Of a stretch of 64,000 nt of DNA, positions 1 through 64,000 are shown piece after piece (position 1 is the first letter of the stretch; each line of letters begins with the position of its first letter). The stretch covers positions 4,386,697 through 4,450,696 of the forward strand of contig JABAKD010000011.1 in the NCBI GenBank assembly GCA_012845835.1, written 5' to 3'. The position numbers and the translations under genes were made by a program. Origin of the DNA: Undaria pinnatifida. Lineage: Eukaryota; Sar; Phaeophyceae; Laminariales; Alariaceae. The notes below the pieces were generated by a model. The model saw only the letters and a program-made list of their open reading frames with translations, did not search any database and was not told where the DNA came from.

Positions 1-132
1 GGCCCCCCTTAACGACATAGACGGCAACTTCACTTTCCCCACCTCTGGCGTACCGTCTTCCCCCCGTCCCAAGAGAGACGCCACAGCCACAGCACTCATA
101 ACGGCGGCGGCAGCGGCGGCGGCGGCGGTCAT
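1..132 (-). CDS. 5' end of an unidentified gene, divergent from the proteasome gene
   Basis: An ATG at 132-130 on the minus strand opens a frame that stays open to the window edge (44 codons). The peptide starts with Met-Thr and an eight-residue Ala run encoded by a GCC/GCG microsatellite, then a mildly hydrophobic stretch (VMSAVAVASLLGRG), then a more ordinary soluble stretch (EDGTPEVGKVKLPSMSLRGA). The Ala-rich, weakly hydrophobic start could be a targeting peptide or simply a disordered leader; too little is present to name a family. It faces away from the proteasome gene, so the two would share the upstream region. The coding call rests on the open frame and a reasonable composition only. 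Confidence 0.35.
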   Translation of the reverse strand, partial: MTAAAAAAAAVMSAVAVASLLGRGEDGTPEVGKVKLPSMSLRGA

Positions 133-743
133 GGCAGTGGAGGAAGAACCAGCTGGCACAGAACGGGGTGCACCTTTTTCCGGCGGCGGCGGCGGTGTCC
201 TCTGGTTAACTGCTGTCGACAAGCAACGGTGGCGGAGCTCATGAGTCGGCCCACCTACCTCGGCTACCCCCCGAGTCCCATTGTTGTTGTGGGCAACTCG
301 GTTGGCCTCAGAAGTCGATCGCCAGGATCTTTTGTGGAAGCTGAGCTGCTGGCATGGCGGCGATGGTCTGGCGGAAGAAACCGACAGGGTTCTTCCACCT
401 TTCGCCAACACCAGGCGTCGAGCGGAGACGAGCATGAAAGAGCAGCTGGTACAGTAGTGCAACAGCAGTGATCAAAGTTGGGAGGGACCAAAGTGTTGCA
501 CAAATCGACCTGTCTTGACCAAACAGAACAACCCCGAATCCTTGTGCAGAAAAACATAAAAAAAAGTACTGGAACTCCCTATTTCCTAATTTCCCAACTC
601 ATAACTCATAACTCATAACACAGCAGCTCAGCAGCTTGGGCAGCTTAGCTGTAGCAGAAAGCAGACAACAGTGCAGAGGTCTGTCCTCACGACTTCACCA
701 TTGCTGCAGCTGTGGCTGTGAGGCACTGCTGCTTGCGTTACCC
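133..743. promoter_or_regulatory. Shared upstream region between two divergent genes
   Basis: About 610 bases lie between the minus-strand ATG at 132 and the favoured plus-strand ATG at 744. It is GC-rich with CGG microsatellites next to the minus-strand gene and has a short AACTCATA tandem (about 596-618) just before the proteasome reading frame. No TATA box is convincing. The plus frame of the proteasome gene is open back to an ATG at 636, so some of this stretch may be coding leader or 5' UTR. The role as a bidirectional promoter is inferred from geometry alone. Confidence 0.3.
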
Positions 744-987
744 ATGTCAACCGCGTTGATCAGCCTTGCTGCCTCGATTGCGATGGCAGCGTCCTTTCTC
801 CTTCTATTATTAATAGCCAGCGCTGTGAATGCGACCACCATATTAGCGGCGACATTCGACGGCGGGGTTGTGATAGGGACTGACTCCCGCACCAGCCAAG
901 GCAGCTTCGTGGTGAACCGCCTCTCAGACAAGATCGCCCCGGTGTACCCTTCCGGCATATTTCTGGCTCGCTCGGGCAACACTGCGG
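744..987 (+). CDS. Proteasome beta-1 exon 1: hydrophobic leader and N-terminal strands
   Basis: This exon encodes a 30-residue leader followed by 51 residues of the mature enzyme, starting [20 protein letters not shown]. The leader has a short hydroxylated/Ala start, a run of five Leu plus Ile, then ASAVNA directly before Thr1. The donor is GCG-G|GTATGC at 987/988 (phase 1). ATG 744 is preferred because it gives a leader of normal signal-peptide length; ATG 783 gives 17 residues and ATG 636 gives 66. The alternative is an unseen upstream intron ending in the TTAATAG at about 807-816, which would remove the hydrophobic part but keep Ala at -1. Confidence 0.85.
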
Positions 988-3900
988 GTATGCATAGATG
1001 TTTGCTTGCTGTCTGTTCGGGTATTGCAGGGTGAACAGCAGTAATCAGGACCGAAAATGGTTAAAACAGGAGAATATTGTTGTGTACCGTATTTTCATTT
1101 TTTTTTAACATTGTATAGGACCAAGGCTACGGTAGGGTGGTTACCCCCATTTTCACTGGTGTGTTTGAGCCACTCGCACGAGTAGCTCTGTACCGTACGG
1201 ATGAAGATGGTGTAGGAACTTGGTTTGCCGCAGCTTAGATCACCTTTGCATTGCGGATTGATTTCGTCAATGTAAAACATAAAGAAAACGTAAGATTGCA
1301 TAGGAACAAAGGGGTTACTCGCGCAAGTGACCCCTAGCCACTGAAATTAAAGGCCCAAAAGGGGACCCCCCTACCGTAGCCTAGGTCATAGATATAATTA
1401 CATTTGTCCTCGAAAAATTTTAAAACCTTATTCACTTGGTTAATGGGACCTGCTCCGCTCTCAGCGCTCCCACTTGGAAAACGCCTGCCTAAACCCCCCT
1501 CTCGGAGAACCTTCCCGGCATTCTTCGCGTCCCTTACTTTCTTCGCTTTCTTCGTTTCCTTTTTTCCCGTTTCTCTTTTTATTTTCTTCATTCCGTAACT
1601 TTATCCAACGTATGATCTACGACTCTACGACGCATCTACGGCGCAAAGTCGTGAGATGTTGAAGTTGACTGCCGGATTTTTAGTGTTCTACGAGTAGGCA
1701 CCGACTTTCAGCTCCCTACGCTGGCCACCTGTCGCCGTAGCGCTTCCCCACCACTTTCAGCTTTACAATACAACTCGGAGGGCGAGATAGTACATACCGG
1801 TACTACTACACCAGGTTTGTACGTACCATATAGATATAATTACATTTGTCCTCGAAATTTTTTTAAACCTTATTCACTTGGTTAATGGGACCTGCTCCGC
1901 TCTCAGCGCTCCCACTTGGAAAACGCCTGCCTAAACCCCCCTCTCGGAGAACCTTCCCGGCATTCTTCGCGTTCCTTCCTTTCTTCGCTTTCTTCGTTTC
2001 CTTTTTTCCCGTTTCTCTTTTTATTTTCTTCATTCCGTAACTTTATCCAACGTATGATCTACGACTCTACGACGCATCTACGGCGCAAAGTCGTGAGATG
2101 TTGAAGTTGACTGCCGGCTTTTTAGTGTTCTACGAGTAGGCACCGACTTTCAGCTCCCTACGCTGGCCACCTGTCGCCGTAGCGCTTCCCCACCACTTTA
2201 CAACTCGGAGGGCGAGATAGTACATACCGGTACTACTACACCAGGTTTGTACGTACCATCAGATACTACGCTGTTGGATCACATGCACGCCCAGCTCAGA
2301 TCAATCCGGCTATATATGGCCCAGCGGCGCAGCGTAGCGCCGTGCGGAGCCGTTCGATATACGAAACGCCAATAGTACATACCTGTACTACTACACCAGG
2401 TTTGTACGTACCATCAGATACTACGCTGTTGGATCACATGCACGCCCAGCTCAGATCAATCCGGCTATATATGGCCCAGCAGCGCAGCGTAGCGCAGCGT
2501 AGCGCCGTGCGGAGCCGTGCGGAGCCATGCGGTGCGGTGCCGTGCCCTTCGCTGCGGTGCTGTGTCGCGGCGCTGTGTGCTTTCTTTCGAACATAGAGCA
2601 TTACCGGGTATAATGCGTGTGTTGTTGTGTACGGAGTACTACTTTTCCTCTTTTTTCTTTTTCTATAGACTATGTATTTGATATTTCACGGCCCCCTGTT
2701 TTTTCCCCCACGCAAATTACCCCCGTACTGCCGATCAGAACGTAACACCGGTAACAAAAGCACACAGCACAGCTGAGCACAACAGGGCAATTTGCTCTGC
2801 ACAAGCAGCTCTTGGCATTATCAAATCGCTGTTCGCACCAAATCGTGGGCCTCTTCTTTCTGCCCCCTTTACATAGTCTATGTTTTTAGTTGCATTCTTC
2901 CCTGCCTTGCGCGAGCGTAGCGGGCGGCGTCAGCCGCCCGCGGAGCGGAGCCCTTGTACCAGGTACGTTTTTGTATTTTTCACGTTTGTGTACATATATC
3001 GTGGGTTTTGGTTAAGACCTCGTATTATACTATAATACAGTCGACCCCGCTTTAAAGACACACCGCGTTTTTTTTTTTTGGGAGTGTCTTTAGCGCGGGG
3101 AAGTGTCTTTAGGATTCCGGGGCCACTACCTCACCATCCCCGGGGCCAATGGAGGTTTAACATATGTCAAAATACGCGCATTTGAAGCAGGAATGCGACC
3201 ACGAAACTGTGTTGCTTAAAACTACAACAAGTGATTTGAAAGGCCGCAACACTACTGCTGTAGTACACTCCAATACTTTACACATTTTGAATTTCCCTCC
3301 ACCACCGAAACGCGGGAAGGAGTGCAGCACGACCTATTGTAATGTGTACGGCAGTGCGCTGTTGTTGATACAGGCTCTTGCTGTAATGTGTACGGCAGTG
3401 CGCTGGTGTTGTTGCAGGCTTTTCTTATTGTCAAGGCGTTATCCTCACGGTGAACATCATGCCCGAGATATCGCGAACACACCTGAGACACATCAGTTCG
3501 TTGGAACTAGCTCTGATACGATACACGCAAGTTACCTGCCACATAGGGACCAAACAAACCCAGTCGACCCCTTAGAAGGACACTAGGAAACGGTCGGTAG
3601 CGCAGACCACAACATACAAAAAAATCGGGCAAATCCACCGAAAAGAGGACACCGTTCTTCCCCAAAGGTCAACACGAGGCAAAAACACAAAACAAAAATA
3701 CCAAAATTTAACTCCACGAGAAAGGCAAAAATCCCAAACTTTGACTGCCTGACACGAGTTGAGACTTTGACTGGCAAGTGGGTTCGCCACATGGCTTCAA
3801 GCCGGCAGCTGACGACCCGCCAGCAGATGGGAGGAATCTCTCCATACCCACACGCGGTAGTGCGGGCTGCAGCAGACCGCTGTCGATGTTATACAGCAGT

Positions 3901-6900
3901 GTGCTGCCCCAGCAAAAAAAATTGGGGGGGGGCCGCAAGGTAGAAAAGGTACCCCCCCCTTATTATTGTACATCTGCGGGGCACCATGTTCTGGGAAAAA
4001 AAAGTGTCGTTATAGCGGGGAGTTTCCTCAAGAAGAGTGTCTTTAAAGCGGGGACGACTGTATGGAAAATTTTTGGGCGATTATTTCTGGCGATTATTTT
4101 TTGTAGTTTTGAGGCTCCATATATAACTGCATGAGAAATAAGGGGCGTCCCTTAGTCTATGGCTTCTGATTTTTGCAAGGTGGTTTTATGTTGAATTGGT
4201 AGGTCTTGTTTTGCCGTTTGTCTTTTTTTTTTCAAATCTGGCACGTACACTGTCGCCCGCGACGTTAGGTCACCACCGCCTCTGCTGCTGGTGTGCTGCT
4301 GGTGTGCTGCTGGTGTGCTGCTGGTGCTGGTGTGCTGCTGGTGTGGTGGTTTTCATGGTGGTGGTGCTGCTGCTGTCGCTTTTGTGTGAGGACAAAGCTC
4401 TGTCTCGCACACAACGAGCGCGGTGTGTTGTCGAATTTGTGTTTGTGATTCTTTGTTGTGGGTGATGGGTGACGTGTACAGCAGACAGGTACCATACCAG
4501 GTACAGAGTAGGCAGTGGTGACATGTGATACTTGGTACGTGGTAGGTGTATCGGTCGCCCCGGTGGCGTATCAGGTTATCCTCGAGCCTGGTATAGGTCA
4601 GTTTCGTGAGTTCAAATCCCCCCGAGTGCATACTCGTATAAATTCGTGGGGACTTTTTCTTGTGCACAGATTGACTTGCGGAAAGCGCGAGAGCCTAAGT
4701 TAGCAACACTCGATGAAAAACGACGAGCAGTGGGATTGCTGAACCCTATGCGCGATCAAAATTGAAGGCAAGAACCGGGGGGGAGAAGGGACGACACCTG
4801 TGACCACGACTTGTCCGGAAGCTGGAAAGTAGGTGTGTGTGACAAAAAAGAAGAAAACAAAAAGTATCTCAAAGGCAATTTAATCCCAGTTCTGAGAGGT
4901 TGGAAGAGCTGTTATTTCTGGGCTCAGAAATCACCAGATCCGCTGATTTCTGGCCTCGATTACTTCTGAACCCAGAATTAACGATGTTTTCTGGTCCCAT
5001 AGTGGATGGTTTTTATTTTTGGCGTCGGAGATCCCTATTAAAGAGAGAAATAATCGCTCAAAATATTTCCCATATAAGTAATAGTTGGTCTAATATTCAC
5101 ACCCTGAACAATAGACAATGGCCCCTGCAATAGAAATGCAATAGAAGATATCACTTCGGAGCAGTAGCAATCGACGTCCACCGCATGTTCCGTCATGACT
5201 CGACAGCAAAAAATCCGAGCATCAGGCCTGGGCTGGACCTCCGCTGGCCTGCCACATATACAGGGAGTACACAGGAACTTGCGTACAAACACGGTGGACC
5301 CAAGTAGCCCACTGCAAAAGCTAACCCACGCTGTAACACTTCTTGTTTCATGCATACTGCATTCTACATATGTATGTCTGGTTTTGTCCCCCTCACGCGA
5401 GCTGTACAGTTTCCGTGCGCAGGACAAGGCTGAACGTCTTAGTCCTGTTGACCCTGGCATTAGCAGGGGGGTCACCGACCCGTATCCTTCACGAGGGCAC
5501 ACACCCCGAAATACGCGCGATCGAAGTATCACACGCAACTTGCAAAGCTGAGTTTTGATCAAAAAACCATTTTTGGTCGATCTCACAGCTGAAGTGTATT
5601 TTTCATTTTTTATAATATGGTGCAATGGACGGATCTATTGTCGTCGGTAAAGGCTATCGACTAGCAAATTTTTCGATCTGTTGTCGTCGGTAACTTCTAT
5701 CGATAGGTTAACTTTCCAACGTATTGGTTAGGCAGGAGTGTGCTGAAGTACCTCGGTTGAAAGCTATCGTCACCGACAATGGCTGTCGATGGATAGCTTT
5801 GCACAATCTGTAGCGGCCAGCAATGATTTTCGATAGTGACATGTCTTAAACAGTTGTGTCTGGAAATGGCTATCGATGGTCACCGTTCACAATCTATTGT
5901 GGTGGACAATGTCTATCGGTGGATGCGTTTCCAAATCTTTTGTGGCCGGCAATGGCTATCGATAGATGCGTTTCTTAGTTTATTGTGACAGGAAAAGGCT
6001 ATCGATGGTCACCGTTTACAATCTTTCGTGTTGGGCAATGCCCATCGACGGACACCACCGACTTATTTCTACTTTTTTTTCTGCACCTCCTACGATGAGC
6101 TGATGTACTGTGAATACCAGGTTCCGACACCCTTCAAGAAGCTGAGAGCTCCCACAAACAGTTGCCATATGAATACGCCTTTACGTTGCCTTTGACCCCT
6201 TCGTGATGGGGTTCGTCCTCGAGACATCCGATAGCCGGCCAAAGCCTTCATCCTCACACGCCCACAAAGCTGAGAGCTTCCACAAAGACCGGTAATACGT
6301 CTATACATGCCCATTTGCGGCGCCAGCCGCCTACGAGTAGAGACCACACCCTGGACAATAGACACATGGCCTATTGCGTCGACAATAGACTAGCAACGCT
6401 GTCTATCGATGGACATTGTCCGCAGCAATGCATTTTGGTACTTTGGGCCATGGGCGGTTGGCGTCAAGGGGTAGATTATGTATTACGTGCTTACACCCTG
6501 GGCAATAGAAATTAAATAGAACATTGCCGCTACAGTAACCAGGTAAAAATGTGTTATCAATGGACAATGTTAACGGCAATAGTCTGGTAGTGCTGTCTAT
6601 TGATAGATATTTCATTATTCGTTGTCAGGGAACTATATATGTTCTGCAATGGACACAATATACCTGTGCTGTGACAATGGAGTGACATGGCTGTCCACAA
6701 ATGGTCATTGTCCTGAACAGTAGATGTCGGGGGAGCAACCGCGATAGACATTGTTTGTCACAATGGAGTCACATGGTTGTTAATAGATGGCTGTTGTCCT
6801 GAACGATGGACGGCGGGGAAGCAAGCGCGATATATATTGTTTGTCACAATGGAGTGCCATGGCTGTCAATAGATGGCTTTGTCCTGCACAGTAGATATCG

Positions 6901-9900
6901 GGGAAGCAACCGCGATAGACATTGTTTGAACAATGGACCAAACAAGGTTTTCTACCGATAGCAATTCCCGCCTACAATAGACATGCAATTGTGTCTATCA
7001 ATAGCCATGGACACCCACGATAGACTATTGGGCGTATTTCCACAATATACTATTGTCTAAACCTATTGCATATCGTGGAGTGGTGTGTATCAATGGCTGT
7101 TGTTGCCGACGGCCGACGTTTGCTAATGCCGCCAACAATAGATACCCAATGGTGTCTATCAATACCCATCGCCACTCACAATATATTATTTGGCCACCCA
7201 GAGTAGAATGTTGGGGGTGTTTCCACAAGAGACTATTGCCTTAAACCTATTGTATATCGTGGCAGTGGAATGTCGATGGTCATTGTTGACGACTGCGGTT
7301 AGTGGTATTTTGTATGTACGCTTGACGCTGAGAGGCAGTTTTTCGAATTGCGGGTGTATGCGTATTTTGTCGTGAAATTTCCACTGCTATGGACGGAAGC
7401 GTTGGTAATGATTCACGTTTGAAACCCATGGACGCTAGGCAGCAGCCCATACTTGCTTCAACAACAAATGTATTGGAAGCGGTACTTCAGAAGCACTCTC
7501 AGTCGGAAGATTTCTGCCCTTCTGCGTTGTTGGTCTTCATGTCCCAGCAGGACACCGCCGTCTATACCCGAAACTAGTGTTTCAACAATGCACTATCGTT
7601 GCTTTTCCTCAAAAGCACGAAGTCCACCACCGCACACAGCAGCAGTGAATGGCTGTCGATTGACAGCTTGCACAATCCATTGCGGCCGACAATGGCCATC
7701 TGTAGACATGTCGCGGACGCTATTGCGACCGACAGTGGCCATCGATAGACATACAGCACATTCTATTGTGGCGGCAATGGCCATTGATGGACACAGTTGA
7801 CATATAATGTCGCCGACAACGTCTATCGATGGGCACCCTCCAAAGTCGACAATATCTATCGACAGACACTTTCCACAAGGTATTGTCGATGACATCATCT
7901 ATCGATAGGCACCTTCCACAATCTATTGTCGACAACATTATCTATCGATAGACATCTTATACAATCTACTGTCGACGGCATTGTCTATCGACAGACACCT
8001 CCGACAACCTGTTGTCGACAATATGTATCGATAAACACCTTCCACAATCTATTGTTGCCGACAGTATGTATCGATAGACACCTTCCACAATCTATTGCTG
8101 CCGACAATGTCTATCGATAGACACCTTCCACAATCCATTGTCGCTGACAATGGCTGTCGATAGATTGCCCCCCTCGTCTATTGTCGACGCAATATACCAT
8201 TTGCCTATTGTCCGGGGTGTGTTTATATAGTCCTCCGTAAATATTAATAGATGCCACATGTTCTCAAACGGTTGATGTTGGGCCTCTAGTAGCACTCGTG
8301 GTACACACAGCTGAGTACGGAGTATTGGTACCTCGTACGAGTACTAATAGTGTACGAGTACTAGTAGTTGAAGATCAGTTTTTGTTTCCTTCTTTCCCCA
8401 CCTGGGGCGGATGGGGAAGAAGCTCACCACTCACCACTCATAAATTGCTTAACATCAAGTCGCCGACCCTTGATCCGAGCGTTGTGGACGAGCTCAAGCA
8501 GTGGCCCCCGTGCAGACCACTGGACGATGTCCTGTCTAGGTACGAAGTAGAGGAGGCAATCCATGCGCTGGCGAACCGAAAGGCGGTAGGGCCCGATGGT
8601 CTCCCGGCCGAGCTCCTGAAGGTCCTGGCCGACGAAGGAGAATTGGACACGCTCGGAAAGTTCCACGATATCAGCGTCGCTGTGTGGAGGAGAGGTGGCG
8701 TGCCGCAACAATGGAAAGATGCAACGATTAAGGTGCTGCACAAGAAGAAAGATAGGACGGAGTGTGGTAAGTATCGTGGCATCTCCCTCGTGGCTCACGC
8801 AGGCAAAGACCTCCTCAAAGTGATCGCGGGTCGCCTTAGTGACTACTGCGAAAAGAGAAAAAAATTGCCGGAGGAGCAGTGCGGGTTCAGACCCCAACGC
8901 TTGACGGTTGACATGATGTTCGTGGTGCGACGACTGCAGGAACTGGTGCGGAAGGACACCCCCTTGTATTTGTGCTTTATCGACCTCACCAAAGCATATG
9001 ATTCCGTCGACCGAGCCCTTCTGTGGGATACCCTTGCTCGTTTTGGCGTGCCACCGAGAATGCCCGCCGTCATCTGCCAATTCCACGACGGCATGCAAGC
9101 ATGCGTTGGTTTGGATGATGAAGAGTGCTCGGATAAGTTCAACGTGGGGCAAGGTCTCAGGCAAGGGTGCGTGCTCGCGCCACTGCTGTTCAACATGTTT
9201 TTCACGGCGGTACTGCGTATGGCCGAGAAACGCCTCCTCTCTGATGCAGCCACCACGGACAACATGGTGCAGCTCCAACGAAAGAAGGAGAAAGGGGAGA
9301 AGAAGGGCACATCACGCACAGGCAAAGTCGACGGGCGAGGGGGTAAGGAGGGGGAGGAGGTGCCGAGGTTGTTGGGAATTCTGTACGCTGACGATGCGGG
9401 CATCGTATCGCGATCATCAGAAGGGCTGGAGAGGATGTTGACGGTGATCTTGATTGCGTGCTCGGCGTTCGGGCTTACGATCTCTGACGCCGAAACCGAC
9501 ATCAAGTGCCTGCAGACTAAATGTGGGGGGAAGGTGTCGTTCACCATCAATGCAGCCGGCCAGGTATACAAACAAACGATCGAGTTTGTGTACTTGGGCG
9601 GGGCTATCAGCGCAAACAGAGAACTCAGCATCGAGATAACGCGGCGTCTTCAAAGGGCCTGGGCGCGCTTCCAACGGTACAAGATGGAAATCTATGATCG
9701 CCCGGGTGAGCGCTTACGGTTGAAGGTGCGGTTGCTGAAAGCCGAGGTGATCGAAAGACTTTTCTATGGTTGCATGACGTGGAGCCCGAACAAGCCTGAC
9801 TATGACAGGCTGCGACGGGCTCGCTCCTCCGATGCCTCGGATGGCGGAACGGAAGCGTGACGACCACACCCTATCGTACGCCGACACGCTTGCCAAGACA

Positions 9901-12900
9901 GCTTTCGAGAGCATAGAGGCGATAGTGCGCAAACGCAGGATATTGTTTGCGGGATTCGTGGCACGCACGAGGGAGGTGTGTCTGCCACAGAGGGTGATGT
10001 TTGGGGAGCTTGTTGGGGGTAATGGCTACTCAGGGGGGCAAGAGAAGGACTGGATGATGCACCTGAAGGAGGATATGTCGTCCTTTGGAATGAAGTTCGA
10101 AGGGTGGTGAAAGGCTGCCCAGAAGGCCGGCAGATGGTTTAGACGGGTAGAGGAGGGAGCAGAGTCGTTCATGCGGAAATGGCATGACGCGGAGAGATGC
10201 AGAGCTGCAGAGCGACACGAAGGCCGCGCCAGCTCCATCCACCGTCGGTATTTCTAAGCGGCCGGGGGGAGGGGGGAGGGGAAACGGGGGGAGGGGGGGG
10301 GGGGGGGGGAGGGGGGGGCGTCCTGCCCAAGAGACCGAAGTCTGGGTCTGGCCATCATCGTCTTGAAAATTTGTGGGCCTTCCAATGGCCGTCACAAGCT
10401 AGAGTAAGGCCGCCCTGACTTCTTCGCCATGTTGCATTTTGTCCCCACGCCAATGATGTACTTGATACCCTCTATGAGCCCAATGCCGTCTTAAGTCAGT
10501 TCCTAGGGTCTGAGGGTATGGTGTTTTTTCCTTTCCTTCCCTTTCTTTGCTTCCTCTTCTTGTCTTTTCTTTTCTTTCCTTTCCATTTCGCTTTTTTTTT
10601 TTTTTCCTTTCCTTTCCTTTCCTTTCCTTTCCTTTTTCCTTTCCTTTTCCTTTCCTTTCTTTCCTTTCCTTTCTTTCCTTTCCTTTCTTTCCTTTCCTTT
10701 CCTTTCCTTTCTTTCTTTCCTTTCCTTTCCTTTCCTTTCCTTTCCTTTTTTCTCCGTTTCCTTTCCTTTCCTTTCCTTTCCTTTCCTTTTCCTTTCCTTT
10801 CCTTTCCTTTCCTTTCCTTTTCCTTTCCTTTCCTTTCCTNNNNNNNNNNNNNNNNNNNNNNNNNNNNNNNNNNNNNNNNNNNNNNNNNNNNNNNNNNNNN
10901 NNNNNNNNNNNNNNNNNNNNNNNNNNNNNNNNNNNNNNNNNNNNNNNNNNNNNNNNNNNNNNNNNNNNNNNNNNNNNNNNNNNNNNNNNNNNNNNNNNNN
11001 NNNNNNNNNNNNNNNNNNNNNNNNNNNNNNNNNNNNNNNNNNNNNNNNNNNNNNNNNNNNNNNNNNNNNNNNNNNNNNNNNNNNNNNNNNNNNNNNNNNN
11101 NNNNNNNNNNNNNNNNNNNNNNNNNNNNNNNNNNNNNNNNNNNNNNNNNNNNNNNNNNNNNNNNNNNNNNNNNNNNNNNNNNNNNNNNNNNNNNNNNNNN
11201 NNNNNNNNNNNNNNNNNNNNNNNNNNNNNNNNNNNNNNNNNNNNNNNNNNNNNNNNNNNNNNNNNNNNNNNNNNNNNNNNNNNNNNNNNNNNNNNNNNNN
11301 NNNNNNNNNNNNNNNNNNNNNNNNNNNNNNNNNNNNNNNTTTCTCTTCTTTTCTTTTCTTTTCTTTTCTTTTCTTTTCTTTTCTTTGGTTTTTTCCAATT
11401 GACCTGAGTCTGACACGTAAGTATGTGCGTAGTGATAGGCACTACGTGCAATATATACGTGGCAGTCTTTTCTGGGTGGCAAGCGGCGTGGCCGGTTTTC
11501 AGGCGCGAGTAATGAGGCGTATGTACCGATATGGACCTGGCACATCGTAGGCTGACTCCCGATTTCACGTTTTTATATTTTTTTGGTGGAGGCTGAATTG
11601 CGTCAGCTATGATATACGCGTGTTCCACTTTTGGTCAGTCTGTGTTTTTTTCCCTGGGGTATTCCTCCACTCCAGAGTGACTGGAGCCTGTTCTGTGACC
11701 ACGGACTTGATTATGCGAGTTACGTGAGAACATCAACTCGCCACACACCCACGTATTTTCGTACCAGGTCATGTTGTCAACTTAACTCAATTGTATTCTC
11801 AATCCAACCCTATTTAATAGCTGGCGTATCCTTCAGTTCCCGTGGTGGGTAACGACAGCGCGTGCTGTCCTACCGGCGGTCACCGTTACTACACTAGCAG
11901 CGCAAGCTGCCGTTGACATCCGAGTCCGCTGCGCTTGTGACACGCTTACGGTGGCAGCAGAGGCAGGTGATGGCAGCAGCAGGAGGCTACGCGCATCAAT
12001 AGTAGCAGTGGGGAATAGCATCACGACTACAGCAGAGGTAAAAGTAGAAGTTCGTAGATACCACATACCACATGTTCACATACGGTGGACGTTGAGGCAA
12101 TACAGCAGTAAAAAGCAGTTGAATATCGTAGTTGGCTGCAGCATATGATACGCTTGCAGCTTCCACCAGCGGCAGAACGGCAACAGCAGGGCACGTATAG
12201 CCCCGTCAGTTGGCTGCAGCAGCAGTAGAAGTATACCAGGTACTCGTTTTTGCAGATACAGCAGCATGGAGCAGATTAGAGTCGTAGGCCTGCACCCGCT
12301 CGACGTAAAAAGTCGGCACGGTTTGCCTCCCCCACGTATGAGAGGTGCGGATGGTAACAGGCTGCACGTTGTACATTTTTGTCTTGAACGTCGAACCTCT
12401 GATACTGCAACATAGTGCTGGCAGTGCTCTCTGCGCCAAGTCAGTCAGTCCGTCAGTTTATGCGTGTAGCAAGTGCTACATAACCTGGTACCTGGTGCAG
12501 TAGCAGTACACGTCCTTCCAGTGCTCACCTGGCAGCCACTACCAAGGTCTTGGGATCGCTTTATTGAGCGGGCGGCGTCAGCCGCAAAACACTTGTAATA
12601 TGCGAGTTTCTCATTTTGACGACGCCGAAAAAAAGGGATCCTTTTATTAATTGCAGACATGGCCGTCTCCCAATCCATGCCTTTTATCGTCACCACGTAA
12701 AGTCTACGGACACGCCTGCTCCCATTCCGTGCCTTGAAACGCAACAAATAATCAACTCGGCACAAATGCGAGTTGCTAACGAAAACCGCGCCCAAAAATA
12801 AGGACCTTCGGAGATGACTGTTACTCCTGCCGACCGACAACCACATCGACACACACAAGCTGAGGACGCAGCTATAGATACATATCTGTATATTTTTTTC

Positions 12901-15900
12901 TCCATCCCATGTACTATCCTCGCATTGCTCTCGCGCTCCCTCTCAGTAGTAACTCAGATCCGAGGTCACATAGCGGACCCTCCTCCCCCCTCCCCACTAC
13001 GGTATGCGCCTTCATACTCATCGCGAGAATAAGACACACAACCCGTAATACGCGCGATCGGAGTATCACACACAGCTTGCAAAGATGAGTTTCGACAAAA
13101 TATTCGATCTCACGGCTGGAGTGTATTTTCATTTTTTGTAATAATTCAGCATTTTCTTCCCTCGTCGACTCGCGTCGAATTGTAAACGAATGTCCTGCTG
13201 CGCCAAGTCCCTGGCGGCGACCACGCATTCCCAATACCCTACGCAGTCTCTAGCGACAGCTGTGATATCTTAGTACCATGGTATTGCATCATTATCCTGC
13301 TGTCCTCTTGGTCTTCTGGCAGACATCTAGTACTTGGGTATATGGCGGCGTTGTCGAAGCCAGGCTCGACGCCTACCGGACGATACTAAATACAAAATAA
13401 TATTACCGAAGATCGCCTCGGGGGACAACTCACAGGCTGTTTTTCCCTATTTTTTATACCTAACAAAAAAATGCATTATTCTCCTACAGCCGACACGCCT
13501 CCCCCCAACTCCCAACCCATGCCTTGCCACGTCTCCATCTACACCTATGTACCGTCCTCTGCGGACGCGCCTATTCCCCTCCCATGCTTTAAAACTTACA
13601 ACGCCGTAATCCACCGTACCGTAACATTTAGATTCCACCCTTTTGGCCTTCTGGCAGACACCCAGTATGTGGCGGGCGTCGTGGAGGCCAAACTCGACGC
13701 CTACCGGACGCAGTTCGGGCGCGACCCAGCGGTTCGAGCGGCAGCTACGGTAACGCGAAATCTGTGCTACGCCAACAAGGGCGGGATCTCGGCGAGCTTC
13801 ATCTGCGCCGGCTGGGACGCGCGAGAGGGGAGCGCGGTTTTCGTTGTGGACAAGGTGGGGGGATAGTGTCGAGAAGGGGGGGAGGCGGGGTGGGGAGGGG
13901 TCGGGGAGGGGGGCGGGGGGGGGGGGGGGGGCAGGGAGCTAGGGGGGGGAGGAGAGGGTTGCTGAACTTGCCCCTATTTAACCCTTTTTGGGCCCAGGTA
14001 GGGGCAGGGGGGGTGGGGGGAGCTAAACGCATCCCTTTCAACCTTTTCAGGACGCAGGTATAGAGACCAACCCTCTCGCACACGGGAGCGCGGGGCAGCA
14101 CGACACAGCACGAGTTGTGTCGTGCTGCAATCGAAACCATCGCACTCTGGAAATGTTGCCGTGCACACCCACCCGCGGTATACGATACGACGGCGGCGGT
14201 GCAAAGGTAGTTCGACTGACGGCAGCAGCGTTGTCGGAAGGACCGGCGGCGCGGGAGACCAATTTTGCGAGCGTTGTCGCTCGGGTACGCACCCTGCAAT
14301 CACGGCCCGGGCTGCTCCGTGTGACCGATATGCTGCACTCGTCACTTTTTTCTCAACACATTTTCCCCTTTTTGAAGTTCCAAAGGATTTCTGAAGCACA
14401 TACATATATATTTTTTTACTGCATGTGATAGTATTCAACTCTAATTCAAAGGTTACGAAATATGTGTGTATACACTTGAATGCTTATAATATATCCAATT
14501 ATAATCGCAAGCCAGTTTGCGTCCCCGGAGCGTGTGGTCCGGTTCTAAATGTACAGGGGCTATGCCGTAGCTGTTACATTCTTGCGAATGTGGTCCACGT
14601 GTGAGTCCGAGTGGTTTTCTCCCGGAGCGTGCGGTGTAATTCTAAGAGGTTGGTATTGCTTCAGACATGACCCCCAAGCGTGGGGGCTGCGAATCAATAC
14701 AACATAAAACAGGGACCAAGCCACGACACCAAATGGGGGGCGGTGCCTCTGGTCGTAGTCGAGGGGTTTATAGAGATTTTGGTTTATGCCGACACATGGT
14801 TAGAGCAGACTCTCTCTTGTTTGGTTGTGGCGTGGAAGACACGCCGAGGTGGGTCGGTACCTGGGGTCTACACGGAGCAGAGCCCGGGACCTCTGGTGAC
14901 CTTGATGCTGTGTATAACGAGGCGGTGCTGCGGGAAGGGGGCCTACTGTAGCATCCACACAAGTCTTGTTCCAAATAGCGTATCCTCGGAGCGTCTGGCG
15001 AAGTTCTAAATTGTAAAGGGGTTTTCAAAACGTTTTGTTCCTGCAAGTATGATCCAACCCTAATTCTCCAAGAAGTTTTGGCCCCGACGACAAGTGTGAT
15101 TTTTTCCTCACCCGTAGTCGTATATTGTAAAAAAATGGTGCAGTCTCTTAACCGGTTCTATAAACTGCGAAATTTTGTCCTGTACTTCTTCCCGAGCGCT
15201 TTCCCCCCCACACATGGGTGCAGTTACAACGGGATCAAAAGGTTTTTTTTTCTACTGTTTTTTTGCCGAAAATGTGACATCCCTTATCGTACAGGGGGGT
15301 ACCCTGCTGGAGCAAACGTTCGCGATTGGTGGGTCCGGGTCACCCTTCGCCATGGGCTATTGCGACCTCTACCTTCGACCAGGTCTAGAAAGGTGGGTGC
15401 GGTGAAGTGCGGTGCGGTGCGGTGCGGTGCAGTGCCGCTCGGTGCGGTGCGGTGCGGTGCAGTGCCGCTCGGTGCGGTGCGGTGCCGTGTGGTGCGGTTC
15501 GGCACTCTTACTTTTACCGTCAAGTTACGCCTGGCCTCGAAGGACGAGAAGAAAATGACAAAAAAGAATGCCAACGAAGGGGCGGTTCGCACGCATCAGG
15601 TATATATACCAGGGGTGTGTACTCGCATGTACAACTGCACTGAGTTGTTGGAGCGTTACGGACTAGGTTAGGGCAAAGAGCGTCATGCGAAAACAACGAT
15701 GGCAGCTGCAAGCATAAACCCGAACTGTTGGCTCGTTCGTTGCCAGCGGGCACCCCCTCTCCTCCCGCCTTCTCCTCCTCGTCTTCCCCCCCCCCCCCCC
15801 CCCCCCCGCACCGCCTCTTCCCTCGCTCAACCAACAAGCCCCCCCACCCCAATTCCCATGGTTTCAAGACTTACGGCTATGATTGACAATTGAGTATACG

Positions 15901-17882
15901 ACGCGTGCAACGATAGAGGTAGCGTTTTTTTGGCTTTTTTTTTCCTGAAATGACGGGGTTTCTTGACCCAAAATCGTCGAAAAATGTCATAATTTGACTC
16001 TTGGTTTGGGTTCACCATGTTATTGTTTGGCATACCTAAGGCATGGATTTGTTTGATCATCGGGTTGCACTTTCATTTTGCTCATTTTTTTTTTTTGCCT
16101 CAAAAGGCATGAAAAAAGAAAAAAAAAGGAGCTCCTTAGCCCCTTTAGAGCCCCAACTAAATCCCCCCTATACTAACTTCAAGTAAAGGCGTTAAGTGAG
16201 GAGCCTTCGAAAAAAAAAGAAGAAAATGACAAACCTCTACCGTTGTGCCATACGCCCTCCCATCTCCATCTCCTCCCTCCGCCTACCTCTCCCAGTCCTT
16301 CCCCCACAACCCCGCCTCCTCCTTCCCCAGCTCTCAGCAGCACCCCCCTCCCTCCCTTCCTCCCACCCCGACCCTCCGAATCATTTGTCAGGTGCTACCA
16401 TTTATCACAAATATATCCGCCCACCGCCTCCCCACCCCGGCCAACGTTTTCGAGTGTCATTAATCACATGCCGCCCACCCCCCCCTGCTCTTCCCGTCCC
16501 ATGAATTTGGAGTGCCGTTTTGATCACCCGCCGCCCTCTCTAACCACCCCCACGTTTATCACCCCCTCCAGGAAGATAGGATAAGCAAAAGGTTTTGATA
16601 TGTAGTGTTTGGAAGAAGCGTGCTGAGCTTCCAAACGTTGGAGTTGTCTCTATAGAGAGTAGGAACGGTGCTCCGCCTCGAAGGGAAGGCGTGGGCAATG
16701 GTCAAATGACTTGAGCCAAGCAACAAATGAACACCCCCCCCCCCCCGCACTCTTGCCGCGTCCCTACTCCTAGTCAAACCGAGTATCACGTGTCACCCCA
16801 ACCCCTGCGGTTGCCACTTACGCCTGTGTATCTGTGTTAAGACAATCTGCATTGGAACGCCAACGATATGCGTTGCCTTGCTGTTCCCCGGTGTACTGCA
16901 TAATTGCAATAGTCGGCGTCCCCAATGTTCTAGGGGGTTAGCCCGTTTAGAGCCCCCAAACCCCTCCCTATTCTAGTTCCAAGTGATTTGTCCCCAAAAA
17001 CGGGTTTCTGGTCGGAAAGGCGTTAACCTCGTAACTTCCAAGGTCGATTTCGCGGGTTCGAGCCCCCCCGAGCGCATACATACTCGTATATATATCGGAC
17101 TCGTAGGGACCTGTTTTTTGTGCAGCAATTGGCTCGCGGAAAGTGCGAGAGCGTGGGTTAGCAAAATTCGATGAAAATTGACGAGCGCTGGGAATGCCTG
17201 AACCAACCCTTTGCGCGATAACAAGGAAGGCTCGTCTCGGGGGGGGGAAGGGGAGACGGGGCGACACCTGTGACCACGGCTTTGTCCAGAATATGGAAAG
17301 CAAAAGTGAGATTTGGAGAAAAAAAACAAGTAAGAATTGCTTACTGGTGGATAGGTCTGGCGGCTGCACAAAAAGGTTACCAATTTTAGCTACGAGAAAG
17401 TACCCATTGATCTCGCGATGCACGCAGCAGCAGCGGCCATGTATATGATGAACTGAACCAAAATATATTTTGTAAAATTATTCTAACGACGTCAGGTGCG
17501 AGTTGGACAATTTTGGGGTCGATAGTCGTCTTTGCAAGCTGCGTGATACACCGGTCGCCCGTTTTTTAGAAGTTGCTTGAACGTGTTGATCGACCAACCT
17601 GTGTGTTAATGATGTAATAGGGACGAGTGCGTGGCGCATGTTCAGAAGGCGATCGAGCTGGCCATCGCTCGGGACGGGTCTTCGGGAGGGATCATTCGAC
17701 TCTGCGTGGTGTCGTCGGCGGGGGTAGAGAGATGGACTGTCAATCCTTCGGAGCAGGCGGGGGGGGGGGAGGGGGGGGGGGGGGGCGAGGGGGGAGGGGA
17801 AGGAGGGGGGGGGGGCGCCGAGGGGGGAGGGGAAGGAGGGGCGGCGGCAGGGGCGGCGAGAAGGAGTAGAAGAAGCTCGTAA
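744..17882 (+). CDS. 20S proteasome subunit beta-1 (caspase-like), four exons
   Basis: This is a catalytic beta subunit of the 20S core; beta-1 cleaves after acidic residues. Exons 744-987, 13658-13854, 15295-15392 and 17621-17882 join with consistent phases (1, 0, 2) at GT-AG sites. Counting from Thr1 (codon 834-836), the catalytic set is present: Thr1, Asp17 and Lys33 in exon 1, the GGSGS turn (Ser129) in exon 3 and the RDGSSGG motif (Asp166, Ser169) in exon 4. The RSG motif after strand S4 carries the Arg expected in the beta-1 acidic-substrate pocket, and SGNTADTQ matches the family SGSAADTQ. The mature chain would be 236 residues, against about 205 in the human protein; the excess is a Gly-rich C-terminal tail. 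Oddities: the leader is hydrophobic and signal-peptide-like, and residue -1 is Ala where the family has Gly. The gene would be PSMB6 in human and PRE3 in yeast nomenclature. Family identity is certain; the start is less so (ATG 636, 744 or 783). Confidence 0.9.
1123..1385. mobile_element. MITE family M1, copy 1
   Basis: A 263-base element begins AAGGCTACGGTAGG and ends CCTACCGTAGCCTAGG, so its ends are inverted repeats. Inside are two near-perfect palindromes, one centred on CACTCGCACGAGT (about 1171) and one on ACTCGCGCAAGTGA (about 1324). An inverted homologous copy lies at 63420-63681. It has no coding capacity. Target duplications are not clear. Confidence 0.65.
1389..2260. repeat. Tandem duplication, period about 442 bases
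   Basis: A block beginning ATAGATATAATTACATTTG at 1389 is repeated at about 1831 with few differences, mainly a run length in CGAAA(A)TTTT and a short deletion near 2197. Both copies carry CT-rich tracts that make matching open frames, which are not taken as genes. It sits directly beside the MITE end. Confidence 0.75.
2215..2580. repeat. Nested tandem duplication with GC-rich AGCGCCGTGCGG motifs
   Basis: The segment from GTACATACCGGTACTACTAC (about 2220) to GGCCCAGCGGCGCAGCG (about 2337) is repeated from about 2372 to 2490, followed by a diverged GTGCGGAGCC and GGTGC-type microsatellite to about 2575. From 2580 to 3037 I see only unique-looking intron sequence, with one GC-rich palindrome at about 2922-2940 (GGGCGGCGTCAGCCGCCC). 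A diverged piece of that palindrome recurs near 12570. Confidence 0.6.
3038..4060. mobile_element. Non-autonomous pogo/Tc1-mariner-like DNA element
   Basis: The ends are 24-base inverted repeats, CAGTCGACCCCGCTTTAAAG at the left and the complement CTTTAAAGCGGGGACGACTG at the right, flanked by TA on both sides (3036-3037, 4061-4062). TA target sites and CAGT-type termini are typical of pogo-like Tc1/mariner elements. Sub-terminal copies of GTGTCTTTA and GTGTCGTTATAGCGGGG make extra hairpins at each end. The 1,023-base interior has no transposase-like frame, so the element would need help in trans. Confidence 0.65.
4280..4375. repeat. CTGCTGGTGTG minisatellite
   Basis: Short tandem copies of TGCTGCTGGTG with GGT-rich extension. 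It is part of the sequence between the pogo-like element and the SINE (4061-4550), in which nothing else is recognised. Confidence 0.6.
4551..4850 (+). mobile_element. tRNA-derived SINE family S1, copy 1
   Basis: A polymerase III A box (TGGCGTATCAGG, about 4565) and B box (GAGTTCAAATCC, about 4609) lie 44 bases apart, as in a tRNA. They are followed by a conserved body with GACTTGCGGAAAGCGCGAGA and CACCTGTGACCACG, and an A-rich tail near 4843-4862. Four related copies occur at about 17027, 47360 (-), 47650 (-) and 60987. The 300 bases after it (4863-5145) hold no recognised feature. Confidence 0.75.
5147..5612. repeat. Dispersed repeat family R1, long copy 1
   Basis: About 460 bases match 30245-30705 closely, including CATCAGGCCTGGGCTG, GCTGGCCTGCCACATATACA and a 3' part with GATCGAAGTATCACACGCAA then CGATCTCACAGCTGAAGTG. 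Shorter pieces of the 3' part occur at about 13035, 19745 (inverted), 36940, 38815 and 39075 (inverted). The class is unknown: no terminal repeats or coding domain are visible. Confidence 0.65.
5628..8165. repeat. Diverged palindrome-cored minisatellite (43-base unit)
   Basis: The best-preserved end (about 7830-8165) has a unit of about 43 bases: CACCTTCC, then the palindrome ACAATCTATTGT, a short CGACAATG linker, then the palindrome TCTATCGATAGA. Units of 40-43 bases follow one another with 10-25% differences. Further left the same words recur at irregular spacing. It lies wholly in proteasome intron 1, and the open frames in it are by-products of its composition. Confidence 0.75.
8430..10256 (+). 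pseudogene. Dead non-LTR retrotransposon (LINE) reverse transcriptase
   Basis: The frame from about 8436 encodes a LINE-type reverse transcriptase: the [14 protein letters not shown] fingers motif, [24 protein letters not shown] (first catalytic Asp), [14 protein letters not shown] and LYADDAG (the YADD box, intact). The thumb and downstream region follow, with GCMTWSP and LRRA. At about 9825 the frame breaks and continues at +1 ([41 protein letters not shown]). It then meets a TGA at 10108-10110 and ends near 10256. There is no upstream endonuclease, so the copy is 5' truncated. A second fragment of the same family is at about 48121-48185. The clade is not decided. It lies in intron 1 in the sense orientation of the host gene. 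Confidence 0.85.
10262..10318. repeat. Poly-G tract
   Basis: A GGGGGA/poly-G run of more than 50 bases follows the LINE. Similar G- or C-runs occur at about 13905-13955, 15787-15808, 35617-36440, 36657-36695 and 53946-53968. They could form quadruplexes and are probable length-variation points. Confidence 0.7.
10524..11388. repeat. CCTTT/TTTTC microsatellite with a 500-base assembly gap
   Basis: CCTTT repeats fill 10524-10839, then N from 10840 to 11339 (exactly 500, so an arbitrary gap size), then TTTTC repeats to about 11388. The true length is unknown. Frames through it are artefacts. Confidence 0.95.
11389..13322. other. Rest of intron 1: no gene seen
   Basis: Mixed intron sequence with imperfect CAG-type trinucleotides (about 11950-12240). 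A copy of the R1 3' part lies at about 13025-13145 (ATACGCGCGATCGGAGTATC, CGATCTCACGGCTGGAGTG). No coding region or RNA gene is supported. Confidence 0.5.
13323..13385 (+). pseudogene. Decayed duplicate of the 5' end of proteasome exon 2
   Basis: The acceptor-like TCTTGGTCTTCTGGCAG and the next 60 bases match the true exon 2 boundary at 13640-13717. The shared text includes GAAGCCAGGCTCGACGCCTA against GAGGCCAAACTCGACGCCTA. In the phase required by exon 1, the third codon is TAG, so this copy cannot be used. It lies 335 bases upstream of the real exon. Confidence 0.75.
13658..13854 (+). CDS. Proteasome beta-1 exon 2
   Basis: The acceptor is CTGGCAG|ACACCC and the donor GACAAG|GTGGGG. With the G left by exon 1 the join reads ...[21 protein letters not shown], and it ends in [18 protein letters not shown]. 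It matches the helix and strand segment of the human protein that contains CYRY and AGWD. It lies 12,670 bases downstream of exon 1. Confidence 0.9.
13855..15294. other. Proteasome intron 2
   Basis: It begins with a G-rich tract (13855-13960). Three diverged copies of a CCGGAGCGTGTGG...TTCTAAATGTA motif lie at about 14525, 14620 and 14990. Nothing in the open frames of 14047-14951 resembles a known protein. Confidence 0.5.
15295..15392 (+). CDS. Proteasome beta-1 exon 3
   Basis: The acceptor is CGTACAG|GGGGGT and the donor GAAAG|GTGGGT (phase 2). It encodes [20 protein letters not shown] followed by [12 protein letters not shown]. This corresponds to the family segment [16 protein letters not shown] and carries Ser129. 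The downstream intron begins inside a GGTGC microsatellite. Confidence 0.9.
15400..15500. repeat. GGTGC pentanucleotide microsatellite
   Basis: Tandem GGTGC with GCCGCTC interruptions starts at the exon 3 donor. A shorter related stretch is at about 2505-2560. Confidence 0.8.
15900..16065. repeat. Dispersed repeat family R2, copy 1
   Basis: The text ACGATAGAGGTAGC...GACGGGGTTTCTTGACCCAA and ACCTAAGGCATGG matches copies at 18060-18235 and 55945-56125, with a short piece at 56130-56180. The copies share a conserved left part and a right part ending near TTTCTGGGAGAG. The class is unknown. Confidence 0.6.
16138..16197. mobile_element. Mini-MITE M2 (TTAA type), short copy
   Basis: A degraded 60-base copy: TTAGCCCCTTTAGAGCCCC at the left and AAAGGCGTTAAG at the right. 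See the intact copy at 18249-18338. Confidence 0.4.
16580..16790. repeat. Dispersed repeat R3, copy 1
   Basis: GGAACGGTGCTCCGCCTCGA...GGTCAAATGACTTGAG...AACAAATGA, next to a poly-C run. It has an inverted homologue at about 44530-44720. The class is unknown. The pyrimidine-rich stretch 16200-16560 before it shows no gene. Confidence 0.55.
16938..17026. mobile_element. Mini-MITE M2 (TTAA type), copy 2
   Basis: Left end TTAGCCCGTTTAGAGCCCCC and right end GGAAAGGCGTTAAC, with the shared interior CCAAGTGATTTGTCCCCAAA. It abuts the head of SINE copy 2. Confidence 0.55.
17027..17330 (+). mobile_element. tRNA-derived SINE S1, copy 2 (diverged)
   Basis: The B box GGGTTCGAGCC is clear at about 17054. 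The A-box side is replaced or worn (AACCTCGTAACTTCCAAGG). The body matches S1: GCGGAAAGTGCGAGAG, GACGAGCGCTGGGAATGC and CACCTGTGACCACGG. The most diverged of the five copies. Confidence 0.6.
17621..17882 (+). CDS. Proteasome beta-1 exon 4 with Gly-rich tail
   Basis: The acceptor is ATGTAATAG|GGACGAG, completing the split Arg codon. It encodes [20 protein letters not shown] then [20 protein letters not shown], aligning with the family C-terminal helix and the RDGSSGG motif. After VNPSEQA the frame runs into a (GGGGA)-type microsatellite and continues as about 36 residues of Gly, Glu, Ala and finally RRSRRSS before TAA at 17880-17882. Either the protein really has this tail, or another splice site near 17755 leads to an exon not recognised here. 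Confidence 0.8.
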
Positions 17883-18059
17883 GAGGGTTACGTAGCCAGG
17901 AGGGCGGCGTGTGATTAAATACAAAACGAAAGAGACGAAAAAAAAGTGGCGGGGGGGGTGTGTGTGTGCTCTCGTCCAAGGGCACTGTCCCCGGGGCATG
18001 CATGCAGCCTACATGTAGGCATGCTGAGGTGGTTTTCCACCCGCGATGGCGGTACCGCT

Positions 18060-18235
18060 GTGGACGCGTGGTACGATAGAGGTAGCACATTTCGTGTGAA
18101 ATTGTGTCTAAATGCCGGGGCTCCTCAACCCAAATTCGTCGGAAACAGTCGAAAAAAAATTGTCTGGTTTTAGTCGTGTACCTAGGGCATGGGGTTTTTC
18201 GTCCGGTAGCAGTCATATTCTTCTCCCAATCAATT
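18060..18235. repeat. Dispersed repeat family R2, copy 2
   Basis: ACGATAGAGGTAGCACATTT, GGGGCTCCTCAACCCAAAT and GTACCTAGGGCATGGGG align with the copies at 15900 and 55945. It ends with TTTCTGGGAGAG immediately before the TTAA mini-MITE. Confidence 0.65.
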
Positions 18236-18248
18236 TCTGGGAGAGTTC

Positions 18249-18338
18249 TTAACCCCTTTAGAGCCCCCGAACCCCTCCCTGTACTAAATCCAAGTAATTT
18301 TGTCCCCCAAAACGGGTTTCCAGTTGTAAAGGGGTTAA
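18249..18338. mobile_element. Mini-MITE M2, intact 90-base copy flanked by TTAA
   Basis: The ends are TTAACCCCTTTAGA and TGTAAAGGGGTTAA, a near-perfect inverted repeat including TTAA on both sides. TTAA targets are the hallmark of piggyBac elements, so a piggyBac-type mobiliser is inferred. The interior holds CCAAGTAATTTTGTCCCCCA. It is repeated, worn, at 16138, 16938 and twice inverted at 33764-33920. Confidence 0.6.
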
Positions 18339-19165
18339 GCTCCCAAATTTAGGAACCTTGAAGAAAAAAAGTGGTGACCTCTGTCGTAGCACCCGTCTGT
18401 GGTATTAATAGTAGTAATGCACTGTTAACGGCTACATGCGGGAGATGTGCAGTTCACAACAAGCCGATTTTTTATTTTTGGTATACCGCCGTAGCAAGTT
18501 CCTAAAACATATCTCAGCCACGCGCTGTAAGTTCTTTCCCGATTAAAGATCGATACTCAACTTTTCAAGCTGCCGCAGACGAGGTTTCAACCTTTTCGGA
18601 ATTGCACTCCCGGGGTCGAATAACTCAGGATTTGACAAAAGTTAACAAGTTTATTGTTGTCGGAAAATTGTTTATTTTATCGGTCGGTGCTCATGACGTC
18701 GTTTTATTTCACGGTCGTCCCTCGCCCCCCCCCCCTTGTTGGACGAAAACACGGCTACGAGTAGTAGCTGTTCACTACTGCTTGTCTTCTTTAGTAGTAC
18801 CAGATGTACCTGCGTTCCTCTTTCTTTCCTTTCCATTTCTCTTCTTTTTTTTTCGTCCTTTTTTTTTTCACCCCCTTGCACGTAGTCTGGTGTGCTGACC
18901 CCGCACATGTTCCGTCCCCGCATTCGTTGCGTTCGGCAATGCATGGCCAAACCACTCGTATTTGCAATGTGTGTCCCGCCCTCGGAAAGTGATACACATT
19001 TTTTTTTTTTCCTTCAATTTCACCCCCGTGACGTCATTTGGGTGCCCTTCGACCGGTATATCGTATGGGTCAGGGTTAGGGTTTGTTTCATGGTTGGTTG
19101 TGAAACACACAATGGTGTGTGGGGGCCGCCACTAGACCACCGGGGCGACCGACTTCCTTACAGCA
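18339..19165. other. Intergenic, no gene seen
   Basis: AT-rich and pyrimidine-rich sequence with poly-T runs and a short telomere-like GGGTCAGGGTTAGGG at about 19069. No coding or RNA feature is supported. Confidence 0.5.
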
Positions 19166-19166
19166 G

Positions 19167-19392
19167 TAGCATGATGAGTCTATGATCTGCAAGACTTATA
19201 TTAATAGATCATGTAGTCAAGAAAGGGCCGGACGATCTGCACCATCTAGCATTCACTGTTGTCCTCAAGATTACATGTTCATGATGAGTCTATGATCTGC
19301 GAGACCTATATTAATAGATCATGTAGTAGTCAAGAAAGGGCCGGACGATCTGCATCATCTAGCATTCACTGTTGTCCTCAAGATTACATGAT
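19167..19392. repeat. Tandem duplication, period about 110 bases
   Basis: The unit starting CATGATGAGTCTATGATCTG and ending CCTCAAGATTACATG is present twice with a 3-base insertion (TAG) in the second. A third, partial run of GATCATG/GATGATCTGA words follows to about 19455. The unit itself is rich in short GATC palindromes. Confidence 0.75.
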
Positions 19393-19739
19393 CTATCTGC
19401 TAGGCCAATAGATCATGTTGCCGTGATGATCTGAACAATCTGTGATGATCTGAATAATCTAGCACCGGTTTCCTGGGTTGGGTACGTACAACACAGATCC
19501 TTCTCAACATACCATAACCACGGAGTCGCGACCTCTTCCTTTTACAGAGAACTAAACTAACCCTATAGTCTATAGGGCGGGGTCCAACTTTAGTGCGGGT
19601 ATTCCTATCTGACATGGCACCGCACTGACGAGGGACCACGACTGCTGTACTCCTGCGCTCGCTAGCGTTAAAAAGAAAGTACTACAAACTATGCTTATTG
19701 TTATCACTTAGTATCATTATATTATTATTATTTGATAAA

Positions 19740-19925
19740 AATAAAAGTGAAAATACACTCCAGCTGTGAGATTGAAGATTTTGTCGGAACTCCTCTTTGC
19801 AAGCTGTGTGTGATACTCCGATCGCGCGTATTACTGGGTGTGTGTCCTCATAAAGGATATAGGTCGGCGACTTCCCTTGGAACTACAGTGTAGCTCGTAC
19901 CAGGGTCCAACAGGGTGATGTTAGT
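19740..19925 (-). repeat. R1 repeat 3' part, inverted
   Basis: Reading on the minus strand, it has the R1 words GATCGGAGTATCACACACAG, TTGCAAAGAGGAG and ATCTCACAGCTGGAGTG, with the upstream GTCGCCGACCTATATCCTT also present. Confidence 0.6.
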
Positions 19926-20076
19926 CTGTGCGCGGAAACTATAATACCCGTTTTGGGGGCGGACAAAATCTGACAGCTGTGGAAGGAAATGCATCAGTTT
20001 ATCAAGTGTATGCTGTAAGTCGTACAACCAGTGAGGAGAGAACGGAGTGTTCGAAGGGGTGGGGGGTGGGGGGTTC

Positions 20077-20455
20077 TGTTATACGGCTTAGTTTGGGTAA
20101 GCTATCGGTTAACCAGTTGCAAGTGGTCAAACGGACTAATACCCCACTAATACCTTAACAAATGGCGTCGTCGGCAGGACCATGGGTTTTTGGGTCGTGG
20201 GTTCGATCCCCACCATCCACAATAATAATAAACTTTTCAGATTTTCCCATGTCGAACTTGAAAAATACCCTCCCTGGTATCCCCAGGAAATGAAACGGCT
20301 TGGATATTGACAGAGGTCCGCCGTATATCCGGCCGACCTGCTATCCCGCCGTTTCAGGGGGGGAGAGTGTTATACGGCTGGCTTAGTTTGGGTAAGCTAT
20401 CGGTTAACCAGTTGCAAGTGGTCAAACGGACTAATACCCCACTAATACCTTAACA
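20077..20455 (+). mobile_element. TRIM-like miniature LTR retrotransposon, copy 1
   Basis: Two direct terminal repeats, 20077-20160 and 20368-20455, begin TGTTATACGGC and end CCTTAACA. Two bases after the first repeat comes TGGCGTCGTCGGCAGG, a plausible primer-binding site starting with TGG. Immediately before the second repeat is the polypurine tract AGGGGGGGAGAG. GTTC flanks both ends (20073-20076, 20456-20459) as a target duplication. The 207-base interior has no coding capacity but contains a tRNA T-arm-like GTGGGTTCGATCCCCAC. These are the defining marks of a TRIM. Confidence 0.8.
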
Positions 20456-20547
20456 GTTCCAACAGCTTTAGGTCGCATAGATGTAGGGACTTGGTATACA
20501 CGTGGTGCTAGGTCTAGGCGATGGTGCGGGTGGTGAAGAAGGAGGGG

Positions 20548-20920
20548 TGTTAAGGAATTAGTGGGGTATTAGTCCGTTTGACCACTTGCACAGGTTAACC
20601 AATAGCTTACCCAAACTAAGCCTGATAACACTCTCCCCCCCTGAAACGGCGGGATACCAGGTCGGCCGAATATACGGGCGGCCCTGTCAATTATCCAAGC
20701 CGTTTCCTTTCCTGGGTATACCGGGGAGAGCATTTTTCAAGTTCGCCATGGGAAAATCTGAAAAAGTTTATTATGATGGTGGATGTGGGGATCGAACCCA
20801 CGACCCAAAAAACCCATGGTCTGTCGACGACGCCATTTGTTAAGGACTTTGTGGGGTATTAGTCCGTTTGACCACTTGCACAGGTTAACCGATAGCTTAC
20901 CCAAACTAAGCCTTACAACA
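20548..20920 (-). mobile_element. TRIM-like miniature LTR retrotransposon, copy 2 (opposite orientation)
   Basis: Terminal repeats 20838-20920 and 20548-20630 on the minus strand begin TGTTGTAAGGC or TGTTATCAGGC and end CCTTAACA. The primer-site-like TGGCGTCGTCGACAG follows the first, and GGGGGGAGAG precedes the second. GGGG flanks both ends (20544-20547, 20921-20924). It differs from copy 1 by scattered substitutions, so this looks like a separate insertion rather than a fresh inverted duplication. Confidence 0.8.
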
Positions 20921-21055
20921 GGGGGCGTTTGGGGGGGGGGGGAGGGTGAATTGGAGCTACGGCATGGATGACTAGAAATATAAAGAAGTGATATCAACTG
21001 CCTGGTGGTAGTGTTTATTACTCTGGCATATTTTAATTTTGGGTGGGGCGTTTAT

Positions 21056-21372
<317 letters not shown>

Positions 21373-21808
21373 TGTCATGGATAATGTGTGATACCCTGGC
21401 ACGGTGGTTTGAGAGGCTGTGCCGTCGACGTTAGTCGAGGTGATGGCACGGAGCGAGAAAATAGCCTGGAAGACGAAGTGCTTCCGAGATGTAGAGAAGA
21501 TGTTGAATAGCACAACGGTGGTGCTTAATCTGGCGAATACACACATATGTAAACCGCAGGGTTGCAGGAGCCCAGACGACGGCTGCTCCCCAGAGATGAC
21601 GGGGACAGCTATGATCCGGAAAGATTTACAAGAGAGCCACACGAGAGAGTGAGCTACCTGGATATCAAGCGGAGAATCCTACGCAAGTAATTTCTCCGCA
21701 CACATACGTACGTTACACTCAAACCGACACATTTGAGATCTACGATACACAAGAGCAGTGCTGCTGAACATTGACTCATAATGGCTATGTGCCAGCATTT
21801 CCATAACA
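21373..21808 (-). repeat. Copia 3' LTR
   Basis: 436 bases, TG...CA ends, TTATT duplication at 21368-21372 and polypurine tract at 21809-21822. It is slightly shorter than the partner LTR through small indels. Confidence 0.9.
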
Positions 21809-22163
21809 CTCCCCCTCAATGGAAATTGCTCTAACTCGTACCAAACTCATGATGATTAATTCAATCAAGTATTTTTGTTTCATGCGTATTAACCACTAAA
21901 GTACCACGTGATGTTTCAGTCCTATACGTGCAGCAATACATTCATGTGCTTGCTAAAGAGTACCTGCTACTGCACAAACCAGACTACCATGACTTCCAAT
22001 CCTTCATGGCTCGTTCAACCAGTGATGGTGCGAGGCCGAATGTCGATTACAGAAAGAGCAAATTGATTCGCACAAACAGAACAGATTCAAAACAAACACA
22101 CAAACATATAACACGACTAATTGAATTGGCTGTTGCTGGTGAACTGGCAGTTGATAAAATCGT

Positions 22164-22821
22164 TCACGTTGAATTTGCTGTTGATATCCAACAGGTTCCT
22201 GAAGCGATTTTGTTCAGGTGCTTTGTGCCGATGTCGGCAGGGTTGATGTCGGTCGTGATGTAGTGGATGGAGATCCTTCCCTCCGACACGAGCTCTCGGA
22301 TGAAGAAGAAGCGCAGCGCGATGTGCTTCGTCCTCGAGCTGAAGGAGCGGTTTCCCAGCGCGTGCAGAGTCGCTGTGTTGTCGCAGTACAACGGCACTTT
22401 CGCGACGTCCTTGCCGAACCCTAGCTCTGTCAGCATGTTCGAGCAGAACACTGTTTTTTTCATCGCTAACGCCAACGCGACCAGCTCCGCCTTGATGGTC
22501 GACATGGCAGTCAGACCTTGTAGTCCCGACTTGAAGCCAATCGGCGCATCGCACAGCATCGACAATACTTACTTAGTAGCATGAGGTGGACTTTCCGTTG
22601 TCCGGGTTGTCGGCCCAGTTGGAGTCCGAAAAGACTGCAAGCTTGAAGCCTCCCCTCTTGTACGTAATGCTGAAGCCGGTTGTCCCCGCGAGGTAGCGAA
22701 GAGTGTTCTTCGCCGTCACCATGTGGATCTTGCTGGGTTTCGCCATCGGGCGAGCCAGTTGACCAACGGCATACATGATGTCGTACCTTAACACTTGGGA
22801 AACATACATCAGGCACCCCAC
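22164..22821 (-). pseudogene. Copia RNase H domain, frameshifted
   Basis: VSQVLRYDIMYAVGQLARPM and FSDSNWADNPDNGKSTS are in one frame, and MSTIKAELVALALAMK, LYCDNTATLHALGNR and HIALRFFFIRELV in another. The frame changes near 22570. Together they are the Copia RNase H with its usual C-terminal tail. Confidence 0.8.
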
Positions 22822-24420
22822 GATGCCTTGGTAGCGCTTGTTTCTTCCTCGTCCAGCAGAGTTTCGTCAGGCTGCTGGTTGGAGAGTTCGGGACCGTAAC
22901 CCGGCGTGTTGGTCGGCTTGCATTCCGACATCCCGAACCTCTCCAGGATGGACTTGGAGTAAGCCTTTTGAGAGATCGTGAGAGTGCCACGTTCAAGGTT
23001 TCGATTTATCGCCATGCCCAAGACGAGCGACACCGCTCCCATGTCGGTCATCTTGAAACGCTGCTTCAACTTCTCTTTCACCATCGCCATGGCGTTAGAG
23101 TTGTTGCTGGCCAGAAGGAGATAGTCCACGTAGAGGGTCAAGTAGATCCGAACACCGTCGTGATCGTACAAGTAGACACACGTGTCGGACTGGAGCGGAA
23201 CGAAGGTGATCTCGACAAGGGCGGGATCGATGGTGTTGAACCAGTTCCCGGGGCTTTGGGCCAGCCCGTAGAGGCCCTTCTCTAGCTGCATCACTAGCTC
23301 ACCTCCATCCTTGTCCTTGACATCGAAGCCAGGCGGCTGCTCGACGAACACCAACTCCTGGATATCCGCGTACAGGAAGGCAGTTGAGACGTCCATCTGG
23401 TGTAGAAGCAGGCCGACGTGCACGGCTATGCAGCATATGATCCGCACGCTCTGAATCATGCACACCGGGGCGTAGATGCTGTCAGAGTCAAGGCCAGGAA
23501 CTTGGTTCTAACTATGAGCCACTACACGAGCTATGAAGGAGCCGTCCGCCTTGCGCGTGAACGCCTATTTCAAATTGATTCGCTTCCGTCCAGCGGGAAC
23601 GGCAGAGCACGGAACAAGCTTGTAAACTTGACGATATTTAAGACTCGCGATCTCGCGTTCTGCTGCTGCGTTCCACTGGGCGGCTTCGGGCGTGGCCCGC
23701 GCTTCCTTGATTGTCCGTGGAACATTCGGTTGCGTTGTTCCCACAGCGTACGCGTATTCCGTGAAGCCGAATGTGCCGTCCCTGTGGGCGACGTCGGGAA
23801 ACTCCCCCTTCAAGGTAAACGCGTAGGAGAGGCGACGAAGCGCGTTTATGGTCTTTGCAGTGGGTACGCTCGAAGCAGACCTGGTGACTGCAGGCGTCGG
23901 CGCGGAACCTCGTCCACCACGAGACGAACCGCGTCCACGCACAAAACCACCCTGCGGCGCAGTACCAGACGGAGCAGAACCAGCGGGCGATGAACCAAGC
24001 GGCGGCGCCGGACCAGGTGACGATCCAGGAGAAGACGCATCGCTGACCGGCACCGGGGGAATGACTTCCCCCGGCGGAGCAGGGCTATCTTCCTCAGGCG
24101 TACCACCAGAAGTCCCAGGCGCATCGTTGGCAGGAGTAGATCCAGCAAGTGCAAGTCCAAGATCACGGTTGGTTGTCTCATAAATTTGTTCGAGAAGCCC
24201 AATCGCAGACAAATCCCCAACGACATCCCCAACGGCACGTTCAGGAGAGAGTGAATCAGCCGAGTGGTTGGAAGTGTAGTTTCGCACGTATCTTAGCATG
24301 TCGTCGTGGTCGTCGTACGTGAACTCCCCGTCGTCAAAACCGCGCGAGTTTAACGAGGGCGCGACAGAAGGCGTCTCAATAAAGATAACATTTTGACTCA
24401 CCCGCACACGTCGCGTCTCA
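22809..24420 (-). pseudogene. Copia reverse transcriptase, active site mutated
   Basis: The N-terminal part (PRTIKEARATPEAAQWNAAA, LVPCSAVPAGRKRINLK) ends in a frame break near 23565. The core follows with MDVSTAFLYADIQE (first Asp), KGLYGLAQSPGNWF and LTLYVDYLLLASNN. The YVDD box is therefore YVDY: the second active-site Asp is Tyr. A low-complexity Pro/Gly-rich linker precedes the RT, a common spacer in Copia polyproteins. Confidence 0.85.
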
Positions 24421-24423
24421 GAG

Positions 24424-25080
24424 TTAGTTGTAGATCCGGTAGGACTTGCTTTCCTCGCTGAATCCAACGAGCCGGCCTTCCCAAGCACGATGATCCAGCT
24501 TATTGGTGTGGACCTCTTCGTGCACGAACGCCCGGGACCCGATCACCCGGAGATGGCCGAGATAGGCACCCTTGCCGTAGAGCGCCTTGCACGGCGTCCC
24601 GTTTTGCAAAGCTGCGTGAGGAGTCCGGTTGCTCAGGTAAACGGCCGTTTTCATCAGCTCCCCCCAAAGAAAGTTCGGAAGTGTTGAGTCGGCGAGAAAA
24701 CAGCGCACGATGTTCAAAATCGTCCGACCCGCACGCTCGTTCGCTCCGATCTGCTGAGGGGTGTTCGGAGAGGCAAACTCCAGCTTGATGCCGACGTCTT
24801 GACAGTACTGACGGAACTCCGCGCTCGTGAATTCTGTGCCGCGGTCCCAGCGGAGGGTATGGATGCGCTCGCCGGTAAGAATCACGGTCTCCTTGACGAA
24901 CACCGCAAGGGCATCCACAGAGCAGGTCTTGTCCTTCATGAGCACCACCTCCTTCCACTCGGTTTGCTGGTCAGCGAACTTGGCGGCGTATTTGAACCCG
25001 CCCAGAGATTTAGGCGTGAAGGGGCCGAGGGTGTCGATGGATACGAGCTGGAAAGGACGTAGAACAATGTAGGTGGCCTG
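24424..25080 (-). pseudogene. Copia integrase core
   Basis: The D,D,E residues are recognisable: SIDTLGPFTPKSL at about 25035, LRWDRGTEFTSAEF, and SPNTPQQIGANERAGRT with the catalytic Glu. NRTPHAALQNGTPCKALYGK and WEGRLVGFSEESKSYRIYN follow, as in Copia integrases. The core itself is uninterrupted, but it is separated from the upstream domain by a stop. Confidence 0.85.
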
Positions 25081-25095
25081 CTCGGGGTGAGGTTG

Positions 25096-25690
25096 TTATG
25101 CGCTCTTCCCGAGAGGGCAGGTACTACAGTTCTTAAGGTCGCCGGTGTAGTCGACACCGCTAGCCGGCTCCTTCCTCAGGACGTCAAAGCTCTTGTGGTT
25201 GGTGTGTCCTATGCGTCGGTGCCACATCTCAGCGGACTCCGACTTTAAGGCAAGGCCGTCAGGGGCTCGCCCGAGGACCATCTGGCCCCCGGCGCCACCC
25301 CCAAGTTTCACCTCGATGGAGCACATGAGTTTTCCGGTCGCATCGTCCACCCCACAGGTTTGCATCGAGATAACCACGTCCCCCGACTCCAATCTGGGGT
25401 TGGCCGGATGAAACAACGTCGCCACTCCCTTCTGCATCGCCGCGGTCACGGAGAAGAGGTTGGTGCCCAAGTCCGGCACCAAAACGACGCGAAAGGAGAC
25501 GCGCCGGTCATTTCCGTTGTCGTCCGTGACGGCGCCGAAGATAGTTCCCGTTGTTACGCCCTTGAGGAGATGCTGGCCGGCGGCGACGATCGTGTGAGGG
25601 GTCTTCGATGTCGCACATGTGGGCCCGCACTCCTGGTGTAAGCGCAGGGTCGAGGTAGTTGTTGGTCGCTCCGCGAAAAGGAGCAAGCGA
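25096..25690 (-). pseudogene. Copia protease remnant and GAG-pre-integrase domain
   Basis: The protease site, normally a DSGAT...HM motif, reads NYLDPALTPGVRAHM, so the catalytic DSG triplet is gone. After a frameshift come VVLVPDLGTNLFSV, typical of the end of Copia protease, and the GAG-pre-integrase text MWHRRIGHTNHKSFDVL ending NCSTCPLGKSA. A TAA then interrupts the polyprotein at about 25096. Confidence 0.75.
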
Positions 25691-26220
25691 CATCTCCGCA
25701 GGAGTCGCCATGAACGCACCGAAAAACCCTGAAGGCAAGCGGTGGTCCTGTGCAGGCGACTCTGAGGAGATAGATGAAGGTGCCGCCGGAGTGGCGGCAG
25801 ACGCCGCCGGAGGCGTCTGGGAAAAGGCAGAAGACGAAGCTGTCGCAGCCGGTGGAGCGCGTTGGGCGCTGAAGGAGAACCCGAACGAAGTCGGCTCAGC
25901 GGGACCCTGTGGCGCCGTCGCCGGAGTCGATTGCGCCAAGTGAGTGCTCCCGATGTTGGGCAGGTTGACCTGACCAGCGGAATGCAGCAGCGCCAGGTTG
26001 GTGACCAAGCCTTGGAGCTCCTTCTGCTTGTTCGCGCGAAGCTCCAGCTATTTCTGACACTCAGCATCGCTGTGCGTGGTGGTGTTGTGGTAGGAGCACC
26101 ATTTCGGCTGAGCAGTCCCCCCAACACCGCGCGCTTGTTCTTCCACTTTTCCCCCGGCTTCGGACAGTTCTTCTGCACTTGTTGGGGGCAGTCACGCTGG
26201 AAATGCCCGTACGCCTTGCA

Positions 26221-26910
26221 TCAATGGCACTGGTTGGATGAGGACCGCCATCGCGTCCCCCCGGCCCAAGACCACGGGCCCCGACGCGTTGCGCGACTGC
26301 TGGTCCACGTAGAAGCGGTTGGCCGCTCCTGGAGACGGCCAACGGACGTGAATTCCTCACAGTAGTGCATCTCACGGATGAACTTAAACTCTGGGGCCTT
26401 CGTCAGGCCCGAGAGCATGATGTCTAGGTAGACCTCCTTGGAGACCTCCTCCCCCAGGCCCTGGAGGCGAATCTTGAGATCCATTCCTTTCGTGAAGAAA
26501 TCGATGGGATCCCCGCCCGCCAGGTGCCGAAGGCCGAAAAGATCTCTGTGACATGCACGCCGAGCTTCCTGGGTGTGAGCGTCGAAACGCTCGTTGAGGG
26601 CCTTCCAGACCGCTGTTCCATCCGCCGCCTCTTCGTGAATAAGGACGGTGGCGTGCGCAGACCCGGAGGTGACAAAGAAGAGGAGGGAGAACAGGCGACT
26701 GTTAGCCTGGTCCCACTTGGCCCTATCTCCCTCGTCCGGCTCAGGTTCCGCAGGGCTGTCGGCCCCGGCTAGGATGGGTTTAAGATCCGGCGCGAAGAGG
26801 TCGACTGCGTTCCGGGGTTTTGTCTTCCACACGCGAAAACCCTGCTGCCCCGAGATGGTCCCAACGGCGTCCAGCATGCGGTGGAGCCCGGGGCTCGATG
26901 ATTCCGCCAT
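26221..26910 (-). pseudogene. Copia gag (UBN2-like) fragment
   Basis: The frame from the ATG at 26910 encodes a Copia-type gag core: WKTKPRNAVDLF, a central segment around AVWKALNERFDAHTQEA, and DIMLSGLTKAPEFKFI. Shortly after, the frame is lost. The CCHC zinc knuckle is still visible at about 26175-26225 as C-H-stop-C, then KAYGHFQRDC, with a TGA inside it. Confidence 0.8.
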
Positions 26911-27119
26911 CGCTGAAAGCCAGGGTCACACTCCCGGGCGCGGTCAGGTTTTCGGCACACGTACGACGCCCCGAGAGCCTAAAAAGGGTCGGCGCGCCTA
27001 AGAAGGAATCGGTGCAATGCTACACAGGGGTAAGCTTAGTTCAGGTCGCAGCTCCGTAGCTCACGACCCACGTCCGGCGTTAGCTATCCAGCTTCCGCCC
27101 AGACCACTGCGCCCCGTCG

Positions 27120-27212
27120 AATATGAGATATACGATACACAAGAGCAGTGCTACTGCACATTGACTCTTAATGGCTATGTGCTAACATTTTCATAACACT
27201 CCCCCTCAATGG
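27120..27212 (-). repeat. Stray LTR start plus polypurine tract inside the Copia leader
   Basis: Just after the primer site, the leader contains CCATTGAGGGGGAG (27212-27199) followed by about 78 bases matching the beginning of the LTR (27198-27120). This is the layout found at the 3' LTR, repeated at the 5' end. It probably arose by aberrant strand transfer or recombination. Confidence 0.75.
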
Positions 27213-27227
27213 ACGAGGCTCATAACC

Positions 27228-27667
27228 TGTCATGGATAATGTGTGGTACCCTGGCACGGTGGTTTGAGAGGCTGTGCGCCGTCGACGTTAGTCGAGGTGA
27301 TGGCACGGAGCGAGAGAATAGCCTGGAAGACGAAGTGCTTCCGAGATGTAGAGAAGATGTTGAATAGCACAACGGTGGCGCTTAATTTGGCCAATACACA
27401 CAGATATAAACTGCAGAGTTGCAGGAGCCCAGACGACAGCTGCTTCCCAGAGATGACCAGGACAGCTATGATCCGGAAAGATTTACAAGAGAGAGCCACA
27501 CGAGAGAGTAAGCTACCTGGATATCAAGCGGAGAATCCTACGGAAGCAATTCCTCCGCACACATACGTACGTTACACTCGAACCGACACATATGAGATCT
27601 ACGATACACAACAGCAGTGCTACTGAACATTGACTCATAATGGCTATGTGATAACATTTCCATAACA
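27228..27667 (-). repeat. Copia 5' LTR
   Basis: 440 bases, followed on the plus-strand side by the TTATT duplication (27668-27672) and the rest of the TTA microsatellite. Confidence 0.9.
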
Positions 27668-27672
27668 TTATT

Positions 27673-29290
27673 ATTACTATTAGTATTAGTATTATTATTA
27701 CTACCGTGCTCGTTCTTGCGAGAGGGGGGTGGGGAAATACACACAAGTCATACATACCAGGCAAGTACAGAACACAAACTATCCCAAGAGCCATGACCTC
27801 ACGCTGGTAACAAGAACAACTAGTCATATAATACGACGACAGAATTGGTGTGCGCAATGAACTCCAGCCCACAGCCCGAGAGCGACGACAAAACGCAGTA
27901 TATAGGGTACAAAAATAAGGACAAAGGGAAGAAGGGTGACCGGAGCTGGAAATTGACTTTCGGGTTCTACCATTATTTATACTACGCGCTACTCTGCACT
28001 GGTATTAAAAAACACCAGTCTTACAAGCGCAACAAAACACCGAAAGAAAAAACTTTTACATCTGACCCGCGCTATCAACCGCTCACCCCCCCTCCCCCCT
28101 CTTCCTCGACCCGCCTCTTTATGTACCTAAAACACACCACCGCTGCTCCCAAATTGACCAATCAACACAGACAAGCCACGTGCGAAAACAAACGCGCTCT
28201 TGGGTGATCTCCACCCTTCGCCTGTGACCCCCCCCCTCCCCCCCCCCCCTTCACCCTCCGCTTGTGACCCTCCCCCCCGCCCCAACTCCGCCAATGGCCA
28301 AAAAAAGTTAAATGTGGTAAATTGCCAAGGGGATGGGGTTGGCGTTGGATCCTAACACAGCCCTACGAGCACAGATCCATCCTACCTAATCAAGGGGGGA
28401 GCGGGGTCAGGGATAGATATCAAAACAAGAACATAAAAACACAGCCAGACATACAAACCTCTCTATGAAAACCCCAACCTCTATAAAAATAAAAATAAAA
28501 AACCCACACCAAAAATAAAAATCACACTGAAAATAATACCCACACTAGGACGATACTACAACAACAATAGCGGAAAAATAACAACGGGTAAACTTTAAGT
28601 GCAACCGGTTCGCCCAAGAGCACCGGACTCCGCGACCACTCCTGACGACGCAACAACTGTCAGTGGAACACCGGAGGGCTGCACAAGCCACGCGCGCCAC
28701 CTGACTTACCCTTCCCTGGTAACACAAAACAAACCAAGAGTAACTCACTCCCCTCTCCCTCACCGTAACGGAAAGCAACAAATAGCTAACCCATCGAAGG
28801 GATGCACAAGCCATCCGTGCCAACTCTCACCAACCTAACCCTTCCCCGTTAACACAAAACATGAAATATTAAAAAAAAAAGAAACATGGTCACTTCTGTT
28901 CCCCCTCCCCCACCCCGGTAACGCAAACCAAGAGAGAAACCCACGCCGCCCCCTCGCACCCCTCCCGTAATGTAAACCAAGAAAGAGCACAACCCACGTG
29001 CCCCCCCACCCTCTCCTCCTTTCTTTCCTTCCCCCCTACCCCCCTAAAGCATAACCGCCGTAAAACGTCAGCTAGGGTAAAAGCTAAAAATACGGTAAGC
29101 AAGTATTAGCGTAAGGCATCTTGGTAAACAAAAGAGGACTAACTCGGCCACGAATCACATCACAACACGGTCGGGAGCTCCCAATGGTGCCGTGCCAGCC
29201 CCATATACCGGCATTATTCAGGATAACGGCACTAGTGATAATAGGATTACTATGTAGAGTTCCGGTCGTGCCAAGCGATTTCACCGGTGC
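27673..29290. other. Intergenic, no gene seen
   Basis: C-rich and A-rich low-complexity sequence. Two diverged copies of GGGATGCACAAGCCA...AACACAAAAC lie at about 28675-28735 and 28798-28862. The frames here (for example 27845-28207 +) have no recognisable domain. Confidence 0.5.
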
Positions 29291-29293
29291 TAA

Positions 29294-29425
29294 AGAGAGC
29301 AGTGACACTATTCAACCGGTACGATACAGAGCAGTGACACTTTTCAACCCGCACTACAGAGAAGTGGCACTATTCAACAGGCACTATAGAGAGCAGTGGC
29401 ACTATTCAACCGGCACCAATAGGAG
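29294..29425. repeat. Minisatellite, about 30-base unit, four copies
   Basis: The unit is AGAGCAGTGACACTATTCAA followed by CCGGTACGATAC-type text. Four tandem copies with few changes. Confidence 0.8.
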
Positions 29426-29459
29426 CCCCCCAATGCTTGTACTCCAAAAGAGTGTGTCT

Positions 29460-29945
29460 CGCCGCCATCACCACCGCCACCACCGCCGCCATCGCCACCG
29501 CCGACCCAGTAATGCGCCGGGGGCAAAGGGAGGAAGGAAGGAAGGAAGAAAGGAGGAAAGGCCAGGAAGGAAGGAAGGACGGAAGGAATGAAGGAAGGAG
29601 GAAAGGCCAGGAAAGAAGGACGGACAGACGGAAGAAAGGAAAGAAGAAAGGAAGGAAAGAAGAAAGGAAGGAAGGAAGGACGGAAGGAAGGAAGGAAGGA
29701 AACAAGAAAGGAAAGGAAAGGAAAGCGTAGACTGGTGCCACGATATCACGCACTCCGTATTCGCCGTCCGCCGCCATCACCACCACCACCACCACTACCA
29801 CCACCACCACCACCACCACCATCACCACCACCGCCGCCACCGCCACCAGTGCCACCGGTTCCAGTCACGTCCCGGAAGGAAGAAAGGATGGAACAAGGGA
29901 AAGAAGAAAGAAGGGAAGAAAGGAAATAAAGGAAAGGAAATAAGG
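29460..29945. repeat. CCACCG, GGAAG/GAAAG and CACCAC microsatellites
   Basis: Three simple-repeat blocks in series: CACCGC (29465-29505), purine-only GGAAG/GAAAG (29520-29730) and CACCAC (29765-29850), then more GGAAA. They lie just 3' of the stop codon of the minus-strand gene at 29959. Confidence 0.85.
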
Positions 29946-29958
29946 AAGGTGGCTGGTG

Positions 29959-30099
29959 TCAGGAGATGACGCAGTCTGTGTCCTTCCTTCGGGTGACGTC
30001 GGTACTACCAAGCCCGCTCCAGCTTCCGCTCCTGGCCACGCGTTCGGCGTTCGCCACGCTCGATCGACGCAGCTCCGCGGCGAGCGGGCCCTCGGGTAC
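29959..30099 (-). CDS. PH/TH1-like gene terminal exon 6
   Basis: The acceptor CCCGCCAG|GTACCC is preceded by about 55 bases of almost pure pyrimidine (30105-30165). The frame reads VPEGPLAAELRRSSVANAER then VARSGSWSGLGSTDVTRRKD, ending TDCVIS-TGA at 29961-29959. There is no ATG in it, so it is invisible to start-to-stop ORF finding. Confidence 0.6.
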   Translation of the reverse strand, partial: VPEGPLAAELRRSSVANAERVARSGSWSGLGSTDVTRRKDTDCVIS

Positions 30100-32492
30100 C
30101 TGGCGGGCCGGAAAAAAAAAGAAAGAGAGCAAGAAAGGAGAAAAAAGAGAAGAAAAAAGAACAAAATAAATATAGTGACAGCAATATGACTATTAATATA
30201 AATAAATCGGAATGAGCGTGCCTTTGCATCACATCAAGATCAGAAGAGAGATCACTTCGGAACAGTAGTGATCGACGTCCATCGCATGTTCCATCATGAC
30301 TCGACAGCACTAAAAACCCCAGCATCAGGCCTGGGCTGAACCTCCGCTGGCCTGCCACATATACAGGGAGCACGCAGGAACTTGCGCACAAACCCGGTAG
30401 ACCCAAGTAGCCCACTCCAAAAGTTAACCATTCCAAAAGTTAACTCACACTATAACAGTTGTTTTGTGCATGCTGAATTTCACGGATGTCTGGTTTTGTC
30501 CCCCTCAATGCGGGATATACGGTTTCCGTACGCAAAACAAGGCTGAACGTCTCAGTCCTGTTGACCCTGGCATTAGCAGGGGAGTCACCGACCTGTACCC
30601 TTCACGAGGGTATACACGTGCACACCCCGTAACACGCGCGATCAAAGTATCACACGCAGCTTGCAAAGTTGAGTTTTGATTGAAAAAAAAAAATGGTCGA
30701 TCTCACGAGGGTACCTTACCGCTTCAAACAAACAAGCAGGTGCTGCCTAAACGAACGACGAAATACTGAAACAGATGAACACATGAGCAGAGGGCACCTT
30801 ACCGCTTTTTCGAGAAAATGGTTGACATACTCTTTCAAGTATGTATACCCTAACCCTAACCCAATGAAACGCAACCATTGTAATGTAGGGTGACATCCCC
30901 TTCGCCTCGTACACAGTGTGCGTCAACCACCGTCTCCAAAAAGTGGTAAGCTCTACTGCATGAGCAAACAGATGAAAGGATAAAACAAACACATGAGCAG
31001 AAAAAACAAAAGAACAACACAAAATGTACTATCATGGGTACACCACAAAAGAGTCAACACACATCGTAAACTAGCGGTACGACCACGGCTCCGCCCGTGG
31101 CGCTAGATCTGCCTTACCCATAGTGGCATTGCATTATGGGGTAGGGTGTAGTAGCACTCGTCGTGTTTATCATGTGCTGTGATGTACCTGGTACCACTCT
31201 GAACGAAAAAGTACGGACCATTGGGGTATAATTGAAAAGTCCAAACGGTCTGTACATTTCCGTCCGCAGTCACACTGAGTGGCAGTTTTTATGCACACGG
31301 CGTGAAACGCAACAGCAGAACACGTGTACTACTACAAAATACGCGGAAGTGTGGTGAGCTAAAGCTTTATTTTTCCCCATCCGCTGGAGGATAAAAAAAA
31401 AAAAAAAAAAACTACAGCAGTATAACCTATTGATTACTACTTCTTCGTCCCGCCAGCCAATCAACCAATCAACCGACGGGGGTGCGGGTTCCACACCGTG
31501 TGGAGCGGTATCGACCCGGGAGGTCACCAATTTTGTGAGCAAGTAGACAACCGAAGAGGTATCGTAGATGATGTAGACGAACAGATAGATAAACTACATT
31601 AGTAATAAATAAAATAAACAAATTGACAAGCAAGCAAGCAAGCCAGCAAACCATCATTCAAGCAAGGGAGCAAGCAGCGGCGGCAGAGGGAAGAAGAGAA
31701 CGGGGCACGGATTTTGGGACGACACGCCTTACGTTGGGCTTGCTTGTGCCTTCCGCCCGCCGGCCGGTTCACCGTCAGCGGTTGTATGATCGCGCCCCGA
31801 GCTGTACCCCCGACCCCCACCAAACACCGCTCCCGACACCCACCAAACACCGCGGCATGTAACGAAAAATAATGCAAAACTCACGTGTAATTTTGAACGT
31901 AGGAAATCTGGGGCTTGTGGAGCGGGAATGGATTTTAACATATTCCAGGTATATGGAAGGCATGTTTATCAGGGGATCTTCTAATTCTGGTACGACAGTT
32001 CAGGGCGGTGAGTTGGGGTTGAGGAGCTTCGAAAGTCAGAAATAAAGGGCCCCAAAACCACACCCAGACCTACCGCGGCATGGCTCGCGAGAGCTACCCT
32101 ATCTTACAAGGGTATTTTTTTTTTTCGGAGGAATCCTTCCACTCCATAGTTGTTGGGAGTCTAGTCTGCCCGTCCAGTGACCACAGACCAAGATCATGGC
32201 GACAACAAGAACAACATGAACAACAAGAGCAGCAGCGACAACACCGCCAGCAACAAAACCACCAACACCAACACCATCACCATCACCAACACCACCAACA
32301 CCAACACCACCAACACCACCAACACCACCAACACCACCAACACCCACACCACCAACACCACCAACACCAACACCACCAACAACAATGACAACAGCAAACA
32401 ACCCGCGGGCACCACCTGCCGCACGCGCAGCTGCCCCCCTCTGGCCGCCAAGTTGGCCTCGAACCAAGGTATCAGGGCGTCCATCAGGGTTC

Positions 32493-32534
<42 letters not shown>

Positions 32535-35500
32535 CCATCACCACAACAAACCGCGGGCCTCACCTGCTGCACATTCAGCTCCCCCCGTCCCGCCGCCGAG
32601 TTGGCCTCGAACCAAGGCACTAGTGCGTCCACAAGAGCGCCTCGGTCCTGGTTGGACCGACACTTCAGCCAGACGTTGCCATCCCGCCCCTCCGCCCTGG
32701 TGTGCAGCACGATGCCGCACCCTCTTCGCGCCACTACGTCGCCGTTGCGAAGCGTAACCTGAAACGGCCGAAAAAGGCGGCGGACAGTATATACCGGCGA
32801 TGGTCACGGCTGGGCCAAGCTTCGAAAAAAAGGTGTAGATGTAGTCCAATATTCCCGTCTTTTAGACATTATTATTCCGACTAAATTCCCAGGCGGTTAG
32901 GGTCAAGGGTTCGGTATAATCCACACCAACTCCTCAATACAAGATCGTTCTGGGGAAACATGCCGGTTTGGATGGGCAGAAAACGAACCAGCACCTCGTT
33001 GAGGTGGTCTTCGTTCTTGGCGCCCGTTAGCGTCACCTGAATAAAAACAGTTGTCAGCGAAAAATAATCGCGTGGACAACGGTTGATAGACAGTCCGCTT
33101 CGACGAAAGGCTTGGCAGTTCACACTAATTAACCCGTTTAGCACCGCACTCCCGACAAGGAACAAGTCACTTGGATTTAGAATAGGATAATATTTTTTTA
33201 GGGGTTGGTCATTGGGTCTTCATCACGGTGTTTTCGATTTCCAAATTCCTTTTGTGTTGGAAAAATTTTACCCCAGGATTGAAACCGGACCGATAAACGT
33301 CATATAACCCAAGGCCAGCCAACCAACCAACCCACGAAAATAGGTTAAGAATGAAAAAAACGGTAGGAACAAGACAATTCTTCACTGAATTTTTCGTTGA
33401 TTTTTTGTGGGTTGGGTTGGCCTTGGATTGTGATATCAGCCAAGGTCAACCAACCAACCCACGAAAATAATAGGTTACGAATTAAAAAAATGGTAACAAA
33501 AACATACCTGGTATGTGTTTAACCAATTTTTTCGCAGATTTTTCGTGGGATGGTTCGGCCTTGGATTATGACGTTCGACGGTTTCGATACTAAAATTACA
33601 TGTTTTCCGACCCAACTCCTACCCCACCAAACTTGTAGTCCGCAAAACACCGTCCTGAATCTTCATTTCAAGTAAAAATGTAGCCGGTCGGGGTCAGGGT
33701 TAGTTAGAATCCAGGGTTAGTTTTTATGACTTGGATCAAGGCTATGGTAGGGGGGTCCCGCTTAACGCCTGTACAACGGTTGGAGACCCGTTTTGGGAAA
33801 CCAATTACTTGGAATAAGTATACGGAGGGGTTACGGTTACGGGGGCTCTCAATGGGTTAAAATACTTGGAATTAGTATAGGGAGGGGTTATAGTTACGGG
33901 GCTCTAAAGGGGTTACAGCTCTCGTTTTTCGGCGGCCCAGAGAAAGCCAGCCACGCGCGCGAATCGCTACCCAACTTATCTGCCATGATTTCGCTTTCGC
34001 TATATGCACCGCCACAAAAATGTGTGCTTCGACAACATGTGACACCAGCTACGTAAGAACCCTCTTTTTTCTGGCCAGCCTGGCTGGAATTCTTACGTGA
34101 GCCAGGGTGGGTGTCCTACACTATTTTCAGTACAACAAGAGGCCATGTTATTTTCCACTTTCGTCAAAAACTCGAGCCAGGAATTCTGAACCGCCAACTC
34201 CTCAAGTGCCATCTTGTACTGTACGCTGCCTGCCTGCCTGCCTGCGCGCCAACAGAGCATTTCGAGTGCTCGCTGTATCATACCCAGCTTATTTTGGGGT
34301 TGATTTTTTTTTTTTCTTGTGCTGATCGGTTTCGACCGATATGCCATGCACCGCCATAAATTGCACAATATTGCACTTTCAGTTTGCTCAAAAATCAGTT
34401 TTGGGGCGAGAGGTATACGAAGAGCTCATCCGATGAGGAGCTCCAGAAAAAAAAATGGTGCAACTCTACAAAGTAGCAGTAGCATGTGTCAGAGGTGCGT
34501 TGAAAGTCAGAATGAAATGGTTCATTTTTTTGATACCAGGTACCAGGTACGATACATTTTCGATTTCTGCACAGGTATCATCGGAGTTATCGCACAGGGG
34601 TGAAAGAACTCCGGGAAAACCCCACATCGGGCGTGTGAGGTTGCGTCGTTCCGCGAGTGGCGCCGGCACACTTATTGAGCGGCAACGGGTTTGTCGCAGG
34701 GCCTTTATAGCGAGGTATTTATCATCGAGGCTCCACTGCTGTATTGTATGGCACCGGGGCGGTGCACGTCTACATAGTAGTACTGAATCGTTAGGCAACA
34801 GAAACTGACAAAGCGTCCGACGAGCAAGCGTTCGCTGATCAGACTTTCACTGATAGAGCGTCCGATCATCAAGCGTGCTCGTGGAAGGGTGGGAGGCTCC
34901 TTTCCGGTTCGTAAGTTTTCTTTTTCTTTGTATCCTCCGTCGGACGGGATAAAATAAAGGTTAACGGAGAATACAGCACCTTCGCAGGCATGTTTGAACC
35001 GGGGAACGGCGGAATCGGACCCGCGTTCTCGAAGTTCGCTCATCAAGCGTCCGACTATCAAGCGTGCTCATGGAAGGGTGGGAGTTTTTCATCCGGTTCG
35101 TTATTTCTCTTCTTCGTTTTATCCTCCGTCGGACGGGTACTAGTAAAAACGAAAGGTTAAAGGAAGCTTCAGCACCTTCGCAGGCATGTTTGACCCGGGG
35201 AACGGGAAAATCGGACCCGCTTTTCTTGTATTCCCTACAGTCATTTCGCGAGACGTATCCAACGCTGGTTGTCATTTCTTCACGAGTACAGTACAGTCTA
35301 TAGAAAAGTGACAAAAGGCACCTCAGCTATATGATCGATAGTTTCGTCGAAAATTGTCACAAAAAAAACAGTTTCAAAACATGTCGACACACACCAGCTT
35401 CCCGTACATCAGTTTCAGAAGCGATGTTTCCAATAACATGCCAATTTCTTCGGTGAATCGGCGATATACGCCAGGAAAATCTCTTTTACTAGGTGTTTCG

Positions 35501-38500
35501 GTCCGAAAGGTGTGACGAAAAAAAAGCTTCGAGCGACACCCTTGGACAAAGGAAAAAGCGGTTCAATTATAATACATACCATCCATGACGTAGTTTTCAA
35601 TTATTTTCCCCCCAACCCCCCCCCCCCCCCCCCCTTCCAACGCCCCCTCTTTTCCGACCGCCTGCACGATCGCCTAGACCTAGCACCACGCGTATAACAA
35701 GCTGCTACATATCTTTGATCTCACAGCCGACGTGTATTTGAATATTATTTGTGACCTAAACCTCCTTAAAAATCTCTCCCCCCCCCCCCCCCTCTTGCTC
35801 TCCCTTACTCAAACGCCCCACCAAATATCGAAATCCGTCACATTAATAAACACTTCACGCACAGGATGTCACCTCATTATCTTTCGAGAGCCATCCATGC
35901 CGCTGTGTCCCCCCCCCCCCCCCCCGCCTCGAACGCCCCCTTCTTCCCCATCACCCGCACCATCGCCTAGACCTAGCACCACACGTATAACAAACCCCTC
36001 ACCTAAAGCCCTTCCTCCCCCCCCCCCACCCCCCCAACCCCCACCCCCTCCAACGCCCCCTCTTTTCCGACCACCTGCACGATCGCCTAGACCTAGCACC
36101 ACGCGTATAACAAGCTGCTACATATCTTTGATCTCACAGCCGAAGTGTATTTGAATATTATTTGTGACCTAAACCTTCTAAAAAATCTCCCCCCCCCCCC
36201 CCCCCCCCCCCTCTTGCTCTCCCTTACTCAAACGCCCCACAAAATATCGAAATCCGCCACATTAATAAACACTTCAGGCACAGGATATCACCTCATTATC
36301 TTTCGAGAGCCATCCATGCCGCTGTGTTCCCCCCCCCCCCCCCCCGCCTCGAACGCCCCCTTCTTCCCCATCACCCGCACCATCGCCTAGACCTAGCACC
36401 ACACGTATAACAAACCCCTCACCTAAAGCCTTCCTCCCCCCCCGCCCCCCCCCCGCCCCCACACCCCCCACCTCCCCCCCAACCCATCCCAACCCCACCC
36501 CCTCGAACACTCCACCCTCTCTTTACTCACTGATTGTACGACTTACCCCAGGATATACATGATAAACTGATGTGTTATTTCCAAAACCGTCACATTTATC
36601 CCCTCAAAATAATGTATAGTTTCCAGGCACATTTTGAGCTGCCCCACACGCCCAACCCCCCCCCCCCCCCCCCGCCCCAACCCCCCCCCCCCGCCCCCAA
36701 TAATATACTGGTGCCAAAACCGTCAGATTTATCCCCTCGAAAGGATTTATAGCTTACATGCACAAATTGCCCCCTTCCCCCCCCCCCCCCCCCTCCAAAC
36801 CCGCTCGCTTTTGATCAAAACCAGGCCCCCACGTCCTTCAAAACTCCGCCCCACCCCCCTCACCGGTTATTCGACTTACAAGATTCACTTGATAAAAGGA
36901 TACATTTCCCTTCACAGCTGTCAGATTTTGTCCCCCTCAGAAACGGGTTTTATAGTTTCCGCGCACAGACTGACTAAAATCATCCTGTTGACCCTGATAG
37001 CTACACTGTAGTTGTAAGGGGAGTCGCCGACCTATATCCTTAATGAGGACACACAACTCGTAATGCGCGCGATCGGAGTATCACACACAGCTTGCAAAGA
37101 TGAGTTTCGACGAAACCTTCGATCTCACAGCTGGAGTATTTTCATTTTTTATAATACATACGTCTAGACGAGCGAGCCCCACTCAGTCGTACTCTTGGGT
37201 CCAACATACGCGAAAGGAGGTCTACAAAAGAGTTTCAGAATGTTATTTATATTTTACAACTCTTTGTAATAACTGGCCGCAGACAGGGCGAAAGGCATGC
37301 GACAAAAAGACAGCTCATAGCTACATGATCGATAATTTCGGCGAAACTTGTCACACAAAAAACAGTTTCAAAACGATGTCGACACACACCATCTTCCTCT
37401 ACATCAGTTTCGGAAGCGATGTTTCCAACAACACGGCCAATTTCCTCGGTGACTCAGCGATATACACCAGGAAGTCTCTTATCAGTTTTTTTGCTCCGAA
37501 AGGTGTAACGGAAAAAAGCTTCGAGCGACACCCTTGGACAAAGAAAAAGCGGTTCAATTACTACATAATTCGAAGAATATACTTGTGGAGACGAGCGAGC
37601 TGCATTCAGTCGTACTCCGGGTCCAACATATGCGAAACGAAGTGTCAGCAGGTTCTTTGTATATAAAAATACTCTTAAAAGAACTGGCCGCAGACAAGGC
37701 CAAAGGAATGCGACAAAAAGGACAGCTCACAGCTAATAGGATCGATAATTTCGGCGAGACTTGTAACAAAAAACAGTTTCAAAACGATGTCGACACACAC
37801 CATCTTCCTCTACACTAGTTTCGGAAGATGTTTCCAACAACAGGGCCAATTTCTTCGGTGAATCAGCGACATACGCCAGGAAAATCTCTGCCACGTTTTT
37901 TGGTCCGAAAGGTGCGACGGAAAAAAACTTCGAGCGACACGACACCCTGGGACAAAGGACAAAGCGGTTAAAAAAATACATGCTTCTTGAGACGAGCTAC
38001 GAGCCCCACTCAGTCGTACTGCGGGTTCAACATACACGAAGGAAGTCTACAAAAGAGTTTCAGAAGGTTACTTGTACTTCAAAATACGCTTCATAGTAAC
38101 TGGCCGCAGACAGGGCTAAAGGCAAGCAGAGGTCTTGCTTTCTGACTACCATCTCGACAGGTCTTCAGAAATACAGTACGAGTAGATGTGGAATGATCGC
38201 TTGATCAGCGGACGCTCAATCAGCATAAGTTTAATCCGCAGACGCTGCAGCGATTGTGACAAGGACCCAGCCCAGTTGACAACACGGCTCCCCGTACGTA
38301 GAATAGAGAGCAGAAAAAACGCGGCCGTATATAGCACAATTGCGAGCGAGATCACCTACATCCCTACCTATCTATGCCACACCCTTACGATATAGTCGAA
38401 ATATCGAATACCTAGTGTAAAGGCCAAGGCAGGCAGGAAGGTGTGTTGTTTCCCCACAAATACCTCGAACGATCTTCCCAGCTAAAGATAAATAGTGTAT

Positions 38501-41500
38501 AACGATCGCTTGATCAGCGGATGCTTCATAGGCAGACGCTTAATCTGCAGACTACAGTTTTGAAAAAGCACCCGCCCGCACCCACCCGCAGCCCAATCGA
38601 CAGAAAACGGCTAAACGCCTGTCCCGGTGAGAACGGCCAATAAACGCGGCCGCACGAGCACGATTACGCGCTAAACCACCTAACCGGTACACCCGCCTCT
38701 GTGCCACAAACTTACAAACTTGTTTTTTAACAAAGACGTAAAAAGACAGCTCAGCTATATACGAGTATAAGATCGAGAAATTCGCCAAAACTCATACCAT
38801 GTACCTGGTACCAGGTATAAACTTCGATCTCACAGCTGGAGTGCGTTTTCTTTTTTATCGTAATGTAACGCAAGCTGCGTGTGATTAATCAATCAGTTTT
38901 AGTCAAATCGTCGAGTCCTTATAGCGAAAGGCAAGACTGGCAAGGTCTTTGCTTTCCCAGTATCGTCTTGAGTTGTCTTCAGAATTAAAGTGTCAGAGCT
39001 TGCAGCTAGTTTCGGATTTTTCCATGAGCTTCTGTGTCATTCACATCTTCTGTTGAAAAAACAAAACAAAAAAACACTACGCACAGCCGTGAGATCGAAA
39101 ATTTCGTCGAAACTCCTTTTGGCAAGCTGTACGTACTGCTCCGATCGTGCGTCTTCTGTTTAATTGCTTCAATTTCCCAGGAATAGTCCCTACATACTCG
39201 TAACGTCTTCCGAATCAGAGAGCAAAGAGTAGTACACGAAATGGTCTATCGTTGGTTGTGGAATATTCCAGAAGCTCCCGTGTCTTTACACTTAACCAGG
39301 TACATATTAGTCGGAATTAACTGTATATCAGACCTTGGCCGGTTCACGGCACAGGCACCCCACCCCACCCCATCCCACTCCGAATCGACCCGAGGCAACA
39401 CAACTCAGCAAAAAACAGATAGCATACAATAGTTGTCGCCAGAAAGTCGCACAGAGTAGGATAGTGGTAACTGTGGCCAACTTGTGCGCGTTTGAACCGA
39501 GGTGGCTTCACCGGCCTCACCACCCCAAACATACCACAAAAAGTACCAACAATATTACGCTTTTAGATGTTTTCAGGCTTGTTTTGTGCCTTGCGTTCTG
39601 TGTTTTTTTTTTAATATATCACGCGAAGGCGTAGACCCAACCCAACCCCAACCAAGCCTAAGGCTACGACTCCTCGCGCGGCGAAGTTGCCGCGCGATTT
39701 GGTTGATCCGAAAAAATGTGCGGAGCACTTAATAAATAGTACCTCGTAATGTTTTTGGTGCTTTATCTGGTATTTTGGGGCGGCAGCGGCGGCGGACGCA
39801 CAATCCGACTTCAGTGACCCCGAAAGGGGGTCTCCCTTTTTTCGCGTAAAATTATAAATTTCGCAATCGCTCATAGTAAATGATCATCAAAATAATAGCA
39901 CAAGAGCAATCAAATCAACACCGTCCCCGTGCCCCGCCCGCGGCCTCCCTTTCCCCTCTCCCCTGTCTTTTCAACGCTCACCTCTTTAAAAGGGAGCGAT
40001 ACACGCAGCAGCTCCGAAGCCCGCAAGCGGTCCATCATCTTAATGCTCTTAATTTTCGGCCTCTCTACCCCCCCACCTCCTCCACCGATCCCCCCACTCT
40101 CCGCCACGATCACCGTCCCCCCTGCTCCCCCCTGCGCATTTCCCCCGCTACTACCGCCCCCTCGAACGCTCGACGCACGGAGAGTCGGATGCAATGCCGG
40201 GCCTGCACCAGCCCCCTCCCCAGCCCCCCCCCCGTCTGCATCAGCCGAGGGCTGCATCTGATACATGTGCGGCGGTGTGGGCGTTGGAAGCATCTCCACC
40301 TCTAATAAATACAACGCGGAGTTTGTAAGCAGAAGCGCATGTCTGCGCACCCGTTCCGCGTTGCACCCGGTGTGACAAGAAATAAGAATGAGGGGAGGGA
40401 GGGAGGGAGGGAGGGAGGGAGGAAGGGAGGGAGGGAGGGAGGGAGGGAGGGAGGAAGGGAGGGAGGGAGGGAGGGAGGGAGGGAGGGAGGGAGGGAGGGA
40501 GGGAGGGAGGGAGGGAGGGAGGGAGGGAGGGAGGGAGGGAGGGAGGGAGGGAGGGAGGGAGGGAGGGAGGGAGGGAGGGAGGGAGGGAGGGAGGGAGGGA
40601 GGGAGGGAGGGAGGGAGGGAGGGAGGGAGGGAGGGAGGGAGGGAGGGAGGGAGGGAGGGAGGGAGGGAGGGAGGGAGGGAGGGAGGGAGGGAGGGAGGGA
40701 GGGAGGGAGGGAGGGAGGGAGGGAGGGAGGGAGGGAGGGAGGCAGGGAGGGAGGGAGGGAGGGAGGAAGGGAGGAAGGGAGGGGAGGGGGAGGGGAAGGG
40801 GGGGGCAGGGAGGGAGGAACGGAGGAACGGAGGAACGGAGGGAGGGAGGAACGGAGGGAGGGAGGGAGGACGGGGGCGGGGGGAGGAGGGAAGGAGTTCA
40901 GACGATGCCCTAACCCTACGTCAGCAGCACCAGCGCAGCCGCCGCCAGCGCCGCAACCATTTATAACCTATGGCTGTGCCTGAAAAACAAACAAGAGCTA
41001 AAAATAATTTCGTGGAAATCGTCGATGCGGGACCGCCACGCGGTATCTGCCCAGCTAAGTTTTCGCTGGGACACTCGGAAAGCTCGCAAAAACAAAACGT
41101 TGAAACAAACGAAAAAAAGCGAAACCGAAACTAGAGACTCATTTTCACCTCAGAAGGCCATCCAAAGGCTGCGCGTCCGCCCTAATCGCGCCCGTTCCGT
41201 CCGTGGATGGTTTCGCTCGCCGAACGAAATCCACCACGATGTGTCGTTCCTCGCAAAATGCCTGGCCAGACCTTATCAATGCCTGACGGTACGGAGGGGG
41301 GGGGGGGGCGAGGGGCGAGGCAAGACGGGGGCGTGGGAGAAAAAAGAACCTATTAGCTACTGCAAAAAGTATCCAACTATAATTCAAGCACGTGATGTTC
41401 CCACAATGTAGGGCTGTGAATCGGCTGTGTTTACCGATATTTAAAGCGTCGGTTATCGGCCCATCCCACATCCGATACATCGAAGCCGACATATCGCCGG

Positions 41501-42205
41501 TATATCGGGCGAGCACTGCCTGTGAGGTTCTGGGCATTTGGCTGCGAAATTGAGTATTTTTGAGGGCAGCACCAACCGATGTGATACTGGCAAAATATCG
41601 GTAAGCACAATCGTCCCTATTTGCTTGTCCCGATTGGCCGGTTCCGATTCCGAATTAAATCGCTCCGATTGATTGAGTGAATCGGCTTCCATTCACGCCC
41701 CTTACCAAACGATGGAGCGCAATAGCAAAGGGGGTTTTACGAGTACACGAAGTACTCGCATAACCTTTCACTACAGCAAAACCCAACCCTCCCTAATCCC
41801 ACGTAGTTTGTCCCTAAAAGTGCGGGTTCAGCTTGTACAGGGGGCTTTACTGCGGGGAGTATGGCACAGGCACAAACTCGTGATTGATCCGACGCGTGGT
41901 GGGGTTATGCTACGGGCTAGTTCCTCTCAGGGCGTTAGGCGGGCTGAGGTAACGAGTCGCGCAAAGAGGAGAAGGAAGGGGTCAGCGTTGCCTCCAAGAA
42001 TATTCTGAGAATGAAAAAAAACGGTCACGCAACCATAACGGTTAGTGTACGTTCCGTGCAACGTTCCGCGGCAAGCCGTCGGAAAGGCAAAAAGCAAGAC
42101 AGCCAGTCACACGCACACATCACGACGTTACCATCAGGTATAGCACGGCATGCACGACCACCACGGAACAACCGACCACCACCATAAAATACCACTAATA
42201 TCAAC

Positions 42206-42236
<31 letters not shown>

Positions 42237-43871
42237 CAAAACACCAAAAACACACCAAAAACACAACCCAACACCAACATCACCAACACCACCCACTAAG
42301 ACCAACACCACCAACACCTAAGTCCACTATCACTAATGCCACCGACACCAACACATTCACCAACACCAACAACACCACCACCTACAACAACACCGCTAAC
42401 ACCAATACTAACACCACCAACACCAACACCAACACGAACACCAGCACCAACACCAACACCACCCGTAGTAATCACCCCACCAAAAAAAAAAACACTCACG
42501 TACATCAACTCCCCACATATTTCTTACCAACGTCGCCTCCAAACGAGAGTCCAAAAAGAAACTTCGTCGCTCTCGATCCTCCTCATCAGGCCTTCTCCAA
42601 CCCTTCCCCCTCACCATAAGCTCGGTGGTGCTTTCTTCTGCCTCCGCCCCAGCCCCCTCCCCTACCCCCGCCCCCGCTCCCGCTTCCACCCCCAACACGC
42701 GTCGCGGCGGTGACGGCGGAGGCGTCACCGAAGACTTCACCGATAGCCCCCCAATGGCTACCGCCACCGCCGCCGCTGTTGTTGCCGAAGGTGGGGGGCG
42801 AGGCGGCAGCGGCGGCGGCGCTGCGGACGGCAACACCACCGCCGCTACCTTCCCGGGGACGCTGACAGGCCGGCGCACGAACGGCGAAGCGGACGGCGCG
42901 TGCAACCTCTTCATGATGATCTCGTAGTCGCGCCCGTGGTAGCTGTGTCCGAACCCTTCGTCCTCGCTTCCACTAGAGGACTGGTGTAAAGTTGGGAGTC
43001 CGGCTGGCGGGGACTCCGGTTGCTCGCGCATTGTTTGGGCCGCGGCCGCGGCCGCGGCGGCTGCGCCTCCAGCGGCAGTAGCTGCTGCGGCGGCGGCAGC
43101 AGCAGCCGCAGCAGCAGCAGCGGCGGGGCCACTGGCAGTAGCGGTGCTGGCACTTCGGTAAGGTGGAGCTACCACCGGAGTCACCGCCGGAATTATGTCT
43201 GGAGTTGCCGCCGGGGGCAAGGTTAACGAGATAGCTGCCGACGCGCGCACTGTTCGCGGTCGCTCGCGGTTAGTGCTACGAGCTCTACGACTGCCGCTGC
43301 CGCCACTGCTACCGCCGCTGCCGCCGCTACCGCTTCCGCTTCCACTTCCGCCGCGACCGTTATCGCCGCGACTGCTGCCGCTGCGACTGCTGCCGCTGCG
43401 ACTGCTGCCGCCGCGACTGCTGCCGCCGCGACTGCTGCCGCCGCGACTGCTGCCGCCACGACTACCCCCACCGCGACCACTACTACCACCACCACTACTG
43501 GTACCAGCACCAGCTCCTCCACCACTACCACCATCCCCACCACTCCCACCACCAGCCCCACCACCAGCCCCACTACCAGCACCATTCTCACTGCCACCAC
43601 TGCTACCACCACCACCACCACCACCACCACCGGAAGCCCCGCGAGAGCTCGGCGTCACCACTGTTGTCGACCCCGACGACGCTTGACGTTGCCCACTCCT
43701 AGGACTGCGGGCGGAAAAGTGCGAGTAGCGCTGGCTCGGCGCAGCCACCGATCGGAAGGGAGGGGGGGAGGTCTTCGTGCGCCCGGGGACGGGCAATGTC
43801 TGCACCGGTCTCCGCTGCGAGCGGGGGTGGGCGACGGGGTCCGTCCAACTTTCTCCCAGGGAAGACGACAT
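29959..43871 (-). CDS. Six-exon gene: disordered N-half plus PH/TH1-like C-terminal region
   Basis: Exons 43871-42528, 41282-41149, 40342-39982, 33036-32941, 32758-32564 and 30099-29959 join in phase with GT-AG sites, giving 2,271 bases and 756 residues ending TDCVIS-stop. Residues 1-80 are Ser/Arg/Pro-rich, about 80-205 Gly/Ser-rich with GGSSR repeats, about 255-290 Ala-rich, then Pro-rich. The rest reads as a folded domain: EERHIVVDFVRRAKPS, RHALLLTNSALYLLEVEML, IKMMDRLRASELLRVSLPF, GCGIVLHTRAEGRDGNVWLK and QDRGALVDALVPWFEAN. This order (RxxLLLTxxALYLL, a basic strand, then an LH strand and a final helix with Trp) recalls a PH-like fold, in particular the myosin-I TH1 tail, which binds acidic lipids. 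No motor domain is present. The exon assembly is well supported; the fold is inferred and the function unknown. Confidence 0.65.
30245..30705. repeat. Dispersed repeat family R1, long copy 2
   Basis: Near-colinear with 5147-5612. It lies in intron 5 of the minus-strand gene. A short tandem (CCAAAAGTTAACC) is duplicated at about 30417-30442. Confidence 0.65.
30798..30950. mobile_element. MITE-like element M3
   Basis: The left end CTTACCGCTTTTTCGAGAAA and the complement of the right end (CTTACCACTTTTTGGAGAC) form inverted repeats of about 30 bases, with ATGGTTGACA and TGCGTCAACCA continuing them inward. The interior contains CCCTAACCCTAACCCAATG. The right half recurs at 45300-45400, and an end piece at about 45425-45450. 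Confidence 0.5.
30951..32170. other. Intron sequence, no gene seen
   Basis: A-rich runs at about 31394-31410, AAGC tandem at about 31630-31655 and CACC-rich text near 31810-31850. Nothing coding is supported. Confidence 0.5.
32200..32400. repeat. AACACC hexanucleotide microsatellite
   Basis: AACAACACC/ACCAAC repeats on the plus strand. A related block is at 42190-42470 in intron 1 of the same gene. Confidence 0.85.
32400..32563 (-). pseudogene. Partial tandem copy of exon 5's 3' end plus donor
   Basis: On the minus strand, after a GTT microsatellite, MDALIPWFEANLAARGGQLRV-RQ reappears before GTGGTG. This copies DALVPWFEANSAAGRGELNV-QQ|GTGAGG from exon 5. No acceptor precedes it, so it is most likely a decayed partial duplication that carried the donor and the microsatellite. 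Confidence 0.65.
32564..32758 (-). CDS. PH/TH1-like gene exon 5
   Basis: Acceptor GTTTCAG|GTTACG, donor CAGCAG|GTGAGG, 65 codons, phase 0 at both ends. It encodes VTLRNGDVVARRGCGIVLHT through WFEANSAAGRGELNVQQ. Confidence 0.7.
32941..33036 (-). CDS. PH/TH1-like gene exon 4
   Basis: Acceptor TTTTTATTCAG|GTGACG, donor GATCTT|GTATTG (a weak but usable donor). It encodes VTLTGAKNEDHLNEVLVRFL and PIQTGMFPQNDL, 32 residues, phase 0 at both ends. Confidence 0.6.
33308..33564. mobile_element. Two tandem hairpin elements (MITE-like M4)
   Basis: Each unit (33308-33427 and 33438-33564) starts CCAAGGCCAGCCAACCAACC or CCAAGGTCAACCAACCAACC and ends with the complement, TTTTTTGTGGGTTGGGTTGG-CCTTGG or its worn form. 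Each folds as a stem of about 28 bases around an AT-rich loop. Confidence 0.6.
33736..33921 (-). mobile_element. Fragment of MITE M1 next to two inverted mini-MITE M2 copies
   Basis: 33738-33766 matches the M1 terminus (AAGGCTATGGTAGGGGGGTC). It runs straight into M2 text on the minus strand: TTAACGCC...CCAATTACTTGGAATAAG...GGGTTAA (33764-33858), then a shorter second copy to about 33920 ending CTCTAAAGGGGTTAC. Confidence 0.5.
33922..34850. other. Intron sequence, no gene seen
   Basis: Unremarkable mixed sequence of intron 3. TGCC and poly-T runs occur at about 34232-34250 and 34307-34318. Confidence 0.5.
34855..35230. repeat. Tandem duplication, period about 188 bases
   Basis: GTCCGATCATCAAGCGTGCT... 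and GTCCGACTATCAAGCGTGCT... start two copies. Both contain TCCTCCGTCGGACGGG and CAGCACCTTCGCAGGCATGT. Related GCTTGATCAGCGGACGC words recur at about 38190 and 38505. Confidence 0.75.
35330..38120. repeat. Interrupted tandem array, unit about 400-430 bases, with poly-C duplication inside
   Basis: Units at about 35330-35600 (partial), 37165-37575, 37590-37985 and 37985-38120 (partial) share GTTTCAAAACGATGTCGACA, CACCATCTTCCTCTACATCA and CGAGCGACACCCTTGGACAA. Between the first and second unit lies a separate tandem pair, period about 415 (35626-36045, 36046-36460). Its copies begin CCAACGCCCCCTCTTTTCC and hold poly-C runs of 15-20 bases, followed by more poly-C sequence to 36800 and an R1 3' piece (36940-37155). 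Confidence 0.7.
38121..39980. other. Intron sequence with R1 fragments
   Basis: R1-like pieces lie at about 38815-38855 (CGATCTCACAGCTGGAGTG) and inverted at about 39075-39150. Nothing coding is recognised. Confidence 0.5.
39982..40342 (-). CDS. PH/TH1-like gene exon 3
   Basis: The acceptor GTGCGCAG|ACATGCG has the long (TCCC)n tract upstream; the donor is AAAGAG|GTGAGC. It starts RHALLLTNSALYLLEVEM and ends IKMMDRLRASELLRVSLPFK. Between them is a Gly/Pro/Ala-rich insertion of about 70 residues, where the domain family would have a short loop. Confidence 0.7.
40388..40880. repeat. GGGA tetranucleotide microsatellite
   Basis: About 490 bases of nearly pure GGGA. On the minus strand it is a TCCC tract ending about 50 bases before the exon 3 acceptor. 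The long Arg/Glu/Gly frames on the plus strand are artefacts. Confidence 0.95.
41149..41282 (-). CDS. PH/TH1-like gene exon 2
   Basis: The acceptor CCGTACCGTCAG|GCATTG lies behind a poly-C tract; the donor is CTGAG|GTGAAA (phase 2). It encodes ALIRSGQAFCEERHIVVDFV and RRAKPSTDGTGAIRADAQPL. Confidence 0.65.
42180..42480. repeat. CAACAC/ACCAAC microsatellite in intron 1
   Basis: Imperfect CAACAGCAA and ACCAACACC repeats just after the exon 1 donor on the minus strand. Confidence 0.8.
42528..43871 (-). CDS. PH/TH1-like gene exon 1 (low-complexity half)
   Basis: ATG at 43871-43869 begins MSSSLGESWTDPVAHPRSQR; an in-frame ATG 54 bases upstream is possible. The exon ends RLEATL before the donor GTAAGA. 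GC-rich trinucleotide repeats encode the Gly, Ser, Ala and Pro tracts. A conserved-looking island is EDEGFGHSYHGRDYEIIMKR. The TTTAAA-poor upstream region 43926-44400 shows no clear promoter. Confidence 0.6.
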
Positions 43872-44399
43872 CGCGGGGTAGCAAGTTTGGCAGAGCGGGC
43901 TGGAAAAGCGGGTGGCGTGCAGCACCGAACCTCAATGCACCGACGCGGGTGTACCTTTCGGTGCGCGCGCTGTGGTGTATCGCACCGAACCTCACCAACG
44001 CGGGTGTACCTTTTTTTTGCACGCACACAGTAAATATTTTTGGTGTGCGCACAGCCAGTAGTCAAGGAAGGCCCCTCCGTGCGCGGCTTGACCGTTTCAG
44101 CCGAGGGTTTTGGGAGCCCCCCCTCCTGAGTTTTCTCCTCCTCCTCTTCCTTTTGCTGGCCCTCGTGCGTGCGTTGCTGGAATCGGCACGCGGAGAAAAG
44201 GGGGGGGTGATTGGATCAGCAGCGTCAGAACTTCAGCCGATGCTAGGGATTGCTGTGATGCTGTGATTGATGGCGCGTAGAAGAAAAGGAGCGGTAGCAT
44301 CAGCGGCGTTAGAAACTGAGTTCACAAATCGTCTCCATCCCTCGCTACCCTGCTGCTCTCGTGTTCACGTGAAATATATAATAGAATAACGATAGAGAG

Positions 44400-44990
44400 G
44401 GCGTCATGACAGCGGTAAAATGAACCTCTCGCGAGTTAGACATGCACCGTGCAGCTGTTGATAAGAAATTGCTCATAGATTGTACAGCAGTGCTGCGTGA
44501 CACCCGTCGTGTTTCTATTGTGGATCGTGGTCGGGGGGGGGGGGCGTACTCATTTGTTGCTTGCCTCAGTCATTTGACCATTGACCATGCATCCCTTTCG
44601 AGACGGAGCACCGTTCCTACTCCTAATAGAGACACCTCCAACATTTGGGCGCTCATGACGCTTCTTCCATATACTACATAGAAACTGTTTGCTAATCCTA
44701 TCCCCATCCTGTTTCGCCGTCTGCGGCCACCATCTATCTCCTAGGATAGCGATCGTTTTCTCGCTATCTCTAGTCTGCCAAACTCTTCCATGTCACATAC
44801 GTCTAATTTCCTCATCTCCTCTAACGCATCAGCTCCTCCTTGTATATTTAATATTTCACATTCTCCTACTATGTGACTCCTGCTCTATTGTTGTGCGGGC
44901 AGATATTGGTGGCGGCGGGGGGGGGCTTTTGACGAGAAATTACTCACACGAATGTACCACTGGCACAGCAGTACTGCGTGACGGCACCTA
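44400..44990. repeat. Dispersed repeat R3, copy 2, with flanking duplicated segments
   Basis: 44530-44720 is the inverse of 16580-16790 (CATTTGTTGCTTGCCTCAGT, GAGACGGAGCACCGTTCCTA). Segments around 44455-44510 and 44935-44990 share GAAATT(G/A)CTCA and ACAGCAGT(G/A)CTGCGTGACG, so the block is bounded by related text. The stretch 44990-45920 holds M3 pieces and nothing coding. Confidence 0.5.
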
Positions 44991-45919
44991 AATTTGGTAC
45001 CAGTAGTAACTATGCTTAGGCTCGAGGCTTGCACGAAAAATAAGAAAATCGTTTTTTACTGCTGCACCGAAAATACGGTAGTATTTATAGTGGAGCTAGT
45101 AGGACACGCCGTGCGTGCCTCACGAAATAATGCAAACGTGAAACATGAGAAAATCGTTTTTTAATACTGAAATTACAGTCCTAGTGAAGGACACAGCGTT
45201 CCTCACAAAATAATGTGAGCCTGGCCCAAAGAGTTTCTCAACTCTTTGCGAATTTCAAAGGGGGAAGTGACAACGAAAAATGCGATGACAGCAGTATCAA
45301 GGGTACCAACCCAATGAAACGCAACAACCAATGTACGGGGAAGCCCCCTTCGTCTCGTACACAGTCTGCGCCAACCATGTCGTCGAAAAAGTGGTGAGCT
45401 CTACCGACAACAGCAGTAATATCGACATGTTGTCGAAAAAATGGTAAGCGCTACTGACAGTATCGGCCACTGATGACGTATACTGGTATTAATTAGCACG
45501 TATCTCTTATCTCGTACCAGGTTCGTACAAGTAGCTTGCCACTACGACAGAGCTCGTCTCTGTCAAGGATGGGCATCGGCACGGACACTGGGGGCCATGG
45601 GCTATGACTGCTGTCGGCCCTTGCGGCACACGCGTAGTCCCGTTCTGGGGACAAAACACTTGGAACTAGAGTCGGAAAAATAAGAGTCGGAAAAGGATTA
45701 AAGAAAGAGCTCCTCTAACAGCCTACGTTAGAACCTTTTGAACAGACTGGGGACTGGGGGCGCTGGATCTCGATGGGTGGAAAAACAGTTTCATGCGAAG
45801 AACACACTGCGTGGCTGGGGGGTGATAAAAGTTGCGTCCGAAGCATCACAACAACCCAAGGACAAGACGACAAGGGCGCTGCCTAATCCTGTAAATGTAC
45901 TGCTGGTGCGTGCTCACAC

Positions 45920-46520
45920 GAGTCGATACTCCAGGGGTGTCACGTATACAACATCCCCCGGTGATAACTTGAGTAGCCGTTCAGAATTTGACATAACGCA
46001 TTACCGAGCGAAATGACACACCAGTACCCTACAGAGCAGGGGGTGTGCTAACCGTGCTTACCACGGACTGCCACACTACCAGCACGCTGCAGAGCCGGGC
46101 GACTGACGGACTGCCACACTACCAGCACGCTACAGAGCCGGGTGACTGCCCCTGCCGGCCTAGAACCCCCCAGATGGTTGGGGTTAGGGATAGAAAAAGG
46201 TATAGGGTAGTGTTGGTCTGGGCTCTAGTCTGGACCGACATGCACGATTGGAAATGACCACAAACGACTGGTAGGAAGGTTGTTGCCGTGCCCGTCCTGA
46301 ATATCGAGGGAGCAACTATCTTTCGGGTGTCATACTGATTATGAGGCATGGCGCCGCAGAGTGTGTGGTATATAACGTGCCCGGGTGATAAATCGGGTGG
46401 TTGTTGAGGGATTTAATGTTTCTCATCACTCAGTCAGGTGGTACACTCCAGAGGCGGTGCACCTGACGTCCCCGGGGGGTATACAGCAGTATACACGTAT
46501 ACACGGTCATATGAGTACGG
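45920..46520. repeat. Dispersed repeat R4, copy 1
   Basis: It matches 48290-48860 over about 550 bases (GATACTCCAGGGGTGT, GGTTGGGGTTAGGGATAG, GTGTCATACTGATTATGAGG). Inside is a 46-base tandem (46066-46148: GGACTGCCACACTACCAGCA). A further shared part, CATCTAAATCCAGCACAACC, is at about 47225 against 49040. Confidence 0.6.
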
Positions 46521-47355
46521 TAGGCGGTTGACAAGACCAAATTTGAAATTATTTTGGTCGCGCAATCTGCGTCCCGAAAAACTCTTTTCCCACTGCAAGA
46601 ATTGGCCGACTCAAATTCCAAATAGTTTGTCCTCAAAACACGCATGATGCAGATCTGATGGGGGTATCGCGTACAGCGAAGCACGCGCATACAGCTAGCT
46701 CTTAACTAGGTGTCATACTGCTGCCGCGACCGCCTCGGTGCTTACTGCACACAGCAGCCAACTTGACCGTGTGTTCTCAAACCTCAAAATATACCCGATG
46801 AAGCATATGCCACGACTGGTAAAGCGACCTTGCAGACGGTACACCACGCACGGCACAGCAGCAGCAGCCGGACACGTTGTAACCGGCGTCCACTCTCGAT
46901 GATTAATCGTGCTTATTGCTCATTGCTACTCTGTGCGATTGACGAATATGCTCAGGACGAAAGCAGCTGTTGTTGTGTGTGTTGTCTTCACATTAAAACA
47001 GTGTTTTGCACCAGGAAAATCAAAGAACTCGACCCAATGCAGTACGAGTAGACTTCAATCTTATCTTCGCACAAATCATCCTTGAAATTATCGGTACTCT
47101 ACCACTGCACGCACGTACTATTCGCTGTTGCTGCGCTGCTGCTGCTGCGCTGCTGCTGCTGTACAATCGTTGACGTGGGTCAGGAGACGTGTGTGTTCTT
47201 CGCACTAAACTGACTTTTCCACCCATCTAAATCCAGCACAACCAGTGTCCGTGCTAATGGCTCTATGAGAGAGACGAGCTCTGTTACACACAACGAGATA
47301 GAGCTAAGCATTGCAAATACAGCAAGACGTGGAGTGCGCGGCATATGCGGACTTT
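46521..47355. other. Intergenic, no gene seen
   Basis: Mixed sequence with a CTG trinucleotide run at about 47128-47162. Confidence 0.5.
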
Positions 47356-47359
47356 CTAC

Positions 47360-47637
47360 TGTCAAGCTTCTGGACAAGCCGTGGTCACAGGTGTCGTCCC
47401 TTCTTCCCCCCGGTTCTTGCATTCAATTTTCATCGCGCATAGGGTTCAGCAATCCCACTGCTCGTCGATTTTTCATCGAGTGTTGCTTAATCACGCTCTC
47501 GCGTTTTCCGCAAGTCAATTTGTGCACAAGATAAAATCCCCGCGAATTTATACGAGTATGCACCCGGGGGGATTCGAATTCACGAAACTGACCTATACAA
47601 GGCTCGAGGATAACCTGATACGCCACCGGAGCGACCG
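47360..47637 (-). mobile_element. tRNA-derived SINE S1, copy 3
   Basis: On the minus strand: GTCGCTCCGGTGGCGTATCA (A-box side), GTGAATTCGAATCCCCCC (B box) and the S1 body down to GACAAGTC-type text near 47362. It is immediately followed by copy 4 in the same orientation. Confidence 0.75.
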
Positions 47638-47646
47638 ACTATCGTG

Positions 47647-47957
47647 GGTTTTTTTCTGTTCTTTTTTCCACACACATCTCTTTCCAGCTTCTGGACAAGC
47701 CGTGGTCACAGGTGTCGTCCTTTCTTCCCCCCGGTTCTTGCCTTCAATTTTATCGCGCATAGGGTTCAGCAACCCCACTGCTCGTCGATTTTTCATTGAG
47801 TGTTGCTAAATCACGCTCTCGCGTTTTCCGCAAGTCAATTTGTGCACAAGAAATTCTTCCCACAAATTTATTCGAGTATGCACTCGGGGGGATTCGAACT
47901 CACGAAACTGACCTATACCAGGCTCGAGGATAACCTGACACGCCACCGGGGCGACCG
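47647..47957 (-). mobile_element. tRNA-derived SINE S1, copy 4
   Basis: Minus-strand head CGGTCGCCCCGGTGGCGTGT, B box GTGAGTTCGAATCCCCCC, and an A-rich tail reading AAAAAAGAACAGAAAAAAAC at 47676-47647. The same order and orientation as copy 3 suggest either a tandem insertion into the tail or a segmental duplication. Confidence 0.75.
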
Positions 47958-48117
47958 GTATAAACTAGCACGGCGGTAAAACGTGAAGAATGCGAAAATA
48001 GCGGACTACGGACAGGCGGAAATATCAGTTTAATGTGAAGAACACACATCGGACTACAGACAGCCGCAGCAGACAGACGACGTCGACATGTCGACCGTGC
48101 GATGGTAGCGGGAGCAT

Positions 48118-48190
48118 ACGGTTGGGGGTAAGGGCTACTCCGCGGGGCAAGAGGAGGATTGAATGGTACGCCTCGAGGAAGGTATAATAC
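48118..48190 (+). pseudogene. Fragment of the LINE family seen at 8430-10256
   Basis: Translates VGGKGYSAGQEED-stop-MVRLEE, matching [20 protein letters not shown] of the larger copy. The DNA also matches at about three bases in four. No more of the element is recognised beside it. Confidence 0.6.
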
Positions 48191-48289
48191 CACCATCACA
48201 ATGCACTGTTAACCCGCTGACTATACCGTGTATGACAGCAGTGTATATGAATACCACCCCCCCGGTGATAACATTTGGGGGTCCAAACA

Positions 48290-48860
48290 TATATACCGTG
48301 GCGTGGGATACTCCTGGGGTGTGATACACAAAGTCACCCGGTGATAAATTGGGCAGTCGTTTCGAACTTATCAAAACTCGTTCCCGGGCGAGATGGATGC
48401 AATAGCAGTGATCACGAAAAGACTGCCACACTCCCAAGCACGCCGCGGAGTCGTGCGACACCCCTGCCGACCTCGAGCCTCTCAAAAGGGTGGGGGTTAG
48501 GGGTAGGATTGGGTATAGGGTCGTGTTAGTCTGGGCCGACATGCAAGATTAAAATTCACCATAAGCGACCGATAGGAAGGTTGTTGTTGCTGTGATTGCC
48601 CTGGTATTTCGGGTTAGCATATATCTTCGGGGTGTCATACCGATTATGAGGCATGACGCCGCAGAGGGTGTGTTATACAAAAACGAGCCCGGGTGATATA
48701 TCGGGTGGCTGTTTTGGGGGTTGAAACATATTTCATCACCCGGGTAGTATACTCCAGGGGTGTGACAGTAATCGTTGTTCTCATGATCAAGTCCGTGGTC
48801 ACAGGACAGACTATCTGTCACTCTGGATGTATACACAACGTACCGGATGGTACACATATA
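48290..48860. repeat. Dispersed repeat R4, copy 2
   Basis: Homologue of 45920-46520. It includes GGGGGTTAGGGGTAGG and GGTGTCATACCGATTATGAG, then CGGGTGATATATCGGGTGGC. Confidence 0.6.
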
Positions 48861-51320
48861 CACCGTCACATATATCCGGCACTCCCCTATTTTGAGAGAT
48901 ACAGCAGTGGTACGTCAGCAGTAGCAGTTAGCAGCAGCAGTAGCAGGAAAGCTCTGAGACCAGCCCGTATCATACGAGTGCGCACAATGTATTTATACGA
49001 GTGTATGTGTGCTCTTCACATGAAACTGTTGTTTGCACCCATCGACATCCAGCACAACCACAAGCGTCCATGCCGAATGCCGATGCCTCACCCTAGAGAG
49101 GAAAGCTCTGCGGTCACCAACTGAGACACAGAGACATACATTGCAAACCACAGCAACACAACCGTAGAAGTACCTGGTATGCACGAGTTTGGGCGAGCAA
49201 CAATGACGATGTGTGATCCCAAACGAAGGGATCCCTGTGTTTTGGCCGTCGTCGTCGATGCTTTGCTTGGCCGTCGTGGATGCTGTGCATTGGAAAAACG
49301 TACCACCCGTACAAGAAGAGATTTTTCGCGCTATCCTGGTTAATATGCGTTGCCCTGCTGCCGCGTTCCCAGCCCAACTTTAAATAACTTCAACACAGCA
49401 GTGGGCGATGCAAAAACTCGGTATATTTCATGATGCGGCGGGACCGGACAGCACCTGGACAGCCAACCTCAACGAGATACCGTGTGTACCATGGGCAGCG
49501 AGAAACGTAACGCACACGCTGAAAAAACAGAATATGACGGAGTACTCAGTACTTCGATGCCGAGATGGCACGTATTATAACGGTGTACCTGGTATGCGTA
49601 TACGTTCGAGAGCTCCGGTTCCACCTCCGAAAGCAGCACACAGCTAGGAGCAGAAAGCAGATACTCGTACGACACATAATGTATGTACTCGGACGAGAAA
49701 ATTATACACCGCAAAAAAAAGCTGCCCACGTTTACTCTTTGACTCGTAGTAGTGCCCTCAGTCGCTGATGCGCCCAGATCAACCTCATGCACAAAGGGCA
49801 GGAGCAACCTCGCCGCCAGACCACTACCGGCGTGGGTAGCGAGCGGTCGGGTTCGTTCTGCCTGGGAGCGTACGAACCTCATTCTGTCTGTCCGATGCAG
49901 CTGGCCGGTTGAGATGGTGGACTCTCGAACCACATGAGGTGGTGGAAGGTTTGATATCGCATAGGCAAACCGTATGCTGAGGCAATGCACGTAGATGTGA
50001 TACATTAATACTTGCAGTCGATGAAAATAACCGATCGGCACCTCACACGGCGGTGGCTATGCATAGTACCAGTACCTGTGTAGCATAGACTACTGCTGTA
50101 CCTGGCAGTCTGTAACACCACCTAGGCCCCAAGAAGGCGGCTGACATACACAGCAGTCGTGGTGCTCTTGTGGGCATACGGACATGTACGGACCAAGTTT
50201 TGACGCTCTCAATTCTCAGTTCTCGAATTATCTTTTACTGGTGCTGTTGTGGTGTGTTTGTTCGCACGCGCCTACTGCTGTTGCTGTATTTTGACGATAT
50301 TTGATTCGCAAAACCATCAACTGACTACGAGTAGACATGTCATGGGTCAAGCTAGTCCGACGCAGAGCAAAGGGGCTTTCCTCCTCCAACGTCACTACAA
50401 CGTCACTACAATCCCGGGACGGGACAAGACCCTGCCGGAAAGCAAAGCAGATCTTACATTTGATGCGCGCTCGCTCCTGTAGGCCTGCAGGATAGAAGCC
50501 TCCTCTCCTGTCCTTGCTGCTTGGCTCCGAAAAGGTAAGCACGACCGTGGTGAAAAAAAGTGGGAAGAGATACGTGAAAGCTCTCCGGTGTATATATATA
50601 CTTGAAGTCGTTGCACCCTCTCCTACGACGTGAGGGTACTGCCACACGACCGGTCGATGGGGCCCCTGCTAGTGAGCTGCTCCGCTTCTGTCGCGACCCC
50701 TACCGGGCGTGCGCAGGCTTTCTCTGAATTCGCAGCGGCCTCGAACTTTTTTTGTCACAAAAGTGCATACTTTCTGTGAGCGAACAGAAGTGTAGAATTT
50801 GCAGCTGGAAGTTTGTATGAGATATGGAAGGCTTGTTTTGAGCGGGGGCATATAGAGTCCGAGATGGCCTGACTTGTGCCAAGCTCGTTCTGCGTTCAGA
50901 TTTCAGTGCATCACATCGCAGCGGAGGCACCATCCCGCCACACAACAGGCCGAGAAACTCTACCACAACAGAGCTGCGGAGCGAATCTTAAAAGAGAGAG
51001 TCTCCGATACCGCTCGTTTCACACTCATCGCAAGCTCGATCGGGCTTTTTGGTATGTTTCGTCCGTTGCAACGTGCAACTTTACTTTGCGACAGAAGACG
51101 TTACAAATACTACTGCTGTATACAAAAGACAATCGAAGCAAAGCTATATCGTCGTAAAGCTGTGCTATTTACGCACAGAGAAGTCCGTGTGTAACCGCCG
51201 TACACCCCGCTGAATGGTGGTTACACAAGGACGACAAGGACGACTGGTGGTACACGATGCTCATCGCTTCACCCTTACTCGCAGCACACACCCACCACTG
51301 CCCGCACCCGCACCATTCTA
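48861..51320. other. Intergenic, no gene seen
   Basis: Several frames of 60-190 codons occur on both strands (for example 50041-49469 - and 50874-51194 +), but none has a recognisable motif or bias. A direct duplication of CGTCACTACAA occurs at about 50390-50410. Confidence 0.45.
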
Positions 51321-51325
51321 TAAAT

Positions 51326-51506
51326 CTTTCATCTTGTTTGACGAAGGATAGTCTAGACTAATATAGTCTATTAATAGTGTATTATTATTAGCTTTTTTAT
51401 TTCCTGCGGACCGAGTTGTCATCTTGTTTGACGAAGGATGTAGTCTAGACTCTGGACTAAAGAGTATTATCCCCTAGCTTTTTTATTTGCTGCGGACCGA
51501 GTGTGG
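51326..51506. repeat. Tandem duplication, period about 92 bases
   Basis: CATCTTGTTTGACGAAGGAT...GCTTTTTTATTT(C/G)CTGCGGACCGAGT twice, with indels in the middle around TAGTCTAGACT. Confidence 0.75.
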
Positions 51507-51686
51507 CCACATAGTCTCTATATCGTGCCGGCATCGTTTCCTATGGCCTATTTTACGGATATCATCCATCTGCTGTTTGGTATGATAGGTGCTGTCAAGA
51601 TTTATCGCAGCGGAACGTGGCATCATCGTGCGGGCACAGGTTGACGTTGCCGAATCCACAGCAAAGTGGTCAGATTTCGACGCCAT
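51483..51686 (-). CDS. Short ORF of uncertain coding status
   Basis: 67 codons from ATG at 51686 to TAA. The composition is protein-like (DSTYHTKQQMDDIRKIG, HRKRCRHDIETMW), but the last 20 residues overlap the tandem duplication. It could be a lost downstream exon of the zinc-finger gene or chance. No family is recognised. Confidence 0.15.
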   Translation of the reverse strand: MASKSDHFAVDSATSTCARTMMPRSAAINLDSTYHTKQQMDDIRKIGHRKRCRHDIETMWPHSVRSK

Positions 51687-52337
51687 GTGGAATTACGAGA
51701 ACACCCATCGCCAATAACCAGATAGATCAAGGGCGCACAAAAAAAAAAATCCCGGACACCTACCTACCCCCCCCCGCCCCGGGTCCGACGCCGAAAAAAA
51801 TGTTTTTTTTTCCCCGAGTTTCGTCGAATGTTGAGGCCGTTTAACGTCGTCTTGTGGCTTTTTGGTCATCAAGAAAGCACCATGGAGCACCATCGACGGG
51901 GGTTAGGACTTTTGCAAGGTTTTGTTACCGCACACAAGCGTGTTTTGCTGTGTCAAGTCCTGTTCTAATCTTGCTTTCTGGAAAAGGCCTCACGCATGTT
52001 GTATCAAACTTGGATTAAATGGACGCCACAGACAGACAGTACAACACGGTGGTAGTAGTGAAGCAGATGATCTTGCTTGCTATTTGTCGTTGCTCCCCCG
52101 CCTCCCCTCCAAGCTTCCCCCCCCTCCTCCTTTTTGCCCGAACGGCCAAGATCGGCCGTTGGAGAAACATGAAAAAATGGCCGATTTCGGCCGTGCAACA
52201 ATAATAATATTCCCTGCGATCATAGACGGACACCTTCAGGTGTTTGCAGAAACTGCCCGCATCAGCTCTCCCGCCCGAAGCAGGGCTCTCCTCTCTCCTC
52301 GTCTCACTCTACTTGCTCCCACGATCTTTTCTTATAC

Positions 52338-53722
52338 CTAACCCGGCCAAGACTGCTTACGCCTAAAATCACATTTGAGACAGCCCCGCCAGCCGAACCC
52401 TCGGCCGCCCCCCCCCCCTCCCCGCAAGGCTCTTCTTCTTCGTTTTCGTTTTCCAATTCTACTTTCTCTTCTTCTGCCACTTCCTCTTCCTCTTCCTCTT
52501 CCTCTTCCTCTTCCTCCTCTTCTTCTTCTTCCTCTTCCTCTTCCTCCTCCGATTCCTCTTTTCCCCACATCCTTTTCTTCCGCCTGACCCGACTTGTCCT
52601 GCGTTGGCCTGGGGCTACGCCAGAGGCACGCCCCACGGCTGCCCCCGCCCCCCCCCCCCGCCTCGTCCTCCTCCTCCTCCTCCTCCTCCTCCTCCTCCTC
52701 CTCTTCCTCCTCCTCCTCCTCCTCCTCCTCCTCCTCCTCCTCGTCGTCTCCATCATCGCCGTCCCTGTCGCCATCGCTTGATTCGCCCGAAGCGCCGGAG
52801 TCGTCTACGGGATTTCTGGTACTCCCGCCTTTGCGTTTCCCACGGACTATCACCGTGGTTGTTTGAGTACCACGCGCCCCACGCTTTTTTTTTAGATCCT
52901 TTTGTAGGCTTACTTTCACAGCGGTTTTCTCATCCTCGCTGACGACGATGCTCTTGAGGAAATCTTGGCCGACCGAATCATCCTTCCTCATCCTCACTTC
53001 TCCGGTGTGCTGTGTTTCCACGTGGCCATTCATAGAGTATTTCCACTCCCAGTGGTTATCACAGAATATGCACTTCAGCGGCGCATTAGTGCACGGCGAA
53101 GTCGGCGTGGATCGGAGTGCCGACCTCAGAGTTATTGAGGCGATTGGACCTTGGCTTTTGGCCAGTCTCGGCGCGAGCTGGCATCTGGAATGTATCCGCA
53201 GCGCTGCTTTGCCAGTCTGTGGTGCGTGCACCCAGGACTTACAGCCGTCGTTTCGGCCGCAGAATCCACACGTGCCGCTCCCCATCAAGCCCTGCGTGAT
53301 TGGTGTGCGGAACGCAGTACGGAATGTAGGTCAGGAACTCCGACGCGTTCCGTGTATTGCACGTTCGAAGATTCTGAGATTGCAGCAAACGATGGCTATG
53401 ATCAACCACTAGTCTAGACTACATACATAGAGTATTGGATTAAATTGAATGCACAGCCCACCTTGTCAAGGATGTGCCCCGCAACATGAAGCCGCATTCT
53501 TGACACCAGAATCTCCTTGGAACAGAACGTGCAGACGACTTTCCCCCCAATGCACGACGAGGAGGCCGTATTCGATGCTCCAGCCCCTTCTGATGCATGG
53601 GTGAGGTCAGCATGAAGAGGGAGCGGGTGGGGCTTGCCGGATGCCGTTGTGTCGGCTTGTGCAAGCTTGTGTACTGGCCCGGTTCGATCTCGTGGTGTCG
53701 GCGGCGTCTCGAGGACGATGTA
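52338..53722 (-). CDS. Zinc-finger protein with poly-Glu and Arg/Gly-rich tail (2+ exons)
   Basis: An upstream exon (open from 53722, donor GACAAG|GTGGGC at 53462) encodes a C2H2 finger: CTFCSKEILVSRMRLHVAGH (C-x2-C-x11-H-x3-H). Exon 2 (acceptor ATCACGCAG|GGCTTG, 53291, phase 0) continues GSGTCGFCGRNDGCKSW, then PCTNAPLKCIFCDNHWEWKY followed by SMNGHVETQH, a second C-x2-C...H-x4-H unit. After this come Lys-rich text (LQKDLKKKRGARG), about 30 Glu, and an Arg/Gly-rich tail ending at 52338. I recall the Cys/His layout from large fungal and algal families of unknown function, partly linked to mobile DNA; that link is not shown here. A nuclear, nucleic-acid-binding role is inferred. The N-terminus is uncertain: ATG 53807 is in another frame and would need a very short intron. 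Confidence 0.6.
52640..52745. repeat. CTC trinucleotide tract encoding poly-Glu
   Basis: Over 100 bases of CTC/CTT on the plus strand, read as GAG/GAA codons by the zinc-finger gene. A second TCT/CCT block is at 52435-52555. Length change in either would shift the frame of the tail, and the alternative frame also continues as Glu-rich. Confidence 0.9.
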
Positions 53723-53809
53723 CTACGCCCGTACAGTAGTGGCACCAAGTGTCACTGACCTCACACCTACGTTGCCGAGGGTTCGCCTCTTGTTCGACTA
53801 AACCCATTT

Positions 53810-55940
53810 TCCGCCGTGGGTGGCACCCAGTGCCTAGTCTATGGCCAAGTCACTTTGTTTTATATAGGAATTAGTGTTGCATGGTTCTTTATATAGGAAT
53901 TAGAGTTGCATAGTCCTTTATATAGGATTAAGTGTGCTGGCAGACCCCCCCCCCCCCCCCCCCCCCCCCTCCCTGCCGATCAAATGCAAAAACTGGAGGT
54001 AGGTGTCCAGGAGTTTTTTTTTGTGCGCCCTTGGATAGATGGATATTCTCGATCACGCACACACACGCGCGCGCGGCAATGGAGAAACGCGATCACCAGA
54101 AAGCAACCCCGGGATACGGAAGATCTGTGAGGAATATACCGGGTAGGGATCGGAACCCCCAGCTGCGTGATGAGTGATGAGTGAATTGCACCTTCCTTCG
54201 CTCCTTCGTCAGCACTACTTACAGCAGTAGTAGTAGACGTCTTCCTCGGAACCCCGAATAGATCCCAGCGGAAGTACCAGGCATGTCAGAATCGTCAGAG
54301 TTAAATCGTCATTGACCCCCGCACCTCGTACACCAATTCGTGGGTTCGGCTTGCCGGGTGTCCGTTACACGTTTTGAGACCCTTGGATCACGACCTAAAA
54401 ACGGCGGGTGCAATTTTATTAAGCGTCTACTGTACTGTGTGGTCACAGTAAGGATAGAACATGCAGCAGTACTATGTTATCACCGCGATGTGCGCTTGTC
54501 GCACCGCCCCCAGCTTTTTGCGGTTCGAAAGTTTTCCATACCCTGGCAGCGCCGGCCGCTTCGTGTTGAGGATGCTGTGTACCGGTAGTGACCATTTTTT
54601 GTCGGCATATTTCCCTCTAAAAATCAGTATGAAGCCTTAAAAAAGTGTAAGCCAGTTTTTCGCCCTGAGGGAAGTTGCAAGTTGCAGTGCGTGTGAGTTG
54701 CGAAGCATCGTATCTTCGACCCATAACACGAACCCTCCGAATAATTTTAGTCCCCTCCTGAGTATTTGTGCGGTCGTTCAGAAGGACGGCTACGTGCGTG
54801 AACCGTTGTGGCACGGTGACCCCTCGTATTGTTGTGTGGATGCGATCTGCCCCTCAGGAAGAACACCCACGATGTCTTTTTTTTGCTTTTCTCGGCTCGC
54901 ACATACTGATAAGACATCAAGGCGAGGCAAGCGGCATTCCCCAAGCGCGTTTGGGATATCCAAGTGCTACCCTTTTAAACAATATAGTAGGGTCTTCCTT
55001 TCACCGTGTGAATTCGGAGACAAAATAAATGTAGCGACCTCCGTTTACCACCAAGATAACTCTGCCCTGTTCCCGATTAAGCATGTGTACACTTCAGACA
55101 GTTTCGCCATAAATCAAGTTACAGGTAAATGGGTGTTGCTTTTGCTGCTTCTCGTGCGAGAGTGCGCATACGGCAGGAATGGACGTAGGCCCGACACGCA
55201 GGGCGTTACCCATGCATAGCAAATACCGTTACAGTATCTGTTACAGTGACGAAAGTGTCAAGGGGCTGCTGGAAATGAAAAGCGGGTCGCGCTCTGGTGG
55301 TCGGTGGAACAACATGATGTCGCTTAGCCGCTCGGTAAAGTCGCACTACTAATATTATTCTTGTACTCTGGGCCCGAGGTACGGTATTTTTCGAGCTGTG
55401 AATCGGCACGACTTAAGACACCAACAAGTTACTAAAGATGTCGGCCAAATAGTGAGTCGTTTCCCAGAGGTACCGACTATAATCCGTCTTATTGGGTTTC
55501 CATACCTGCGGGAAGGCTTGTTCAATGCGAGCTGTTTTTTTATTTCATCGGCGGAGTCCTTTGGGCTGGAGGGGAGCTAATGTGGCTCGTTTTCGCTGGG
55601 CTAAATTAGCAGAAAAACGCGAGCGTAACAATTACTGCCATGGCAGTGTATATCGCGAAACAAAACAGCACAACAGCTTTCGACTTGCAAAATAATTAGG
55701 GTAAACATGCGAAAAGGACGAAGCGTTCCAACTTACAAACATGTAGGGTTAGCGTTTGCGCGAGAATGCCCAAGCTGCTGGAAGCGCCCTAACGTGCTCA
55801 CCCTAACAACAACAACAACAACAACAAACCTCAACGACCCGAAGACCCTCTGTTTCAGACATCGGGTGACAGATTCAAACAAAGCTATTGCGCGGCATAT
55901 CTCTACGATGTTCGACTTCGCAACAGATTCTCACGACGAC
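53810..55940. other. Intergenic, no gene firmly seen
   Basis: A TTTATATAGGAATTAG tandem (53856-53930, three copies) is followed by a poly-C run. The frame 54698-55219 (+, 173 codons) is the longest here, with no recognisable domain; it is left uncalled. Confidence 0.45.
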
Positions 55941-55944
55941 GCAT

Positions 55945-56180
55945 GCCACGATAGAGGCACTTTTTGGCTGAAAAGTTTTCTGAATGACGGGGCTCCTTAA
56001 TCAAAAATCGTCGGAATTTCATCAACATTCTATAACATTTTTTGTTGCGTACCTAGGCCATGGGATTGTTCATCGGGCGTACGTTGTAGCGCTTTTATTT
56101 TTTCCCCATTCAGTTTTTGGGAGAGGTTGGAATTTTTGTGAATGACGGGTCTCCTTAACCCAAAATCGTCGGAATTTTAT
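55945..56180. repeat. Dispersed repeat R2, copy 3 plus a partial fourth
   Basis: CCACGATAGAGGCACTTTTT, GACGGGGCTCCTTAATCAAA and GTACCTAGGCCATGGG. GAATGACGGGTCTCCTTAAC then starts again at about 56140. Confidence 0.6.
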
Positions 56181-56619
56181 TCAATTTATTTTTTTATTTT
56201 TCGTCATTTATTTACTGTCAGCACAAATTTCCAATCCGTCATTATAGCTGTCTTGGGAGGATCACTGGTCGCGGAGATGATATGTCACGACGCTTGCCCA
56301 CACTGCAGCGTGTGCACTGGCAAGGCTGCGTCCTCCCTGCTGGCGGTGGTGTTAGTGTTGGTGGTGGTAGTGGCGGTGACAGTGTGTGCAGACGGAGGTA
56401 TAGGTGCACGAGGCTCTTGGAAACTACATTCAGCGTCCGATTGGGTGATCTCGTTTCTGTGTTAGTATTCCGTTTCGTGGTTGTGACATCGCCATCAGCA
56501 GGAGGTCTAGGATTTTGGTGACGTTTCCTGCAGCCTTTCTATAATGGCAATTTTCCTTTCGTTTGCACTTGCTTCACGTTAAGATTGTCCGCCTCGGATT
56601 TGTGCGTAGAAGTGTTGCT

Positions 56620-56870
56620 GCTTAATGCAGCTGGTGGAGATGAAGCAGTTCCAGGCTACCGTACAACACGCAAGAGGATACACTCCCTCGGACGAACTGA
56701 ATCTCAAAGACGATTTTCTCGACAACGGAGATAGTGCAAACAAAACGCCGAGCGACGCGTCTATGGAACGATTTCGCCGGGATCTTTCCAGAAGTCGCCC
56801 TTTTCGTTGTGTGTGCCCCCCTGGTTTTGGAGGCGAATCGGCTTTGAAAACTCGCCCAGGTGGTGTGTGT
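56620..56870 (+). CDS. Possible isolated exon, unidentified
   Basis: After an acceptor-like TGCTTAATGCAG, the frame LVEMKQFQATVQHARGYTPS followed by DELNLKDDFLDNGDSANKTP has protein-like composition. A possible donor, GCCCAG|GTGGTG, is at about 56858. No flanking exon or family was found. Confidence 0.2.
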
Positions 56871-57249
56871 TTCCTGCGTGCTACACGCGGCAGTAGCTGT
56901 CTCACGCCCCTCACTCCGTGACGCTCCACTACTGTGTGTAGTTATCGTTTTCAGTTCGTAGCGGTGCCGTGCCAGCTCATTACGTCATCGAGGAAAGTGC
57001 TGCTACTAGTAGTTTTGCAGCACAGGGGGGCGATAGCGGCTGTTCGGCACACGTTTTCGACCAAGCGACGATTCCAGACACGGGGTCATTATATTTCAGG
57101 GGCCATCACAACCTATAACCGCCGAACGCCATGGTCGAAGTAGGATTGAGTCCAGCCGCACGGTAATACAACAAAACTGTGATTCGAGCTACACGGCATG
57201 ATAATCTGTGCACTTCTGTCCTGCCGTTGCGTGGTGCTGCATTCACCAA

Positions 57250-57700
57250 GACGTGCTCACCAATCACTACAAAATGAAAATCATAGTGTAAGAGGCGCAA
57301 ACTCATCTGAATTCCCCACTGTTGCTTTAGCCCGATTTAGGTTCCTTTGTATTCATGCAGCTTGTCGGGAGGGCGCTACAGTAGATGATACTCGGCTGAA
57401 CCCATTATCGCGAACTCCACCACGACTGCAAGTTCACATATAGAACGTAAGCCTACATAAACCAAGCCGTGTTAGGTTCACCAATCACAACAAAACAAAG
57501 ATCACGCCGTGAAGAGCACGAAAACGATGAAGACTCCACGTTTTTAGCGCCCGGTATTAAGGCCCCTCAGCTTGCGCTAAAAACGTTTTTAGTTTCATCA
57601 ATCGCTCACTGGAAAAAAACATCCTGTGAAGGGAGCGAAATTATGAAGGCACCACAGTTTTTATGCCTGGAGTTAGGCACCTCCTGTACCCTTAACTTGC
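57250..57700. repeat. Diverged tandem repeat, unit about 115 bases
   Basis: Three worn copies begin CACCAATCAC or CATCAATCGC and contain GTGAAGAGCACGAAAACGAT or GTGAAGGGAGCGAAATTATG, then CCACGTTTTTAGCGCC or CCACAGTTTTTATGCC. Confidence 0.5.
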
Positions 57701-57950
57701 TGGGGGAGCGCTTAACCCTCGGCTTCCCCCAATATCTTGGACCCACCTACGGCTGCAAGCTCGCATGACCCGAGTTACGGTCAGGAGGGGGTAATCCCAG
57801 GTCACTAGCGCAAACGGCCCGGTATCTCACTCAAACAGATGGGCGTAACACATGTCTCCATGGCGGTGCATATCGCAGAACACAAAGTAGCGCAACAGCT
57901 TACAGCTTGCAAGTACACAGGCTAGACTCTTGAGCGAGTGACCCAGGGCC

Positions 57951-58371
57951 GACGAGATTTCTAAGATACCCTAAACGTTCTCTCCTACCATGGCCATTGT
58001 CACATATGGAACGTAAGCCTGTGGACAAGGTCTCCTCGCTCCTGAAATCTCTGGAAGGAAACGCCGCCTGCCTTTCTCATGCCACCGTCGCTGTGTATCG
58101 TTTCACCCTCCCCCACTCCGAGCGTTCCGATGAAACCGTCAACCACGCCTTCCAATGCTCGACGAGATTTCTAAGATACCCTAAACGTTCTTTCCTACCA
58201 TGGCCATTGTCACATATGGAACGTAAGCCTGTGGGCAAGGTCTCCTCGCTCCTGAAGTCTCTGGAAGGAAACGCCGCCTGCCTTTCTCATGCCACCGTCG
58301 CTGTGTATCGTTTCACCCTCCCCCGCTCCGAGCGTTCCGATGAAACCGTCAACCACGCCTTCCAATGCTCG
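57951..58371. repeat. Tandem duplication, period 210 bases, spanning the terminal exon
   Basis: The two copies (57950-58157, 58160-58367) differ at only a few positions (for example GTGGACAAGG against GTGGGCAAGG, CCCCACTCC against CCCCGCTCC). The long plus-strand frame 57997-58452 is the antisense of the duplicated exon. Confidence 0.85.
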
Positions 58372-59122
58372 GTCAGGCACAGCAGGAATCAGGCACTTGA
58401 CGAAACGGAACATCGATCGCCGATCGACCAATCCGGCTTCATCAGGCTGTAGAAGGGTCCGGAGAACTTGTCGGGCAAGATCGATTCAAGGGGAGACAAC
58501 GCGGCAGGATTATCGGCAAGGGAAGCGGCGAAACTTCGGTGAGTTCAGACCCTCAATATATAGTATGATTTCTTCGTGATAATTATGTTATCCTTCAACG
58601 ACGTGTCGTACGAATTGCAGTCCGATATTAATCGAATATCCTCACGTACAGCAGAATATCTTCAACCAGATACCACCCTAAGCCATAAGTTCCCGCTTTT
58701 GCCTCCTTGAAGGCTGCTCCTTACACCCCCCTTGTAAGTGGGTAATTATTAAATCATACCCACCCAATTTTGAGTAGGACAGCGCAACTGAAAGCTCGTT
58801 TTTTGCTATGTGATCTTGTTGAGCTACGTTCGCAAAGTCAGTACGTTCGCCGTGCCTGATGTCGAGCTGTTAAGGATCTCACCGCTGAAACAACATAAGC
58901 ACACTCGCCTTCCTCTTTCTCTGATCTGGGAGCCGAGTTAGAGAACACCCAAAACACGTGGACGAAATCTTCGAAGGTAAGAGCGCCAAAAATCCGCTGA
59001 GCCTTTTTCTTGCCTTTTCCCTCTCCCCTATTGCGCTCGTCGCCGTCGCTTCGAGGGCCACGAAGGAGCTTGTTTTCAAAGAGGCGGTCGATGTAGGCCC
59101 CCACAAATACATTTGTTGCCAC
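57999..59122 (-). CDS. CIB/calcineurin-B-like EF-hand protein, incomplete, last exon duplicated
   Basis: An internal exon, 59122-58883 (acceptor CTTTACTAG|GTGGCA, donor TCAGCG|GTGAGA, 80 codons), encodes NVFVGAYIDRLFENK and GALTFEDFVHVFWVFSNSAP. This matches the region of calcium- and integrin-binding (CIB) proteins where NPF..RI..F is followed by L(T/S)F.DF...FSV...SAP. The terminal exon (58367-58210) encodes ALEGVVDGFIGTLGAGEGET ... GGVSFQRLQERGDLAHRLTF-HM-stop, like the CIB C-terminus, but its calcium loop is stretched and lacks the DxDxDG pattern. A second copy of the terminal exon is at 58157-58000. The middle EF-hand exon was not found, and the phases of the two known exons (0 and 1) show one is missing. 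Family moderately sure; intactness doubtful. Confidence 0.5.
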
Positions 59123-59970
59123 CTAGTAAAGAGAGAGCAACCACGATGCATAGCATGGCTCACAAGACAGACGGCTCGGAGCTGGGGCATGGCGTACAAC
59201 ACAGCACAAAGCCCATATATCATACAGAGTTGTTGATGCACTACAAACACCTTGGCAGGGCATACTCATAATAAAACATAATGTCACTGTTATTAGGCCG
59301 TATCTATGAGTAGTGGCGGCCATATACCATGCTAATAGCTAGAAGAGCATTCTCTAGGCGGCGACACAACGGCGTTATCTGAGTAAAACTTTTGACTTCA
59401 CGACTGTGTCACTGACCCGACTACGAGCACGAGATGGTCACATGGAGCACGGCTGGCTGTAGGCCTCTTGATGTAACTATGCTAAAGAAGAGAGATACAT
59501 GGCGTTTACGGGAAAAAAAACATTAGTTTACATTTTCACTTCTTTAGCTGTTTATCGGTTGCAACAGCGCTTCAGCTTTCATTCACTACATCCAACGAAC
59601 GAAATATATTTGCTGCCACCAGCCAGTGAAATCCCATGGGCCGGTACAACAGTTCACCTCTGAAAAGCTGCCCCAATCCAAACAAGTTTTCATTTCGAAG
59701 TACTGAGGTCATACCTCAGGTTGGCAGCAGAAGGCCGCCTTCGTGATGGTGCCAGAGTCCCCCGCCTGGGTATCGACTAAAGAGGCAAACCTTTTCTCCA
59801 AGCGCTTGGTTTGGCTTTGATTATCTGCGCTTGCGGTTCGGCAATCGGTTCGAGCTCATAACGTATATTTTGTGTGATTAAAATGTGATTATATCTCATG
59901 TCACTAGCCCAGTACCAAATGCTCTTACCCGAGGCTACAAAGCAGAAGGGGGGGCGCACATTATTTTAAT
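59123..59970. other. No gene seen
   Basis: The expected upstream exons of the EF-hand gene should lie on this side, but none is recognisable here or up to 64000. A short minus frame at 59959-59777 is not supported. Confidence 0.4.
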
Positions 59971-59975
59971 TCGAC

Positions 59976-60480
59976 ATGGCTCGTGATGGAAGCCCCCTTG
60001 GCTTGTCATGGCGTCTCATGGCACTGCCATGGGCTTCCATGAGATTGCCATGGGTTTCCATGGCACTGACTGCCATGACATACCATGAACTTTGTCACGG
60101 CAAACATTTTCATGGCAAACACTTTCATGGCAATGCCATGAAAAATCTCATGGCGGTTCCATGGGAGATGCCATGGCACTGCCATAGGACTGCCATTGCA
60201 ATGCTATGACACCATGGCACAGCCATGTCAGTTCCATGGCTAATCCAACGGCACTCTCATGGACCGCAGTTGGACTGACATGGGAGCTCAAGGGCAGTAA
60301 ATGGAAGCCCATAATAGTTCATGGCAGTGTCATGCCTTTTTAGGACGATACTTCTATGGCGGTCCATGGAAGGTCATGAAAATCCATGCCAACGCCATGA
60401 CCACCCTCCACATAACAGCCATAGGAGTTCCACCAAGACACATGGCGGTACCTAAAAGGCCCATGAAAGCGCATGTCTAT
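59976..60480. repeat. CATG-rich palindromic repeat array, block 1
   Basis: CATG occurs about every 10-15 bases, mostly as GCCATGGCA, CCATGG, TTCCATGG or TCATGGC, in a loose tandem of CCATGGCACTG-type words. Smaller (60790-60895) and larger (62780-63370) blocks of the same kind follow. Confidence 0.7.
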
Positions 60481-60784
60481 CCACGGTAGCTGTGGTCAAT
60501 TTCAATCTTGCAAATCGACTCAGGCTATCCCGACCCCACGCGTAATAACCCTAATCCAAACGCGGATTCAAAACCTTGGGGGGACTCGAGATCGGCAAGG
60601 GTGGTCGCGCGGCTCTGCAGCGTGTTTTCGTGACGTTTTCCAAAAAAATAATTACACTAACAACCTGCAGGATTTGTTTTGCAAGGCCGTCCTGTAGGAA
60701 GTTTTTGCAAGGTCGTCCTGCATTTATGCCGAGTCACAGTGCATGGGGGTTGATGAAGAAAGTTCAACGGTAGCATAGTTACCG

Positions 60785-60895
60785 CAGCCCATGACAGTGT
60801 GGCAGTGTGCCCTTGCGGCGTGCCATGGTGCGTGCCAGTTTCATGGCACCGCCATGGCCCTGCATGACAGTGCCATGTCAATGCCATGGATATGT
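60785..60895. repeat. CATG-rich repeat, block 2
   Basis: GTGCCAGTTTCATGGCACCG, CCATGGCCCTGCATGACAG and TGCCATGTCAATGCCATGG. Confidence 0.6.
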
Positions 60896-60986
60896 CGAAC
60901 AATGTGCCTCGTTGACCGCTGCGAAGGTGTAGCCTACTGGGCTATTGGCCAACGATTAACCGATTAGTCAGCCCAGAGTAAGTCCT

Positions 60987-61290
60987 GTCGACCCGGTGGC
61001 GTATCAGATTATCCTCGAGCCTGGTATAGGTCAGTTTCGTGAGTTCGAATCCCCCCGAGTGCATACTCGTATAAATTCGTGGGGACTTTTTCTTGTGCAC
61101 AAAGTGACTTGCGGAAAGCGCGAGAGCGTGATTTAGCAACACTCGATGAAAAATCGACAAGCAGTGGGATTGCTGAACCCTATGCGCGATAAAAATGGAA
61201 CGCAAGAACCGTGGGGGAGAAGGGACGACACCTGTGACCACGGCTTGTCCAGAAGCTAGCAAGTAGATGTGTGTGAAAAAAAAAAAAGTT
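60987..61290 (+). mobile_element. tRNA-derived SINE S1, copy 5
   Basis: The A box TGGCGTATCAGA and B box GAGTTCGAATCC are the closest to consensus of the five copies. The body is nearly identical to copy 1, and the tail is twelve or more A at 61278-61290. Confidence 0.8.
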
Positions 61291-61668
61291 CTACGTAGCA
61301 GGCATAACTGCTGGCACCACCCCCTGTTGGTTATATAACACTGCTCCACGGGGCCACTCAGTCGCAGTGATTACTATAACCAACAACATATATGTTGAGA
61401 AATGCCACCAGATGGTACTCCGCAGTAGGCTGCAAAGGCTGGTGCAGGTGGCCGTAAGACCGACCGAGCAGACACGCTGTGTCGAGGATGCGAAGAGTTG
61501 ATGACGCTTGAAAAAGGTGCCACTTGTGGGCAAGAAAACCTTAGGACGATGAACTGTGATAAGTTCAGATGCTGGATGACAAGTGTGAGCAGGAGAGGGA
61601 GCTGCACCTTGTTTCATCGACTTCAACCGAGTTTCTAGTTCCAGAACCCTACGTGTACGAGGTCTAGA

Positions 61669-61914
61669 TTACTGATTGTGCTCGAGAAGCCTACAGACGG
61701 TTTCTGGACTGTCAAGAACTTCCCTTGTTATTAATAGTTCTCGAATAATCCTAAGATAAGATCTTCGTAGAACCCTCACCCTAGAACATAAAACCACGAT
61801 TACAGGGACAGCGATTCCTGTAGTGAACAACATCAATATCACGGCTGCTGATTTCAGTGCGGCGTAACTTGGTACTTGGAATCCGGTAGGTTTCGCCTTT
61901 GCTACGATATGCAT
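61669..61914 (-). CDS. Small ORF with one membrane segment, unidentified
   Basis: 81 codons from ATG at 61914. SAAVILMLFTTGIAVPVIVV-LCS is a plausible transmembrane helix followed by a basic and then helical stretch (SRVRVLRRSYLRIIRELLIT, REVLDSPETVCRLLEHNQ). The stop is at 61669. It could be an exon of a larger membrane protein whose GT donor overlaps the end (AATCA|GTAATC). No family recognised. Confidence 0.25.
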   Translation of the reverse strand: MHIVAKAKPTGFQVPSYAALKSAAVILMLFTTGIAVPVIVVLCSRVRVLRRSYLRIIRELLITREVLDSPETVCRLLEHNQ

Positions 61915-62195
61915 CGACTACGATAATACGATGGCAACGTCACACTGATTAACAACTCTGAGGGCTACCTGCTACTGCTTTGGCGCTGCAGCAAGTGCTA
62001 ACAGGGAGCTGTACATTCGCTACTGAACGTTGATAATGGCCATAGGTTGATGATACCTATTTCATAACAATATACACTTTCGAGTTCATCGAATCTCGGC
62101 GGCCTTTTGTCAGTGATCTCCGGGGTAACCCTGCGCCATGGACTGCTCTACTTGTAGGGAAGTCAGAACCTTTGAGCCCTTTTCAACCCAAAAAA

Positions 62196-62268
62196 AGTGT
62201 CATCGTGCTGGGACTCGAACCTACACACGGCATGCTCAGGAGCAAACGGTCTACCTACTACGCCACAG
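62196..62268 (-). repeat. tRNA-like sequence (pol III A and B boxes), probably SINE or tRNA pseudogene
   Basis: On the minus strand, TGGCGTAGTAGG is a perfect A box and GGTTCGAGTCC a perfect B box, 45 bases apart, followed by a run of seven T near 62196-62190. The acceptor and T stems do not pair well, so a working tRNA is unlikely. It differs from the S1 SINE head, so it is a second tRNA-derived lineage. Confidence 0.5.
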
Positions 62269-62779
62269 TTTACTGGCCGAACGGCGGTGCCTTGGGGGAC
62301 GCATCGGTGGTGTACGTACACGAGCCTCCCCGATCTTCGATCCAATGTGTGGGGATATGGGGGGATATTATGTCGCATACCTGGCACCTGGTATTTACCA
62401 GTATACGTAAGTTTTTTACGAATCACGCGTCGCGCTGAAGTGTTTCTTGAAAAAAAATGTTTGAAGCGAGATTCAAACCCCGATCCACGACGACGTCAAG
62501 CGTCAGAGTGAAACCTCCCTCCTGGTCTGCAGCACCAGCGAGAAGCAATATGCCGTGCGCCGTGGACGCCAAGTGTGAGAGTGCTAGATCTACGTTGTCG
62601 GTGAATAGTTAGGCAATCACTCAGGCCAGAGTAAGCCTTACCATAACAGACAGATGCTTGCCCAGCCTGGATTTCGGACTTGGGAAAGGATATGACAATT
62701 CCTTGTAAATCCCAGCTTGGATTTAGCGTTATCCGTAGGTGTACTGTACTCTGCACCCTGCCGCCTGTGCCGCGACACG

Positions 62780-63372
62780 CCATGACACTGCTATGAAGGC
62801 CCATGGCGCCATGTACGTGCAATGGCTGCCATGGCACTGCCACCAGCAATGGTACTGGCATGGTACGTGATGGTTCCGCCATGAAAGCTGATGACATTCC
62901 CAAGGCACGTGCCACAGCATGCGCCACGACACCGCCATGGTACGCCACAAGGATACACTGCGGTGGGCTTAGGGTTAGGGTCAGGGTTAGGGGTGGCATG
63001 GCACGGCAAAGTCACGTGCCACGGCAAGCGACACGGCAAATTCACGTGCCACGGCAAGCGCCACGGCACCGCCATGGTACACCACGAAGATACATTGCCA
63101 TGGGAATAGGGTTAGGACGAGGGTTAGGAGTGCCCAAAAGCAAGCGATGCTCGTGGCAGGCACAATGTGGTGGCTGGTGGCAATGGCAGTCGCACGGCAA
63201 CGACTGTCCCAGGACAGTGACATGGAACCTCCCATGGCACTGCGTGGTACATTTTCATGGTAGTTCCATGAAAAAATTCAGGGCATGTCATGGCGGCAGT
63301 CGGTGCCATGAAAACCGAGGCATGGCCATGAGCCCGTGGTACTGTCATGGCATTGCCATGTGTGCTCACCAT
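62780..63372. repeat. CATG-rich palindromic repeat array, block 3, with telomere-like inserts
   Basis: Words such as GCCATGGCAC, GTGCCACGGCAAGCG and CACCGCCATGGTACACCAC recur. GGGTTAGGGTCAGGGTTAGG (62972-62991) and a shorter GGGTTAGGACGAGGGTTAGG (63109-63128) lie in it, each after a CATTGCCATGGG or CACTGCGGTGGG type phrase, as parts of a longer unit of about 135 bases. Confidence 0.65.
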
Positions 63373-63419
63373 AGATAAAGTTCGTGATAGCCCATGACGA
63401 AGAAGGCGCAAAGCGCATT

Positions 63420-63681
63420 TAGGCTACGGTAGGGGGGTCCCCTTTTAGGCCTTTTATTTCAGTGGCTAGGGGTCACTCGCGCGAGTAACCCCTATGTTAT
63501 AATGCGATCTTGTGTTTTCTTCATGTTTTACATTGACGAAATCAATCCGCAATGCCAAGGTGATCTAAGCCGCGCCAAAACAGGTGCCTAAACCAATTTC
63601 ATCCGTGACGTACACAGCCACTCGTGCGAGTGGCTCAAACACAACAGTGAAAATGGGGGTACCCCCCCTACCGTAGCCTTG
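63420..63681. mobile_element. MITE family M1, copy 2 (inverted relative to copy 1)
   Basis: Starts TAGGCTACGGTAGGGGGGTC and ends ACCCCCCCTACCGTAGCCTT. The interior aligns with the complement of 1123-1385, including CATTGACGAAATCAATCCGC. Perfect inner palindromes are GCCACTCGTGCGAGTGGC and GGTCACTCGCGCGAGTAACC (one mismatch). Confidence 0.7.
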
Positions 63682-64000
63682 GTCATAATACCCGGCAGAT
63701 ATTATAGGTGTCAGGAATAACAGTATCGAGTGTACGAGTACATGCATGCATGATTTTGAGCGGATTCGGGTTTCCGAGCCTGTCCGCGCAGCATCATCAA
63801 CGGAACACAGGCGGACGCATGCAAGCGTCATTTTCTCGTGGTATAGATACCAACGTCTCACATTTAGGCTTCCTGGAGTCCTCTACGGGATTCATTGCGT
63901 GTCCGCGCCGTCCGCGCTGATCTCTCTTGTGCAGGTCGATATCTTGATATTTAGTGGGTGCTGTCCGTTACGGTTCAAATACATGTTGTGCAGTAGGGGT
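63682..64000. other. Window end, no gene seen
   Basis: Mixed sequence; no supported coding region. Confidence 0.4.

Follow-up and report, generated by a model that had tools for sequence, protein, structure and literature searches.

A putative signal peptide abutting the catalytic threonine of a divergent proteasome beta-1 subunit in the brown alga Undaria pinnatifida

In the genome of Undaria pinnatifida, a brown alga in the Ochrophyta, a gene for a proteasome beta-1 subunit (hereafter beta-1') carries a hydrophobic leader that ends directly at the catalytic threonine (Thr1). The gene lies within a stretch of 64,000 nucleotides that was analysed as a whole and is referred to as the window. 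Its leader raises the question of whether a 20S core subunit is brought into the endoplasmic reticulum (ER) by a signal peptide and, if so, where such a subunit would finally reside and by which enzyme its active N-terminus would be made. A preliminary description of the locus had tentatively answered this with a leader cleaved by signal peptidase at Thr1 and with a second proteasome pool, conceivably in the remnant cytoplasm of a complex plastid. In the following, we are discussing these proposals step by step, together with the alternative readings that the same nucleotides allow.

The gene is composed of four exons coding for 266 residues in a complete frame. The features to which the text refers are these, with positions counted from the first letter of the window:

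744..987, plus strand: exon 1, comprising the leader (744..833) and the mature part (834..987)
744..833, plus strand: 30-residue leader, interpreted as a signal peptide that is cleaved off; predicted cut after 833, between Ala at -1 and Thr1
783..833, plus strand: shorter alternative leader of 17 residues from the second in-frame ATG; same predicted cleavage site
795..816, plus strand: polypyrimidine-AG stretch coding for the Leu-rich core, acceptor-like, 15 of 18 positions being pyrimidines
834..987, plus strand: mature part of exon 1, starting with Thr1 (834) and ending after one nucleotide of codon 51, with Asp17, Lys33 and Arg45 assigned by alignment
988, plus strand: donor of exon 1, GTATGC
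13658..13854, plus strand: exon 2, after an intron of 12.67 kb
15295..15392, plus strand: exon 3, with the GSGS motif
17621..17882, plus strand: exon 4, with the ARDGSSGG motif, a Gly-rich C-terminal tail and the stop codon TAA

The identity of the product as a beta-1 subunit is supported by several comparisons. Among the best 60 of 212 PDB matches, PSMB6 chains lead with 184 bits, and the highest-ranking chain of another type than beta-1, 7qve_p, follows at about 82 bits. Pfam assigns the protein to the Proteasome family (5.7e-40), and beta-1 is the best-matching type for all four exons upon typing against human subunits. Aligned with its human, yeast and Arabidopsis counterparts, the protein has retained Thr1, Asp17, Lys33 and Arg45 (human residue numbering) together with both motifs, GSGS and DGSSGG. 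A decayed gene is ruled out by the complete frame and the kept catalytic residues. At its C-terminus (17756-17879), the protein passes into a low-complexity tail rich in Gly and Glu, for which a G-rich repeat codes; this tail may be genuine or the product of a drifted stop codon. Scans of viral contigs with the protein and with an alignment returned no relatives.

The window copy is not the sole beta-1 gene of Undaria; this option is ruled out by an ordinary beta-1 gene located at C34:3527021-3528497, with a first exon upstream. As the frame is closed directly 5' of Thr1 in this gene, an intron must lie there, and the first exon was inferred by filtering candidate exons for those having a Met and ending in Gly or Ala, a filter which a single candidate passed. 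The resulting propeptide, MDLTTQQEYPGLKPGEVSSG, ends in Gly at -1, and its last residues, GEVSSG, are similar to the ends of the human and yeast propeptides. A second beta-1 gene with a putative Gly(-1) propeptide, for which the preliminary description had proposed to search the genome, was found. The mature part of the ordinary copy shares 63.9% identity with human beta-1 and 48.6% with the window copy. At 69 positions common to the human, yeast and Arabidopsis proteins, 23 are changed in the window copy versus one in the ordinary copy, identifying the window gene as a divergent paralogue and not as the housekeeping beta-1. With PSMB6/PRE3, including the ordinary Undaria copy, beta-1' has Thr1, Asp17, Lys33, Arg45 and DGSSGG in common; in contrast to their short polar propeptide ending in Gly, it possesses a hydrophobic leader ending in Ala.

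The leader, with its Leu-rich core and the terminal ASAVNA, had been taken to fit the signal-peptidase rule, with a cleavage site coinciding with Thr1. Both expectations were borne out when cleavage sites were scored with the von Heijne eukaryotic weight matrix, which was used in place of a trained predictor. The leader has a hydrophobic core (9-residue hydropathy of 3.03) and small residues at the decisive positions, namely Val at -3 and Ala at -1. The top cleavage site, ASAVNA/TTI (the slash denoting the cut), lies exactly at Thr1 with a score of 11.77, versus 7.30 for the runner-up, LLIASA/VNA, which is situated three residues before Thr1. Scored with the same matrix, the products of ATG 744 and ATG 783, the two starts considered in the preliminary description, are both signal-like and share the cleavage site; the start context of ATG 783 has G at -3 and G at +4, that of ATG 744 has C and T. 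For comparison, the maximum site scores of other beta-1 N-termini are 3.51 (human), 0.05 (yeast) and 0.37 (Arabidopsis).

Counted over both strands, the window contains 522 frames that start with ATG and stay open for 40 codons or more, and only two of them equal the leader in site score and hydropathy, these being the frames of beta-1' itself that start at ATG 744 and ATG 783. At a cut of 9 for the score and 2.5 for the hydropathy, three unrelated window frames also pass; with the thresholds relaxed to 3.5 and 2.0, 60 of the 522 do so, implying that weak signal-like frames are common. Lys and Arg are missing from the leader, irrespective of which ATG is used, i.e., there is no basic n-region, a feature that is common in signal peptides but not required. 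Residue -1 is Ala and not the Gly that is present in the solved human beta-1 chain and in yeast beta-1. On balance, the leader of beta-1' is very probably a true signal peptide.

The nucleotides coding for the Leu-rich core can, however, be read in a different way, namely as nothing but the polypyrimidine tract of a 3' splice site, so that an upstream exon joined after position 816 or 820 would give beta-1' a cytosolic start without a signal peptide. Translation of polypyrimidine tracts often yields Leu and Phe, and the AG at 815-816, if all plus-strand AGs in the window are ranked for their pyrimidines, belongs to the top 1.05%; with a score of 15, it exceeds the three assigned acceptors of the gene (14, 12 and 9). 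Moreover, in the ordinary Undaria beta-1 gene an intron, 2.04 kb long in the model, sits just before Thr1, and the third-position GC of the leader (0.55) is closer to that of the in-frame upstream stretch (0.53) than to that of exon 1 past Thr1 (0.75). Yet, among the candidate exons collected over 12 kb 5' of the site with three donor patterns (14 for site 816 and 18 for site 820), none looks by eye like the propeptide of a beta-1 subunit; a single one of those for site 820 is itself signal-like. Ala is retained at -1 in both models; thus, the Gly-Thr junction of the ordinary beta-1 is missing in beta-1' under either of them. As a null for intron tails, the exon from position 817 was grafted onto 861 other polypyrimidine-AG sites, which gave 186 grafts that are open with a Met 13-60 residues ahead of Thr1. 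None of these 186, and none of the 861 overall, matched the real leader; a score of 9 with a KD of 2.5 was attained in two and a score of 7 with a KD of 2.2 in four, so a signal peptide of this quality is rare in intron tails. Given, in addition, that two other divergent subunits carry signal peptides, as detailed below, a splice-site origin of the Leu-rich core is improbable, and we proceed with the leader as a signal peptide.

The question of whether beta-1' has partners of its kind was approached by a profile search with Pfam Proteasome (PF00227) over 68 contigs comprising 511,146,479 bases, with typing against human subunits. This search yielded 39 exon matches in the Undaria genome. One close and one divergent copy each are present for beta-1, beta-2, beta-3, beta-5 and alpha-5, and also for beta-6, where the gap between the close and the divergent copy is smaller (44-48% vs. 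37-44%); the two copies of beta-4 are at a similar distance. For beta-7, two weak exons were found, and alpha-1, alpha-3, alpha-6 and alpha-7 are represented by close copies only. Further divergent alpha loci, which are not firmly typed, are L010 with L011, L028, L030 and L037. PDB searches with one exon each agree with the typing of L024 as beta-2, L020 as beta-3, L025 as beta-5 and L028 as alpha-4. Ordinary copies of alpha-2 and alpha-4 were not found in the assembly by this exon-wise search, which returned divergent copies only; since such a search misses short exons, ordinary copies of both may have gone unseen, and the alpha-4 with a signal peptide is the only alpha-4 seen. These data reveal a second, divergent set of 20S subunits in Undaria beside the cytosolic one, and it is likely that the window gene encodes the caspase-like beta-1 subunit of this second Undaria pinnatifida 20S proteasome. 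As a side aspect, the divergent beta-6 occurs on two contigs (L022 at C32:22.28 Mb and L023 at C38:6.87 Mb) with equal exon scores and spacing, reflecting either a recent duplication or an assembly duplicate.

A leader in frame with the mature N-terminus can be read for five divergent subunits, i.e., beta-1', beta-2', beta-3', beta-5' and alpha-4, and three of the five (beta-1', beta-2' and alpha-4) have clear signal peptides, each of which begins at the first ATG past the preceding in-frame stop. Beta-2', the best PDB match of which is also 7qve_p, starts with MSWSLLMAVLLSAPMLTPCSA (site score 8.13), has 74 residues between the predicted cleavage and Thr1, and carries Gly at -1. Alpha-4 starts with MRALLDFLMVVLAGCPSQA, with a site scoring 8.74 that is located two residues before the YDR start; its signal peptide is found at about 159-272 of L028, with an in-frame TAG one codon 5' of the ATG. 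The leaders of beta-3' and beta-5' are ambiguous, the former having a hydrophobic stretch with a poor site (2.06) and the latter containing a hydrophobic stretch only if an upstream Met is used. On the minus strand of L020 (sense ~3885-4160), a long Arg/Ser-rich stretch is followed by the hydrophobic segment and, subsequently, by the mature start of beta-3'. The four readable ordinary leaders (beta-1, beta-2, alpha-1 and alpha-3) have site scores of -1.06 or below. Leaders on other 20S subunits, which had been suggested as a check of the initial proposal, are clear for beta-2' and the divergent alpha-4. The situation that had been named as speaking against a second pool, a single beta-1 gene in a genome whose other 20S genes lack leaders, does not apply to Undaria, where an ordinary beta-1 exists and beta-2' and alpha-4 have signal peptides.

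First exons of the remaining second copies were not found, and a scan for signal peptides on separate first exons was dropped as uninformative: upstream of six divergent or beta-4 genes, it returned five signal-like frames (two at one beta-4, three at the C52 alpha), versus four for the six ordinary genes, each of these four lying at beta-5, with six in antisense over the twelve. In L031 (sense ~5737-5780), a signal-like frame, MIHAFFFCGSFSLMLVLLFLSGTCG, with a score of 11.0 is present 1.8 kb 5' of the first matched exon of the beta-4 copy and may be there by chance.

Because divergent second copies are present and signal peptides are found on beta-1', beta-2' and alpha-4, the proposal of a second, ER-routed 20S core is well supported. 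Concerning its destination, it is relevant that Undaria, being an ochrophyte, has the four-membrane, red-derived complex plastid of that group. According to PMC5070193, plastid-bearing heterokonts have a periplastid compartment with 20S core subunits only, which are host-encoded and signal-peptide-borne, and Moog 2011, Stork 2012 and Lau 2016 are cited therein for the heterokont periplastid 20S proteasome; PMC5756292 describes periplastid 20S proteasomes without a 19S cap in diatoms. With the heterokont periplastid 20S proteasome already published, a signal-peptide-bearing second 20S set in a brown alga is of an already-known kind and expected. Shared with the heterokont system are the encoding of the second subunit set in the host nucleus and, for the three subunits with a clear leader, the predicted entry via a signal peptide. 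The cryptophyte periplastid proteasome, also covered in PMC5070193, likewise occupies what is left of the cytoplasm in a complex plastid of red-algal origin; however, it is nucleomorph-encoded, whereas the genes are nuclear in Undaria and import would be needed.

Of the initially proposed second pool, the entry into the ER is upheld by the divergent set and its signal peptides, while the location in the periplastid compartment, the remnant cytoplasm, is a probable one in analogy to the heterokont precedent. The second core might, instead, be active in the lumen of the ER or elsewhere on the secretory pathway, as a transit-like stretch is missing after the signal peptide of beta-1' and alpha-4 has merely two residues at this place. 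Such a location is opposed by the heterokont precedent and by beta-2', whose 74 residues before Thr1 offer room for a transit-like stretch; furthermore, we know of no luminal proteasome. We regard this location as very unlikely and retain the periplastid compartment as the probable destination of beta-1'.

What is unusual in Undaria is the junction between leader and mature subunit. Periplastid proteins, including the heterokont proteasomal ones, are described in the review PMC5756292 as carrying a transit-like sequence that a peptidase takes off. In beta-1', in contrast, the signal peptide abuts Thr1, leaving zero or three residues between cleavage and Thr1 depending on the site, and that of alpha-4 nearly abuts the mature start, with two residues before YDR. 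The junction of beta-1', which has Ala at -1 and could not accommodate a transit-like sequence, would depart from the described pattern.

The following course of events can be envisaged for beta-1'. The leader would direct the ribosome to the ER, and the subunit, having passed the ER, would be destined for the periplastid compartment. Signal peptidase would cut the leader at Thr1, or three residues earlier with subsequent trimming, and the cleaved beta-1' would be carried to the periplastid compartment and assembled into the second 20S core. For crossing the periplastid membrane without a transit-like sequence, the signal may be carried by the mature N-terminus or by a partner such as beta-2'. 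Given the lack of a transit-like stretch and the presence of Ala at -1, the active N-terminus could be the direct product of signal peptidase cleavage. We hold such an exposure of Thr1 to be almost as likely as not, and we tentatively suggest that the active N-terminus of beta-1' might be made in this way and not by autocatalysis, signal peptide and propeptide being one and the same. With a cut at either site, the signal peptide would take over the task of the propeptide in freeing and protecting the catalytic Thr, and, with the N-terminus being freed in the ER, cytosolic N-terminal acetylation would pose no hazard.

A true signal peptide might also be cut at ASA/VNA, with VNA being removed inside the particle by autocatalysis or an aminopeptidase. 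This would make use of the second-best site of the leader (7.30), but the Thr1 site scores higher (11.77), and autocatalysis at Ala(-1) would be a departure from the Gly(-1) of the solved human chain and of yeast beta-1; on balance, we consider this course rather unlikely. Among the papers retrieved on signal peptidase, the 20S proteasome and a threonine N-terminus, none appeared to deal with a proteasome matured by signal peptidase. To our knowledge, all known schemes of beta-1 maturation involve autocatalysis at Gly-Thr. If Thr1 were indeed released by signal peptidase, a membrane protease cutting exactly at this residue would uncouple maturation from assembly. This would be a natural way round N-terminal acetylation, from which propeptides are said to protect, going by the title of the 1999 work of Arendt and Hochstrasser. 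Together with alpha-4, it would further mean that some second-core subunits need no separate transit-like sequence on the way to their compartment, or that the core is partly built on the ER side. For kelps, a list of second-set 20S genes is gained, through which the function of the periplastid proteasome and import without a transit-like sequence become accessible.

The window also contains repeats and mobile elements. Pfam searches with ten window proteins and six upstream open reading frames detected beta-1 and domains of retroelements, besides a single weak match that stayed under its cut-off, and scans of the window with Rfam (at the gathering cut-off) and for tRNAs gave no matches. The GC content of the window is 51.2%; that of the published Undaria pinnatifida assembly is given as 50.14% in PMC7058681. 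Inside the 12.67-kb intron 1 of beta-1', an RVT_1 reverse transcriptase (9.1e-30) is coded at 8241-9860 in a frame open for 539 codons, and a gap of 500 N (10840-11339) lies amid TTTCC-type repeats. Tandem arrays with a 43-base unit rich in ATCGAT occupy 7670-8164; a further array of 43-base units lies at 5861-6056, and 6670-6937 holds an 86-base repeat. Beyond the gene, on the minus strand at 22809-26925, a Copia-type element is present in pieces, with RVT_2, an integrase core and a gag domain just below the cut-off.
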